DNA of 64,000 nucleotides from Limonium bicolor (taxonomy: Eukaryota > Streptophyta > Magnoliopsida > Caryophyllales > Plumbaginaceae). Location: positions 32,792,337-32,856,336 of the forward strand of contig CM041780.1 in assembly GCA_023374045.1 (NCBI GenBank), given 5' to 3'. The position numbers and the translations under genes are program-made. The notes under the pieces were generated by a model. The model did not search any database, had not been told where the DNA came from, and worked only from the letters and a program-made list of their open reading frames with translations. How positions within the stretch are numbered: position 1 is the first letter of the stretch; each line of letters opens with the position of its first letter. Shown here piece after piece: positions 1 through 64,000 of the stretch.

Positions 1-1163
1 GGGTTCTTGGAGTTGTATCTTGCTTAAGGGTTAAGGTTCCTTATATAGGCATCACTAAAAAAAGAGTAAACTCGGTAAAAACAAAGGTTTACTGAGATTT
101 GGACAAGTGATTTCTGGAGTGCGTTTGGCTAAAATGGTGAAACACAAACCAATTAGAAGTTAAATGCTAATTAATCAAATTTAATAATAATAATTATTAT
201 TATTGTTTTAAAGTTTTAATTTGGTGATATAAAATGGTCCGTCTTGTTAAATGGGACAGCTTGTCATGAACGACATGAAAAACAGATATAAAACGAGCTA
301 GAAATGACATATAAGTTTAACGTTGTAAAAAAAATTGGCCGACCAACCAAATGTATGGGCCAGCCCAGTCTTCATACGCTAAGAGTAATTACCCCAACAC
401 ACCCTCTTAACTAACCCAAAAAAACACAACACCCAGCCCTTCCTTACTTACTGTTTTGCAAACCCTTACCCTCCTCCCTATTCTGCTCTCCTAACTCACG
501 GTGATATTCAAACCTGAACTGGTAACATATTCGCTCCTCTCCCTCTTCTTTATTCTTCTTCTCCTTCTCTACATTCAACCATAAACATGAATAAGGAACA
601 TCTGCGCCTCTATTCCCTTTATGTCGTACCAGATTTGTGAGGAAATCTGGAAAAGAAATCAAAATCTAAGAGGGAAGCACAGTCCGAAAACTAGAGGTAA
701 AATCAGTCCCTATTCTTTTGTGTTCTCTTGGTTTCCTTCTTATTTCCGAAACCCCAATCTCACTTCTCTTCACCTTCTCCTCTGTTTCACAAGTGGGAAT
801 CGACCGAGACTTGTTCTTCTTGACCAGATATGGGGGAAAACCAACTGAAATAGCCCAAGTTAGAGCTACCACTACTGGATTTTTCAAAGGTGTACATGAG
901 TTAAGATTAATGTAACTATTTTGTTATATAAAAAATGGCGATTTGGTGTCGTTAGTTCTAAAATGTTGGGGTTTCTGATGGTTTGCTCAGTGCGAATTTA
1001 TAGGTTAGATTGGTGTGATATGAATCAAAAAATTAGGGACTTTTGTTGTTATTGAATCGAAGGATTTGAGTTGATTATGGCTGCAAAAATTACGGATTTT
1101 GGCATCTGTTTTGAGTGCGAATTCAATTTTAGGGTTCTGGAAATTGATAATCAAATTGGGGAA
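1..1163. repeat. fragment 1 of old LTR-like sequence X (no gene seen)
   Basis: AT-rich sequence with short ORFs only; no recognisable protein. A pyrimidine-rich stretch around 460-600 resembles the transcribed leader of the other long LTRs in the window. The sequence stops at element A and seems to resume at 14530. I infer that this is part of the same old LTR as 14530-17166, because that piece matches the LTR of element E. It could instead be the 5' flank of a host gene; I see no coding support for that. Confidence 0.4.
1159..1163. repeat. left target-site duplication of element A (imperfect)
   Basis: GGGAA before the TG end of element A pairs with GCGAA at 14525-14529 after its other end. 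The two differ by one base, so the call is probable rather than certain. Confidence 0.55.
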
Positions 1164-4100
1164 TGTAACACCCCAACTGCTAATCTCGTCATTACCTCTT
1201 AAACTGTCACAATTACCATATGGCTAACCAGGCCTATCTCACATACAGTAACGGTCTGATGGACTGGAACCACCGAGTACACAATACAAATACTTTACTC
1301 AAATCATTTCTTTACTATACCGAGTTTACAATATATGGATGCCAACAACATATTCGGTCTTACACCTCTTACAATACATAAGTAATTAAATCTAACTACC
1401 CATGCAACCCACCGACCCCGTCCTACTCTCGAACGGTAACATCTTCGGTGTACCTAAAAAATAAAAACGTTGCCCCTAGGGGCTCAGCTTAACGCTGCAT
1501 ATAAAATTCACATACCCCGAGCGCTAACCGGGGTACGCCGACTACTTTTGTCGAATATACATGGAGTTCATTTTAGTCAAACAACATGCATCATAGCAAA
1601 ACAATATATAGCTGTATTACTCAAGGAATCTACATCCAATCACGGAACACAATTCCTAACTAACATAACAAGGTTGTTAGTTGTATCAGTTTACTCTTAG
1701 GCCTTGAGGGTTATACCTCACTATGCCGCGGTTCTTCATTCAATAACCCACCCGCTCTCTCGGGTTACTTATTCATATACACACCCATTCTCTTGGGCTA
1801 CTCATTTTATACTCACGCATTCTCTTGGGATGCCGCGGTTCTTCATTCAATAACCCACCCGCTCTCTCGGGTTACTTATTCATATACACACCCATTATCT
1901 TGGGCTACTCATTTTATACTCACCCATTCTCTCGGGTTACATATACTCTTTATCTCACCCACACTCTTGGGTCATTCATACTCGTTATCTCACTCACACT
2001 CTTGGGTTATTTATACTCAAGATATTGTAGATTCTCGAGACGCTACAAGTCTCCTACGTCACGCTTGTTACTCTTAATACATTCTCAGGCCAAAACTCAT
2101 GGCTCTCTAGCATAGTCTTACTTCCCCGGTTTCGACCCTACTCTGGGTCTAGCATGGTGGGAAGGCTCAACTAGCTCACGGAACTCTCTCTTAGTTCCTA
2201 TCTCTTTTTACTTAGGTCCAACTACTCTCGGACTACTTACATTCCCATACACTCCTCTCCCGGAGTTATAATAATATTATATATATTAGTCTAGAAGCAT
2301 CACTCCCGATGTTTCTAATGACTTTGGGAACTTTACTTAAGTTCGGTTAATCTTAGGTTTTAAGAGTTACCCACACATTTCGCTGACTCATACTTTCGGT
2401 TATTTTCTTGAATCGGTAAAATCCTCATATAGGAGGTCGACCATGTCTCAAGGGAGCTACTAATCCCTTAGGTCTCTTTTACCTTCTTTACAAGTGCACA
2501 TCTTCGAACAATCGTTAATCCTCTTGAGGGAGGTTCACTTATCTTTCCACTCTCATTTGTTTCGTGGATTGTGTCATTATGGTTTACTAACCATTATCGA
2601 GTAATTACTCAACCCGCACACCTTCTCACATTCTAGGGAGTTCATATGTTTGCATTTTTGTTATACTTTAATGGATAGTTTGTGTGTTTGCACGTTTTCT
2701 TTATCATAAGCATCGACCCGATCTATGGGTCTCTAGCCAAACGTTACTCACTATGAGTCGGTCTTTACTCTATGTTAGACCACACCGGTATACAAGTATG
2801 TTAGCTCATTCAACATACAACAAGACATACATAATCAAACAAGGGATTATTTTCATGCTTTAGTCTTGATTAAGCCGGCACACAAACACACAAATCAACG
2901 TAACTCGGTTAGCATGCGGTGTATGAGAAAATCATACCTTTCACCGGGGTTTTTTTACTTTTACCGTGTCATCTCACCATGCTCGGGTCACACACGATTC
3001 TCTGGTAATGTTTCAAACATTATTATTAATACTAGGCTCATACGGTACATAATAAAATGCTACTCCCGTACTTACCCCGTTATCCCGTTACCCCGGTTTT
3101 GCTCTTGTTAATTTGAGTTCTCACTTCACAATCAATTCCAACACTTTATTACACTTCTTAGGGCATTTACATGTCACCAAACAAGGCCTAAACATCATCT
3201 AACATCATTAACATTCAAACCCCCATCATTAGAGACCTTTAAAATACTCACGGGGCAATTTTGGGGGTAGTCCGGAACATGGTCCTAGACCTAGTCCCGG
3301 ACCCTGCTGCAGTTTTGACAGATTTGGCATTTTCCAAATCTGTTACAACCTCATTATTTCACCATTGATTCTCCAATCTTTCCCACTTATAATCTACATG
3401 TTTTAGCACTTAATTACCCTTTCAAACCACCTTAATCCAACCACAAAGTCCTCTCACTAACTCTTGGTTATTTCACTCAAATTCACTTATATTTTCATAA
3501 CTAGTTTCCTAGTTCTTATTACCTCTTATAACAGACTTGGGTATTGTCTCTTACCATTCAATGCTCCACACAATGATGCCATTCCTCGCACTCCAATGAC
3601 ATTATTTCCATTACTAACACACTCTTCTTCTTAGTTTGGTTTTCAACCCATTAACCAACCACTTAAATCCCTTAACTCACCAAGTTTCTTCCTTAACATA
3701 AAACACTCAAGACTATCCATTCCTAGGTGAATTTTGACAGCAACTACTTGCTTTCCTAAGCATTTTCACCACACTAAATATACTCACAAACATACTCTTC
3801 ACCCCTGTTCTGTTTAGGCATCAACAACACATCAAATTCCCATTGTTCACACAAATAAACTGCTTAGACTCAAGCTTATTTCCCACACTTAAGCAACATA
3901 AAAACCGTCTTCATCATCACAATTGTAGTATCTCAACTACACTAATACAAGATCATCCACACCACTTACAAAAATCTGTTTTGCAAGAAGTTAAACCAAC
4001 TCAAGGTGAGTTCATTACCTTGTAAATTTTCGGTTTTCTTTTCCCTTCTTCCTCTTCTCTTGTTCACTCTTTCTCTTCTCGTTTCCACACCACACAAGGG

Positions 4101-5329
4101 AGTCTAGATTGCTAACTATAATCATATTCCCACACCACACAATACAAATTAATTTAATTCAACTTCCCTCACAAAACTAGTATTTAAGAGCTAGTTTTTA
4201 AGCTTAACCTTGACATTACCTTAGAGTATCCAAATGAATAGCTAGGCAATCAATTGATGGAATTTCCAACACTCCACAAATACATGTAGGAGCCGACTGA
4301 AATGGAAGAAAATTTTCAACGTGGGGAAAATTTTCCAAATTGCAAGAACAAGCTAAAAAAGAGTAAAGCTCTTGCTTATGATTACCTTAAGGCATTAAGG
4401 AGGTGAAGAAGAGTCAAAATCAACTCCTCAAGCTTCAAAAGGCCTAACACCCATGGAAGTGAAGGTGGAGGAAATCAAGATTTGTTGGGTGGAAAACGAA
4501 GCCCTTGCCGATACGAATCTAACGGTAATATTTTTGTGCGATTCGGTGAAGAAATGAGCAAGTTAGAGAAAGAAGAAGATGGAGGTTGTGAGCTTCCTTC
4601 TCAAATCGGTAATATTTACAGAGAAGGAAGAAGAAGATCAATAGAGGGCTGGGCAAAACGTGAAATAAGGAAAGAAAGAAAAGGTGAGAGAGTACTTAAA
4701 GCACTTTACTATTTCACTTTTGCTTTATTTATTTATCTTGTCATCTTATTACTAAATAACTAGAAAGCTTATTAATGTGTGTGTACACACTAATTAAAAC
4801 TGACCCCTATTAATTAATAGCCCGGGTCGTTTTTTGACTTTTCGAATTAAACACGTTTTGTCTCCCGGTTTTGACACTATTCACTTACCGGGTCCGTTTT
4901 CCGGAATTTTCTCGTTTCTTTATTTTTAATGGTTATTAAGCTCCCATTAATACTTAATTATAGTTATATAATCAACCATAATTTTTACAGTTCCGTTTGA
5001 CCACTTAAAGTCACGTTTTCGGGTTTTCTCAAAAAACGTGCTTTAAAACTCCGTTAGCGTTTTAATCCATTATTTGGATCCGTTTTCTTCGGGAATCATT
5101 CCCGTATACTAATTAGGCCTAACTAAGCCTTAGGAATCCATCTAAGACCCTATCGAGATCATATATCTCTTATACTCATTAAATGCGCATTTTAACGTTT
5201 TTCGCTTTTCAGGCGTTTCCTCTTAACTTTTAGTTTTATTCTCTTTACCAATACTCTCTAGGCACCATTAGGCCTTTAATAATCTCATTAGGACAATTTA
5301 ATCACCATTTTTAGGTCTGGGGTACTAAA
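1164..5329 (-). repeat. 3' LTR of element A
   Basis: It matches 10368-14524 along its whole length. On the plus strand it opens TGTAACACCCC and closes GGGGTACTAAA, so the outer minus-strand start is TTTA rather than the usual TG. It contains the tandem array at 1737-2030. Its ORFs of 60-96 codons are matched by near-identical ORFs in the other LTR and resemble no known protein; I treat them as chance. Confidence 0.9.
1737..2030. repeat. tandem array of short CCC...GGG inverted repeats in LTR of A
   Basis: Units of about 25-30 bp carry small palindromes such as ACCCGCTCTCTCGGGT, CCCATTCTCTTGGG and ACCCACACTCTTGGGT. A larger unit beginning GCCGCGGTTCTTCATTC occurs twice. The same array is in the other LTR at 10981-11290. 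Confidence 0.8.
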
Positions 5330-5330
5330 A

Positions 5331-5364
5331 TCTACCCCCCTTAAGGAACTTTGCCCTCAAAGTT
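5331..5364 (-). other. polypurine tract of A with upstream hairpin
   Basis: Read on the minus strand, AAGGGGGGTAGA directly precedes the 3' LTR and would prime plus-strand DNA synthesis. Just upstream of it is a 7-bp stem, AACTTTG/CAAAGTT, with a 4-nt loop (5347-5364). Elements B and E have the same stem. A second tract of the same sequence lies at 6769-6779. Confidence 0.75.
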
Positions 5365-8300
5365 GGTGAATCTAATAAGGTTAGTCTCACCGGCATACTA
5401 TGCCAAGGTTATAATACATGTATAACCTTACAGACTCCACAAGTCAGTCTCATTTCACACTACACATACCACACACATATCATAACATGTATAGCAATCA
5501 AAAATACTCTTGTACTCTCTCCATGGAATCGGTCCGAAGACAAGAAGCCACTACAATCCTCGAATCCATATTGAGTAATATACTACTGAGCCCTCAGGTA
5601 CCGGTCACGTTGGAAACTTACGCTCTCTGGTCCACGACCGTTTCATGACAAATGGGCACTTACTCTCTCAGGCCCATGGTCCCTTCGGTTCTGATCAAAA
5701 CGTTTCACATATAAATATCCTCAGGCACACTGGTTGACTCACTCAACATAGGATCGTCTTAGGGTACTCTCCCCGTCCCGTTGCCTTTGGAAAAATCACA
5801 CACTGTCACCGCCCCAACCGGTCACTTAGGACCGCCGCACGTACGGTGCAATGGTTTCAAAACTAATACATGCCCACCGTTCTACCGGTCATCAAGACTT
5901 AAGGCCACAACCATCGGCGGGTGATAGCGGTTTCAAAACCAGTTTCCACTTCCATCTTCATACTTGAAGAAAATCCTTTTTCAAAACCTGTTTGAAAATT
6001 CTTTTAAAACATCACACAACTCCAAATCCGGTTTATGGTAGTTGTATCTTTTCTTAGCGTGATTACTTGTGACCACTTATAGGGAGCTTCAAGAATCATC
6101 CAACCCTGATGTGATCAGCATCAGTGTTGAACTATCCTTCCACTCCAATTTGTGTTCGGTTTCCCTTGATCGCTAGCAGATCAAGTTCCACCTCCCACGT
6201 CAGTTTCAAACAATCAGATAGTCAAACATTTTCGTTTTCTATCTTTTACTCTTTCTAGTCATATTCATAAAATAATCCATTCTAAATTATCTCAAATTCC
6301 TAGAACTTAGGTCATCGGTCATTATCAATTTTCTTTGCTTATGTTACCTAAGCAACTCATGACCTCATTTCCTCAACTTGTTACTCAATTTAAAACACAC
6401 AACACACAACTCCAAAGGATGGAACTCACTCCATCAATCATTCTCAAATAAAATCACCTAGGGAACTCACTTCCTACAAGGTTACACATCGGATTCACAC
6501 CGATTCATACTCATTATGTCTCATGTCTAATCTCACTAGACATATACTATAGGGATTCTCATTCCCTCGGAGTCTCTCTACTCCTCTTTTCGTACATATT
6601 ATATACTCGTTACTTGCATCTCTCATACATAATAATCACAATTACGCAATGAATGGGTACGTATGTTTATGTAACATAAGTTCCAATCATCAAAATAGTT
6701 TCTTTTGTGCTATGCACATAGTAGTTTACGCACCTATACGTAAAACATACTCTAAGCGGTTTCTCGCCCTACCCCCCTTAAAAGGGGTTACGCCCGCGTA
6801 ACAGACCATATGTTATTACTGAACATTGGTTCACTAATTCGGGTATCATGAAGTGTTTTAACTTCAATACGGTTAATTAACTCATAACCGGGTTCGGTTC
6901 TAGCCTCTAAGGCTTCAAAGCGTTTATGATTAGTCATTTACTCGCATTTGCCAGGTATTCTTAACCTTTGAATTACGGGCCACTAGCTTCTGCTGTGTGA
7001 CTTGATAACTAGAGCTTAACTCTCCCTTTTGGTATTCTCAATGTATTACTTACTCCCTTTAATCCCTTTGTGTCTTAGGAATAAAGGTTCTCAATCATCG
7101 CTAGGTATCTCTTACCGTATGCGAATTCGATGAGTTATAGATTTTCTCTCCAGATCTCTGGAATTTATTTCTTATAACATTGTATACCCTCGTGATTATT
7201 CACTTCCTTTCCCCGACTTATTGTCGATTGAGGTCAAGCTACTACTCAGTATGTAGTGCTTCCTCGTTTGACAGTTGCTTTTGAATTATGTTTGCTTACT
7301 TGTTTCTGTACAAGAATTCTTCATTGATGCTACCCTGCATTACCATGCATCGGTCCTAGGACCTGTGGGTTATGGCCCACGTTCTTTGTGCATCTTTGGC
7401 CAACGGCTGCACGATTATTTTTGTAGATTCTCACTCGACAGGCTTCGTTGACATTTCTCAATTCCTGACTCTCCCACTCGATCATTACCGCCAAGTGCAA
7501 TACCAAAACACTCAGTCATACAGAGTGCAGAAGCGTAAACCCTTGACAGTAAATCCCTCATGAGATAGGAATGAATATGTCTTCTTTACCTTATTTTTCT
7601 CATCAGCTTCATATCATTATCTGACCATACTCTTACAATGGTCGCTTACTGCGTAGCATGTCCTTACTCATTACAGCATTCGCTTACACAATGGCATCCA
7701 CTACTAGTTTAGCTTCCACTCATGCACTCGCGCCATTTATGCTATGGCTTGCCATTCACTTGGCTCAATGTAATATGCTACTCTTTTAAATCTCTCTACG
7801 CTTCATTGCACACGTATTGTGTTTACTTCTCAACCGATTACTCTCTCGGTTCCCTTCCATTGCCATCAAAGCCTTTCTACATACTATTGTGTTTATAAAT
7901 TCTTGGCAATATACACATGCTCAAGTATCACTACGCCGCTCTAGCGGTTTCACATTACATTCTTATGTGGTAGCCCTTCTCTAGCGGATTCATGCAATTG
8001 CCGTTCCATGGGCCCCACAATAACAAGTGGTATCCCCACTATAAGGTAGTGGTTCATTTTCCACTAATTCTCTTATGCCTTTATGCATAGGTTTGCCACG
8101 TCAAGATCCACGGGTTGTAGTTAGTTTTCTAGCTTACAAGCCACATTGCCTCGCCACGCTCTATGCGGGCTGCTTAAACAGGTTTCTGCTTCTCCGTACA
8201 CCATTAAACGGTTTGGAGGTATTGCTGGGCTCTTTGATATGGTTGCCTCATCACGCTTCCGTACACGGAAGGCCCTTTAGGTATCTTGTTATTAATTCAT

Positions 8301-10335
8301 GCCCTCTGGCAATCTAGGGTATCCCGTGTTACGTGGGATCCCTTCGGGGTTCTACCCGAGTGTTTGTTTAACACCTATCTTCTCAACACGATATCTCATT
8401 CAACTACTGTTGACTCCGGCACCCTTCATGGATTGCTCCTGGGTGCTACTGAGTTGTGCCTTTTAGGGTTGTAATGTTCCCCGTTCTTGGGTTGTAATGT
8501 CTCCCAGAACTAGGTAGATGGTTGATACTTCCTTCTTACATTCATGGCCGGGTTAAATATTCTCTTCAGTGAGATATATTGTTTTCCGTAGCCTTAGTGG
8601 TTGTTCTGGGAAATCTATCCCGTTTATCGTGTTCGTTTAGGCATTTGCCGTATTGCTTACGCTGGTATTCATACCAGTTATTATGTATTTCCTGAGACAT
8701 ATCCAACGTCTATACTTAATATTTTGTGCTTCTCGTACTTCTTAAAGCTATATCCTTAGGTCCGCCATCTTACTGGATTCTTGACTCCTTTAGCTTGGTA
8801 AGCTTCTCTGTGTTCTTCGATCGTTCGAGGTGTCCAACTGTCTTGGTTTGAATTGGCTCTTTCGTCCATAGTATGGAGTGGGCTACTTCCCATGTTCCGT
8901 ACTCTACTTGTATACATACATAGAGTATCTTATTGATACGTTACCACCTACCCGACTAACTCATAATTGGTCTGTCAGGCCCGCAAGCTCCTTCGGAGTG
9001 CGGTCGTACCATGTCTCGTTTGTGTACACTTGTAGTGTCGGTCACACGCCTAGGTGAAGTATTCTGTTGCCAACTCCTCTTGTATCTTTCTATGATAACT
9101 TACCGAGGTTCCCTGGTTTGGTTTTTTAAATTTAGGGGTTTTTGGAAAATTTGTGTTTTGTAAGAAAAATTGGGTTTGAAAATAAAAATCTCCACGGCAT
9201 TTCAATGCCGGTTGTTTCTTACAAGATATGGCTTCTCACCAACTGGTATGCTCTTCAATACAGTGGTCAGGCTGTTAGGCCTTTCCAAATTTTCATTTCA
9301 AAATTCTTAGCGTTGTCTTGCCATATTGGCTTCTCTCGCCATCTTGGTACTTTGCTAAGTACTGGTCACTTGTTAAAATTCCTCTTAACGGTCCCGTTAT
9401 TACTGCAGTTGCGGTGGCAAGTGCGCGGTACAGGCGGTTTTTGGGTTAACTCATACCGGTCACGGTATTGTTCACTCTGTATTTGGTAGCCTTGTTGGCT
9501 CTTCCTTGATCCTTTAGCTGGATAACTACTCCTTAGAGCTGCTTTTCATTCATCTCGATATGACTGTCAATCATTTAGGTGCTTCTTCACTCTTGGAGTT
9601 CCTTAATTACTTAGTTCTATGATCTACCTCGTTGCTCGTTCCCACGTCTTCATTGTGGTTACCGAGGTTTAAGTCATTTAGGCACTACTGCTGTAGTCCT
9701 ACTTGGGTGTACCGCGTAACTATGCTCGCAGCTGTCCAAACTATATCAGTTATGTATTTGCAACCTCTTTGGGTGTGGCAGGGTGGGTGTACCTATTCTT
9801 GACTAGATTCTTAGTCGGTTAATACACCGTTGATGGTATTATTTATTGTGGCAGTCCGTAGACTTGTGTCCCGGTTCTTGTTACTTTTCACGAATTCGCC
9901 TTGTTGCACGGTTGGTGCTCACCTTCCCGCTGCTATTCTGCCAGCCGGGTTCTCGCGACCGCTAAACATGTCGCCCTAAACTGCCCCAAACTCCGGTCTC
10001 CTTTGAATAGGATGTCTCGATCTCTTGCCATTGAGTGCGGTTATTGACTTTCCAGCGGGATCCATCTCCGGGATTTCTGGTTCTCGGGATCTACCGCATG
10101 ACAGATTCTAGTTCATATCGAAATATTAATTAAGTGCCAGATCGGGTTTCCCCGCCTCTTTGGCGTTCTTTCCAGAGATTTTAATATGGGGGTTGTGGAG
10201 GGCGGGTATGGTATTGTAGGTATCCAGATCATACTGGAAGTTCCTATCTAGCGCATCTCTCACGCTACCACTCAACCCTTAGCCCTAAGTCCCTAATTCC
10301 TAACTCGGTATTTCCTAAGCTCGGTATTTCCAGTC
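5365..10335 (-). pseudogene. decayed or non-coding internal region of element A
   Basis: About 5 kb without a gag or pol ORF in any frame; the longest ORF (9142-9489, plus strand) is antisense to the element and looks accidental. Minus-strand patches align with element E, for example near 8940-9000 (CTGACAGACC...GAGTTAGTCGGGTA) against 49350-49385, and near 6030-6190 against 50640-50770. In E, a neighbouring patch still reads GHYEFT, a short reverse-transcriptase motif seen intact in element B. I infer a very old gag-pol relic that kept replicating as a non-coding template. A dedicated non-coding LARD domain is the alternative. Confidence 0.55.
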
Positions 10336-10363
10336 ATCAGAGCGATACTTCGCTCTGATACCA
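10336..10363 (-). other. primer binding site of A (initiator tRNA-Met) within a hairpin
   Basis: The minus strand reads TGGTATCAGAGC (10352-10363), the usual plant initiator-tRNA-Met primer site, four bases inside the LTR. Bases 10336-10345 and 10350-10359 form a perfect 10-bp inverted repeat with a TACT loop, so most of the primer site is inside the stem. Confidence 0.85.
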
Positions 10364-10367
10364 TTTT

Positions 10368-13300
10368 TGTAACACCCCAACTGCTAATCTCGTCATTACC
10401 TCTTAAACAGTCACCATTACCAATAAACTCGCAGCGGAACTCTAAATACAACAGAGGGTGATACAAGGCCATTAGCCACCCATATGGCTAACCAGGCCTA
10501 TCTCACATACAGTAACGGTCTGATGGACTGGAACCACCGAGTACACAATACAAATACTTTACTCAAATCATTTCTTTACTATACCGAGTTTACAATATAT
10601 GGATGTCAACAACATATTCGGTCTTACACCTCTTACAATACATAAGTAATTAAATCTAACTGCCCATGCAACCCACCGACCCCGTCCTACTCTCGAACGG
10701 TAACATCTTCGGTGTACCTGAAAAATAAAAATGTTGCCCCTAGGGGCTCAGCTTAACGCTGCATATGAAATTCGCATACCGCGAGCGCAAACCGGGGTAC
10801 GCCGACTACTTTTGTCGGATATACATGGAGTTCATTTTAGTCAAACAACATGCATCATAGCAATACAATATATAGGTGTATTACTCAAGGAATCTACATC
10901 CAATCACGAAACACAATTCCTAACTAACATAACAAGGTTGTTAGTTGTATCAGTTTACTCTTAGGCCTTGAGGGTTATACCTCACTATGCCGCGGTTCTT
11001 CATTCAATAACCCACCCGCTCTCTCGGGTTACTTATTCATATACACACACATTCTCTTGGGCTACTCATTTTATACTCACCCATTCTCTCGGGATGCCAC
11101 GGTTCTTCATTCAATAACCCACCCGCTCTCTCGGGTTACTTATTCATATACACACCCATTCTCTTGGGCAACTCATTTTATACTCACCCATTCTCTCGGG
11201 CTACTTATACTCTTTATCTCACCCACACTCTTGGGTCATTCATACTCGTTATCTCACCCACACTCTTGGGTTATTTATACTCAAGCTATTGTAGATTCTC
11301 GAGACGCTACAGGTCTCCTACGTCACGCTTGTTACTCTTAATACATTCTCAGGCCAAAACTCATGGCTCTCGAGCATAGTCTTACTTCCCCGGTTTCGAC
11401 CCTACTCTGGGTCTAGCATGGTGGGAAGGTTCAACTAGCTCACAGAAATCTCTCTTAGTTCCTATATCTTTTTACTTAGGTCCGACTACTCTCAGACTAC
11501 TTACATTCTCATACACTGCTCTCTCGGAGTTATAATAATATTATGTATATTAGTCTAGAAGCATCACTCCTGATGTTTCTAATGACTTTGGGAACTTTAC
11601 TTAAGTTCGGTTAATCTTAGGTGTTAAGAGCTACCCACACATTTCACTGACTCATACTTTCGGTTATTTTCTTGAATCGGTAAAATCCTCATATAGGAGG
11701 TCGACCATGTCTCAAGGGAGCTACTAATCCCTTAGGTCTCTTTTACCTTCTTTACAAGTGCACATCTTCGAACAATCGTTAATCCTCTTGAGGGAGGTTC
11801 ACTTATCTTTCCACTCTCATTTGTTTCGTGGATTGTGTCATTATGGTTTACTAACCATTATCGAGTAATTACTCAACCCGCACACCTTCTCACATTCTAG
11901 GGAGTTCATATGTTTGCATTTTTGTTATACTTTAATGGATAGTTTGTGTGTTTGCACGTTTTCTTTATCATAAGCCTCGACCCGATCTATGGGTCTCTAG
12001 CCAAACGTTACTCACTATGAGTCGGTCTTTACTCTATGTTAGACCACACCGGTATACAAGTATGTTAGCTCATTCAACATACAGCAAGACATACATAATC
12101 AAACAAGGGATTATTTTCATGCTTTAGTCTTGATTAAGCCGGCACACAAACGCACAAATCAACGTAACTTGGTTAGCACGCGGAGTATGAGAAAATCATA
12201 CCTTTCACCGGGGTTTTTTTACTTTTACCGTGTCATCTCACCATGCTCGGGTCACGCACGATTCTCTGGTAATGTTTCAAACATTATTATTAATACTAGG
12301 CTCATACGGTACATAATAAAATGCTACTCCCATACTTACCCCGTTATCCCGTTACCCCGGTTTTGCTCTTGTTAATTTGAGTTCTCACTTCTCAATCAAT
12401 TTCAACACTTTATTACACTTCTTAGGGCCTTTACATGTCACCCAACAAGGCCTAAACATCATCTAACATCATTAACATTCAAACCCCCATCATTAGAGAC
12501 CTTTAAAATACTCACGGGGCAATTTTGGGGGTGGTCCGGAACATGGTCCTATACCTAGTCCCGGACCCTGCTGTAGTTTTGACAGATTTGGCATTTTCCA
12601 AATCTGTTACAACCTCATTATTTCACCATTGATTCTCCAATCTTTCCCACTTATAATCTACATGTTTTAGCACTTAATTACCCATCTAAACCACCTTAAT
12701 CCAACCACCAAGTCCAATCACTAACTCTTGGTTATTTCACTCAAATTCACTTATATTTTCATAACTAGTTTCCTAGTTCTTATTACCTCTTGTAACAGAC
12801 TTGGGTATTGTCTCTTACCATTCAATGCTCCACACAATGATGCCATTACTAGCACTCCAATGACATTATTTCCATTACTAACACACTCTTCTTCTTAGTT
12901 TGGTTTTCAAACCATTAACCAACCACTTAAATCCCTTAACTCACCAAGTTTCTTCCTTAACATAAAACACTCAAGACTATCCATTCCTAGGTGAATTTTG
13001 ACAGCACTTACTTTATTTCCTAAGCATTTTCACCACACTAAATATACTCACAAACATACTCTTCACCCCTGTTCTGTTTAGGCATCAACAACACATCAAA
13101 TTCCCATTGTTCACACAAATAAACTAGCTTAGACTCAAGCTTATTTCCCACACTTATGCAACATTAAAACCGCTACATTCATCATCAAATTGTAGTATCT
13201 CAACTACACTAATACAAGATCATCCACACCACTTACAAAAATCTGTTTTGCAAGAAGTTAAACCAACTCAAGGTGAGTTCATTACCTTGTAAATTTTCGG

Positions 13301-14524
13301 TTTTCTCTTCCCTTCTTCCTCTTATCTTGTTCACTCTTTCTCTTCTTGTTTCCACACCACACAAGGGAGTCTAGATTGCTAACTACAATCATATTCCCAC
13401 ACCACACAATACAAATCAATTTAATTCAACTTCCCTCACAAAACTAGTATTTAAGAGCTAGTTTTTAAGGCTTAACATTGACATTACCTTAGAGTATCCA
13501 AATGAATAGCTAGGCAATCAATTATGGAATTTCCAACACTCCACAAAAGCATGGAGGAGCCGACTGAAATGGAAGAAAATTTTCATTGTGGGGAAAATTT
13601 TCCAAATTGCAAGAACAAGCTAAAAATGAGTAAAGCTCTTGCTTATGATTACCTTAAGGCATCAATGAGGTGAAAGAGAGTCAAAATCAACTCCTCAAGC
13701 TTCAAAAGGCCGAACACCCATGGAAGTAAAGGTGGAGGAAATCAAGATTTGTTGGGTGGAAAACGAAGCCCTTGCCGATACAAATCTAACGGTAGTATTT
13801 TTGTGCGATTCGGTGAGGAAATGAGCAAGTTAGAGGAGGAAGAAGATGGAGGTTGTGAGCTTCCTTCTCAAATCGGTAATATTTGCAGAGGAGGAAGAAG
13901 AAGATCAATAGAGGGCTGGGCAAAACGTGAAATAAGGAAAGAAAGAAAAGGTGAGAGAGTACTTAAAGCACTTTACTATTTCACTTTTGCTTTATTTATT
14001 TATCTTGTCATCTTATTACTAAATCACTAGAAAGCTTATTAATGTGTGTGTACACACTAATTAAAACCGGCCCCTATTAATTAATAGCCCGGGTCATTTT
14101 TTCGACTTTTCGAATTAAACGCGTTTTGTCTCCCGGCCCCATTAATACTTAATTATAGTTATATAATCAACCATAATTTTTACGGGTCCGTTTGACCACT
14201 TAAAGTCACGTTTTCGGGTTTTCTTAAAAAACGTGCTTTAAAACTCCGTTAGCGTTTTAATCCATTATTTGGATCCTTTTTCTTCGGGAATCATTCCCGT
14301 ATACTAATTTGGCCTAACTAAGCCTTAGGAATCCATCTCAGACCCTATCGAGATCATATATCTCTTATACTCATTAAATGTGCATTTTAACGTTTTTCAC
14401 TTTTCAAGTGTTTCCTCCTTACTTTTGGTTTTATTCTCTTTACCAATACTCTCTAGGCACCATTAGGCCTTTAATAATCTCATTAGGACAATTTAATCAC
14501 CATTTTTAGCTCCGGGGTATTAAA
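10368..14524 (-). repeat. 5' LTR of element A
   Basis: Direct repeat of 1164-5329. It is next to the primer site and therefore is the 5' LTR in the minus orientation. Relative to the other LTR it keeps about 66 bp near 10410-10480 and lacks about 80 bp near 14136. It includes the tandem array at 10981-11290. No protein is recognised. Confidence 0.9.
10981..11290. repeat. tandem inverted-repeat array, second copy
   Basis: LTR counterpart of 1737-2030, with the same CCC...CTCTCGGG micro-palindromes spaced about 25-30 bp apart. Confidence 0.8.
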
Positions 14525-14529
14525 GCGAA
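14525..14529. repeat. right target-site duplication of element A
   Basis: GCGAA, the partner of GGGAA at 1159-1163 with one mismatch. Confidence 0.5.
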
Positions 14530-17166
14530 AATTGAATTCGAAATTGATTTAGGGAAAATCAATTTAGTGTTTCTGAGATTAATATTGTATTTGGGGCTAA
14601 TTTATGAATTAGGGTTCTGAGTTTATAATTAGGGATTCTGAAATCAATTATGGTTCAGGAAAAAAAATTGGGGCGAATTGATGATTAGGTGAAAGTTGTG
14701 GCAAAAAAGGTAATTTGATAAAATGTATGGGCAGAAACGTAAATAAAAGAGAATTTGGGTAAAAACGTAATTTCAAAAAACTTAAGGGCAAACAGAAGTT
14801 CTGGAAAATCATTGAAATGAGAACTTGAATTAATTGGTGGCTATTTTCATATTCGAAACATTAAGATAGAAATTGTAATTTAAGTTAGGGGTTAGTTGAT
14901 AATTACGACAGTTTTAAAAAACTTAGGTATTAAAATTGTTAGAATTTGAAATATAGACAAGTTTAATTTGAAACTTGAAATTTGGGGTTTTGTTTGGATT
15001 AGAAGGATTCGGGATTTAGGGTTTTAGAATTGAAATTACATTATAGATTTCGGGCAAGTGAAAATTGAATTAGGTTAGACAAAAGTAAATTGGGGATCTT
15101 GATTTGTCAAAATTGTATTAGGTTAGTAAGGTTTAAAATTGGTCAACAAGTCAACTGAATTGGACCTTAGTCAATTTGGGCCAAATCAAATCAATTGGCC
15201 TAAATGAATCTAAATGGCAAAAGAGAAATCAATTAGGCTTTGACCCAAATTAAAATGGGTGAAAAAATTAAATTTAAATTTAAAAAAATTAATAAATGAA
15301 ATACAATCAGTGACTTAGAAAGTATAATTGTGAGAAATCAGAATAAGGAATTGGACTAAAAGGAGCCCACTTGAACAACAAAAGAGTAATAACTTTGGAC
15401 TCAAAATCTACAGCATGGTTTTCTAATTAGATGATCAAATTTGGTGATGGGCTTAAGTCCAAATTAGAATTGGTAGAAATCTAAATATCAAATTGGGCCA
15501 ACTTTAAGTGATTAGCTATTAAATTAGTAAGTATAAATGGAATTAACAATTTGGTAAGGCGACTAGGTTATAGATTAAAATGATAAGAAACAATTAGAAT
15601 AATGATAATAATAATAATAATAAGTGTTCTATAAACTAATATAAATTGGTAAGTATCATGATGGATATTAATTATATGAGAACTTAATATATATATAACG
15701 GGTGAACATTAGAAATTATAAAGCTACTTATATATAGGTGTATAAATACACATATGTATATATAGCTAAACCGTTCAAACGAAAGGAATTTCATTAATCA
15801 TAGGGAAGTTTGAAAATTATGAAAATGTGAACCTAAATATTAGGGTAACATTAAATTGGAGGAACATACTTGTATAACATATATATACGTATGTGTACAT
15901 AATAGTTTAACATTGGAGTTTATGAAATTATATGTACGTAGATGTGCAAATAAATGTATATATAAAATTGAAGGATTGGTACTCCGGAACAAATAATTAG
16001 AGGTTAGAATGATACAATTAATTAGATACAACTATTAAAGTTGGAAAGTATTTGTAGAGTTGATATGATGTTGTTAATATATATATATATATACTTGTGA
16101 AAACTTATACATAAATATATACGCATGTGTATATAGCTGGAAGTTTAATTAAGAGAAGTAATGTGACATTATGTGACATTAAAATTTATAAGACTATATA
16201 TAAACAAACATATATAGTTAGTAAGCTAAAATTAAGGAAATTATAAAGACGAAAAGATGTCATATACGATAATGAGTAAACGGGGTTAACAAAAGAGATT
16301 GACCCAATTGAATCAATGGAATTATAGGATTAGGATAGTTGGAACGTAAGCCGAGGATCATGTGAGTGTCATTCCAAGCTAGCCACTCTCAAGGTGTACG
16401 GTATGGTTTACTTGCAGCTTGCTTGCTACCGAGGTTTACCCCCGGCTTGTATGCTACTTGTTTATATGCTATGAATAAACAAGATAAATGCATGAAAACG
16501 GTTTATTGTGTTTTCCTTTGTGTTTCTTATTGTGCTAACTTGACTTTACTTTGAGCATGCGTACTAACCTCGTTTAGTAATCAATCAATATATGAAAGTA
16601 ACATAAAATGATGGTTAGAGATTCGCAACGTTTCCCACATACGAAAATGTCTAACTTTAGACAATGGTGTAAGAATGAGAAATAACTCTCTAATATTAGT
16701 TAGTTAGTACCCGACATAGATTCGGACTAACAAGAATGTTTCAATGAAACTTCTACTAATTGCTTATTGAGGGGTGAGGAATCTAGAATGGTGTTGGGCA
16801 CGCGTGTTATTGGTTAGGATGTTGGTATTTGTATCAAATCAGACTTCCATTTGAGACTCATCTACGGACCTTGTCATCTAGAGTCAACAAATCGAATAGA
16901 CCTCCTCGGATTACAGTTCGAGGTGGGAGGCCAGTATTAAGTATGGCGTGGAGGGATCTAGCCTACATCCCTACTAACTTAAGAATTATTGTTTATTAAA
17001 CCAGTGCAGTTCTCCGCCACTCGCTAGGGTTAATAACAACCAGACACAAATAAAAAATGGGACTAATGTACGACTAGTTCTAAATAGAGAATGGTTGACA
17101 TTATTTAAGAATGAGGTCGAACACGAGAACTAAACAATTCTCAGGCCTAAGTAAGAAAGTAACTAA
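14530..17166 (+). repeat. fragment 2 of old LTR-like sequence X
   Basis: No gene. The part from about 16280 to 17166 is recognisably related to the LTR of element E (about 44690-45565): shared landmarks are the CAGCTTGCTTGCTACCGAGG-like segment near 16411, AAACAAGATAAA near 16479, and the GGATCTAGCCTACATCC segment near 16955. Element B inserted at GACTCAC, a site E still has uninterrupted near 45560. The first 1.7 kb is AT-rich and I recognise nothing in it beyond (AAT)n at about 15600-15622 and (TA)n at about 16077-16092. Confidence 0.6.
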
Positions 17167-17171
17167 CTCAC
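17167..17171. repeat. left target-site duplication of element B
   Basis: CTCAC, matched exactly by 39506-39510. Confidence 0.9.
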
Positions 17172-19329
17172 TGAAATACCCAAAACCCTTATATGTTATT
17201 TAAACATTAAAATACGGTATATTAAGACTAAAAAGAGTCTAAGAAACATTAGTAAACAATTTAAACCATAGAAAACACAATTAAATAACTTAAGGTCAAT
17301 TTGGTGAAAATGAGCTCTAAGCTTGGGATAGTCTTGGCTAAGACCTAATGGGCTTACCAAGACCTTATTTATATATTAATGAACATATTAAACCAATTAC
17401 CAAAGAAAACCAAGCTTGAAAACAAGTTAAAACACAAAATGTGCTTTAAGGAGTCTTAAAGCACATTTTTGAAAAATTGTCTTGTAAATGGGTTTTGAAT
17501 GGCTAAATGTCCATCATTACTCTTTAATTAACATGTGTACTACTTAGTATCACATTAGGAGGTCTAAATCAATGAGAAATCAAAAATTTCACAAATATGT
17601 GCCTTGTTTTGGTGAATAGTAACTAAAATAAGCAAGTTTATAACATAAGTCAAATAAGTAATTTAATTGGTCAACTAAGACCAAAATACCCCTAAACACA
17701 TTAAGGGGGCCGGTTTTCTTGATGTCTCACCACACTTAAACAAAAAAATAAGCTATAAAGTAATAAAAGTAGAAAGTACTATTTCTTTACTACTTAAATA
17801 TCTAAACTATCAAACTTATCTTCATTCTCTCATTTCTCTTCGTTTCCCATGTCTTCTACCTTCCTTCTTTCTCTCTTTCACGGTTGCTACAGCACACCAC
17901 CATTCACCACCTTCAATCTCTTGTAATTCCTAGATCCCTTTACAAAATCAAAAACCAAGACCACCATTCTCTTTGTCTTGCCAAGCTCTTCAACTTCATC
18001 CACTCAAAACTCCAAGAGCTCCATTTCGGTGCCAAGAGAAGTCTCCATGGGAGGAGCTTGAGCTCATCTTTTTACATATCATTGTTCTCCTTTTCTTCAA
18101 GGTAAGGAAACTTAAGGAAAAACAACATTTCCTCCATGTTTTTATGTTCACCGAAAATCACCATTAATGGTGTCTTTACCTTGCTTTGTTCTAGCTTCAT
18201 TCCAATCCTTCAAGGACTAGGTGGAGTCCTCTCTTTCTACCTATCCAAACTCTCTTTCATTTCCAAGGTAAAACAATCATCCTAATGTTCTAAGACAATA
18301 TATGTAACTAGGGTTTATAATGAGATGAAGCATAAAGCTTGAATACTCATTACATTGTTTGTATAGATTAGAAGTTGACAAGCAACTAAAAGCATTGCCG
18401 ATTTAGTCAAGGAAACAGGAAAGAAGTTTGTGAGGAAAAGAGGTAAATGTGTTAACCTAATGTAATTTAAAGCCTTAGGAGAAATGAGCTTATGTTGCTT
18501 ATTAAAAATACTTAAGGAGCCAATGGTGAATGACCTAGTAAATGTTCTCAAGGAGACTATTAAAGGGCATATGAGTTGTTGTATGTATTTGCAGGTCAAA
18601 GGCAAATATATTGTGGGAAATTCAGTGTTTAAGGTTTATGCATTTTAAGGGCCTAAGAGTCATGTTATTTAATGGCCTAAGTGCCAAGCAATTTAAATAA
18701 TGCACTATATTTTGATTTAGAGTAGTTTGGTGAAGTTTTGTGTATAAGAATGCTCTTGTTGGATCTAAGTGTTTTTGAATGTTTAATGGTGAAAACTTTG
18801 AGTTTTGGTGTAACAAGATGCTAGGAGAACCCATGTTGAAATTTAGATAATGTATAAGAAGTTTTAGGTGTTTAAAATGAGTTAGGTGAGTTAGGAAGTG
18901 TTTTGAGTGATTAAGTGTTCTATTAGTGAAAGAAACATGCATTAAGGAATTCTAAGATGTAAAAAGGACTTAGGCAATATTTTAGAGGATTTAGAATGCA
19001 AGTGAGTGTTTTGGGATACTTCAAGATCATGGTAAGATTGTGTTTAGGACTTGTACAATGTTGGTGAACAAGGAAGAAGTAATGTATTGCATGAAGAAGC
19101 TATAAACTTGTGGAGATATTTAAGGAGTTGGTTAGGAAGTAAAGATGCTTGGGAGAAAACATAGGTAAGTGTTAGGAATTTTGGTAAGAAATGAGTAAGT
19201 GTATAAGGAGATAGAAAATGAGTTTTATGGATGTTGTATGAGAATATAAGTGTGCCAAATGATGTTAGAACACATTAGAAGGTTTGAGGAAAAGTTTGGA
19301 GAAGATTTGACAATTTTTGGGCATGTTCT

Positions 19330-19605
19330 GGTGTCGACCGACCCAGGGGACCGACTCAAGGTTGGGTCGGACGGCCTCTGTAAGACACCAGTAAGTGGTT
19401 CTGGAACGGTCCGACCCAGGGGACTTGGGTCGGACATGGGTCGGTCAGGTGAGTTGTAAAAGACGGAAAAATTGCTGGAATGGTCCGACCCAAAGGACTT
19501 GGGTCGGACATGGGTCGGACGAAGTGGGGTTTTCAAATCCGAGAATTTCTGGAAGGTCCGACCCAGTTGGTTGGGTCGGACGGTGGGTCGGTCTGACCCA
19601 AAACT
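19330..19605. repeat. array of GTCCGACCCA/TGGGTCGGAC inverted repeats
   Basis: Four units spaced about 60-80 bp apart. Each pairs a left arm like GTCCGACCCA with a right arm like TGGGTCGGAC, usually followed by an extra TGGGTCGGTC. It is much richer in GC than the flanks and could form a row of RNA or DNA hairpins. The same array is in the 3' LTR at 37850-38118. Confidence 0.85.
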
Positions 19606-19632
19606 CAAAAAAAAAACAGAAAGGAATATGAC

Positions 19633-19637
19633 TTATG
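19633..19637. repeat. left target-site duplication of element C
   Basis: TTATG, repeated exactly at 27984-27988. Confidence 0.92.
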
Positions 19638-20150
19638 TGTTATACCCAAAATTTTGACCCCCCTGGTTAGGGTCTACGAGGTTCTGGTGTTGTAAGAGGC
19701 ATTTTAATCAAGTAATGAGGGATTCCGGCTCGATCGGCGCGTTCCATGGCATGGGGAGCAGCTTCGTCACTTTCAAGGGCGTTTTGGTAATCTTTAAAGG
19801 CTCCTAAGACCTCCTATAAGCTTTCTCTCTCCTCCAAAGGATGCCCAAATCAGCTTGAAATGCTTTGGTATTTTAACCCATGATAGAGGATGACATTCTA
19901 AGCATAATGGCGTTGGAATTTTGATTTTTCGAGTTTCCAATAATTTTCTAGCAATTTCTGACTGAATCTGACAAGAAATTCAATTTAAAAATATTCCAAC
20001 ATTTAAAAAATCCGATTCCACTTCAGAAAATTCATAATTTCCATCCTTGACACGTGGTTAAAATTTCACAACAAAATTCCTTTGGGAAGTCACTTAACTA
20101 AAATATCGAAAAATCTTACTTTTACTAGATTTTCTTTATCTTTAAGAAAG

Positions 20151-20160
20151 TCTATATAAG
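20151..20160 (+). promoter_or_regulatory. probable TATA box of element C LTR
   Basis: TCTATATAAG, about 510 bp into the LTR, followed by a CT-rich leader near 20230. The 3' LTR has TCTATTTAAG at the matching place (26702-26711), a weaker TATA. Confidence 0.55.
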
Positions 20161-20739
20161 GGGATAGATTTTTGGATAAAATCAGAACCTGACATGCTCA
20201 AGAACCCTAGAGAGTCAAAAAAGGCAGCCTCCTCTCTCTCTCTCACGTTTTCCAACACCCGGCCACCCAAATCATACCGAAAATCCCCCGAAATCACCAT
20301 CTAAACACGTTTTCCAATCCCCAAAGCACCAATAGTCATCAAAACTCCACAAAACACCACCAAAACGTGAAGAACATCAAGAACAACCAACAACCAGAAG
20401 CTTGGTTCGAAATCCTTTCGGGTCTGCCATCAACGAGGCACTCGACGAATCCCGGCGTGAAGAATCATCTTGAATTCGAAGCTAAAACAGGTTACCACTC
20501 TACTTTTCTAATTCCCCACTACTTTATTAACCCTCTGTCAAATTTAGGGCTCAAACTAACCTTCGTACGCTCCTGTATTGCTATTTGTTTAAGCTTCTGT
20601 CCAATAACTTGTTTACTAAGTTTCGTGTTTAATTCGAACTCAAATTGAAAACTTTCAATCACTAACGTCTTGTACATCTTTCAGGCTACGCACCCATAAA
20701 ATTTGAGCCAAAAACACCTTCGGGAACAGCCCTAACGCC

Positions 20740-21000
20740 GCCGTCCGAGGGCTGTCCGCACCCACGGACGTCATGTCCGGGGTCCCGGACTCACTGTCCG
20801 TAAGCCCGGACGCCCACGGACGGCGGCGGGATTTTAAAATTTTAAAAATTTAGGTTTTCTAATAATGTCCAGGCCCACGGACAGCCTGTCCGTGGCCCCG
20901 GACTTTGCAATTTTCTTTTTTCTGTTTAATTCGACTTTTATTTTCTGTATAGGTTAACTGGGGTCCGTGGTTTCGGATATTAGGTCCGTGGCTACGGACG
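20740..21000. repeat. array of GTCCG/CGGAC inverted repeats in LTR of C
   Basis: At least six GTCCG...CGGAC pairs, such as GTCCGCACCCACGGAC, GTCCGGGGTCCCGGAC and GTCCGTGGCCCCGGAC, concentrated in two blocks in otherwise AT-rich DNA. The same array is in the 3' LTR at about 27290-27550. Confidence 0.8.
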
Positions 21001-21436
21001 GAAACAAAATTTGACCTAATTCTGCCTCCGAAACCCTAGTTTAGGTTTTTTTTTTAATTTCCACTTTAATTTTCTGTCAAAAAATGCTAAAAAACACAAA
21101 AAACGGAAGCTCGCGCACTTAGGTTAAAACGACTCGTAATAAACCGTAAATAAACCAAGTAGAGGATAAACGACCTAGGAAGGGTAATGAAAGTAATTTG
21201 AACCCTACTTAAGTCGAATATCAAGCCCCCGAACCTGGACTCTCCTTTCCTAATTTAATATAGGTCAAAATAAGGTGGCGACTCATAATAGGTTCCAGTG
21301 AGCTAGATTAGGTTTTAATAATTATTATTATATGACATAGTTATTAATCTTAGGTTATAAGTGGACCTAAAACCCGATTAGATCATAATCAACTTTAATC
21401 AACATAGGATAGGGTTTAAAATCGAGGCTCACAGAC

Positions 21437-21454
21437 TGGCGACTCTACTGGGGA
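21437..21454 (+). other. primer binding site of element C
   Basis: TGGCGACTCTACTGGGGA starts three bases after the LTR end. The TGG start fits pairing with a tRNA CCA end. From memory it resembles the Ogre-type site assigned to a tRNA-Arg; I could not confirm which tRNA. Confidence 0.65.
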
Positions 21455-21596
21455 CAAATTTCTTAATATTAACTTGTTTAATTTTAAGAAAGAGGGCTTA
21501 ACTCGAAATTGTTTATTTATGGCTTTATTACTTTGTTTGTTTACTTTTGTGCGCACTTTAATTTTATGCACCTTTGCATCATATGAGAGCGAGGGT

Positions 21597-21935
21597 CCAC
21601 ACAAACCAGTTTCACCCCGGGACCCATCTAGGGTCCCCTGTCAGGGACTCACACCTTTTAGGTGATGTGAATAAGTGAGGGAAAAGAGGGTGTCGTCTAA
21701 CCACACCCCCTTAATACTTGGGCTTTAGCCCCAAGCATTTTCCTGGCAGTACCCTTACCTAGCCCATTGTTTGGTCAGTCAAAGACCCGACCGTAGACGC
21801 ACACCTTCAGGTGATGTGGAAAAAGTGGGGAAGCCCAAAGAGAATAGCGTGCAAGCCCTATTCCTTTCTGGTGACCTGGGCCTGCGCCCCAAGCACCTCT
21901 CCGGATCGATCCATACCTGGTTTGATTTAAACATC
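21597..21935 (+). repeat. two diverged copies of a ~170-bp unit
   Basis: Both copies carry CACACCTT..AGGTGATGTG followed by AAGTG-GGGAA, then CTTGGGC/CTGGGC and GCCCCAAGCA at similar spacing (landmarks at 21648-21735 and 21800-21895). No protein is recognised. Confidence 0.6.
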
Positions 21936-21959
21936 TAGTGAGGACATGTTGAATCTGTG

Positions 21960-22950
21960 TGGGCCTTGTTTGCTTGTGTGATCGGCCCACTACCCAGCCT
22001 AGAAACTGATAGGAATTTCTCCTACATCAACCTAGCCCAACCCGAATTGGCAGCTCTATTTGTTTGCGGCCCAGAGGCCCTGTTTGGTTTAACATGTGAG
22101 TCGTTCGGGTTTCGGCCCAAAAGCCTAGACTTAGGTGATTTCTATCCTGGCCCAATTTGAGTTATCCAATTAGTTCTAGGCCCATAAAAAAATCCACCTG
22201 AAATAACTCACAAGTCCTGAAAATAAAAACTTTTTCGGCTTAGCAACCATCTTCTCTGGCCCGATGAAAGTTAGGCCCATTTGTGATTTAGGAAGCATTC
22301 TGGCTCATGTGCTTTACTTCAGGCCCAAACACATTCTGGCCCAAGGGCTCACTCTAGTCCAGGTAGACTTCTTATCATGACCCTAACCCAAAACCCTAGA
22401 TCTAGGTGTCATCTTTTAGGCCCAACCAAAATCACTCGGCCCAAATTCCAGCTCACATATTGAGCTGTCATTCTGGCCCAAGTACCACACTCAAGACTCA
22501 TTTCATCTAGGCCCATAGACCAATTCATAGTTTTTGCCCATAAGCTTCGCTCTCAATTCAGAATTTCGGCCCATAAAACATTTGAATCCAAGATAGTTTG
22601 CATAATTCATTCATTCCAGTTTCCGGCTTCAAGGCCCAACAAGAACATCAAACGAATCTTATACTTGAAGGCTTATCTCTCGACCCAGTGGCCCATTCAC
22701 GGTCGTTGTGACTTCCTTCAGCTTGTTTGCTCGGTTTCTAGATTAAGGGATTCAGGCCCACATGCCCGTTCTAGTCTAGGAGTCACTATAATCTGTGCAC
22801 TCCACTCTCAGTTTGGAGAAGACTCAGGCCCAGTTACTTCCTACATAACCCATAGGCATTCCTAGTTCAAACATTTTACAGGGCCTACTCGAAGTTTGGA
22901 AGGAAGATAATCACGGTCATCTCAATGGCGTCCCGACGGCCCAAAGCTCG
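21960..22950 (+). repeat. cluster of same-strand GGCCCA words
   Basis: About 18 GGCCCA hexamers lie within 1 kb at irregular spacing, all on the plus strand and usually preceded by a pyrimidine or A. The reverse complement TGGGCC is the plant promoter site II motif, but the strict strand bias argues against simple promoter sites. Confidence 0.7.
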
Positions 22951-24754
22951 AGTCTTCAGTATGTTGGCATCAGACAGCCCAACATCACTATTTTAGAAGT
23001 TTTCTCGATTTGGTAGTTTTCTTTTTCGTTCTTCCAGCTTTTATGGTAGCTAGCTTCCTTTATCATACTAGGTAGTTTTCTTAAGATTTCAATTTTCGAT
23101 GTTGTCTTTCCATTCATGAATTAGAACATAGTTCCATTTTCATAATTTTGTGCATTTAAGAACACCAAAAATAAATAAGTCATCACGTCATTTCACCCAC
23201 ATCCACTTCCTTGAACACATACATCCCATGTGTCTCACCACACCCCCCTCTCCACATGAAACTCATTCTTGCGCAGGGAATATCTCACCACCTTGTCGGC
23301 TTCCACCACTTGTCACCTCTCAATAGAAAGTTTCACCGTACACTGAAAGCATCCCACTACCATGTTTTACTTTCATCACTACATCACTCCACCAAAACAG
23401 CAAAACTTCATCACCACGTACCACCACACATACAGCCACCTCCAACAAATAACTTGGGTATTCAAAAGGCTTGTCAAAAAAACCCCACAATAATACTAGG
23501 GGCAATCTGAGTTAAGGGTCGATAATGTTTATTTCATTGGTTTAAAGAGCGTGAACAAGACTCTGAGTGAACATTTCGCGAGAGTGCCTTGAGCGGTAAA
23601 ACCATGAGTGAAAGAGCATGTCATTTTTACGTGACTCTAGAGAGATCACATTCAAAGGTAAGGTAAACGGCATAACTCCGACCGAAGGAGACACTTTGTA
23701 AATTTACGCTTAAACCTGTGAAAAGTAACAAAGAACGGATACACAACTATTAGGGATGACGAAGCACCTAGGTACAGCACCACACAGCCAAAAGCTTGTG
23801 AACCCTGACATTACACCCTAGGCACCCCCGCTGAGCTTTTCATATACGTTCCCCTTTACAACACTACAAACTCCACAAACAAGCCAGCCAATGATGAATA
23901 ACCGACCTGGTGACCAAAGGAAGCAAGGAGCCCGACTTCCGAACAGCAACTTCACAAGTCCAAAGAAGCAAAACTGCTACCAGCATGACGAAACGATCCG
24001 CAAATGGTCCCAAAGTGACACAGGATCCAAATGAGCTAACATCAAAAATAGCTCTCAAAGTTCAAAGCTGGGAAACACAAGAACCCCGAAGGAAAGGAAA
24101 ATTCAAAGAAAGGCAAACCTGAAAATCCTCGAAGAAATCCAAAATCGGAAAGAAGATAGAAGGTGCAAGGAACAACCCAAAAGTCCCAAGTTCCAAACTC
24201 ACATGCGAAATCATCACGAAGTAGCCAAACGACTTCAAGGCAAAGAAGACAAGTCCGAGAGACGGTGCAAGTTGCAGCTTTGGTCACCCTTATAGCTCCA
24301 CATATCCTAAACATTCCTCCATTGTCCTGTTATCATTCATCACACCCCAAGCCACGATATAAGCTTAAAAGACTTCCGACCTAGTAGTTGTGTATCCAAT
24401 CACGTGAAAGTAACAGGTTGAACACGTAAATCTAACAAATGTCAAATTTAATGGTTGAGAAGTTGTGACCGTAAGTGAGAAACGAGTGCAAACACCAAAC
24501 ACGTCGAGTGTAGGTTAGAAAGCACTACATCAAGATAAACCCGGACCTTGTGAGAATGAGACTTGTTATGCGCCATTAGTCAAAGAAAATACTGGGGGCA
24601 ATTGATCGTTCTGATCGATTGCCAAAAATCCTAAAGAACTCAGATTGCCTTAAGGAAAAATACTGGGGGCAATTGTTGGTCCCAACAATTGCAACAACGA
24701 CACCGTTTGAGGCCCAAAAGCCAGAAACCCAAAGGATTCAAACCCTTCTCATAT

Positions 24755-25590
24755 CACTCAGGCCCGACCTAAGCCCTACCTCCACATTCAAACATCCTCG
24801 GGCCCGACCTAAGCCCTTCCTCCACATTCAAACATCCATAGGCCCGTTCTAAGCCCTTCCTCCCCAACAAATCCCCCCAGGCCCGTCTTAAGCCCTACCT
24901 TCACATTCAAACACCCACAGGCCCGTCTTGAGCGCCACCGTCTCCAGGTTTGACATAAGCCCTAATCCTTCTACATCCATTTAGACCCATCATACATTTT
25001 ACTCACTTTCACTTAGAGCTACCCTATAGGCCCGTCATAAGACCTAGATTCCAGCTTTAGGCTCGTCATAAGACCTAGATCCGTCCTTTAGGCTCGCCAT
25101 AAGACCTAGAACCATTTTTAGGCTCGCCATAAGACCTAGTTGCATTCCCTTAGGCTCGTCATAAGACCTAGATCCGTCCTTTAGGCTCGCCATAAGACCT
25201 AGAACCATTTTTAGGCTCGCCATCAGACCTAGTTGCATTCCCTTAGGCTCGTCATAAGACCTAGATCCGTCCTTTAGGCTCACCATAAGACCTAGAACCA
25301 TTTTTAGGCTCGCCATAAGACCTAGTTGCATTCCCTTAGGCTCGTCATAAGACCTAGATCCGTCCTTTAGGCTCGCCATAGGACCTAGAACCATTTTTAG
25401 GCTCGCCATAAGACCTAGATCCTTCCTTTAGGCTCGTGGTAAGACCTAGTTACATTCCCTTAGGCTCGTAGTAAGACCTAGCGTTATCCTTTAGCTTACC
25501 CGCTCTTATCAAACACATTGCATTCATCACATTCATATAGGCTTGTCATAAGAACTAGTTGCATTATCCAGGCGCATCACAAGACCTGGC
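24755..25590 (+). repeat. minisatellite with higher-order structure in element C
   Basis: The first part (to about 24960) repeats a unit of roughly 39 bp built on AGGCCCG..TAAGCCC. From 25030 a unit of about 31 bp built on AGGCTCGYCATAAGACCTAG takes over. Three subunits ending GATCCGTCCTT, GAACCATTTTT and TTGCATTCCCTT alternate, giving a higher-order unit of about 93 bp repeated about four times. The minus-strand 121-codon ORF across it is a by-product of the repeat length being a multiple of three. Confidence 0.85.
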
Positions 25591-25794
25591 GATAGAAAAG
25601 TTGGCGAGGTGATGGCAATAAATCCTCATTTTGCGATGTCAACTTATTTTCGGGATCAACAAATGGTGGGCGAAGGCAATAAGTCCCCAAGGTTTTTTCC
25701 AGGAGTTATCCCTGCACACCGGCTTGGGGGCGATGGCAATAAGTCCACATTGGGTCCAGCCAGGAGCATTGGCACAGGTTTCGGTCCCCAGAAG

Positions 25795-25892
25795 CATCCG
25801 AGCATCATCAGCATCATCAGCATTATCATTAGCATCATCAGCATCATCAGCATCATCAGCATTATCATCAGCATCATTAGCATCATCAACAT
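25795..25892 (+). repeat. (GCATCATCA)n microsatellite
   Basis: About ten imperfect copies of a 9-bp unit with ATT variants. Overlapping Ser/Ile-rich and Met/Leu-rich ORFs on both strands are artefacts of this repeat. Confidence 0.85.
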
Positions 25893-25909
25893 TTCAGCAT
25901 TCTTGCATT

Positions 25910-26065
25910 TGCATACCGCCCAGTTATCACATTTTAGGTTGTCAACGCCTTGGAATCGCTTGACATTATCTCATTACCACATTTTAGGTCGTCAACGCCT
26001 TAGAATAGCTTGACATTGCTTCATTTCATTTTACTTATAGGTAGTTAGCGCCTTAGAATAGCTCG
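25910..26065 (+). repeat. three copies of a ~60-bp tandem unit
   Basis: Each copy carries ACATTTTAGGT-GTCAACGCCTT or a variant, then GAAT-GCTTGACA. The last copy is more diverged. It lies close upstream of the polypurine tract. Confidence 0.75.
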
Positions 26066-26175
26066 ACACAATTTATCAGCTTTCGATAACATGCAGGGTC
26101 TTGGAAACATTTGAAATTTTGGGGTATCACTCAAGCATCAACTAGCCTTCTCACTTTCAGTACAAAGTCTAGTTG

Positions 26176-26188
26176 ACGGGGGGCAATC
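26176..26188 (+). other. polypurine tract of element C
   Basis: ACGGGGGGCAATC sits directly before the 3' LTR. Similar motifs occur internally at about 23499, 24590 and 24660. Confidence 0.75.
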
Positions 26189-27983
26189 TGTTATACCCAA
26201 AATTTTGACCCCCCTGGTTAGGGTCTACGAGGTCCTGGTGTTGTGAGGGGCATTTTAACCAAGTAATGAGGGATTCCAGCTCGATCGGCGCGTTCCATGG
26301 CATGGGGAGCAGGTTCGTCACTTTCAAGGGCGTTTTGGTATTCTTTAAAGGCTCCTAAGACCTCCTATAAGCTTTCTCTCTCCTCCAAAGGATGCCCAAA
26401 TCAGCTTGAAATGCTTTGACATTTTAACCCATGATAGAGGATGACATTCTAAGCATAATGGCGTTGGAATTTTGAATTTTCGAGTTTCCAATAATTTTCT
26501 AGCAATTTCTGACTGAATCTGACAAGAAATTCAACTTAAAAATATTCCAACATTTAAAAAATCCAATTCCACTTTAGAAAATTCATAATTTCCATCCTTG
26601 ACACGTGGTTAAAATTTCACAGCAAAATTCCTTTGGGAAGTCACTTAACTAAAATATCGAAAAATCTAACTTTTACTAGATTTTCTTTATCTTTAAGAAA
26701 GTCTATTTAAGGGGATAGGTTTTTGGATAAAATCAGAACCTGACATGCTCAAGAACCCTAGAGAGTCAAAAAAGGCAGCCTCCTCTCTCTCTCTCACGTT
26801 TTCCAACACCCGGCCACCCAAATCATACCGAAAATCCCCCGAAATCACCATCTAAACACGTTTTCCAATCCCCAAAGCACCAATAGTCAACAAAACTCAA
26901 CAAAAACACCACCAAAACGTGAAGAACAGCAAGAACAACCAACAACCAGAAGCTTGTTTCGAAATCCTTTCGGGTCTGCCATCAACGAGGCACTCGACGA
27001 ATCCCGGCGTGTAGAATCATCTTGAATTCGAAGGTAAAACAGGTTACCACTCTACTTTTCTAACTCCCCACGACTTTATTAACCCTCTGTCAAATTTTGG
27101 GCTCAAACTAACCTTCGTACGCTCCTGTATTGCTATTTGTTTAAGCTTCTGTCCAATAACTTGTTTACTAAGTTTCGTGTTTAATTCGAACTTAAATTGA
27201 AAGCTTTCAATCACTAACGTCTTGTACATCTTTCAGGCTACGCACCCATAAAATTTGAGCCAAAAACACCTTCGGGAACAGCCCTAACGCCGCCGACGAG
27301 GGCTGTCCGCACCCACGGACGTCATGTCCGGGGTCCCGGACTCACTGTCCGTAAGCCCGGACGCCCACGGACGACGGCGGGATTTCAAAATTTTAAAAAT
27401 TTAGGTTTTCTAATAATGTCCGGGCCCACGGACAGCCTGTCCGTGGCCCCGGACTTTGCAATTTTCTGTTTTCTGTTTAATTCGACTTTTATTTTCTGTA
27501 TAGGTTAACTGGGGTCCGTGGTTTCGGACATTAGGTCCGTGGCTACGGACGGAAACAAAATTTGACCTAATTCTGCCTCCGAAACCCTAGTTTAGGTTTT
27601 TTTTAATTTCCACTTTAATTTTCTATCAAAAAATGCTAAAAAACACAAAAAAACGGAAGCTCGCGCACTTAGGTTAAAACGACTCGTAATAAGCCGTAAA
27701 TAAACCAAGTAGAGGAAAAACGACCTAGGAAGGGTAATGAAAGTAATTTGAACCCTACTTAAGTCGAATATCAAGCCCCCGAACCCGGACTCTCCTTTCC
27801 TAATTTAATCTAGGTCAAAATTAGGTGGCGACTCATAATAGGTTCCAGTGAGCTAGCTTAGGTTTTAATAATTATTGTTATATGACATAGTTATTAATCT
27901 TAGGTTATAAGTGGACCTAAAGCCCGATTAGATCCTAATCAACTTTAATCAACATAGGATAGGGTTTAAAATCGAGGCTCACA
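26189..27983 (+). repeat. 3' LTR of element C
   Basis: Matches 19638-21433 and ends GGCTCACA, followed by the TTATG duplication. Its array of GTCCG/CGGAC repeats lies at about 27290-27550. Confidence 0.9.
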
Positions 27984-27988
27984 TTATG
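27984..27988. repeat. right target-site duplication of element C
   Basis: TTATG, identical to 19633-19637. The uninterrupted site is visible near 38150 in the 3' LTR of B. Confidence 0.92.
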
Positions 27989-28895
27989 TCATTAACCCTA
28001 GGGATATAATGAAGGTAACCAAGAATAAGCTTGGGCATTAAAACATGTCATATAATCATGTAAAATGCTTAGTAAAATTTGAAGTTAAGTAAGTTAATTA
28101 ATCGACGTTATTAATCATGTATAGGAGTGACCTACGGTGGAAACCAGTCGAAGCAATGACGAAGGTATGGTTTTCTTGCAGTCTTTTGCCTACCGGTTTA
28201 CACCGGCTTGTGTGTTGTTTGTTTTTCTGTGTGCGTATGACCTTGTAAGACTTAAGTCATGTAATGAGTTTACAGTTGTTTATATTTTGGTGTTGTTAAG
28301 ATGTCACTCATTTCCCTTGTGTGTGTCTAACAAAACTTAACCACTTGTTGTGATTTGTTTATTGAGTTCATTGTTGAACATCTAACAAGTGCTAACCGGG
28401 GAGTGAGGAGTCCGGTAGTTCCGGCCACGCGTGTGAGTATGGGAGTCGATGTCATAACCGGTTCGATTCTCTTTGTATGTTATGGTTGTTTTCCATTTTG
28501 GTTTTCAACCTTCTCTTTAGCTTATCCAAGGCTATTTTACTGACTCACGTCGGGCCACAAGGGCATACTATGTTTTATTCGGTGTGCTTGGATAACTATA
28601 TCCGACGCACCTTTGTGTTAAGTTATTCGTCTAATTTAACAGGACGGTAACGAGTTATGTAACGAGCTGAGCATGAGTTTGGCAACATTCTCTAGGCTCT
28701 CCGTGTGATCTAATTGTGTCGGTTCGTTTCCTAAAAGGATTCGTTCTTGTATGTTATGTGTGATGTTGTTATTCAATACTCTTGCTATGATATATATGTT
28801 GTATGTTTAAAATGAATGCCATGTTATCATGACAAATAGTTGCGCGTATCCCGGTAGCCGATGGGCTGCGCGTTAACCATACCAGCCAAGGGTTG

Positions 28896-28930
28896 CTGAC
28901 CCCCTCGGGGGCTCCATATTTATATTGCAG
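28896..28930 (+). promoter_or_regulatory. hairpin followed by a splice-acceptor-like site near the LTR end
   Basis: GACCCCCTCGGGGGCT can form a short GC stem and is followed by TATTTATATTGCAG. The same pairing of a C5/G5 hairpin with a pyrimidine-rich ...CAG recurs in the 3' LTR (about 39065-39097) and in E (45748-45780 and near 55390). It could be the acceptor of a leader intron; no transcript evidence is available. Confidence 0.4.
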
Positions 28931-29344
28931 GATGAGGATCGAGGAAGTGGAATGGCTGTAGATTCTAGGTCGTAGAAATACTTTTGGTTATTTTTGGATG
29001 TTGATCCCGGGATGCGCCTGTGCTCCCGTGGCGTTATATTTTGGTACCGTTAATTTTGACAGTAGCGGTTGTTGACAGTTATAGTGGTAGATTACAGTTT
29101 ACAGCTTATAGTGACGTTGTAATGTAAATACTCGATATGGTTGGTAATGTATATATGTATGGATGTTAGTACCTAATGCTCGGGAGTCTGATCATCAGAC
29201 CGGTACACTTGTATTTATTCTGCCTTGTTAACCATGTGGGTGGTTAATGGCGTTATAGCACCGAACCGTTTAGTTATTGTTTAGTTGTTATTTCCGCTGC
29301 GATTTCAATTATTGTTAAGTGCGTAGTAGGGGTGTTACAAAAAG

Positions 29345-29372
29345 TGGTATCAGAGCGAAGTATCGCTCTGAT
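29345..29372 (+). other. primer binding site of B (initiator tRNA-Met) within a hairpin
   Basis: TGGTATCAGAGC at 29345-29356 is complementary to the 3' end of plant initiator tRNA-Met. Bases 29349-29358 and 29363-29372 form a perfect 10-bp stem with an AGTA loop that includes eight bases of the primer site. Confidence 0.9.
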
Positions 29373-29558
29373 GACTAGAATACCGAGTTTAGGAATATAC
29401 CGAGTTAGGAAACCTAACCATAGTTACCTAAGTGAGCAGTTATGAAAAGGTTAACCACTAACTAAGTGTGGCAATACCTTATTGTCGGGAAGACGTTACA
29501 ACCGTTGGAACCGGTAAATGTGCAAGCATAATGCTAATGAATGTTCGTGTGAATTCAG
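29373..29558 (+). other. leader between primer site and gag
   Basis: About 190 bp without an ORF. It contains ACCGAGTTTAGGAATATACC-like direct repeats near 29381-29410. I see nothing else in it. Confidence 0.5.
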
Positions 29559-30949
29559 ATGTCAGGTAGACCGAGAGGTAGAGGCCGCGGACGCGGTACT
29601 GGTGATACGGGTGACCAGGGCGATAACGCAAGGGCATAGGTTATGGCTGAGGCAGTAGCAGCCGCCGTAGCCCAGATGGTACCCCAGTTAGTAGCTGCGA
29701 CGCAGCATCAGCAAGGCGGTGCGGGACAACAAGAACCACAACCGCAACCACAGCCGCGCGAGACCAACTGGGTCAAGGCGTTGGCGGATTTGAGACCACC
29801 GTCATTTAGTGGGGAGACCGACCCTGGTAAGTTGGAGGCGTACATCTCCGAGATGGAGACCGCCTACGAGACATTGAATGTGCCCGAGGAGGTCAAGGCC
29901 CGTCTTGCTGCTTACTACCTGAAGGGATCATCTCAGAGTTGGTGGAAGTTGGTAAGGGAGGGCAGAGTTGCTGATCCTACCTTTCAGTGGAGGGAGTACA
30001 TGGCTCTGCTGCGAGCCAAGTACTACCCGATACACGTGCAAGAGGCCAAGCGCCTAGAGCTCGACAATATGAGGCAAGGCGATAAGATGACGGTAGATGA
30101 GTATTATTCTGCTTTCATCGGACTTATCCACCTGCTGCCGGATCTGGGTTACTCAGACCGGATTTTAGTGAACCGTTTCTACAACGGATTGAGCTACCGC
30201 CTACGCTACGGTATGAAGCCAAGCGGATATACTACTTTACAGGTAATGACCTACAGTGTGATGTGAATAAGTATGTGCAGTGTGTTAATGTAATTGTGAG
30301 TTTGATTTACGGGGCATAACTAACACCCTAAATGTAGGAGTGCTATCATGCCGCTGCTATAGTAGAGATCACCGTCTGTCTGAGGGACGAGGAGAATGCG
30401 CTCAAGCGCAAGGCCACGAGCGAGGGTCTAAGCACGCAAGGGCACAGGGGAGGAAAGAAGAAAAAGCCATACCCCCAGTCCCAGAAAGGACAGCAATAGG
30501 GTGGCAAAGGCCAAGCCCAGACCACCACTGCTGAGGAACCGCTACAACTCACCTATGCATATGAGGCTAAGCCCTTATGCCCTTACCCGCCCAAGGCTGG
30601 CGCGGGCTCTGGACCGGAGCGCCACAAATACTGTAAGTGGTGTAACGGAGACCACCCCGGCAAGGACTGCAAGGGCAATGATGTGCAGTGCAAACACTGC
30701 AAGAAGATGGGGGATCGTGACTACGAGTTCTTCCAGAACCCAAATAGTAGGAACTACAAGCCCAAGGGGCAGTGGAAGGGTAAGGCCGCCGGGACTACCG
30801 ATGGCCCAAAGAAGGCTAATCAGCCACTCCCAGATCAGAGGTACACTGATTCCCAGAAGGGGAAGGGGACGGGATCCGGCATGGCCACCGTGAATGTGGT
30901 GGACCGGTCTGAGGCACCAGGGCCCTCTTCTAGACCAGGTACCGCCTAA
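29559..30949 (+). pseudogene. gag: gag of element B (two stops, one probable intron)
   Basis: The capsid-like structural protein of the retrotransposon. It starts at ATG 29559 with a basic MSGRPRGRGRGRG leader. A retrotransposon gag domain follows (about 29770-30240), with SFSGETDP, YLKGSSQSWW and EYMALLRAKYYP. An Arg/Lys-rich linker leads to zinc knuckles: CKWCNGDHPGKDC is complete (CX2CX3HX4C), whereas the second, starting CKHCKKMG, lacks the usual His and last Cys (D and F instead). TAG stops lie at 29637 and 30497, each where Gln is expected. A 95-nt intron-like segment (30243-30337) interrupts the frame. The ORF ends at TAA 30947 instead of running into protease as in related elements, because the AlkB segment lies in between. 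Confidence 0.88.
30243..30337 (+). other. probable spliceosomal intron in gag
   Basis: The gag frame breaks after CAG at 30240-30242 and resumes at GAG 30338. The 95 nt between begin GTAATG and end TGTAG, with a good branch-point sequence (TAACTAAC) about 20 nt before the end. Removing it joins ...YTTLQ to ECYHAAA in phase without any other change. A random insertion is the alternative, but no target duplication is seen. Confirmation needs spliced RNA reads. Confidence 0.65.
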
Positions 30950-31149
30950 ACCGTTGAATGAAATAAATGATTGCATACCGCATTTCATGCATGTGTGTTA
31001 GTGAGTCTAAATGTACAACCATGTAAGTAAAAAGTTAAAGTATAGTGTGGAAACACCTAAATTAGGTAATCGGAAAAATCTAGGAACCTTCAATATCTGT
31101 TATCCAATCCCGCCCATACCGGACAACCATCAGCATCACCAAATTCCCA
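30950..31149 (+). other. segment between gag and AlkB
   Basis: No gag or pol similarity. A CAG|GTACCG donor-like site just upstream (30936-30944) could start an intron. Frame 3 (31011-31250) encodes a stretch including LGTFNICYPIPP, which may be a remnant of the N-terminal part of the captured AlkB gene, displaced by one frame from the catalytic ORF. Confidence 0.4.
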
Positions 31150-31812
31150 ATGGAGCAATGTCAGGTTATCCAGCAAGGTATGATACTTTTAAATGGATAC
31201 CTGACACCGAAAGCACAAATCCACATCATCAGGCGATGCAACAGACTTAGAGCAGCACCTGGAGGTTTCTACACACCCGAATACTTGAGCGGATCGAGGA
31301 TGAAATTGAAGATGATGTGCATGGGTAAGGACTGGAATCCTTACACCAAGACATACCAAGACGTGCAAGCTGAAGATGGAGCAACGATACCGATGATACC
31401 TGAGGAGTTCCTTACGGTCGTTAACCACGTCGTGGGAATTGCTCAGCAAGTTGAATCGGATTCAATACCAAGTGTTAAAGCAGATTTATGTATTGTGAAA
31501 TTCTACCAGAAAGGTGGACGATTAGGGTTACACCAAGATAAGGACGAGTCACCCGAGTCTCTAAGTAAGGGAGTACCCGTGGTGTCTTGGTCCATTGTTG
31601 ATACTGCAGTGTTTATATATGGCGAGCAGAAGCGTGCCGATCTCGCAAAGAAGTTAGTAATGAAGTTAGGTGATGTGTTAATCATGGGTGGGCAGTCAAG
31701 GATGCTATATCATGGTATCAAGAAGATCAAACTAAATACCGCACCTTCGATAGTGATCAATGCCACACATATGAAACCGGGACATTTGAATTTGACCTTC
31801 AGGCAGTTTTGA
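31150..31812 (+). CDS. AlkB-type 2-oxoglutarate/Fe(II) dioxygenase carried by element B
   Basis: An unbroken 220-codon ORF (ATG 31150, TGA 31810). AlkB enzymes oxidise methyl groups off nucleic-acid bases using Fe(II), 2-oxoglutarate and O2. Visible features: GMILLNGYL near residue 20, LKMMCMGKDWNP near 55-66 (a block I recall from plant ALKBH1-like proteins), GGRLGLHQDKDES with the HxD iron ligands H128 and D130, GDVLIMGGQSR followed by YHG with distal ligand H188, and NLTFRQF at the C-terminus with R218 for 2-oxoglutarate. The first Arg of the usual RxNxTFR motif is His (H212). The length covers the whole catalytic domain; the N-terminal extension of host homologues is missing or lies out of frame upstream. 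It is on the same strand as gag and pol and lies between them, which indicates capture of a host cDNA. The substrate (RNA m6A, m1A/m3C or DNA 6mA) cannot be read from sequence. Confidence 0.9.
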   Translation: MEQCQVIQQGMILLNGYLTPKAQIHIIRRCNRLRAAPGGFYTPEYLSGSRMKLKMMCMGKDWNPYTKTYQDVQAEDGATIPMIPEEFLTVVNHVVGIAQQVESDSIPSVKADLCIVKFYQKGGRLGLHQDKDESPESLSKGVPVVSWSIVDTAVFIYGEQKRADLAKKLVMKLGDVLIMGGQSRMLYHGIKKIKLNTAPSIVINATHMKPGHLNLTFRQF

Positions 31813-31929
31813 AGCCTTGTGTAACCATGTAATCGATGAAGCCAATTGTATGTTAAGGATGTTATGTATATGTTAGTTATGTAGACAGGGTGAACCAACT
31901 TACAGTGTAAAGGGTGTGTTAATGAATAA
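31813..31929 (+). other. segment between AlkB and pol
   Basis: AT-rich sequence with several stop codons and no protein similarity. It may be 3' untranslated sequence carried in with the AlkB gene, or intron-like sequence. Confidence 0.4.
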
Positions 31930-34900
31930 AGAGATGTTGTTTTGGAAGTATATCAACTGTGTTGTTACCGTATACTTATGAAGTTTGCCAATGAATTAGG
32001 CTGTGCACTCGGAACGGGAGGTATACTGGGCGTTTGTAATAAGGCAGAAGCCGGCAAGAGCGGCACAATCCTCACCAGTACCTTTCCAGTCAATGGCATG
32101 GACGCTTCGATCTTGTTCTACTCCGGAGCCTCACATACATTTATCTCGCTATCTTTTACGGAGAGGCTGGGGTTAGACGGTGAAGAGATGCCAGACTTTC
32201 TAGTCACTCTCCCGTCGAAAGAGCGGATCAGGTGTACCCGCTACCACCGAGATGTTGTTGTACGAATTAGAGAAAAAGAGTTTCCGATCGACTTGATAGA
32301 GTTCAAGGGACTCGGTTTTGATGTGATTATCGCGATGAACTGGTTGGAGCGGTACAAGGGCAGAATCCTGTGTGCCGAGCATCGTCTGCTTCTTCGGAGT
32401 CCGTCTAGGGTTACTATATCTTACCGCTAGAGGCCCAGAGAGCCTTCGACTCAGATCATCACCGCCATGGCCATGTATTGTGAATTACGACGAGGGAATG
32501 ATGTATACCTCTGCTATGTCCAGGACATAGAGAGGGACCTAGAGTTTAGCCCACATGTTCCGGTAGTGTCAGAGTTTCCTGATGAATTTCCAAAGGAACT
32601 GTCGGGCATGCCGCCAGCACGGGAAGTAGAGTTTGAGATTGATTTGGTTCCGGGCACCGGACCAATATCGAAGGCGCCCTATCGTATGGCTCCAGCTGAG
32701 ATGACAGAGCTTAAGGAGCAGCTGAGAGACCTACTCGACAAGGGATTTATCCGCCCTAGTGTTTCACCATGGGGAGCGCCGGTCCTCTTCGTGAAGAAGA
32801 AGGACGGTAGTCTCCACCTTTGTATTGATTACCGAGAGCTGAATGCAGTTACGGTGAAGAACAGTTATCCTTTACCACGCATCGATGACTTATTTGATCA
32901 GTTGAAAGGAGCATCAGTATTCTCCAAGATAGATTTACGATCCGGTTACCATCAGATTGCTATCCGGGAAAGTGATATTGAGAAAATCGCATTCAGAACC
33001 AGATATGGACATTATGAGTTTACAGTTATGCCGTTTGGTTTATCCAATGCACCAGCCAAGTTCATGGACTTAATGAACCGCTTGTTTCAAGATCAGTTGG
33101 ACAAGTCAGTGGTAGTTTTCATCGACGATATACTTGTGTACTCAAAATTGAGAGGTGAGCATGAAAGCCACCTGAGAAATGTGTTACAAACATTGAGAAG
33201 GAACCAGTTGTATGCGAAATTTTCTAAGTGTGAGTTTTGGTTGAACCAAGTATCTTTTCTTGGTCATGTGATTTCTGAAGCCGGGATCGCTATTGATCCG
33301 GCAAAGATAGATGTTGTGTGCACCTGGCCTAGGCCGAAGATAGTTACCGACATTCAGAGCTTCCTCGGTCTGGCAGGATATTATAAGAGGTTTGTGAAGG
33401 ACTTCTCCAGTGTCTTGAAGCCGATGACTTCCTTAATAAAGAAGGATGCACCATTCGAGTGGATAGTTGACTATGAGAGTTCTTTTCAGAGTCTCAAGGA
33501 TGCTCTAACATCTGCACCAGTCCTGACTTTACCAGACGGTCAAGATGGTTTTGAGGTCTATTGTGACGCATCAGGCAGAGGTATGGGATGTGTATTGATG
33601 CAGCACGGGAAGCTCGTGGCTTACGCCTCCCGGCAACTGAAGAAGCATGAAGAGAACTACCCTACCCACGACTTAGAATTGGGTGCCATTGTCTTCGCAT
33701 TGAAGATATGGCGACATCATTTGTATGGGGTAAGCGTGATAATCTATTCCGACCACAAGAGTTTAAAGTACTTGTTCACTCAGAAGGAGTTGAACATGAG
33801 ACAAAGAAGGTGGGTCGAGTTCTTAAACGACTACGACATCAATCTACAGTATAAAGAGGGTAAAGCAAATGTGGTAGCTGATGTATTGAGTCACCGAGCA
33901 CACTCTCTCCATTCACTAGTCTCTCATACTAGCTTGGTTGAAGAGGTGCAGAGTGCTCAGATGACGGATCAGTATACGTTAGAAATTAGGTAGAAACTTA
34001 TTGATGGCACATTCGAGGGTCAGAAGTACGACTTCCGACTCCACGATGATGACCTGATTAGGCTTAATGGCCGACTGTGTATTCCGAGGAGTAGCGCTGA
34101 GCTGAAGGAGCGCATACTGAGTGAATCCCATTGTTCTACGACTTCGATTCACCCCGGAGCTTCAAAGATGTACAAGGGTATGAAACGTTATTTTTGGTGG
34201 ACGGGCATGAAAAAGGATGTGAACGATTATGTGTTGAGGTGTCTCACTTGTCAAAAGGTCAAGTTTGAGCACCGACGGCCTGGTGGTATGGTACAGTCAA
34301 TGCCAGTGCCTGAGTGGAAGTTCCAAGACATTTCTATGGACTTCGTAGTAGGGCTTCCGCCTACAAGGGGAGGTCTGAATATGATTTGGGTTATTGTTGA
34401 CCAACTGACCAAGGTGGCTAGATTCATACCGATGAAGGAAACCTAGAAAGTGGCAAATCTTGCAGAGCTCTTTGACAGGGAGATTGTAAGACATCATGGG
34501 GTACCAAAACGATTGTGTCTGACAGGGATACCAGATTCCTCTCGAGGTACTGGAAATCAACACGGGAAGTGCTTGGTACCGAGCTGAAGCTAAGTACGGC
34601 GTTCCACCGGCAGACCGATGGTCAGAGTGAGCGCACCATCCTGACGTTAGAGGATATGTTACGTGCATGTGCACTTGACTTTCAGACCAGCTGGATTGAT
34701 AAGTTACATCAGATCGAGTTTAGCTACAACAACAGTTACCATGCTTCGATCAAGATGTCTCCCTTCCAGGCATTATACGATAGACCATGCCGCACACCAT
34801 TATGCTGGGATGAGTTGAGTGAGACGGTCATTATAGGACCAGAGAATCTGGAGCAAGTACAGTCAGAAGTACGCCAGATCCGGGCTAACATGAAGGCAGC

Positions 34901-35378
34901 TCAGGATAGGCAGAAATCATACGCCGATGTGCGCAGATGTGACCTGGAGTTCACCGTGGGCGATCAGGTATTTCTTAGAGTATCCCCCATGAAGGGAGTG
35001 TTTCATTTTGGCCAGAAAGGCAAGTTGAGCCCGAAATATGTGGGGCCTTATGTTGTGACGGAGCGGATAGGCCCGGTAGCTTACAGGCTAGATTTACCTG
35101 CTAAGTTGGGCAAGGTACACGATGTATTTCATGTGTCCTAGTTGAAGAAATATATGTCTCATCCGTCTCATGTACTTCAGCCTGAGAGGCTAACTTTAGA
35201 GCCGACCATGCGATCAGTGGAGACTCCCGTACGGATTCTGGACACTAAGACTCGAGACACTCGCCATAAGTATGTGAGACTGGTGAAGGTTCTCTAGTCT
35301 AACCAAGACGTTGAGGAGGCCACTTGGGAGATGGAAGATAAGATGAAGGCGAAGTACCCGTCATTGTTTACTTCTTAG
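31930..35378 (+). pseudogene. pol: pol of element B: protease, RT, RNase H, integrase, chromodomain-like tail
   Basis: Replication polyprotein of a Tekay/Del-type chromovirus. Protease similarity begins near 32080 (TFPVNG); the catalytic motif reads YSGASH, with Tyr (32119-32121) in place of the active-site Asp. The reverse transcriptase follows (32600-33500, [11 protein letters not shown] at about 33115). RNase H keeps YCDASG, DLELG, YSDHKS and VVAD (33550-33890). Integrase has the His/Cys zinc region (HCSTTSIHPG...CLTCQ), MDFV, SDRD and SERT acidic residues (34130-34660). The C-terminal LVKVL...EEATWEME region (35278-35335) is chromodomain-like, ending at TAG 35376. TAG stops lie at 32428, 33991, 34444, 35139 and 35295, and a single-base loss in an A run near 34507 shifts the frame. 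This copy is dead. Confidence 0.92.
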
Positions 35379-35685
35379 TTTTTGTATGTATAGGGTACGG
35401 GGCGTACCCCTATTTTAAGGGGGGTAGAGCCGTTTCGGTTATGTGTGTACGACATGTATTTAAATACATCGTCTATGTTATGTTGTTATGTTGTTACCTT
35501 GTTATGTTACAGACCGTTGTGTATGAATGATGTTTTGTTGTTTGGACTTTGTGTCCGGTGCTATGTAAGTATGTTGTTAATGTTGTTATGGAAGTATTGT
35601 TGTATAAGTATTCCCCGTGTTTTAATATATAGGACATGTGCGAAGTATGAACTTTGGGGACAAAGTTCTTTTAAGGGGGGTAGAT
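35379..35685 (+). other. 3' untranslated region and polypurine tracts of element B
   Basis: It contains two AAGGGGGGTAGA tracts: one at 35417-35429, soon after pol, and the functional one at 35673-35685, directly before the 3' LTR. The hairpin GAACTTTG-GGGA-CAAAGTTC (35649-35668) precedes the second. Both features recur in A and E. Confidence 0.8.
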
Positions 35686-38600
35686 TGAAATACCCCAAAC
35701 CCTTATATGTTATTTAAACATTAAAATACTGTATATTAAGACTAAAAAGAGTCTAAGAAACATTAGTAAACAATTTAAACCATAGAAAACACAATTAAAT
35801 ACCTTAAGGTCAATTTGGGCGAAAATGTGCTCTAAGCTTGGGATAGTTTTGGCTAAGACGTAATGAGCTTACCAAAACCTTATTTATATATTAATGAACA
35901 TATTAAACCAATTACCAAAGAAAACCAAGCTTGAACACAAGTTAAAACATAAAATGTGCTTTAAGGAGTCTTAAAGCACATTTTTGAAAAATTGTCTTGT
36001 AAATGGGTTTTGAATGGCTAAATGTCATCATTACTCTTTAATTAACATGTGTACTACTTAGTATCACATTAGGATGTCTAAATAAATGGGAAATCAAAAA
36101 TTTCATAAAGATGTGCCTTGTTTTGGTGAATAGTAACTAAAATAAGCTAGTTTATAACATAAGTCAAATAAGTAATTTAATTGGTCAACTAAGACCAAAA
36201 TACCCCTAAACACATTAAGGGGGCCGGTTTTCTTGATGACTCACCACACTTAAACAAAAAAATAAGCTAAGTAAAGTAATAAAGTAGAAAGTACTATTTG
36301 CTTTACTACTTAAATATCTACACTATCAAACTTATCTTCATTCTCTCATTTCTCTTCATTTCCCATGTCTTCTACCTTCCTTCTTTCTCTCTTTCATGGT
36401 TGCTACAGCACACCACTATTCACCACCTTCAATCTCTTGTAATTCCTAGCTCCCTTTACCAAATCAAAAACCAAGACCACCATTCTCTTTGTCTTGCCAA
36501 GCTCTTCAACTTCATCCTTTCAAAACTCCAAGAGCTACATTTCGGTGCCAAGATAAGTCTCCATGAGAGGAGCTTGAGCTCATCTTTTTACATATCATTG
36601 TTCTCCTTTGCTTCAAGGTAAGGAAACTTAAAGAAAAACAACATTTCCTCCATGATTTTATGTTCACCGAAAATCTCCATTAATGGTGTCTTTACCTTGC
36701 TTTGTTCTAGCTTCATTCCAATCCTTCAAGGACTAGGTGGAGTCCTCTCTTTCTACCTATCCAAACTCTCTTTCATTTCCAAGGTAAAACAATCATCCTA
36801 ATGTTCTAAGACAATATATGTAACTAGGGTTTATAATGAGATGAAGCATAAAGCTTGAATACTCATTACATTGTTTGTATATTGATTAGAAGTTGACAAG
36901 CAAATAAAAGCCTTGTCGATTTAGTCAAGGAAACAAGAAAGAAGTTTGTGAGGAAAAGAGGTAAATGTGTTAACCTAATGTAATTTAAAGCCTTAGGAGA
37001 AATGAGCTTATATTGCTTATTAAAACTACTTAAGGGACCAATGGTGAATGACCTAGTAAATGTTCTCAAGGAGACTATTAAAGGGCATATGAGTTGTTGT
37101 ATGTATTTGCAGGTCAAAGGCAAATATATTGTGGGAAATTCAGTGTTTATGATTTCTGCATTTTAAGGGCCTAAGAGCCATGTTATTTAAGGGCCTAAGT
37201 GCCAAGCAATTTAAATAATGCACTATATTGTTATGTAGTGTAGTTTGATGAAGTTTTGTGTATAAGAATGCTCTTGATGAATCTAAGTGTTCTTGAATGT
37301 TTAATGGTGAAAACTTTGAGTTTTGGTGTAACAAGATGCTAGGAGAACCCATGTCGAAATTTAGATAATGTATAAGATGTTTTAGGTGTTTAAAATGAGT
37401 TTGGTGAGTTCGGAAGTGTTTAGAGTGATTAAGTGTTCTATTAGTGAAAGAAACATGCATTAAGGAATTCTAAGATGTAATAAGGACTTAGGCAATGTTT
37501 TAGAGGATTTAGAATGCAAGTGAGTGTTTTGGGATACTTCAAGATCATGGTGAGATTGTGTTTAGGACTTGTACAATGTTGATGAACAAGGAAGAAGTAA
37601 TGTATTGCATGAAGAAGCTATAAACTTGTGGAGATATTTAAGGAGTTGGTTAGGAAGTAAAGATGCTTGGGAGAAAAAATAGGTAAGTGTTAGGAAATTT
37701 GGTAAGAAATGAGTAAGTGTATAAGGAGATAGAAAATGAGTTTTATGGATGTTGTATGAGAGTATCAGTGTGCCAAATTGTGTTAGAACACATTAGAAGG
37801 TTTAAGGAAAAGTTTGGAGAAGATTTAACAATTTTTGGGCATGTTCTGGTGTCGTCCGACGCAGGGGACCGACTCAAGGTTGGGTCGGACGGCCTCTGTA
37901 AGACACCAGTAAGTGGTTCTGGAACGGTCTGACCCAGGGGACTTGGGTCGGACATGGGTCGGTCAGGTGAGTTGTAAAAGACGGAAAAATTGCTGGAATG
38001 GTCAGACCTAGAGGACTTAGGTCGGACATGGGTCGGACGAAGTGGGGTTTTCAAATCCAAGAATTTCTGGAAGGGTCCGACCCAGTTGGTTGGGTCGGAC
38101 GGTGGGTCGGTCTGACCCAAAACATAAAAAAAACAGAAAGGAATATGACTTATGTAATTAACCATAGGGGTATAATGAAGGTAACCAAGGATAAGCTTGG
38201 GCATTAAAACATGTCATATAATCATGTAAAATGCTTAGTAAAATTTGAAGTTAAGTAAGTTAATTAACCGACGTTATTAATCATGTATAGGAGTGACCTA
38301 CGGTGGAAACTAGTCGAAGCAAGGACCAAGGTATGGTTTTCTTGCAGTCTGTTGCCTACCGGTTTACACCGGCTTGTGTGTTGTTTGTTTTTCTGTGTGC
38401 TTATGACCTTGTATGACTTAAGTCATGTAACGAGTTTACAGTTGTTTATATTATGGTGTTGTTAAGATGTGACTCATTTCCCTTGTGTGTGTCTAACAAG
38501 ACTTAACCACTTGTTGTGATTTGTTTATTGAGTTCATTGTTGAACATCTAACAAGTGCTAACCGGGGAGTGAGGAGTCCGGTAGTTCCGACCACGCGTGT

Positions 38601-39505
38601 GAGTATGGGAGTCGATGTCATAACCGGTTCGATTCCCTTTGTATGTTATGGTTGTTTTCCATTTTGGTTTTCAACCTTCCCTTTAGCTTATCCAAGGATA
38701 TTTTACTGACTCACGTCGGGCCACAGGGGCATACTATGTTTTGTTCGGTGTGCTTGGATCACTATATCCGACGCACCTTTGTGTTAAGTTATTCGTCTAA
38801 TTTAACAGGACAGTAACGAGTTATGTAACGAGCTTAGCATGAGTTTGGCAACATTCTCTAGGCTCTCCGTGTGATCTAATTGTGTCGGTTCGTTTCCTAA
38901 AAGGATTCGTTCTTGTATGTTATGTGTGATGTTGTTATGCAATACTCTTGCTATGATATATATGTTGTATGTTTAAAATGAATGCCATGTTATCATGACA
39001 AATAGTTGCGCGTATCCCGGTAGCCGATGGGCTGCGCGTTAACCATACCAGCCAAGGGTTGCTGACCCCCTCGGGGGCTCCATATTTATATTGCAGGATG
39101 AGGATCGAGGAAGCGGAATGGCTGTAGATTCTAGGTCGTAGAAATACTTTTGGTTATTTTTGGATGTTGAGCCCGGGATGCGCCTGTGCTCCCGTGGCGT
39201 TATATTTTGGTACCGTTAATGTTAACAGTAGCGGTTGTGGACTGTTAAAGTGGCAGATTACAGTTTACAGCTTACAGTGACATTGTAATGTAAATACTCG
39301 GTATGGTTGGTAATGTATATATGTATGGATGTTAGTACCTAATGCTCAGGAGTCTGGTCATCAGACCGGTACACTTGTATTTATTCTGCCTTGTTAACCA
39401 TGTGGGTGGTTAATGGCGTTGTAGCACCGAACCGTTTAGTTATTGTTTAGTTGTTATTTCCGCTGCGATTTTAATTATTGTTAAGTGCGTAGTAGGGGTG
39501 TTACA
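35686..39505 (+). repeat. 3' LTR of element B
   Basis: An uninterrupted 3,820-bp LTR from TGAAATACCCC to GTGTTACA. It shows the empty target site of element C near 38150 and carries the GTCCGACCCA array at 37850-38118. No protein is recognised; the ORFs are shared with the 5' LTR. Confidence 0.93.
37850..38118. repeat. inverted-repeat array, 3' LTR copy of B
   Basis: Counterpart of 19330-19605. Several arms have picked up mutations (for example TCAGACCTA for TCCGACCCA), some on one arm only. Confidence 0.85.
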
Positions 39506-39510
39506 CTCAC
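39506..39510. repeat. right target-site duplication of element B
   Basis: CTCAC, identical to 17167-17171. Confidence 0.9.
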
Positions 39511-39657
39511 ATACTCGATGAACCTCCATTATGATGCTTAATTTACTATGTAATGATACTGAGTGGTTGATGTGTTGTATGTTATTGTACCTTGTATTAT
39601 TGTTGCGTGTATATAATCAATCGCATGTATACGATCGGTAGCTTGTGGGTTGCGCGT
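39511..39657 (+). repeat. fragment 3 of old LTR-like sequence X
   Basis: It continues the sequence broken at 17171. The same order is seen in E after GACTCAC (45560-45720), including the TGCATCTAATCAAC/TATATAATCAATCGC segment. It ends abruptly where element D starts. Confidence 0.55.
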
Positions 39658-41545
39658 TGAAATACCCCGAAATTTAAAATAGTGATTGATTAGGATAATT
39701 AAGATTTTAGAGGCTTAATTACACCTAAATAAACTTGAAGGAACAAATCCCGAAGAAAACGGATCCTTAAAATGGATTAAAAGCACAAACGAACCTTAAA
39801 GCACGTTTTCCGAAGAAACCGGGAAAGCGTGACTTTAAGCGGGTTAAATAGACCCGTGATAATATTTAGTGAATCAAATGTCTATATTTAGACATTAGTG
39901 AAGGTCTAAAACCAATAAAATTAATTAAATGAGAAAATTCCGGAAAACGGGTTCCGGTTAGTAAGTAATGTAAAAAAAACGAGTAGTAGTGGGGTGTGAA
40001 GTGTAAGAAAGCTAAACTAATGTGTCCCTCTTTGAAAATAAAAATCAAAAATCTGTATGTGTGTGTTGGGGCAGGCTCACTCACTCCCCCCCCCCCTTTC
40101 TCTAATTGCTATTAGACACATAAAGACAAAACAATAAAAGAAAGGAAAAGAAAAAAAGTACAAAAGTAAAAATAAAACTCTCTCTCCTCTACCAGCCCTC
40201 TCTCACCGTACTCCCTCCTCCTCTTCTGAATTCTCTTCTTCCCTAAGCCTCTAATGGCTATTTGAAGCTTCTCATACAGCAGCCCCCTTCTCTCCTCTTG
40301 TTCAAGGCTTAAACCATCTCCAAGTCTTACAAAAACTGCACCATTGGATTCCCCTTGTCAAGGAGATCATATCCCTCCTTTCAAAAATCGAAAAGATTCA
40401 TTTCCATCTCCATAGCTGAAGCCCATTTGAAGGTTTGAGACCACCGTTGGAAGCCCCTTCATCACCTTGGTGTTTTGAGGTAAAAAGAAATCCAAAAATC
40501 CACTATTTCTATCTCTCATTTACATTATAAGAATTTCCAGATTTTGAACTTCTAGTGCCCTGTTCTCTAGCTGGTTTTTGGCTTCACTCTTGGGCTAGAA
40601 ATCTTGTTCTTTTGCTAGCCAAGAACTCCACTCATCCATTGGAAAGTAATGCCTCTTCTAAAACCTAAAACATGTCCTAAATTCTAGGTTAGTAAAAGGA
40701 TAGTTCCTAAGTTAGTGTTGTGATGTGTATGGCTGTAGCATTATTGATTCGGTGAAACAAGAACAAGAAGGAAGAAGGAAAGAGAAAGCAAAGAAGTAAA
40801 GTAAAGGAAGGAAAGAAAGAAAATTAGAAACACAAGGTAATTGCTCTTACCTTGAGCTATTTTGTATACCTTGATGTAACTGATTTTAAAGGCTTGAAAT
40901 GAGTAGTTTATATTGTTTTGAGTAGTAGTTATGTTGTAGTATAGTGAGAAAGAAAATTAATCTGTTTTGGAACCCTTAAAATATGAGTAAAAGCTTGGGA
41001 AATCCTTGGGGAATAAATGTGTATGTGTAGGAATATTTGTTATGTGTTAGTTTGTGGAATAATGTGGTGATTGTAAATGAATGGGTGAGCTGAACATTAT
41101 GTGTGGGCAAAGTGAAAATTATAGGGTAACCTCTGCCAAAATTTGTCTAGAAATTAGAAGACTTAAATGTGTAAGAAGAGGGAATAACCTAGGTAATAAC
41201 TCGGTGTGTTTTTAGTGCTTGTTGTGGAGGTTAATCACTTTGAAACAGATTTGGAAAGGAGCTAAGTAATGAAGTAGAGTATGGGATAGGATAATGCAAT
41301 TTGAATGCTAGTAATGACATTAGTTGAGAGAGTATTGGAAGGTAAAAGTTAGAACAAAAATCTGTAGCATTGAAGAAACAAAAACTAGTATAGGTGCTCG
41401 AATGAAGATGAGGAAATTGTATAAATTGACATAGGAAGGAGTAATGAGGGTAGTGAATGAACTAAGGTGGTTTAGAAGGTCTAATTAGTGTCAAAACATG
41501 TTAGATTACTTGTAGGAAGATTAGGGAAGTAATGAGTAAAGAAAG
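39658..41545 (+). mobile_element. element D: partial LTR related to element A
   Basis: It starts TGAAATACCCCGAAA. The segment around 39745-39850 (CGAAGAAAACGGATCC, AAAGCACGTTTTCCGA, GCGTGACTTTAAG) matches the minus strand of A's LTR at about 4985-5110, so D belongs to a lineage near A but on the other strand. A pyrimidine-rich leader lies near 40175-40260. D is cut at 41545 by element E, and its remainder would lie beyond the window. No gene. Confidence 0.7.
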
Positions 41546-44500
41546 TGAAATACCCCAAACCTAAGTATTCTAAGTAAACATCAATTTATGATGTAGTAAG
41601 GCTAAAATATGTCTTAGAAAGATTGGTAGACAATTTAAACCAACGAAAACACAAGAAAACGCCTTAAGGGCAATTTGGCCAAAAACGTGCTCTAAGCTTT
41701 GAGTGACTTTGATTAGCACCCAAATACCATTATAAGACTTTAGAAATATGCTAATGGACATTTTAAATCAATTACCAAAGACAACCAAGCTCAAAAACAA
41801 GCTTAAACACAAAATGTGCTTTAAGACTCCTTAAAGCACCTTTTTGAGAAATTGTCTTAGAAATGGGTTTTGAGTGGCTAAATGCCCATGATTACATCTT
41901 AATCAACATGTGTGCTAATTAGTATCACATTAGGAAGTCTAAATCAATGGAAAACCAAAAATTTCACAAATATGTGCACTAATTTGTGAATAGTAACAAA
42001 ATAGTGCCTAGTTTAGTCTTTAGTCAACTAAGTCAAATTAAATGGTCAAACAAGACCATAAATATCTCCAACTATAAGAGGGGGCCAGTTTTCTTATGTG
42101 GGGAGTCACCACATGACTAAGCAATTAAAGGAAAAGAAGAGGAAAAAAAAGTAAAGGTACTATTTGCTTTATAAAACAAATATCTCCTTATAAGCTACCA
42201 TTCTTCTTCTCTCTCTTCATTTCTCTTCTTCCCATCGGTTTCTCCTGCATCCTCTCTTCCCCATTCACGTAAGAGCAGCCTCCATTGTTGCCTCACCTTC
42301 ATTTGTCCATAACTTACTCATTTTAGCTCCAAATCAAAAACTAAACACATATTATTCTTAGTTAGCTCAAGCTGTAGCTTTCTATCTTTTCAAATCCTTC
42401 AAAGCTCCATTTCGGTGCCAAGTGAAAAATCCATTGAGGGAGGAAAGTCAAGTTTGAAGAGCTCTTTTGGTTCTCCATTCATCCAAGGTAATGAAAGTGG
42501 AAGAAAAATCAACTTCCCTTCATTTTTCTACATGTCCGAAAATTCAATCTTGTGAGGGTTTTGTTTCACACCTTGAAATAGCTTGTTTTGATCACCAAGG
42601 ACTAGTGGAGGTCCCTCTTGATTCATGCCCAAGTCTACTTTGAGACTTCAAAGGTAATCATCCACTTTTATACCTTAAAACACATTTTTAACCTAGGTTT
42701 TCATTCCTTAAGGTTAGTGTGTTGTTTAGTACTCATTGGAGTCATTGAATATTGATTAGAACATTGGCAAGGGAAATTAAAATGTTGGCCGAGATTTCCA
42801 AGGGAAGAAGCCTAAGGAGAAACTTGAGAGAAACTTGAGAAAAACAAGGTAAATTGCTCACCTAATGGTGGTTTAAGTTTTAAGGGATAAGTTTTAGGTG
42901 AGTACTAATGTAGCTTAAAGCTTACATTAGGTAATGGGTTATATTACCTACGAAAAAGAATTTAAACAAGTTTATGAACTTATGATTAAGGAGCCAATGG
43001 AAATGAGTTAGTAAGATAAGCTTAAGGTGAATTAAGAGAACACTTATATTGCTATGGGAGCATTGTTGTGTGTATTTGCAGGTTGAAAGCTTTTATATGT
43101 GGGAAATTCAGTGTTTAAGTTTAAGTCATTTAAGGGCCTAAGAGCCATGTCATTTAAGAGCCTTAGTGCTATGCAATTTAAGATTTTTGCATTATATCGA
43201 GTTTAATGTGAATGAGTTGATTTGGGTGGGAAAATATGATGAGAAAGAACTTGATGTGTGTGAGATGGTTGAATGAGGAAAATAATGCTTATGTGCATGA
43301 TAATATACTAGAGGAGCTATGGCGAAATTAGAGTAGGAAACAAGTGTTTAAGTGATGGTTATGATTTAATATGACCTAGGGTTTACTAGGAGACATTAAA
43401 AAGGAATTTGAGTGGAAAAGAGTTAATTAAGGAGTTCTTAAGGTTTAGTATGGCCTAGAGATGTCTAGGAGGAATTAGAGGATTGGTGGGTGTATTAAAC
43501 ACACCAAAATCATTGTATGAGGAATGTTAAGACTTGAGGAAATAATGTATAATGTTTTGAGGTGATTTAGGTATGAACTTGAGAATATAACAATGAGAGG
43601 GTATGATCATGAGAATGGTGAGTGAATTGGGAAAAGGAGATGGAAATGTCTAAGGAGGGTGTAGCATGGACAAGGTAAATGAAGAACAATGTTATGGTGT
43701 TAAGTAGATGAGAGGAAATGTATAGGTAAGTTCATGAGTTTATGTTGATGAGTAACAAATGGAAAAGAGAGGAACTTGTGCATGGAGATACAAGATGACT
43801 TGAGGAAGTTTTGGAAAATGAACTGAAGATGGAAAAATGATGTTTATGAAGTGGTCAATCTGTCAAGGAGGGAACACTTGGGTTGGTTGAAGTTTTGGTG
43901 AGGCTACAAGTTGGAAATGTAAGGAATTATGTGATAAGTGTTAGGAATTTCTTGTAAGGATTGAGGAAATGGTTAAGGAGGTTTTATAGGATGTTCTAAG
44001 GTGAGTTTAAGCGCCTATATGGTATTAAGACATAATGGGACACTTGTGGAAGAGTATGGAATTCAAAGAACAATTTAAGAGAAAAATCTGTAATGGACCG
44101 ACCCAGGGTCCGACCAAGTTTTGGGTCGGTCGGACCATGTTAAGCCAGCCAGAATATCTCTGGACTGAACCGACCCAGAGGGTTTTGGGTCGGTCGGCTT
44201 AGCTTTGGGTCGGTCGGGCAAAAAATTCAACGTAGAAAGTGGACTCTGGGATGGAGCGACCCAGAAGGTTTGGGTCGGTCGGTTTAGCTTTGGGTCGGAT
44301 GGGTGATTTTCAAAAGACGGAAAAATTTATGTGGTGGACCGACCCATAAGGTTGGGTCGGTCGTGGGTCGGTCAGAGGGAATTGTTCGAACCAGAAAATT
44401 ACTGGAACGGACCGACCCAGGGGTTGGGTCGGTCGGTGGGTCGGTCGACCCTTAAGACTTTAAAAAAAAGAAAGAAACCCTAAGAGAGTTTAGTGGTATT

Positions 44501-46080
44501 AATTGTACCCCATTAAGTGGGCAATGATGATTAGGAATATAAAGACCTAAGGGATTAAGCAAGTATAAACTTAAATGTTTAAGGTTAAGTATGTAAGATT
44601 AAGTTTTAAAACTTAAGAGGTGTTAGGTGGGGATCTTTGATGGCTAAGTAAGTTAAATAATTTGAGTTAAGTTAAGAAATTAACCTCCCGATTCAATTAA
44701 TGTTTTAGGGTTTGAGTAAGTGGAACTCCGGAGGAGAGTAAGCAACCGAACGACCAACGGTGAACGGTACAGTTCTTCTTGTGACCTGCTTGCTAACGAG
44801 GTGTCCCTCAGCTTGTGTGCTATTTGTTTTTGTGTGCTCACTAAACAAGATAAAGCATGCAACTGGAACATTATGTTTATTGTATTGTTGTGTGATGCTT
44901 GAAAACTAACACAACTTACCGTGAGAACCTACTAACTAACGTTTAGTAAGGAATCATGTGAGACTAAGGAACACTCCCTAATATTAGTTTGTTAAAAACC
45001 GAAAGAGGTTTAACCAACAAACATTGTCTTAAGACTTCTACTAACTGGTACTTGGGGGAGTGAGGAACCCGGGGCTGACTCCAGTCATGCATGCTAAGGA
45101 AGGGGGTCGGTATCTAAAGCAGATCCGACTTCCGCTTAAGGACTTGTCTTCGGACTTGTAGCCTAGGGTCGGTTGACCGGCTCAGCTACATTGGACATCC
45201 AGTCCAAGGTAGGTGGCATTAAGATGGCGTGGGGGGGATCTAGCCTACATCCACAACAATTTAAGAATTTTGTTTATTGTCGGTAAGTGACCTGCTGCTG
45301 GCTAGGGTTAACCAAGCCCTACGAAAATAAACAACGAACTAAGGGCTAACCAGTTCTAATGAGAGAACGGTTGGCATATATAAGATAAGGTTGAGATAAG
45401 TTGCAACCATTCCTATTTTAAGGATGGTTTGTATTATAAGACTGAGATAAGCTACTTCCATTCCCTTTTAAAGGATGGTTGTTTTCTAAGACTAAGATTG
45501 AGGTAAAATAAAGATGGACTAAGATTAAAAGGAAACGTAACTTAAGGAGTGAAATGATTGACTCACTAATTAAGGGAACACATTTAAGTCGTTCATTGTG
45601 TTTGAACTTCGATTGTTCATAATTGGTTTGTTGTTTATTGTACTTTCTATTATGTTGTGCATCTAATCAACCTCCGTGCTATCGACAATTAGTCATCGTA
45701 GCCACGTTAGCTTGGGGGCCATGAGAGGATCGTACCAGCATTCGTGCTGACCCCCTTTGGGGGCTGTTTTTACTACACAGGTGAACGTCAGAAGGCGGCC
45801 GTCACGAGAGTAAGATGAGGGAGACATGTTACGGGTTAAGTGTGGCCTACAAGTTGTGCATGTACACTCGTATGGCAATTTGAGTTAGTAAGATGTATAG
45901 GATGTGAGGGGATTGTAAGAGGGATATGTATTTGGTTAAGACTTGTAAGTACTAATGTTCGGTATATTCTGTTAGTCAGACTGTGGCAAGGTCCTGGAAT
46001 GTATATGAATCCGCTGCAATGTTGTATTTATGGTGATAAGTTTGAGATAACCACGTTTGGATTTAGATGGGGTGTTACCA
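41546..46080 (+). repeat. first LTR of element E
   Basis: About 4.5 kb, matching 51263-55691. TATA-like TTTATAA sequences are near 42168 and a CT-rich leader near 42205-42260. It has about 95 bp near 42268-42375 that the second LTR lacks. Confidence 0.88.
44096..44455. repeat. array of GACCGACCCA/TGGGTCGGTC inverted repeats in E LTR
   Basis: Five units spaced about 60-90 bp apart, each with a left arm like GACCGACCCA and one or two right arms like TGGGTCGGTCGG. It is homologous in position and design to B's array, but the arms have TCGGTC where B has TCGGAC. Confidence 0.85.
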
Positions 46081-46084
46081 AAAG

Positions 46085-46111
46085 TGGTATCAGAGCGCAG
46101 TTACGCTCTGA
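46085..46111 (+). other. first primer binding site of E with hairpin
   Basis: TGGTATCAGAGC at 46085-46096. TCAGAGCG (46090-46097) pairs with CGCTCTGA (46104-46111). Confidence 0.85.
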
Positions 46112-49100
46112 AGACAAGAATTACAGAACTTAGGAGAATACTGAGGTTGAGTTTGAGTTATGGGTTAAGGGTTGAGAGATAGAGTGAGAGGTGCATTAGT
46201 CAGGACTTCCCGGTGTTTACCGGATATCCATAGTACCTAGACCCGCCCTCCACATCCCTTGCTTGAGTTATGGGGAACAAATGCTAGAGAGAAGAAAGCC
46301 TTCTCTTACTCGGGGAAACCCGATCTGGTAGTTAGTTAACAGTAAGCAATACGAGAAATATCTTGTCGTACGACAGTTTACAAGAACTTGAAGGCTTTTA
46401 ATGGAGCGCAACAGAGAAGCAGGCGTTATCAATGGAATTCTATCAATAAGGGAAAGATAATTACCGGCAACATGAGTCGACATGCTACGCCGTCGAAATA
46501 ACCCGCCATACCAATGGTAAGAAAAGCACTATAAGTGCAATGGTTAAGAAAAGATAAGTGACATGGGTATCAGACAGTGGTCCGAATGAGCATAACAGTG
46601 GGATGATACAAGGTATGAGAGTTAAGACTGCTGGAGAGTCCACTTAAGAACGGGGACTCCAAACCCCATACAATGAGAAAGGTTACAACCTGACTAATTA
46701 AGCGCAGGCGACAATAAGAACACGTACTACTGTATACCGGAATAGGACTACGATGTAGTGCCTAAAGGAGAACTATTACTAGGTAATCATGACAAAATGT
46801 GTGGAAACGAGAGCGAGGATTAAGACATAAGAGAATGACAAGGGGTTCCCTCAGCAAGAGGAACGCCCTGACAAACGACAGTATTGTCAAACCAACCAGG
46901 AAACTGTCGGATGGCTAGTTATCAAAAAAAAAAGAACATAGAAGGGGTCCCAAGGACTACCAAAGATAAGGAAACTAGGTGGAAGTACCACTACCGACGC
47001 ACACGGTGCCGGTAGCTCATCGTGCATGGCGCACTTGCCATAACAAGTGCTACCACGGTTAAGCTACATGAAAAGCCATCATGGCGAGATAGTAGAACGC
47101 TACAGTTGTAGTGCACATTAATACTGGATTGCAAATCCGTAAGAACGAGAGAATGAGACCTTGGAAAGGTCTGACGACCTGACCACGATAAGATGAGCCG
47201 ACACATTAGACAGCAGGGAGCTGAACTTGGACGAAGTATCAAATGATATAAATTTTAGCAACAGTACAACCTACTCCAACAACAACCGACAGTACGGGTA
47301 TGAACACCAATAACAAACCACGAGGAGAGAAAACCTAAGAGATCGCTTAGTAATCCGAGCAAAAACGCTATGTAAGCAATAACATACAAGGAATGCATTA
47401 CAAGATACAATGGAGACCATTGACACAACGTCTTCCAACAGGAACGAGATAAGACACCCAAAGTGATGACTAAGAATATCAGTAATAAACCTTCTTCATG
47501 AAGATGTTAGTAAACCCCGGAAACAGGGACAGAGGGAATAAACTTAAATTATAACCTACCAAGGGTTAAGGACATACAATTCCGACAAAGGAAAGCTCCG
47601 AAAACTACCCCCATAGAGCGGGCATAGTCAAACCGAACAAACTGATAAATGACAGTTAATACTGTTTGTCTAGCTCATTAACACCCAAGTATGATTGATC
47701 ATCAACGGGTGGCGTAGTCAACGGAAGTTGAACGAAGCGTTGAGATGGAAGTATAAGATGACAGGACGATATCCAACTTGGACACCGTAAGGCAAACGCC
47801 TAATACGAACCTAACCTTGATTGTTAAAAGACATAAGTCTAGTAAAATGACAGTATTTATGAGGACACTAAGTAACCTCAGATCACTTGAATAAACTTCC
47901 ATAGCAGGAAGCAGGATGCAGCAACTTACCATAAAAACCGAATACTGTGTTCAAGGAAACAAAAACCTATAAGGATGACCTACGGATGAGTAAGAGTACA
48001 AGTAATGATCTGAGACATTAAGCACTAAGAGCCAAGGATGTTAACCACATCAGAGCCTGAGGCGCAGTAAGTTGTAAGAGAGCTTATTTAAGCCACGAAG
48101 GAACTACAATTCGTAGATATGAACGGTTACCAAAACCTATAACTTAGATTGTGGAAAATATTGCCAGGAAAAGACACCAATGAGAATAATGATATAGTAC
48201 ATCGGCAGGGGCGGAGAACAAACCATGCCTTTTAGGGTGGGGATACCTCTCCTTGTTGTGAGGCCATGAGTGGGAATAAACCCCTCAAAAAGGGCTTTCA
48301 CTTATTAGAGATGTAATACACTTTCGTTGGAGAATGGAAATTGTAAACTTTGAGATTACCTTAGAACATACCAGATACACTTGAGTAGTAGGGAAGGCTA
48401 CAGAGACAGACCTCATATCCAGCACCCAGGATTTAGGAATCATCAATCGTCAGAGATAAACATTGTGAGTGCACATTATGGCACGTTAAGTGACCAACGC
48501 TCAGGAGAGCTTAGGATTCAACGGATGACTTCTTCAGTACCGGTTAAGTTACATGGTACATAACATCATAAAGGATGAAAGAATGTGAGAGAAATTAGGC
48601 TACTTATAAACCTGAGATTGAAGCAGAACACCTTCATATTAAGAGATGATCAAAATTACAACACGGTACGACAACCGCCATACACCGAAAGGGAAGAACC
48701 CCCAGTGTGTTTACACCAGAAAGGGATTGAGTATAAAATAAGATGTTAGAATGAATGAATAAGTAATTGCACCATCAATGGGCAAAATAGTAAGGACCAA
48801 CTACCACGGTAGTAGTGGTCGTGAGTACAATACCTATATAAGTGGATTAAGCCGTGGTGCGCGGTAAAGCGACCGTTATGTATGAGCCGTCAAATATTGA
48901 CACTGAGGCAATTAGATTTATGGGTTAAGACCAATGCAATAAGGAAATAAGATGGTAGATGAACTGTGCATTGATGCCAGTAGTCTGGACCTGGTTAGGT
49001 AAGATTTCACAGGAAGCACACTACCCATTCCTTAAGGAACTGGAAGTGCATTCCTAGTAAAACAAATATGAGAAAGAAGATAAGAGGCTCTATGGAAAGA

Positions 49101-51225
49101 GACCTCAGTCTCTAAGAGACCGAATCAGTACGGGATACAGAAAGAACTAGAGCATACAATACCCAAGAACGTACTAAATGGATTTTCCTTGATTAAATTC
49201 AAGAAGAACAATAAGTGTTATTATGGAACGATGAAAGAGGAGATCGACAACAGAATACTTCATAATTAGCAATAGATAAACGTGTGACGGACACTATGAG
49301 TTTACTAAAATGAGACGTGGGCAGACTGCACCCCACAGGGGCTTGCAGGCCTGACAGACTCATTTATGAGTTAGTCGGGTAAGTAGTAATGTACCAGTAA
49401 GGTACCCCATGCATGTGGACGAGTGGTGTAAGGAACACGGGAAGTAGTCGACTCCGCACCATGGACAACGACACAAGATCAAACAAGAGCAGCTACTACC
49501 ACAAACAGTTGAAGAAAAGGAATTCAGTTGAACCAACAACACAAAGGAACCAGAGAACAAATAATTAAGGACTATGAAGTGCAAAGAGCATGGATTGTTA
49601 AGTACAGACATTGGACATGTCTTAAAATGTAAGAGATTAAACTGTAAAGTGCATTAAGCACTAAACAGTAGTTTCAGATTAAGAATTATCTTAAGAGAAC
49701 GCTAAGAATATGAACATTAGATCTCCAGAGAGACTGGATAGACAAGCTACAGGATGAGGATATACAATACTATGAAGGATAAGAAAGGCAGTTAAGCCTA
49801 AGACTATCAGAGTCGTGCAGCGGAAGCTAGCGGACCGGTAACTTAAAAGGTTTCACATACCTGATGAACCAGAAAGAGGAATGATATACCACACATCTTC
49901 CAATGGAGCAAATATAAGATTTAGCAACTGAATGCTTTAATATCTTTGAGATTAGACAAACTAAGTTAAGAATATGGTATAAGTACCGTTAAGAATCCTC
50001 GATACAGAGACTAAGTCATTAGCATAGTTATGACCCTCTGATCAAATTATAAGTGAGATAAATGACCTGAAAGCTAGAATGCTTGGTGAGAATTAGACAT
50101 CTTGAACTTATGTTCAAGGATGATATAATGTTGATTACGTGGGTGCAATCCATTTTAAGGGGGGTAGAGCGAAAACCACTTAGCGTGTGCATAGCACAAA
50201 AGAATTTGAGAATATGTTTTACATAAACATTTTGAGATAAATCATGGTTATTGCACACAGAAGACGTGAATACCATATATATTAAGTACCTATCTTGTTA
50301 ACTCCGGTGTGAGTACAAGTTAAGAGAATTAAGGAAGAGGATTAAGGAGACTTAAGGAATATATGAGATAAGAATAAGATAACACTATGAGATACTATTT
50401 GATATCAGTATGAAGAAGAAGATAGTAAGGCTATGAGATATATGATGGTGAGAATTGATATGAGACTGATATAGAACTTAGTAAGAATGAGAGCCTTGAG
50501 GTAATTACTAAGAGATGAACTGGGAATGATTGATGGACTGAGTCAACACCTTGGAGATGTATTGATTATGATTAGAATCACTGAAAGATAGAAAATTGGA
50601 CATGAGTGAATTATTTGATGTTTGAAAATGACGTGGGAGGTGGAACTTGATTTTCTAGGGATCAAGGGAAACCGAACACAAATTGGGGTGGACGGATAGT
50701 TCAACACTGATGCTGATCACATTAAGGTTGGATGATTCCTGAAACTCCCTACCAGTGGTCACAATTAAATCACGCTAGGATAGAGGCGTTAGTATAAAAT
50801 GAAATTGGAGTTGGTTGTATTTTTAATTAGAGGAATTATTCCTCATATGACCTCATAAATGGGATTACCTTTTTACTGAGTCTCGCCCATGAAGTCGAGG
50901 ATGCACGAGCCTTTGTCTTCGGACCGGTGACATGGGGAGAGCAGAGTTGTTTTGTATTCTGGCCCATGGTGACGAGGATGAACGAGCCATTGTCTACGGA
51001 CCTGTGACATGGGAGAATACGTTGGAAAATTATGTGATTGTTTTAATTATCAAAAAGAAACAAAGAGAATTTTGAGTGCTATACATTCCTAAGCATGTGG
51101 TGTGATAGTTGAGTATAAGCATATGGAGGATCTAATGATTCAATGAGTTTAAGTATACATAAGTATGATCTATATGATCTATGGAATGAGGTAAGACATG
51201 TATTCTAATAAGATAAGATGCATGG
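46112..51225 (+). pseudogene. decayed gag-pol internal region of element E, copy 1
   Basis: No long ORF, but fragments are colinear with element B: GHYEFT (RT) near 49289, an ACAAACAGTTGAAGAAAAGG patch near 49500 corresponding to B near 33185, and a patch near 49987-50010 corresponding to the start of B's chromodomain-like tail (VRILDT). An AAGGGGGGTAGAG tract at 50157-50169 marks the old pol end. The following 1.05 kb (50170-51225) is 3' untranslated sequence shared with A. I see no sign of the AlkB gene here. Confidence 0.6.
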
Positions 51226-51262
51226 GAACTTTGGGGACAAAGTTCTTTTAAGGGGGGTAGAT
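51226..51262 (+). other. polypurine tract of E with upstream hairpin
   Basis: GAACTTTG-GGGA-CAAAGTTC (51226-51245), then AAGGGGGGTAGAT directly before the second LTR. Identical in design to element B. Confidence 0.85.
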
Positions 51263-54200
51263 TGAAATACCCTAAACCTAAGTATTGTAAGTAAACATCA
51301 ATTTATGATGTATTAAGGCCAAAATATGCCTTAGAAAGATAGGTAGACAATTTAAACCAACAAAAACACAAGAAAACGCCTTAAGGGCAATTTGGGCAAA
51401 AACGTGCTCTAAGCTTGGAGTGACTTTGATTAGCACCCAAATACCATTATAAGACTTTAGAAATATTATAATGGACATTTTAAATCAATTAACAAAGAAA
51501 ACCAAGCTCAAAAACAAGCATAAACACAAAATGTGCTTTAAGACTCCTTAAAGCACCTTTTTGAGAAATTGTCTTAGAAATGGGTTTTCAATGGCTAAAT
51601 GCCCATGATTACATCTTAACAAACATGTTTGCTTATTAGTATCACATTAGGAAGTCTAAATCATTGGGAAACCAAAACTTTCACAAATATGTGCACTAAT
51701 TTGTGAATAGTAACCAAATAGTGCCTAGTTTAGTCTTTAGTCAACTAAGTCAAATTAAATGGTCAAACAAGACCATAAATATCTCCAATTATAATAGGGG
51801 GCTGGTTTTTTGATGTGGGGAGGCACCACATGACTAAGCAATTAAAGGAAAAGAAGAGGAAAAAAAGTAAAGTTACTATTTGCTTTATAAAACAAATATC
51901 TCCTTATAAGCTACATTTCTGCTTCTCTCTCTTCATTTCTCTTCTTCCCATCGGTTTCTCCTGTATCCTCTCTTCTCCATTCAAGCTCTAGCTTTCTATC
52001 TTTTCAAATCCTTCAAAGCTCCATTTTGGTGCCAAGAGAAAACTCCATTGAGGGAGGAAAGTCAAGTTTGAAGAGCTCTTTTGGTTCTCCATTCATCCAA
52101 AATAATGAAAGTGGAAGAAAAATCAACTTCCCTTCATTTTTCTACATGTCCGAAAATTCAATCTTGTGAGGGTTTTGTTTTACACCTTGAAATAGCTTGT
52201 TTTGATCACCAAGGACTAGTGGAGGTCCCTCTTGATTCATGCCCAAGTCAACTTTGAGACTTCAAAGGTAATCATCCACTTTTATACCTTAAAACACATT
52301 TTTAACCTAGGTTTTCATTCCTTAAGGTTAGTGTGTTGTTTAGTACTCATTGGAGTCATTGAATATTGATTAGAACATTGGCAAGGGAAATTAAAATGGT
52401 GGCCGAGATTTCCAAGGGAAGAAGCCTAAGGAGAAAGTTGAGAGAAACTTGAGAAAAACAAGGTAAATTGCTTACCTAATGGTGGTTTAAGTTTTAAGGG
52501 ATAAGTTTTAGGTGAGTACTAATGTAGCTTAAAGCTTACATTATGTAATGGGTTATACAACCTAGGAAAAAGAATTTAAACAAGTTTATGAACTTATGAT
52601 TAAAGAGCCAATGGAAATGAGTTAGTAAGATAAGCTTAAGGTGAATTAAGAGAACACTTATATTTCTATGGGAGCATTGTTGTGTGTATTTGCAGGTTGA
52701 AAGCTTTTATATGTGGGAAATTCAGTGTTTAAGTTTATGTCATTTAAGGGCCTAAGAGCCATGTCATTTAAGAGCCTAGTGCTATGCAATATAAGATTTT
52801 TGCATTATATTGAGTTTGGTGTGAATGAGTTGATTTGGGTGGGAAAATATGATGAGAAAGAACTTGATGTGTGTGAGATGGTTGAATGAGGAAAACAATG
52901 CTTATGGGCATGATAATATACTTGAGGAGCTATGTCGAAATTTGAGTAGGAAACAAGTGTTTAAGTGATGGTTATGATTTAATATGACCTGGGGTTTACT
53001 AGGAGACATTAAAAAGGAATTTGAGTGGAAAAGAGTTAATTAAGGAGTTCTTGACGTTTAGTATGGCCTAGAGATGTCTAGGAGGAATTAGAGGATTGGT
53101 GGGTGTATTAAACACACCAGAATCATGGTATGAGGAATGTTAAGACTTGAGGAAATAATGTATAATGTTTTGAGGTGATTTAGGTATGAACTTGAGAATA
53201 TAACAATGAGAGGGTATGATCATGAGAATAGTGAGTGAATTGGGAAAAGGAGATGGAAATGTCTAAGGAGGGTGTAGCATGGACAAGGTAAATGAAGTAC
53301 AATGTTAAGGTGTTAAGTAGATGGGAGGAAATGTATAGGTAAGTTCATGAGTTTAGGTTGATGAGTAACAAATGGAAAAGAGAGGAACTTGTGCATGGAG
53401 ATACAAGATGACTTGAGGAAGTTTTGGAAAATGAACTGAAGATGGAAAAATGATGTTTATGAAGTGGTCAATCTGTTAAAGAGGGAACACTTGGGTTGGA
53501 TGAAGTTTTGGTGAGGCTACAAGTTGGAAATGTAAGGAATTATGTGATAAGTGTTAGGAATTTCTTGTAAGGATTGAGGAAATGGTTAAGGAGGTTTTAG
53601 AGGACGTTCTAAGGTGAGTTTAAGTGCCTATATGGTATTAAGACATAATGGGACACTTGTGGAAGAGTTTGGAATTGAAAGAACAATTTAAGAGAAAAAT
53701 TTGTAGTGGACCGACCCAGGGTCCGACCCAGTTTTGGGTCGGTCGGACCATGTTAAGCCAGCCAGAATGTCTCTGGACTGGACCGACCCAGAGGGTTTTG
53801 GGTCGGTCGGCTTAGCTTTGGGTCGGTCGGGCAAAAAATTCAAGGTAGAAAGTGGACTCTGGGATGGACCGACCCAGAAGGTTTGGGTCGGTCGGTTTAG
53901 CTTTGGGTCGGACGGGTGATTTTCAAAAGACGGAAAAATTTCTGTGGTGGACCGACCCATAAGGTTGGGTCAGTCGTGGGTCAGTCTAAGGGAATTGTTC
54001 GAACCAGAAAATTACTGGAACGGACCGACCCAGGGGTTGGGTCGGTCGGTGGGTCGGTCGACCCTTAAGAATTAAAAAAAAAAGAAACCCTAAGAGAGTT
54101 TAGTGGTATTAATAGTACCCCATTAAGAGGGCAATGATGATTAGGAATATAAAGACCTAAGGGATTAAGCAAGTATAAACTTAAATGTTTTAGGTTAAGT

Positions 54201-55691
54201 ATGAAAGATTAAGTTTTAAAACTTAAGAGGTGTTAGGTGGGGATCTTTAATGGCTAATTAAGTTAAATAAGTTGAGTTAAGTTAAGAAATTAACCACCCG
54301 ATTCAATTAATGTTTTAGGGTTTGAGTAAGTGGAACTCCGGAGGAGAGTAAGCAACCGAACGACCAACGATGAACGGTACAGTTCTTCTTGTGACCTGCT
54401 TGCTAACGAGGTGTCCCTCGGCTTGTGTGTCATTTGTTTTTGCGTGCTCACTAAACAAGATAAAGCATGCAACCGGAACATTATGTTTATTGTATTGTTA
54501 TGTGATGTTTGAAAACTAACACAACTTACCGTGAGAACCTACTAACTAACGTTTAGTAAGGAATCGTGTGAGACTAAGGAACACTCCCTAATATTAGTTT
54601 GTTAAAAACCGAAAGAGGTTTAACCAACAAACATTGTCTTAAGACTTCTACTAACTGGCACTTGGGGGGAGTGAGGAACCCGGGACTGACTCCAGTCATG
54701 CATGCTAAGGAAAGGGGGTCGGTATCTAAAGCAGATCCGACATCCGCTTAAGGACTTGTCTTCGGACTTGTAGCCTAGGGTCGGTTGACCGGCTCAGCTA
54801 CATTGGACATCCAGCCCAAGGTAGGTGGCATTAAGATGGCGTGGGGGGATCTAGCCTACATCCCCAACAATTTAAGAATGTTGTTTATTGCCGGTAAGTG
54901 ACCTGCTGCTGGCTAGGGTTAACCAAGCCCTACGAAAATAAACAACGAACTAAGGGCTAACCAGTTATAATGAGAGAACGGTTGACATATATAAGATAAG
55001 GTTGAGATAAGTTGCAACCATTCCTATTTAAAGGATGGTTTGTATTATAAGACTGAGATAAGCTACTTCCATTCCCTTTTAAAGGATGGTTGTTTTCTAA
55101 GACTAAGATTGAGGTAAAATAAGGATGGACTAAGATTAAGAGGAAACGTAACTTAAGGAGTGAAATGATTGACTCACTAATTCAGGGAACGCATTTAAGT
55201 CATTCATTGTGTTTGAACTTCGATTGTTCATAATTGGTTTGTTGTTTATTGCACTTTCTATTATGTTGTGCATCTAATCAACCTCCGTGCTATCGACAAT
55301 TAGTTGTCGTAGCCACGTTAGCTTGGGGGCCATGAGAGGATCGTACCAGCATTCGTGCTGACCCCCTTTGGGGGCTGTTTTTACTGCACAGGTGAACGTC
55401 AGAAGGCAGCCGTCACGAGAGTAAGATGGGGGAGACATGTTACGGGTTAAGTGTGTCCTACGAGTTGTGCATGTACACTTGTATGGCAATTTGAGTTAGT
55501 AAGACGTATAGGATGTGAGGGGATTGTAAGAGGGATATGTATTTGGTTAAGACTTGTAAGTACTAATGTTCGGTATATTCTGTTAGTCAGACCGTGGCAA
55601 GGTCCTGGAATGTATATGAATCCGCTGCAATGTTATATTTATGGTGATAAGTTTGAGATAACCACGTTTGGATTTAGATGGGGTGTTACCA
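51263..55691 (+). repeat. second LTR of element E (shared between tandem units)
   Basis: Matches 41546-46080 apart from an internal deletion and scattered substitutions. It acts as 3' LTR of the first unit and 5' LTR of the second, because a primer site follows directly. Confidence 0.88.
53708..54065. repeat. inverted-repeat array, second E LTR
   Basis: Counterpart of 44096-44455. At some arms this copy keeps the repeat where the first has mutated (for example GACCGACCCAG against GAGCGACCCAG). Confidence 0.85.
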
Positions 55692-55695
55692 AAAG

Positions 55696-55722
55696 TGGTA
55701 TCAGAGCGTAGTTACGCTCTGA
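55696..55722 (+). other. second primer binding site of E with hairpin
   Basis: TGGTATCAGAGC at 55696-55707. TCAGAGCGTA (55701-55710) pairs with TACGCTCTGA (55713-55722). Confidence 0.85.
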
Positions 55723-58502
55723 AGACAAAGTTTACCGAACTTAAGAGAATACTGAGGTTGAGTTTGAGTTATGGGTTAAGGGTTGAGAGATAGAGTGAGA
55801 GGTGCATTAGTCAGGACTTCCCGGTGTTTACCGGATATCCATAGTACCTAGACCCGCCCTCCACATCCCTTGCTTGAGTTATGGGGAACAAATACCAGAG
55901 AGAAGAAAGCCTTCTCTTACTCGGGGAAACCCGATCTGGTAGTTAGTTAAAAGTAAGCAATACGAGAAATATCTTGTCGTACGACAGTTTACAAGAACTT
56001 GAAGGCTTTTAATGGAGCGCAACAGTGAAGCAGGCGTTATCAATGGAATTCTATCAATAAGGGAACGGTAATTACCGGCAACATGGGTCGACATGCTACG
56101 CAGTCGAAATAACCCGCCATACCAATGGTAAGAAAAGCACTATAAGTGCAATGGTTAAGAAAAGATAAGTGACATGGGTATTGGACAGTGGTCCGAATGA
56201 GCATAACAGTGGGATGATACAAGGCATGAGAGTTAAGACTGCTGGAGAGTCCAGTTAAGAATGGGGACTCCAAACCCCATACAATGAGAAAGGTTACAAC
56301 TTGACTAACAAAGCGCAGGCGACAATAAGAACATGTACTACTATATACCGGAATAGGACTACGATGTAGTGCCTAAAGGAGAACTATTACAAGGTAATCA
56401 GGACAAAATGTGTGGAAACGAGAGCGAGGATTAAGACATAAGAGAATGACGAGGGGTTCCCTCAGCAAGAGGAACGCCCTGACAAACGACAGTATTGTCA
56501 AACCAACCAGGAAACTGCCGGATGGCTAGTTATCCAAAATAAGAGAACATAGAAGGGGTCCCAAGGACTACCAAAGATAAGGAAACTAGGTGGAAGTACC
56601 ACTACCGACGCACACGGTGCCGGTAGCTCATCTTGCATGGTGCACTTGCCATAGCAAGTGCTACCACGGTTAAGCTACACGAAAAGCCATCATGGCGAGA
56701 TAGTAGAACGCTACAGTTGTAGTACACATTAATACTGGATTGCAAATCCGTAAGAACGAGAGAATGAGACCTTGGAAAGGTCTGACGACCTGACCACGAT
56801 AAGATGAGCCGACACATTATACAGCAGGGAGCTGAACTTGGATGAAGTATCAAATGATATAAATTTTAGCAACAGTATAACCTACTACAACAACAACTGA
56901 CAGTACGGGTATGAACACCAATAACAAACCACGGGGAGAGAAAACCTAAGAGATCGCTCAGTAATCCGAGCAAAAACGCTATGTAAGCAATAACATACAA
57001 GGAATGCATTACAAGATATGATGGAGACCGCTGACACAACGTCTTCCAACAGGAACGAGATAAGACACCCAGAGTGATGACTAAGAATATCAGTAATAAA
57101 CCTTCTTCATGAAGATGTTAGTAAACCCCGGAAACAGGGACAGAGGGAATAAACTTAAATTATAACCTACCAAGGGTTAAGGACATACAATTCCGACAAA
57201 GGAAAGCTCAGAAAACTACCCCCACAGAGCGGGCATAGTCAAACCGAACAAACTGATGAATGACAGTTAATACTGTTTGTCTTACTCATTAACACCCAAG
57301 TATGATTGATCATCAATGGGTGGCGTAGTCAACGGAAGTTGAACGAAGCGTTGAGATGGAAGTATAAGATGACAGGACGATATCCAACTTGGACACTGTA
57401 AGGCAAACGCCTAATACGAACCTAACCTTGATTGCTAAAAGACATAAGTCTAGTTAAATGACAGTATTTTCAAGGACACTAAGTAACCTCAGATCACCTG
57501 AATAAACTTCCATAGCAGGAAGCAGGATGCAGCAACTTACCATAAAAACCCAATACTGCATTTAGTATGTAACCTAACGGTAGATAGTGTTCAAGGAAAC
57601 AAAAACCTATAAGGATGACCTACGGATGAGTAAGAGTACAAGTAATGAACTGAGACACTAAGCACTAAGAGCCTACGAGCCAAGGATGTTAACCACATCA
57701 GAGCCCGAGGCGCAGTAAGTTGTAAGAGAGCTAATTTAAGCCACGAAGGAACTACAATTCATAGATATGAACGGTTACCAAATCCTATAACTTAGATTGT
57801 GGAAAATATTGCCAGGAAAAGGCACCAATGAGAATAATGAGATAGTACATCGGCAGGGGCGGAGAACGAACCATGCCTTTTAGGGTGGGGATACATCTCC
57901 TTGTTGTGAGACCATGAGTGGGAATAAACCCCTCAAAAAGGGCTTTCACTTATTAGAGATGTAATACACTTTCGTTGGAGAATGGAAACTGTAAACTTTG
58001 AGATTACCTTAGAACATACCAGATACACTTGAGTAGTAGGGAAGGCTGCAGAGACAGACCTCATATCCAGCACCCAGGATTTAGGAATCAGTAATCGTTA
58101 GAGATAAACATTGTGAGTGCACATTATGGCACGTTAAGTGACCAACGCTCAGGAGAGCTTGGGATTCAACGGATGACTTCTTCAGTACCGGTTAAGTTAC
58201 ATGGTAAATAACATCATAAAGGATGAATGAATGTGAGAGAAATTAAGCTACTTATAAACCTGAGATTGAAGCAGAACACCTTCATATTAAGAGATGATCA
58301 AAATTACAACACGGTACGGCAACCGCCATACACCGAAAGGGAAGAACCCCTAGTGTGTTTACGCCAGAAAGGGATTGAGTATAAAATAAGATGTTATAAT
58401 GAATGAATAAGTAATTGCACCATCAATGGGCAAAATAGTAAGGACCAACTACCACGGTAGTAGTGGTCGTGAGTACAATACCTATATAAGTGGATTAAGC
58501 CG
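55723..58502 (+). pseudogene. decayed internal region of element E, copy 2 (interrupted)
   Basis: Nearly identical to 46112-48856, with a few small indels (for example about 30 bp near 57560 absent from copy 1). It stops at AAGCCG, where the Athila-like element begins; copy 1 continues uninterrupted there (48856). Confidence 0.75.
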
Positions 58503-58749
58503 TGTGATGAGTGTGAGATATGAATGGTTTTGGTAGTCTTTAATGCCTAATTTGTGTACACGCATCAACAATATTCCACACTTATCTTACATTTTCCTTT
58601 GGTTTGCTGTTTGTTAAGGCTTGATACTCTTTTTCTATGTTAAATGCAGAGAAAAGCCAAGGAAACACTAGATTTACTCACAAGGGAGATAATGCAACAA
58701 ACGGGGGTCGAATCGGAGTCAAGATAAAGAATTTGGAGGATTTTGAAGG

Positions 58750-59005
58750 AATGTCCGAACTTGTGTCCGAACTTCCAAGTTCGGACGCAAGTCGAGGGTT
58801 TGTGTGCTGCGCCTGATGGAATGTCCGAACTTCAGTCCGAGCATCGAAGTTCGGACATAGTTAAGAAAAGCCGGAGGTCTGATGTACGGAGCATGTCCGA
58901 ACTTGTGTCCGAACATCTAAGTTCGGACACAAGTCGAAACTTTCAGGCTTGAAGCGCTCAGAACACTGTGTCCGAACATTGAAGTCCGGACCAATGTTCG
59001 GACAG
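58750..59005. repeat. array of GTCCGAAC/GTTCGGAC inverted repeats in LTR of G
   Basis: Four units, each with one or two GTCCGAAC left arms and a GTTCGGAC right arm (for example GTCCGAACTTCCAAGTTCGGAC split by the loop at about 58765-58786). It is similar in design to the arrays in B, C and E, though the surrounding LTR is unrelated. Confidence 0.85.
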
Positions 59006-59060
59006 GACGAAAAATTCAGCACAAACTCGGCGTTTTGAAGGGAAAAAGAGAGAGGAAAAG

Positions 59061-59070
59061 TCTATTTAAC
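59061..59070 (+). promoter_or_regulatory. possible TATA box of element G LTR
   Basis: TCTATTTAAC shortly after the hairpin array, with purine-rich sequence before it. A weak match. Confidence 0.35.
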
Positions 59071-60116
59071 TGACCTAATCAGAGGAGAAAGGTATTCATT
59101 CATCATCGATCATTACAACACACTCTCTCACGCTGATAAACGAAGTTCTCTCCATTCATCCACGCCAATTGCATCAGTTCACCTTCATCACATTCACCAA
59201 TCATATCGACATCGTTCTGGAGGAGCATCGACAGAAGGAAGTGCACCATCATCTTCAACCTTGCGCCTGCAGCCATCGATACTGGATAATCGTTCAACAG
59301 AAGGGTTTTTCTTCCTTTAGATGATTTCTATGTTGATTGTATTTATCTGTTCCATTGCAATGTCTGGCTAGTAGGGATTTAACTCTGGGGTAGGGTTTGT
59401 TCAAGATGGATTCAATGTAGTTAAAGATTCTGCAGTTTGATTATGAGATTGTGACGGATTGTTTCCAGGTTAATGATTATCAATTTTCTTCTACTAATTT
59501 CGCGAGTTATAGAGTTGTTTTGCGAAACCTATTAAGATCAGACAAGGTGATTAATAGGGAGTTCGAATTAACCTGGGAATTTGGGGAAGGATTAGTCGGA
59601 TAGATAATCTTTCCTACGAACGCTAACAATTCTTTGTGCTTATTCCACCTATGTGTTTTGCCAACTGCTAGATTAGAGTTGTCACGTTCTGATAGGTGAG
59701 CTCTTCAATGAACTAGGATTTAGCATTGAAAGAGATAGAAAGAATTGGCCTTTCCGTTTCTCATAATTAAATTGTAGGAGTTACTAGATTCAACCAGAAA
59801 AGAACAACCCGAGCCCAGAGTTCCACTCATATTATCAAACTCATCATTCATTTTTACCGATTGCTTAATTCAATTCTGATTTGCATTTATTTGATTCAGT
59901 TCCAAAAACAATTCACAACCCCCCTAAGTTTCCAGTTTTCTTAGGATTTAGGATAGGACTTAGGCTTATTTATTCAAGTCCCACGGTTCGATACTTGGTT
60001 GCTTAACTGTCTATTCTGTAGTGACCGGGATTTTTGCAACCCGACAGACTTATTGATTTATTATTTTCTAGATTAATTTGTTTAGTTTTAGTAGATCAAT
60101 TTTCCTGTTTGCAAAA

Positions 60117-60134
60117 TGGCGCCGTTGCCGGGGA
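60117..60134 (+). other. primer binding site of element G (tRNA-Asp type)
   Basis: TGGCGCCGTTGCCGGGGA, three bases after the LTR end. It is complementary to the 3' end of plant tRNA-Asp(GTC), as is typical of Athila elements. Confidence 0.88.
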
Positions 60135-60220
60135 CTTGACTTTGTCAAGTCCTTTGCCTTGGTTGTCAATTGTTTTTGTTTTATTTGATTTGTTTTGTTT
60201 AACTGTGCAGGTGTTGGTGA

Positions 60221-62016
60221 ATGCACGGTACTCGATCTCGAGGTCCACCAAGATTCAACTTAGACTTAGAGATCAACCGTACAGCTCGAAGAGCGAGAAG
60301 AGCACTCACCTTCGCCATGGCTGCTAACGGACCAGCCAATCCCAATGCCAACGCTGAGCAGTCCACTTTGGGAAGAATAAATCGGCCGCCAGCTGCTCCT
60401 AGAAGAGGACCTGTGACTTACCGAACCTCACAGCTGAATTAACAGCAGAATGGCAAAAGTTGAAACCAAGCCATCAGACAAACGCTGTCAGGAATCATCC
60501 AGCAGGGACCTTCTCAGGCGCAGACCCGGCTGATGCACTCGACCATGTCCACCGGTTTTTAGTCCATCTGGATTCGTTGGGGATGTCCCAGGGGCTTGAG
60601 GAATATGCTCGGCTGTGCTTATTTCAGCACAGTCTATCAGGGGAAGCCTCGAAGTGGTTCCACCGTCTACCACCAGGTATCATCACTACCTGGGAGCTGC
60701 TGACGGAGAGGTTCTATGAGAAGTATATTCCCATCTCCCGGACCAGACAGATGATCGCTGATCTGACCGCTTTCAGACAGTCCGGTAACGAGACAATATG
60801 TGAAGCTTGGGATAGGTTCAAGGAGCTGCTCCGCCAGTGCCCGCATCACGGTCAGAATATGACGTCCTTGGCCCAGGGGTTCTTTCAAGGGCTGAGAGAT
60901 GAGCACAGAGCCGAGGTCAGAGCCGCATTGGGTGGAAATTTGTTGGCTAAAAGCGGAGAGGAATTTATGTCAGCCATGGAGTCCTACTGCGAGGAGCTCC
61001 GCCAGTGGAGCAACAGTGGAGGAAGGGTCTTTACAGTTGGGCAGACCTCCTCTCGAACTCCAGACCCTATGATGGAGCAGATTGCTGCTGAGCAGGCCCA
61101 TCTGAGTACCACAGTGGGCAATATGGCGAAGATGCTCGAGCGGCTCACTATGGGACAGACATCTGTGCAAGCCGTCAAGCAGGTGTCTACTGGTCCAAAT
61201 GAGGTATGCTGTTCTCAGTGTGGAGACAGCCATGACTACGAAGACTGCCCGATGGTTGCTGAGATGAGGCAGACTGAGGAAGCAAATGTAATTGGTCAGT
61301 ACAACAGGCAGCCTTGGATGCAGAACCAGCATCCAAACCTGAGGTACGGTAATCCAAATAACGCCCTCAACTCACAGCAGATGCAGCCTCAGAGGGCAAG
61401 TCAGGGAGGACCACCTGGTTTTTTAGGCCCCCATACAATCAGTTTAGGCCACAGCAATCTCCAGCTCAGCCATCGTCACTGAGTTCGAACAATGCTAATT
61501 TAAAGGAGATGATGGATAAACTGATGGCCTCTCAAGAGCAACAAACAGTGATAAATCAGAATCTGGCAGCTGGCCAGCAAAAGCTTGAGAACGCTATGGT
61601 GGAGATGCAAGGAACTATGAGTCAGTTGACTCAGTTCCTCCTGCAGCAGAGACCGTCTGGCTCACTGCCTTCCCAAACAGACCCCAATCCTAAAGCTCAG
61701 TTGAAGGCAGTGACGGTTTGGAAACCGTGGTAGTCGAAGACTGCTCAGATTCTGAAGAGGTGGCAGCAGTTACCTTAAGAAGCGGGAAGCAGTTAATAAA
61801 TAGAAATCAAGTGGCTGAGGACCAAGCTGACGAGGAGACCGGTCGCCCTTCTTCTAGCACTGGTGCACCGTCAGGGCCCCCAGCCCCTCCTGAGGTAGTT
61901 GTTGAGGAGACCCAGGCTCCTATTTCTTCCCCTTCTCATATTTTGACTGCTAAAAACTCCAAGGGTAAGGTGGTTCCGAAGGAACTTCCTTTCCCTAATA
62001 GATTAAAAGAAAAGAA
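60221..62016 (+). pseudogene. gag: gag of element G (frame-broken)
   Basis: It starts at ATG 60221 (MHGTRSRGPPRF). The retrotransposon gag domain (about 60500-60960) includes AGTFSGADPADALDHVHRF, EASKWFHRLPPG and FYEKYIP. A zinc knuckle CSQCGDSHDYEDC (CX2CX3HX4C) lies near 61212-61250. A Gln-rich coiled region (61509-61660) and an acidic, Pro-rich linker with VTLRSGKQ follow. The reading frame moves three times before the protease: near 60436, in a T6 run at 61419-61424, and near 61705-61720. A fourth change falls in an A-rich run near 62010. No stop arises by substitution within the correct frames. Confidence 0.85.
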
Positions 62017-64000
62017 CTTGATGATCAATTTGGGAAATTTTTAAGTGTATTTTCGAAGCTTACTATTAATATTCCCTTGATTGATGCTATCAAGCAGATG
62101 CCTAACTACGCTCGCTTTGTGAAGGATTTGATTTCTAACAAGCGAAGGTTCAAAGAAAAGGAGATTATTCAGCTGACAGAGACGTGCTCTGCAGCCATCC
62201 AGCAGAAGCTCCCTCCAAAGTGTGGAGATCCAGGGCAGCCCATCATCCCTTGCACCATAGGAGACATGGACTGTGGGTACGAACTCTGCGACCTTGGAGC
62301 AAGCATCAATTTAATGCCAAAGAAGCTTCATGCTGGTGAGCTTGTCCCAATCAATTTTAATTTACAATTGGCTGATCGTTCCTCAATCAAACCTCTTGGT
62401 ATGGTTGGAACGTTGTGGTAGGTGTTGGTAACTTCTTCTTCCCTGCTGATTTTGTTATTCTTGATATGGATGAGGATGTGGAAGTACCATTAATTTTGGG
62501 TAGACCATTCCTGAGAACTGCTAAAACTGTCATTGATGTTGACAAAGGAAAAATCACCCTGAAATTTAATAATGAGGAGCTTAGTTTTGATATCACCAAG
62601 ATGATGAGAACAAATGCTTCTTCTCATGCTGTACTTTCTATTGATGTCGACTATACTGATGATATTGATGCATTTGTCGCTGAAAGTACTGATGACTCTT
62701 CCTTCCTGTTTGAGAATTCTGATCTGTTAAGACAGGTGTTATGCCATTCGATTGAGGATGACAAGGAGAGCACTGAGGTAGCTACTGTTGTCCAGCAGCT
62801 TAACCAGGGACGAACCTATTTTCGCCCTCATGCTCCTCCTGTGGAGCCACTGGACAGGCCTACTCAGAGGCTCATTCCTTCAGTAGAGAAGCCCCCCACT
62901 CTTGAATTAAAAACTCTTCCTTCAAATCTTAAATATGCTTTCTTGGCAGAGGGTGGCGCCCTGCCAGTTATTATTTCTTCTTCTTTGTCTGTTTCGCAGG
63001 AAAGCAGACTTCTGGAAGTATTAGGAAGACACAAGGGAGCATTGGGGTGGTCAGTGGCAGATATTAAAGGGATCAGTCCAGGGTTCTGCACTCACCGAAT
63101 CTACATGGAAGATAGTATCAAACCAGTGAGGCAACCCCAAAGGAGATTGAACCCCAACCTGAAGGAAGTAGTGAAAGCTGAAGTGTTAAAGCTCTTGGAT
63201 GCGGGCATCATCTACCCCATCTCTGACAGCCGCTGGGTTTCTCCCGTGCAAGTCGTACCCAAGAAAGGAGGAATTGTGGCGGTGCCCAATGACAAGGGAG
63301 AGCTGGTGCCTCAAAGACAGACCACTGGCTGGAGGATGTGCATAGACTACAGACGTTTGAACGAGGCCACAAGAAAGGATCATTTCCCGCTGCCGTTCAT
63401 CGATCAGATGTTGGAGCGACTGGCTGGGCAGGAGTACTACTGTTTCCTTGATGGATACAGCGGTTACTTCCAGATTCCCATCGCGCCAGAGGATCAGGAG
63501 AAGACCACCTTCACCTGCCCTTATGGCACGTTTGCTTATAGGAGGATGCCATTTGGTCTCTGCAACGCACCAGCCACCTTCCAGCGGTGCATGATGGCCA
63601 TTTTCAACGAATTTATTGAGAAGAGCATAGAAGTCTTCATGGACGACTTCTCGGTGTATGGCCAGAACTTTGATGTGTGTCTGGATCAGCTGGATCAGAT
63701 ACTAAGCAGATGTGAGGAGACCCACCTGGTTTTAAATTGGGAGAAGTGCCATTTTATGGTACATGAGGGTATAGTGCTTGGGCACAGGGTCTCCAAAGAC
63801 GGCATTCAGGTGGATAAGGCAAAAGTGGAAGTCATTGAGGGGTTACCTCCTCCCACTTCAGTCAGAGGAGTCAGATCTTTCCTGGGTCACGCGGGGTTCT
63901 ATCGAAGGTTCATCCAGGACTTTTCAAAAATCGCGAAGCCCTTGTCTGATCTCCTGCAGAAAGATGTTAAGTTTCACTTCTCAGAAGAATGTTTGAAGGC
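62017..64000 (+). pseudogene. pol: protease and reverse transcriptase of element G (runs off the window)
   Basis: Continues from gag after the frame change near 62010. The aspartic protease motif CDLGASINLMP is near 62287-62320, followed after a frame change near 62407 by VPLILGRPFL (about 62485). From 62409 the frame stays open to the window end. The reverse transcriptase spans about 63080-64000, with WVSPVQVVPKK, CIDYRRLN, FLDGYSGYFQIPI, MPFGLCNAPATFQ, FMDDFSVYG (catalytic DD at 63642-63647) and SFLGHAGFYRRFI. The proteins are Athila-like. RNase H and integrase would follow beyond 64000. Confidence 0.9.

Follow-up and report, generated by a model that had tools for sequence, protein, structure and literature searches.

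An ALKBH1-type domain between gag and pol of an abundant Ty3/gypsy family in Limonium bicolor, probably expressed as a spliced Gag-AlkB fusion

Structure of the element in the window

The window is the whole 64-kb (64,000-nucleotide) stretch of Limonium bicolor DNA analysed here. It contains an LTR retrotransposon on the plus strand, in which an AlkB open reading frame (ORF) lies between gag and pol. The features of this element are as follows, with a slash marking each putative splice boundary.

17167-17171, no strand: left target-site duplication CTCAC, exact
17172-19638, plus: first part of the 5' LTR, 96.3% identical to the 3' LTR
19639-27983: nested element interrupting the 5' LTR
27984-29339, plus: second part of the 5' LTR, 97.1% identical to the 3' LTR
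29345-29356, plus: primer-binding site (PBS) TGGTATCAGAGC
29559-30242, plus: gag exon 1 (PF03732), with one in-frame TAG in the window copy
30243-30337, plus: putative gag intron 1, GT...AG, 95 bp
30338-30938, plus: gag exon 2, ending at the putative donor CCAG/GTACC, with one in-frame TAG in the window copy
30939-31083, plus: putative intron from the gag donor to the AlkB acceptor (CTAG/GAACC)
31084-31812, plus: putative AlkB exon, ALKBH1-type, with its own stop; the part before 31150 is frameshifted in the window copy
31150-31812, plus: AlkB ORF, 220 codons, intact
31998-31999, plus: AG of the putative alternative pol acceptor (AATTAG/GC), whose use would remove AlkB within intron 30939-31999 and yield Gag-Pol
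32000-35378, plus: pol exon with protease, RT, RNase H, integrase and a weak chromodomain; reading frame broken by several in-frame stops and by a frameshift
35686-39505, plus: 3' LTR, 3,820 bp
39506-39510, no strand: right target-site duplication CTCAC, exact

A sequence-only reading of this DNA had placed AlkB in sense orientation between the gag and pol genes of an element with clear LTRs and an exact CTCAC duplication. The gag, protease, RT, RNase H and integrase matches agree with this placement, the LTRs show 120 differences over 3819 aligned sites, and CTCAC is present on both sides (17167-17171 and 39506-39510). The LTR divergence (JC 0.032) corresponds to an age of 1.2-2.3 Myr under assumed rates of 1.3e-8 and 7e-9. 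Because gag and pol are interrupted by in-frame stops and by one or more frameshifts, the window element is dead. Upstream of AlkB, gag matched PF03732 and PF19259, and a Cys-His knuckle was recognised by eye in gag exon 2, without a Pfam match. The PBS TGGTATCAGAGC is presumably of the tRNA-Met type. The chromodomain scored 14.1 bits in the window copy, under the Pfam cut-off of 25.1, and 26.7 bits in sister copy L045. The element may belong to the Tekay/Del lineage.

Other repeats were also observed in the window. The element nested in the 5' LTR is itself LTR-like, with repeats at 19635-21433 and 26186-27983 that are 97% identical, and consecutive 93-bp direct repeats at 25022-25511 give rise to a repetitive minus-strand ORF. 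A third element (1216-14524, minus strand) has LTR-like repeats of 97% identity, a minus-strand PBS at 10352 and a 107-bp unit doubled in each repeat. At 41546-58504 (plus strand), a stretch of about 6.5 kb is repeated at 96% identity, with PBS at 46085 and 55696, apparently in the order LTR-internal-LTR-internal; its LTR and the LTR of the AlkB element are about 75% alike. When this region was searched by tblastn with the gag, protease, RT and AlkB of the AlkB element, no match was found, and it looks like a non-autonomous element in tandem. Across the other elements of the 64-kb window, tblastn found no AlkB beyond the ORF described above.

Identity and active site of the AlkB domain

The 220-codon ORF described by the sequence-only reading proved intact at 31150-31812. 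It matched PF13532 (AlkB) over the entire profile (1-194 of 194) with 138 bits against a cut-off of 31.2 (E 5.9e-40). The NCBIfam AlkB models all scored under their own cut-offs, the best reaching 96.7 of 267 bits. The best solved structure was 5xeg (214 bits), which we take to be rice ALKBH1, and the plant matches carry names such as ALKBH1C or 1D-like, indicating an ALKBH1-type domain.

The iron-binding triad HxD...H is kept in the window protein as H128, D130 and H188, the positions given in the earlier reading. At positions 117 and 212, the window protein has K and H, and all 37 other copies that we read have N and R. By analogy with E. coli AlkB, both positions presumably bind 2-oxoglutarate; the alignment in the available text of PMC9289625 points to the same role. 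The AlkB active-site residues N, Y, H, D, H, R, N and R were identical in 37/37 other copies, including three that have a stop at another point. The triad, the RxxxxxR motif and the Asn thus occur together in every sister copy and incompletely in the window copy, whose enzyme is probably catalytically impaired. With an intact ORF that is probably impaired and a family that is well kept, the window alone would mislead in both directions.

Copy number and gene context

We searched the Limonium bicolor genome (2.92 Gb; 2,924,550,425 bases in 2,686 contigs) with three protein queries, which gave at least 150, at least 150 and at least 107 AlkB places, the first set including the window copy. Stops were carried by 17, 13 and 29 of the 150, 150 and 107 places listed, in lists ranked by score in which intact copies are over-represented. 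Three subfamilies were named W (window-like), P and C. Because the score range of each set does not overlap with the fetched copies of the others, we take at least 407 places as distinct. These numbers rule out a single chance insertion of AlkB, and the earlier concern that the ORF might be one copy equal to one host gene was not borne out. The W gag donor sequence occurred at 5,449 genome places with at most 2 mismatches, a figure that counts gag ends and not AlkB. Ten fetched places out of at least 107 from the plant-protein query were all element copies, and no host ALKBH1 gene was found among these ten. A search of IMG/VR with the AlkB protein gave no relative.

We read 38 loci with their flanks, chosen as the top AlkB scorers (8 W including the window, 20 P and 10 C). 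On the same strand as AlkB, gag lay upstream at 37/38 loci, protease downstream at 38/38 and RT at 36/38. The sole locus without a gag protein match was L052 of subfamily C, in which the gag end still aligns in DNA with other C copies. Among ten W downstream stretches, an LTR of the window type was at or near the expected place in all ten, two of them cut at their start. In ten P stretches, it was at or near the expected place in seven, displaced together with RT in two and not found in one.

We observed a second gag-AlkB-pol unit (L030:3072-7058) about 8-9 kb downstream of AlkB in copy L003. Together with several pairs of splice-junction places (described below) lying 9-10 kb apart, this unit suggests tandem LTR-internal arrays.

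Purifying selection on AlkB

We calculated dN/dS as Nei-Gojobori medians over pairs of loci. The loci had been chosen by AlkB score, which biases AlkB dN downward within families, and the within-family values were 0.086 for W (28 pairs), 0.112 for P (190 pairs) and 0.144 for C (45 pairs). The comparison of W with P, which is less affected by this bias, gave 0.099 (160 pairs) at a dS of 1.69, near saturation; W-C was saturated and C-P nearly so. In the wrong frames (+1 and +2), the values were 0.95-7.7. The window copy against the other W copies gave 0.19.

Protease gave 0.27, 0.12 and 0.13 in W, P and C, and 0.13 between W and P. The corresponding RT values within W, P and C were 0.19, 0.06 and 0.16. 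In gag, the N-terminal part gave 0.08-0.12 and the C-terminal part 0.22-0.40. Divergence of the gag-AlkB intron, found by pattern in 8 W, 15/20 P and 10 C copies, was 0.117, 0.091 and 0.202 in W, P and C, compared with AlkB dN of 0.016, 0.032 and 0.071. The results showed that AlkB is under strong purifying constraint across sister copies, with a dN/dS of about 0.1 and not near 1, the value that the sequence-only reading had named as evidence against its proposal.

Start codon and putative splice sites

The earlier reading began the ORF at the ATG at 31150, and this start did not hold. The residue at that position is M in 7/8 W copies, T in 20/20 P copies and E or V in 10/10 C copies. A conserved coding segment starts upstream of it, at about 31084, and is in the AlkB frame in 31/38 copies with a dN/dS of 0.15-0.25. 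This segment (FNICYP, FDICFP and similar) corresponds to FDIC, a motif of plant ALKBH1 proteins. In the window copy, it is no longer in frame.

The gag end carries a putative donor, CCAG/GTAC in W and P and G/GTAAGC in C, with a stop at once or soon after. A TAG/G acceptor precedes AlkB at a codon position shared by W, P and C, and a second acceptor, AG/G, opens pol (12/20 P copies shown for each). Both junctions complete a glycine codon in phase, as seen in one row per subfamily for each junction. Simple patterns, whose misses may be pattern failures, found the donor at 37, the AlkB acceptor at 34 and the pol acceptor at 36 of the 38 loci, and the gag-AlkB phase was kept at 27/33 loci having both sites. 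These sites and the conserved upstream segment suggest that AlkB is probably expressed as a spliced Gag-AlkB fusion and not from the ATG at 31150.

Gag intron 1 was present in the aligned W (8) and P (11/20) copies, and L059 of subfamily C is contiguous there. The database gag protein P0121 ends just past the intron 1 point. The copies form a series in which a spliceosomal-type intron is gained or lost within the gag of a retrotransposon. We considered L059, which has a 644-aa open frame, as a spliced copy and rejected this idea, as it is collinear with unspliced copies.

Putative splice junctions in genomic DNA

If the RNAs were spliced and now and then reverse-transcribed, exact junctions would be expected in DNA. 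We found the Gag-AlkB junction at 18 genome places with at most 2 mismatches (6 P and 12 W, of which 1 and 7 were without mismatch), and the Gag-Pol junction at 26 (12 P and 14 W; 8 and 4 without mismatch). Some of these places are separated by 9-10 kb and may go back to a single event. Reversed-pattern controls for the P and W junctions gave 0 places. Two decoys, joining the same donors to other AG/G sites with 3-4 bp of microhomology, also gave 0 and 0 places. The C Gag-AlkB junction was found at 0 genome places with up to 3 mismatches.

The junction lacking gag intron 1 occurred at 533 genome places. At two Gag-Pol places (C3:2655892 and C3:11925509), intron 1 is also gone, 596 and 602 bases upstream, as expected of fully spliced RNA. 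Within the region covered by the 100 exact intron-1 matches listed (contigs C1, C2 and C3 to 247 Mb), intron 1 was also missing at 2/20 junction places, comprising 2/10 Gag-Pol and 0/10 Gag-AlkB; most junction places are therefore unlike fully spliced RNA. In addition, the donor and both acceptors share AGG, so a deletion could mimic splicing. Taken together, alternative splicing to Gag-AlkB and Gag-Pol is well supported but not proven.

Origin and relatives of the element AlkB

Database searches returned five proteins at 62-68% identity, P0001, P0002, P0003 and P0006 to the window protein and P0122 to a C copy. The gag search gave one match, P0121. As P0121 (gag) and P0001 (AlkB) each lie on a contig of 26,621 bp, gag and AlkB are probably together there.

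We built a tree from 50 hand-chosen rows: 11 element copies, the five database relatives, 29 others (26 of them plant proteins) and 5 taken as bacterial. The element copies and the five database relatives (16 rows) formed one clade with support 95/92. This clade adjoined the 29 others, including plant ALKBH1 (96/94), and the 5 presumed bacterial rows fell outside (100/100). P0122 grouped with C (98/96), and P0001 and P0002 with W and P (96/90), which suggests one old capture before the split of these lineages. In AU tests, nesting of the element clade within plant rows was not rejected, either with Saponaria (p 0.285) or with the group around the 1D-like proteins (p 0.335). The element AlkB and plant ALKBH1 proteins have FDIC, HxD...H and RxxxxxR in common. 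The element AlkB differs in lacking the long N-terminus of the host proteins and a short segment ahead of the active site, in forming its own clade, and in lying behind gag. The earlier proposal of capture from a host ALKBH1-like gene, with retention as an accessory enzyme, is supported by the sister position of plant ALKBH1, the many copies and the dN/dS of about 0.1.

Discussion

We propose, with a probability of about 0.7, that this Ty3/gypsy chromodomain family carries an ALKBH1 domain as an alternative last exon and so produces a particle-borne Gag-AlkB enzyme. The family would have acquired the catalytic domain from a plant ALKBH1 gene, as an alternative last exon inside the gag-pol intron. 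Unspliced RNA would then give Gag, joining of the gag donor to the pol acceptor would give Gag-Pol, and joining of the same donor to the AlkB acceptor would give Gag-AlkB. We infer that Gag-AlkB would join the other Gag products in virus-like particles, with methylated bases of the packaged RNA, or of the single-stranded cDNA from reverse transcription, as its target. The benefit to the element would be that copying is unblocked, or that the copy is left unmarked.

AlkB proteins also repair m1A and m3C. According to the available text of PMC10469495, rice ALKBH1 acts on 6mA in single-stranded, unpaired or R-loop DNA, and an excerpt of PMC12786077 describes how Arabidopsis ALKBH9B, an RNA demethylase, releases ONSEN RNA held in stress granules. 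Within the Gag particle, where Gag-AlkB would also be located, reverse transcription yields single-stranded DNA and RNA:DNA hybrids, so particle-borne repair or demethylation appears favoured. The sequence-only reading suggested that the element may have stripped methyl marks from its own RNA or DNA. For an ALKBH1-type enzyme, single-stranded DNA (6mA), m1A or m3C would be at least as likely targets as m6A in mRNA.

Alternatively, the site of action could be the nucleus and not the particle: the enzyme would target R-loops or chromatin (6mA, histone marks) and keep element loci expressed, as rice ALKBH1 might. The best solved match, 5xeg, presumably rice ALKBH1, fits this idea. So does the removal of 6mA from single-stranded or R-loop DNA by rice ALKBH1 in the available part of PMC10469495. 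We nevertheless regard nuclear action as unlikely, as a Gag fusion would speak for particles and we saw no sign of nuclear import here.

A second alternative is that translation begins at an internal start and yields AlkB as an accessory protein of its own, which demethylates element RNA in the cytoplasm, the role proposed for the orchid element. The window ORF of 220 codons does begin with ATG, with M in 7/8 W copies, and the orchid protein described in PMC9289625 (available text) is a separate ORF product with m6A activity in vitro. This alternative is improbable, given the T in every P copy and E or V in every C copy at the ATG position, the constrained in-frame segment upstream, the agreement of donor and acceptor phases in three subfamilies and the fused genomic junctions in two of them.

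It is about equally doubtful that the junctions did not come from spliced RNA. Related elements usually have one gag-pol ORF, and the Gag-Pol junctions could represent an older intron-free lineage from before insertion of the intron and AlkB, with the Gag-AlkB junctions being microhomology deletions. The AGG common to donor and acceptors, the loss of intron 1 at just 2/20 checkable places among the matches listed and the 0 places for the C Gag-AlkB junction are all consistent with this view. Against it, each junction type is found in both W and P, whose flanks differ; two decoys with microhomology of 3-4 bp gave 0, and 533 places have the junction without intron 1. A functionless passenger capture, carried along by an abundant element, agrees with the broken window copy and its two lost cofactor positions but is very improbable, and we rejected neutral carriage in view of an AlkB dN/dS of 0.09-0.14, like that of protease and RT, active-site residues kept in 37/37 other copies and database relatives of both the W-P and C lineages.

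The claim of the sequence-only reading that an accessory demethylase in a Tekay-type element would be a new module was too strong. Among the open-licence PMC papers listed, AlkB in an LTR retrotransposon was found in PMC9289625 and its citers alone. The available text of that paper describes the Phalaenopsis family Gypsy_Pa_2799, a family of many copies with a 2-ODD ORF that is an m6A demethylase in vitro, and it reports 2-ODD in two Phalaenopsis genomes alone among 121 angiosperm genomes screened. As far as that text goes, both families are plant Ty3/gypsy elements of many copies with a fixed AlkB and conserved Fe and 2OG residues. In Gypsy_Pa_2799, the domain is ALKBH5-type and lies C-terminally in ORF2, a separate ORF of 565 aa, in a 25.5-kb Ogre/Tat-like element with a PBS antisense to tRNA-Arg and Gag-Pol in one ORF (PMC9289625). 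In contrast, the Limonium element has an ALKBH1-type domain, the PBS TGGTATCAGAGC, a chromodomain, and AlkB between gag and pol as an apparently Gag-fused exon. It therefore falls outside the Phalaenopsis family on AlkB type, PBS and gag-pol layout, with AlkB and stops between gag and pol.

The viral AlkB domain sits inside the replicase. Alphaflexiviridae, Betaflexiviridae and Closteroviridae, as cited in the available text of PMC9289625, are also RNA-based plant parasites that encode AlkB; they differ from the Limonium element in being RNA viruses whose AlkB is not fused to Gag. In Ogre and EVADE retrotransposons, introns and alternative splicing set which products arise, and the excerpted account in PMC12786077 does not mention a captured enzyme as an alternative exon. 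What is new here is apparently a variant of AlkB capture, the alternative-exon Gag fusion being the most novel part. The fuller proposal, that splice choice attaches either Pol or a demethylase to Gag for particle-borne repair or counter-defence against methyl or alkyl marks on packaged RNA and nascent single-stranded cDNA, by a capture independent of that in the orchid and present in more than one host genome, is tentative, and we hold it at somewhat below even odds.

These findings provide evidence for a second capture of AlkB by plant LTR retrotransposons, in which both the AlkB subfamily and the kind of element differ from the first. It therefore looks as if methyl or alkyl marks on the nucleic acid of retroelements are contested again and again. 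If true, the choice between Gag-AlkB and Gag-Pol splicing would be an unusual expression strategy and would point to the life-cycle stage at which the enzyme acts. The family is very large, with 5,449 places for the gag donor of one subfamily, indicating that carriage of AlkB was no bar to its expansion in Limonium bicolor and may have promoted it.
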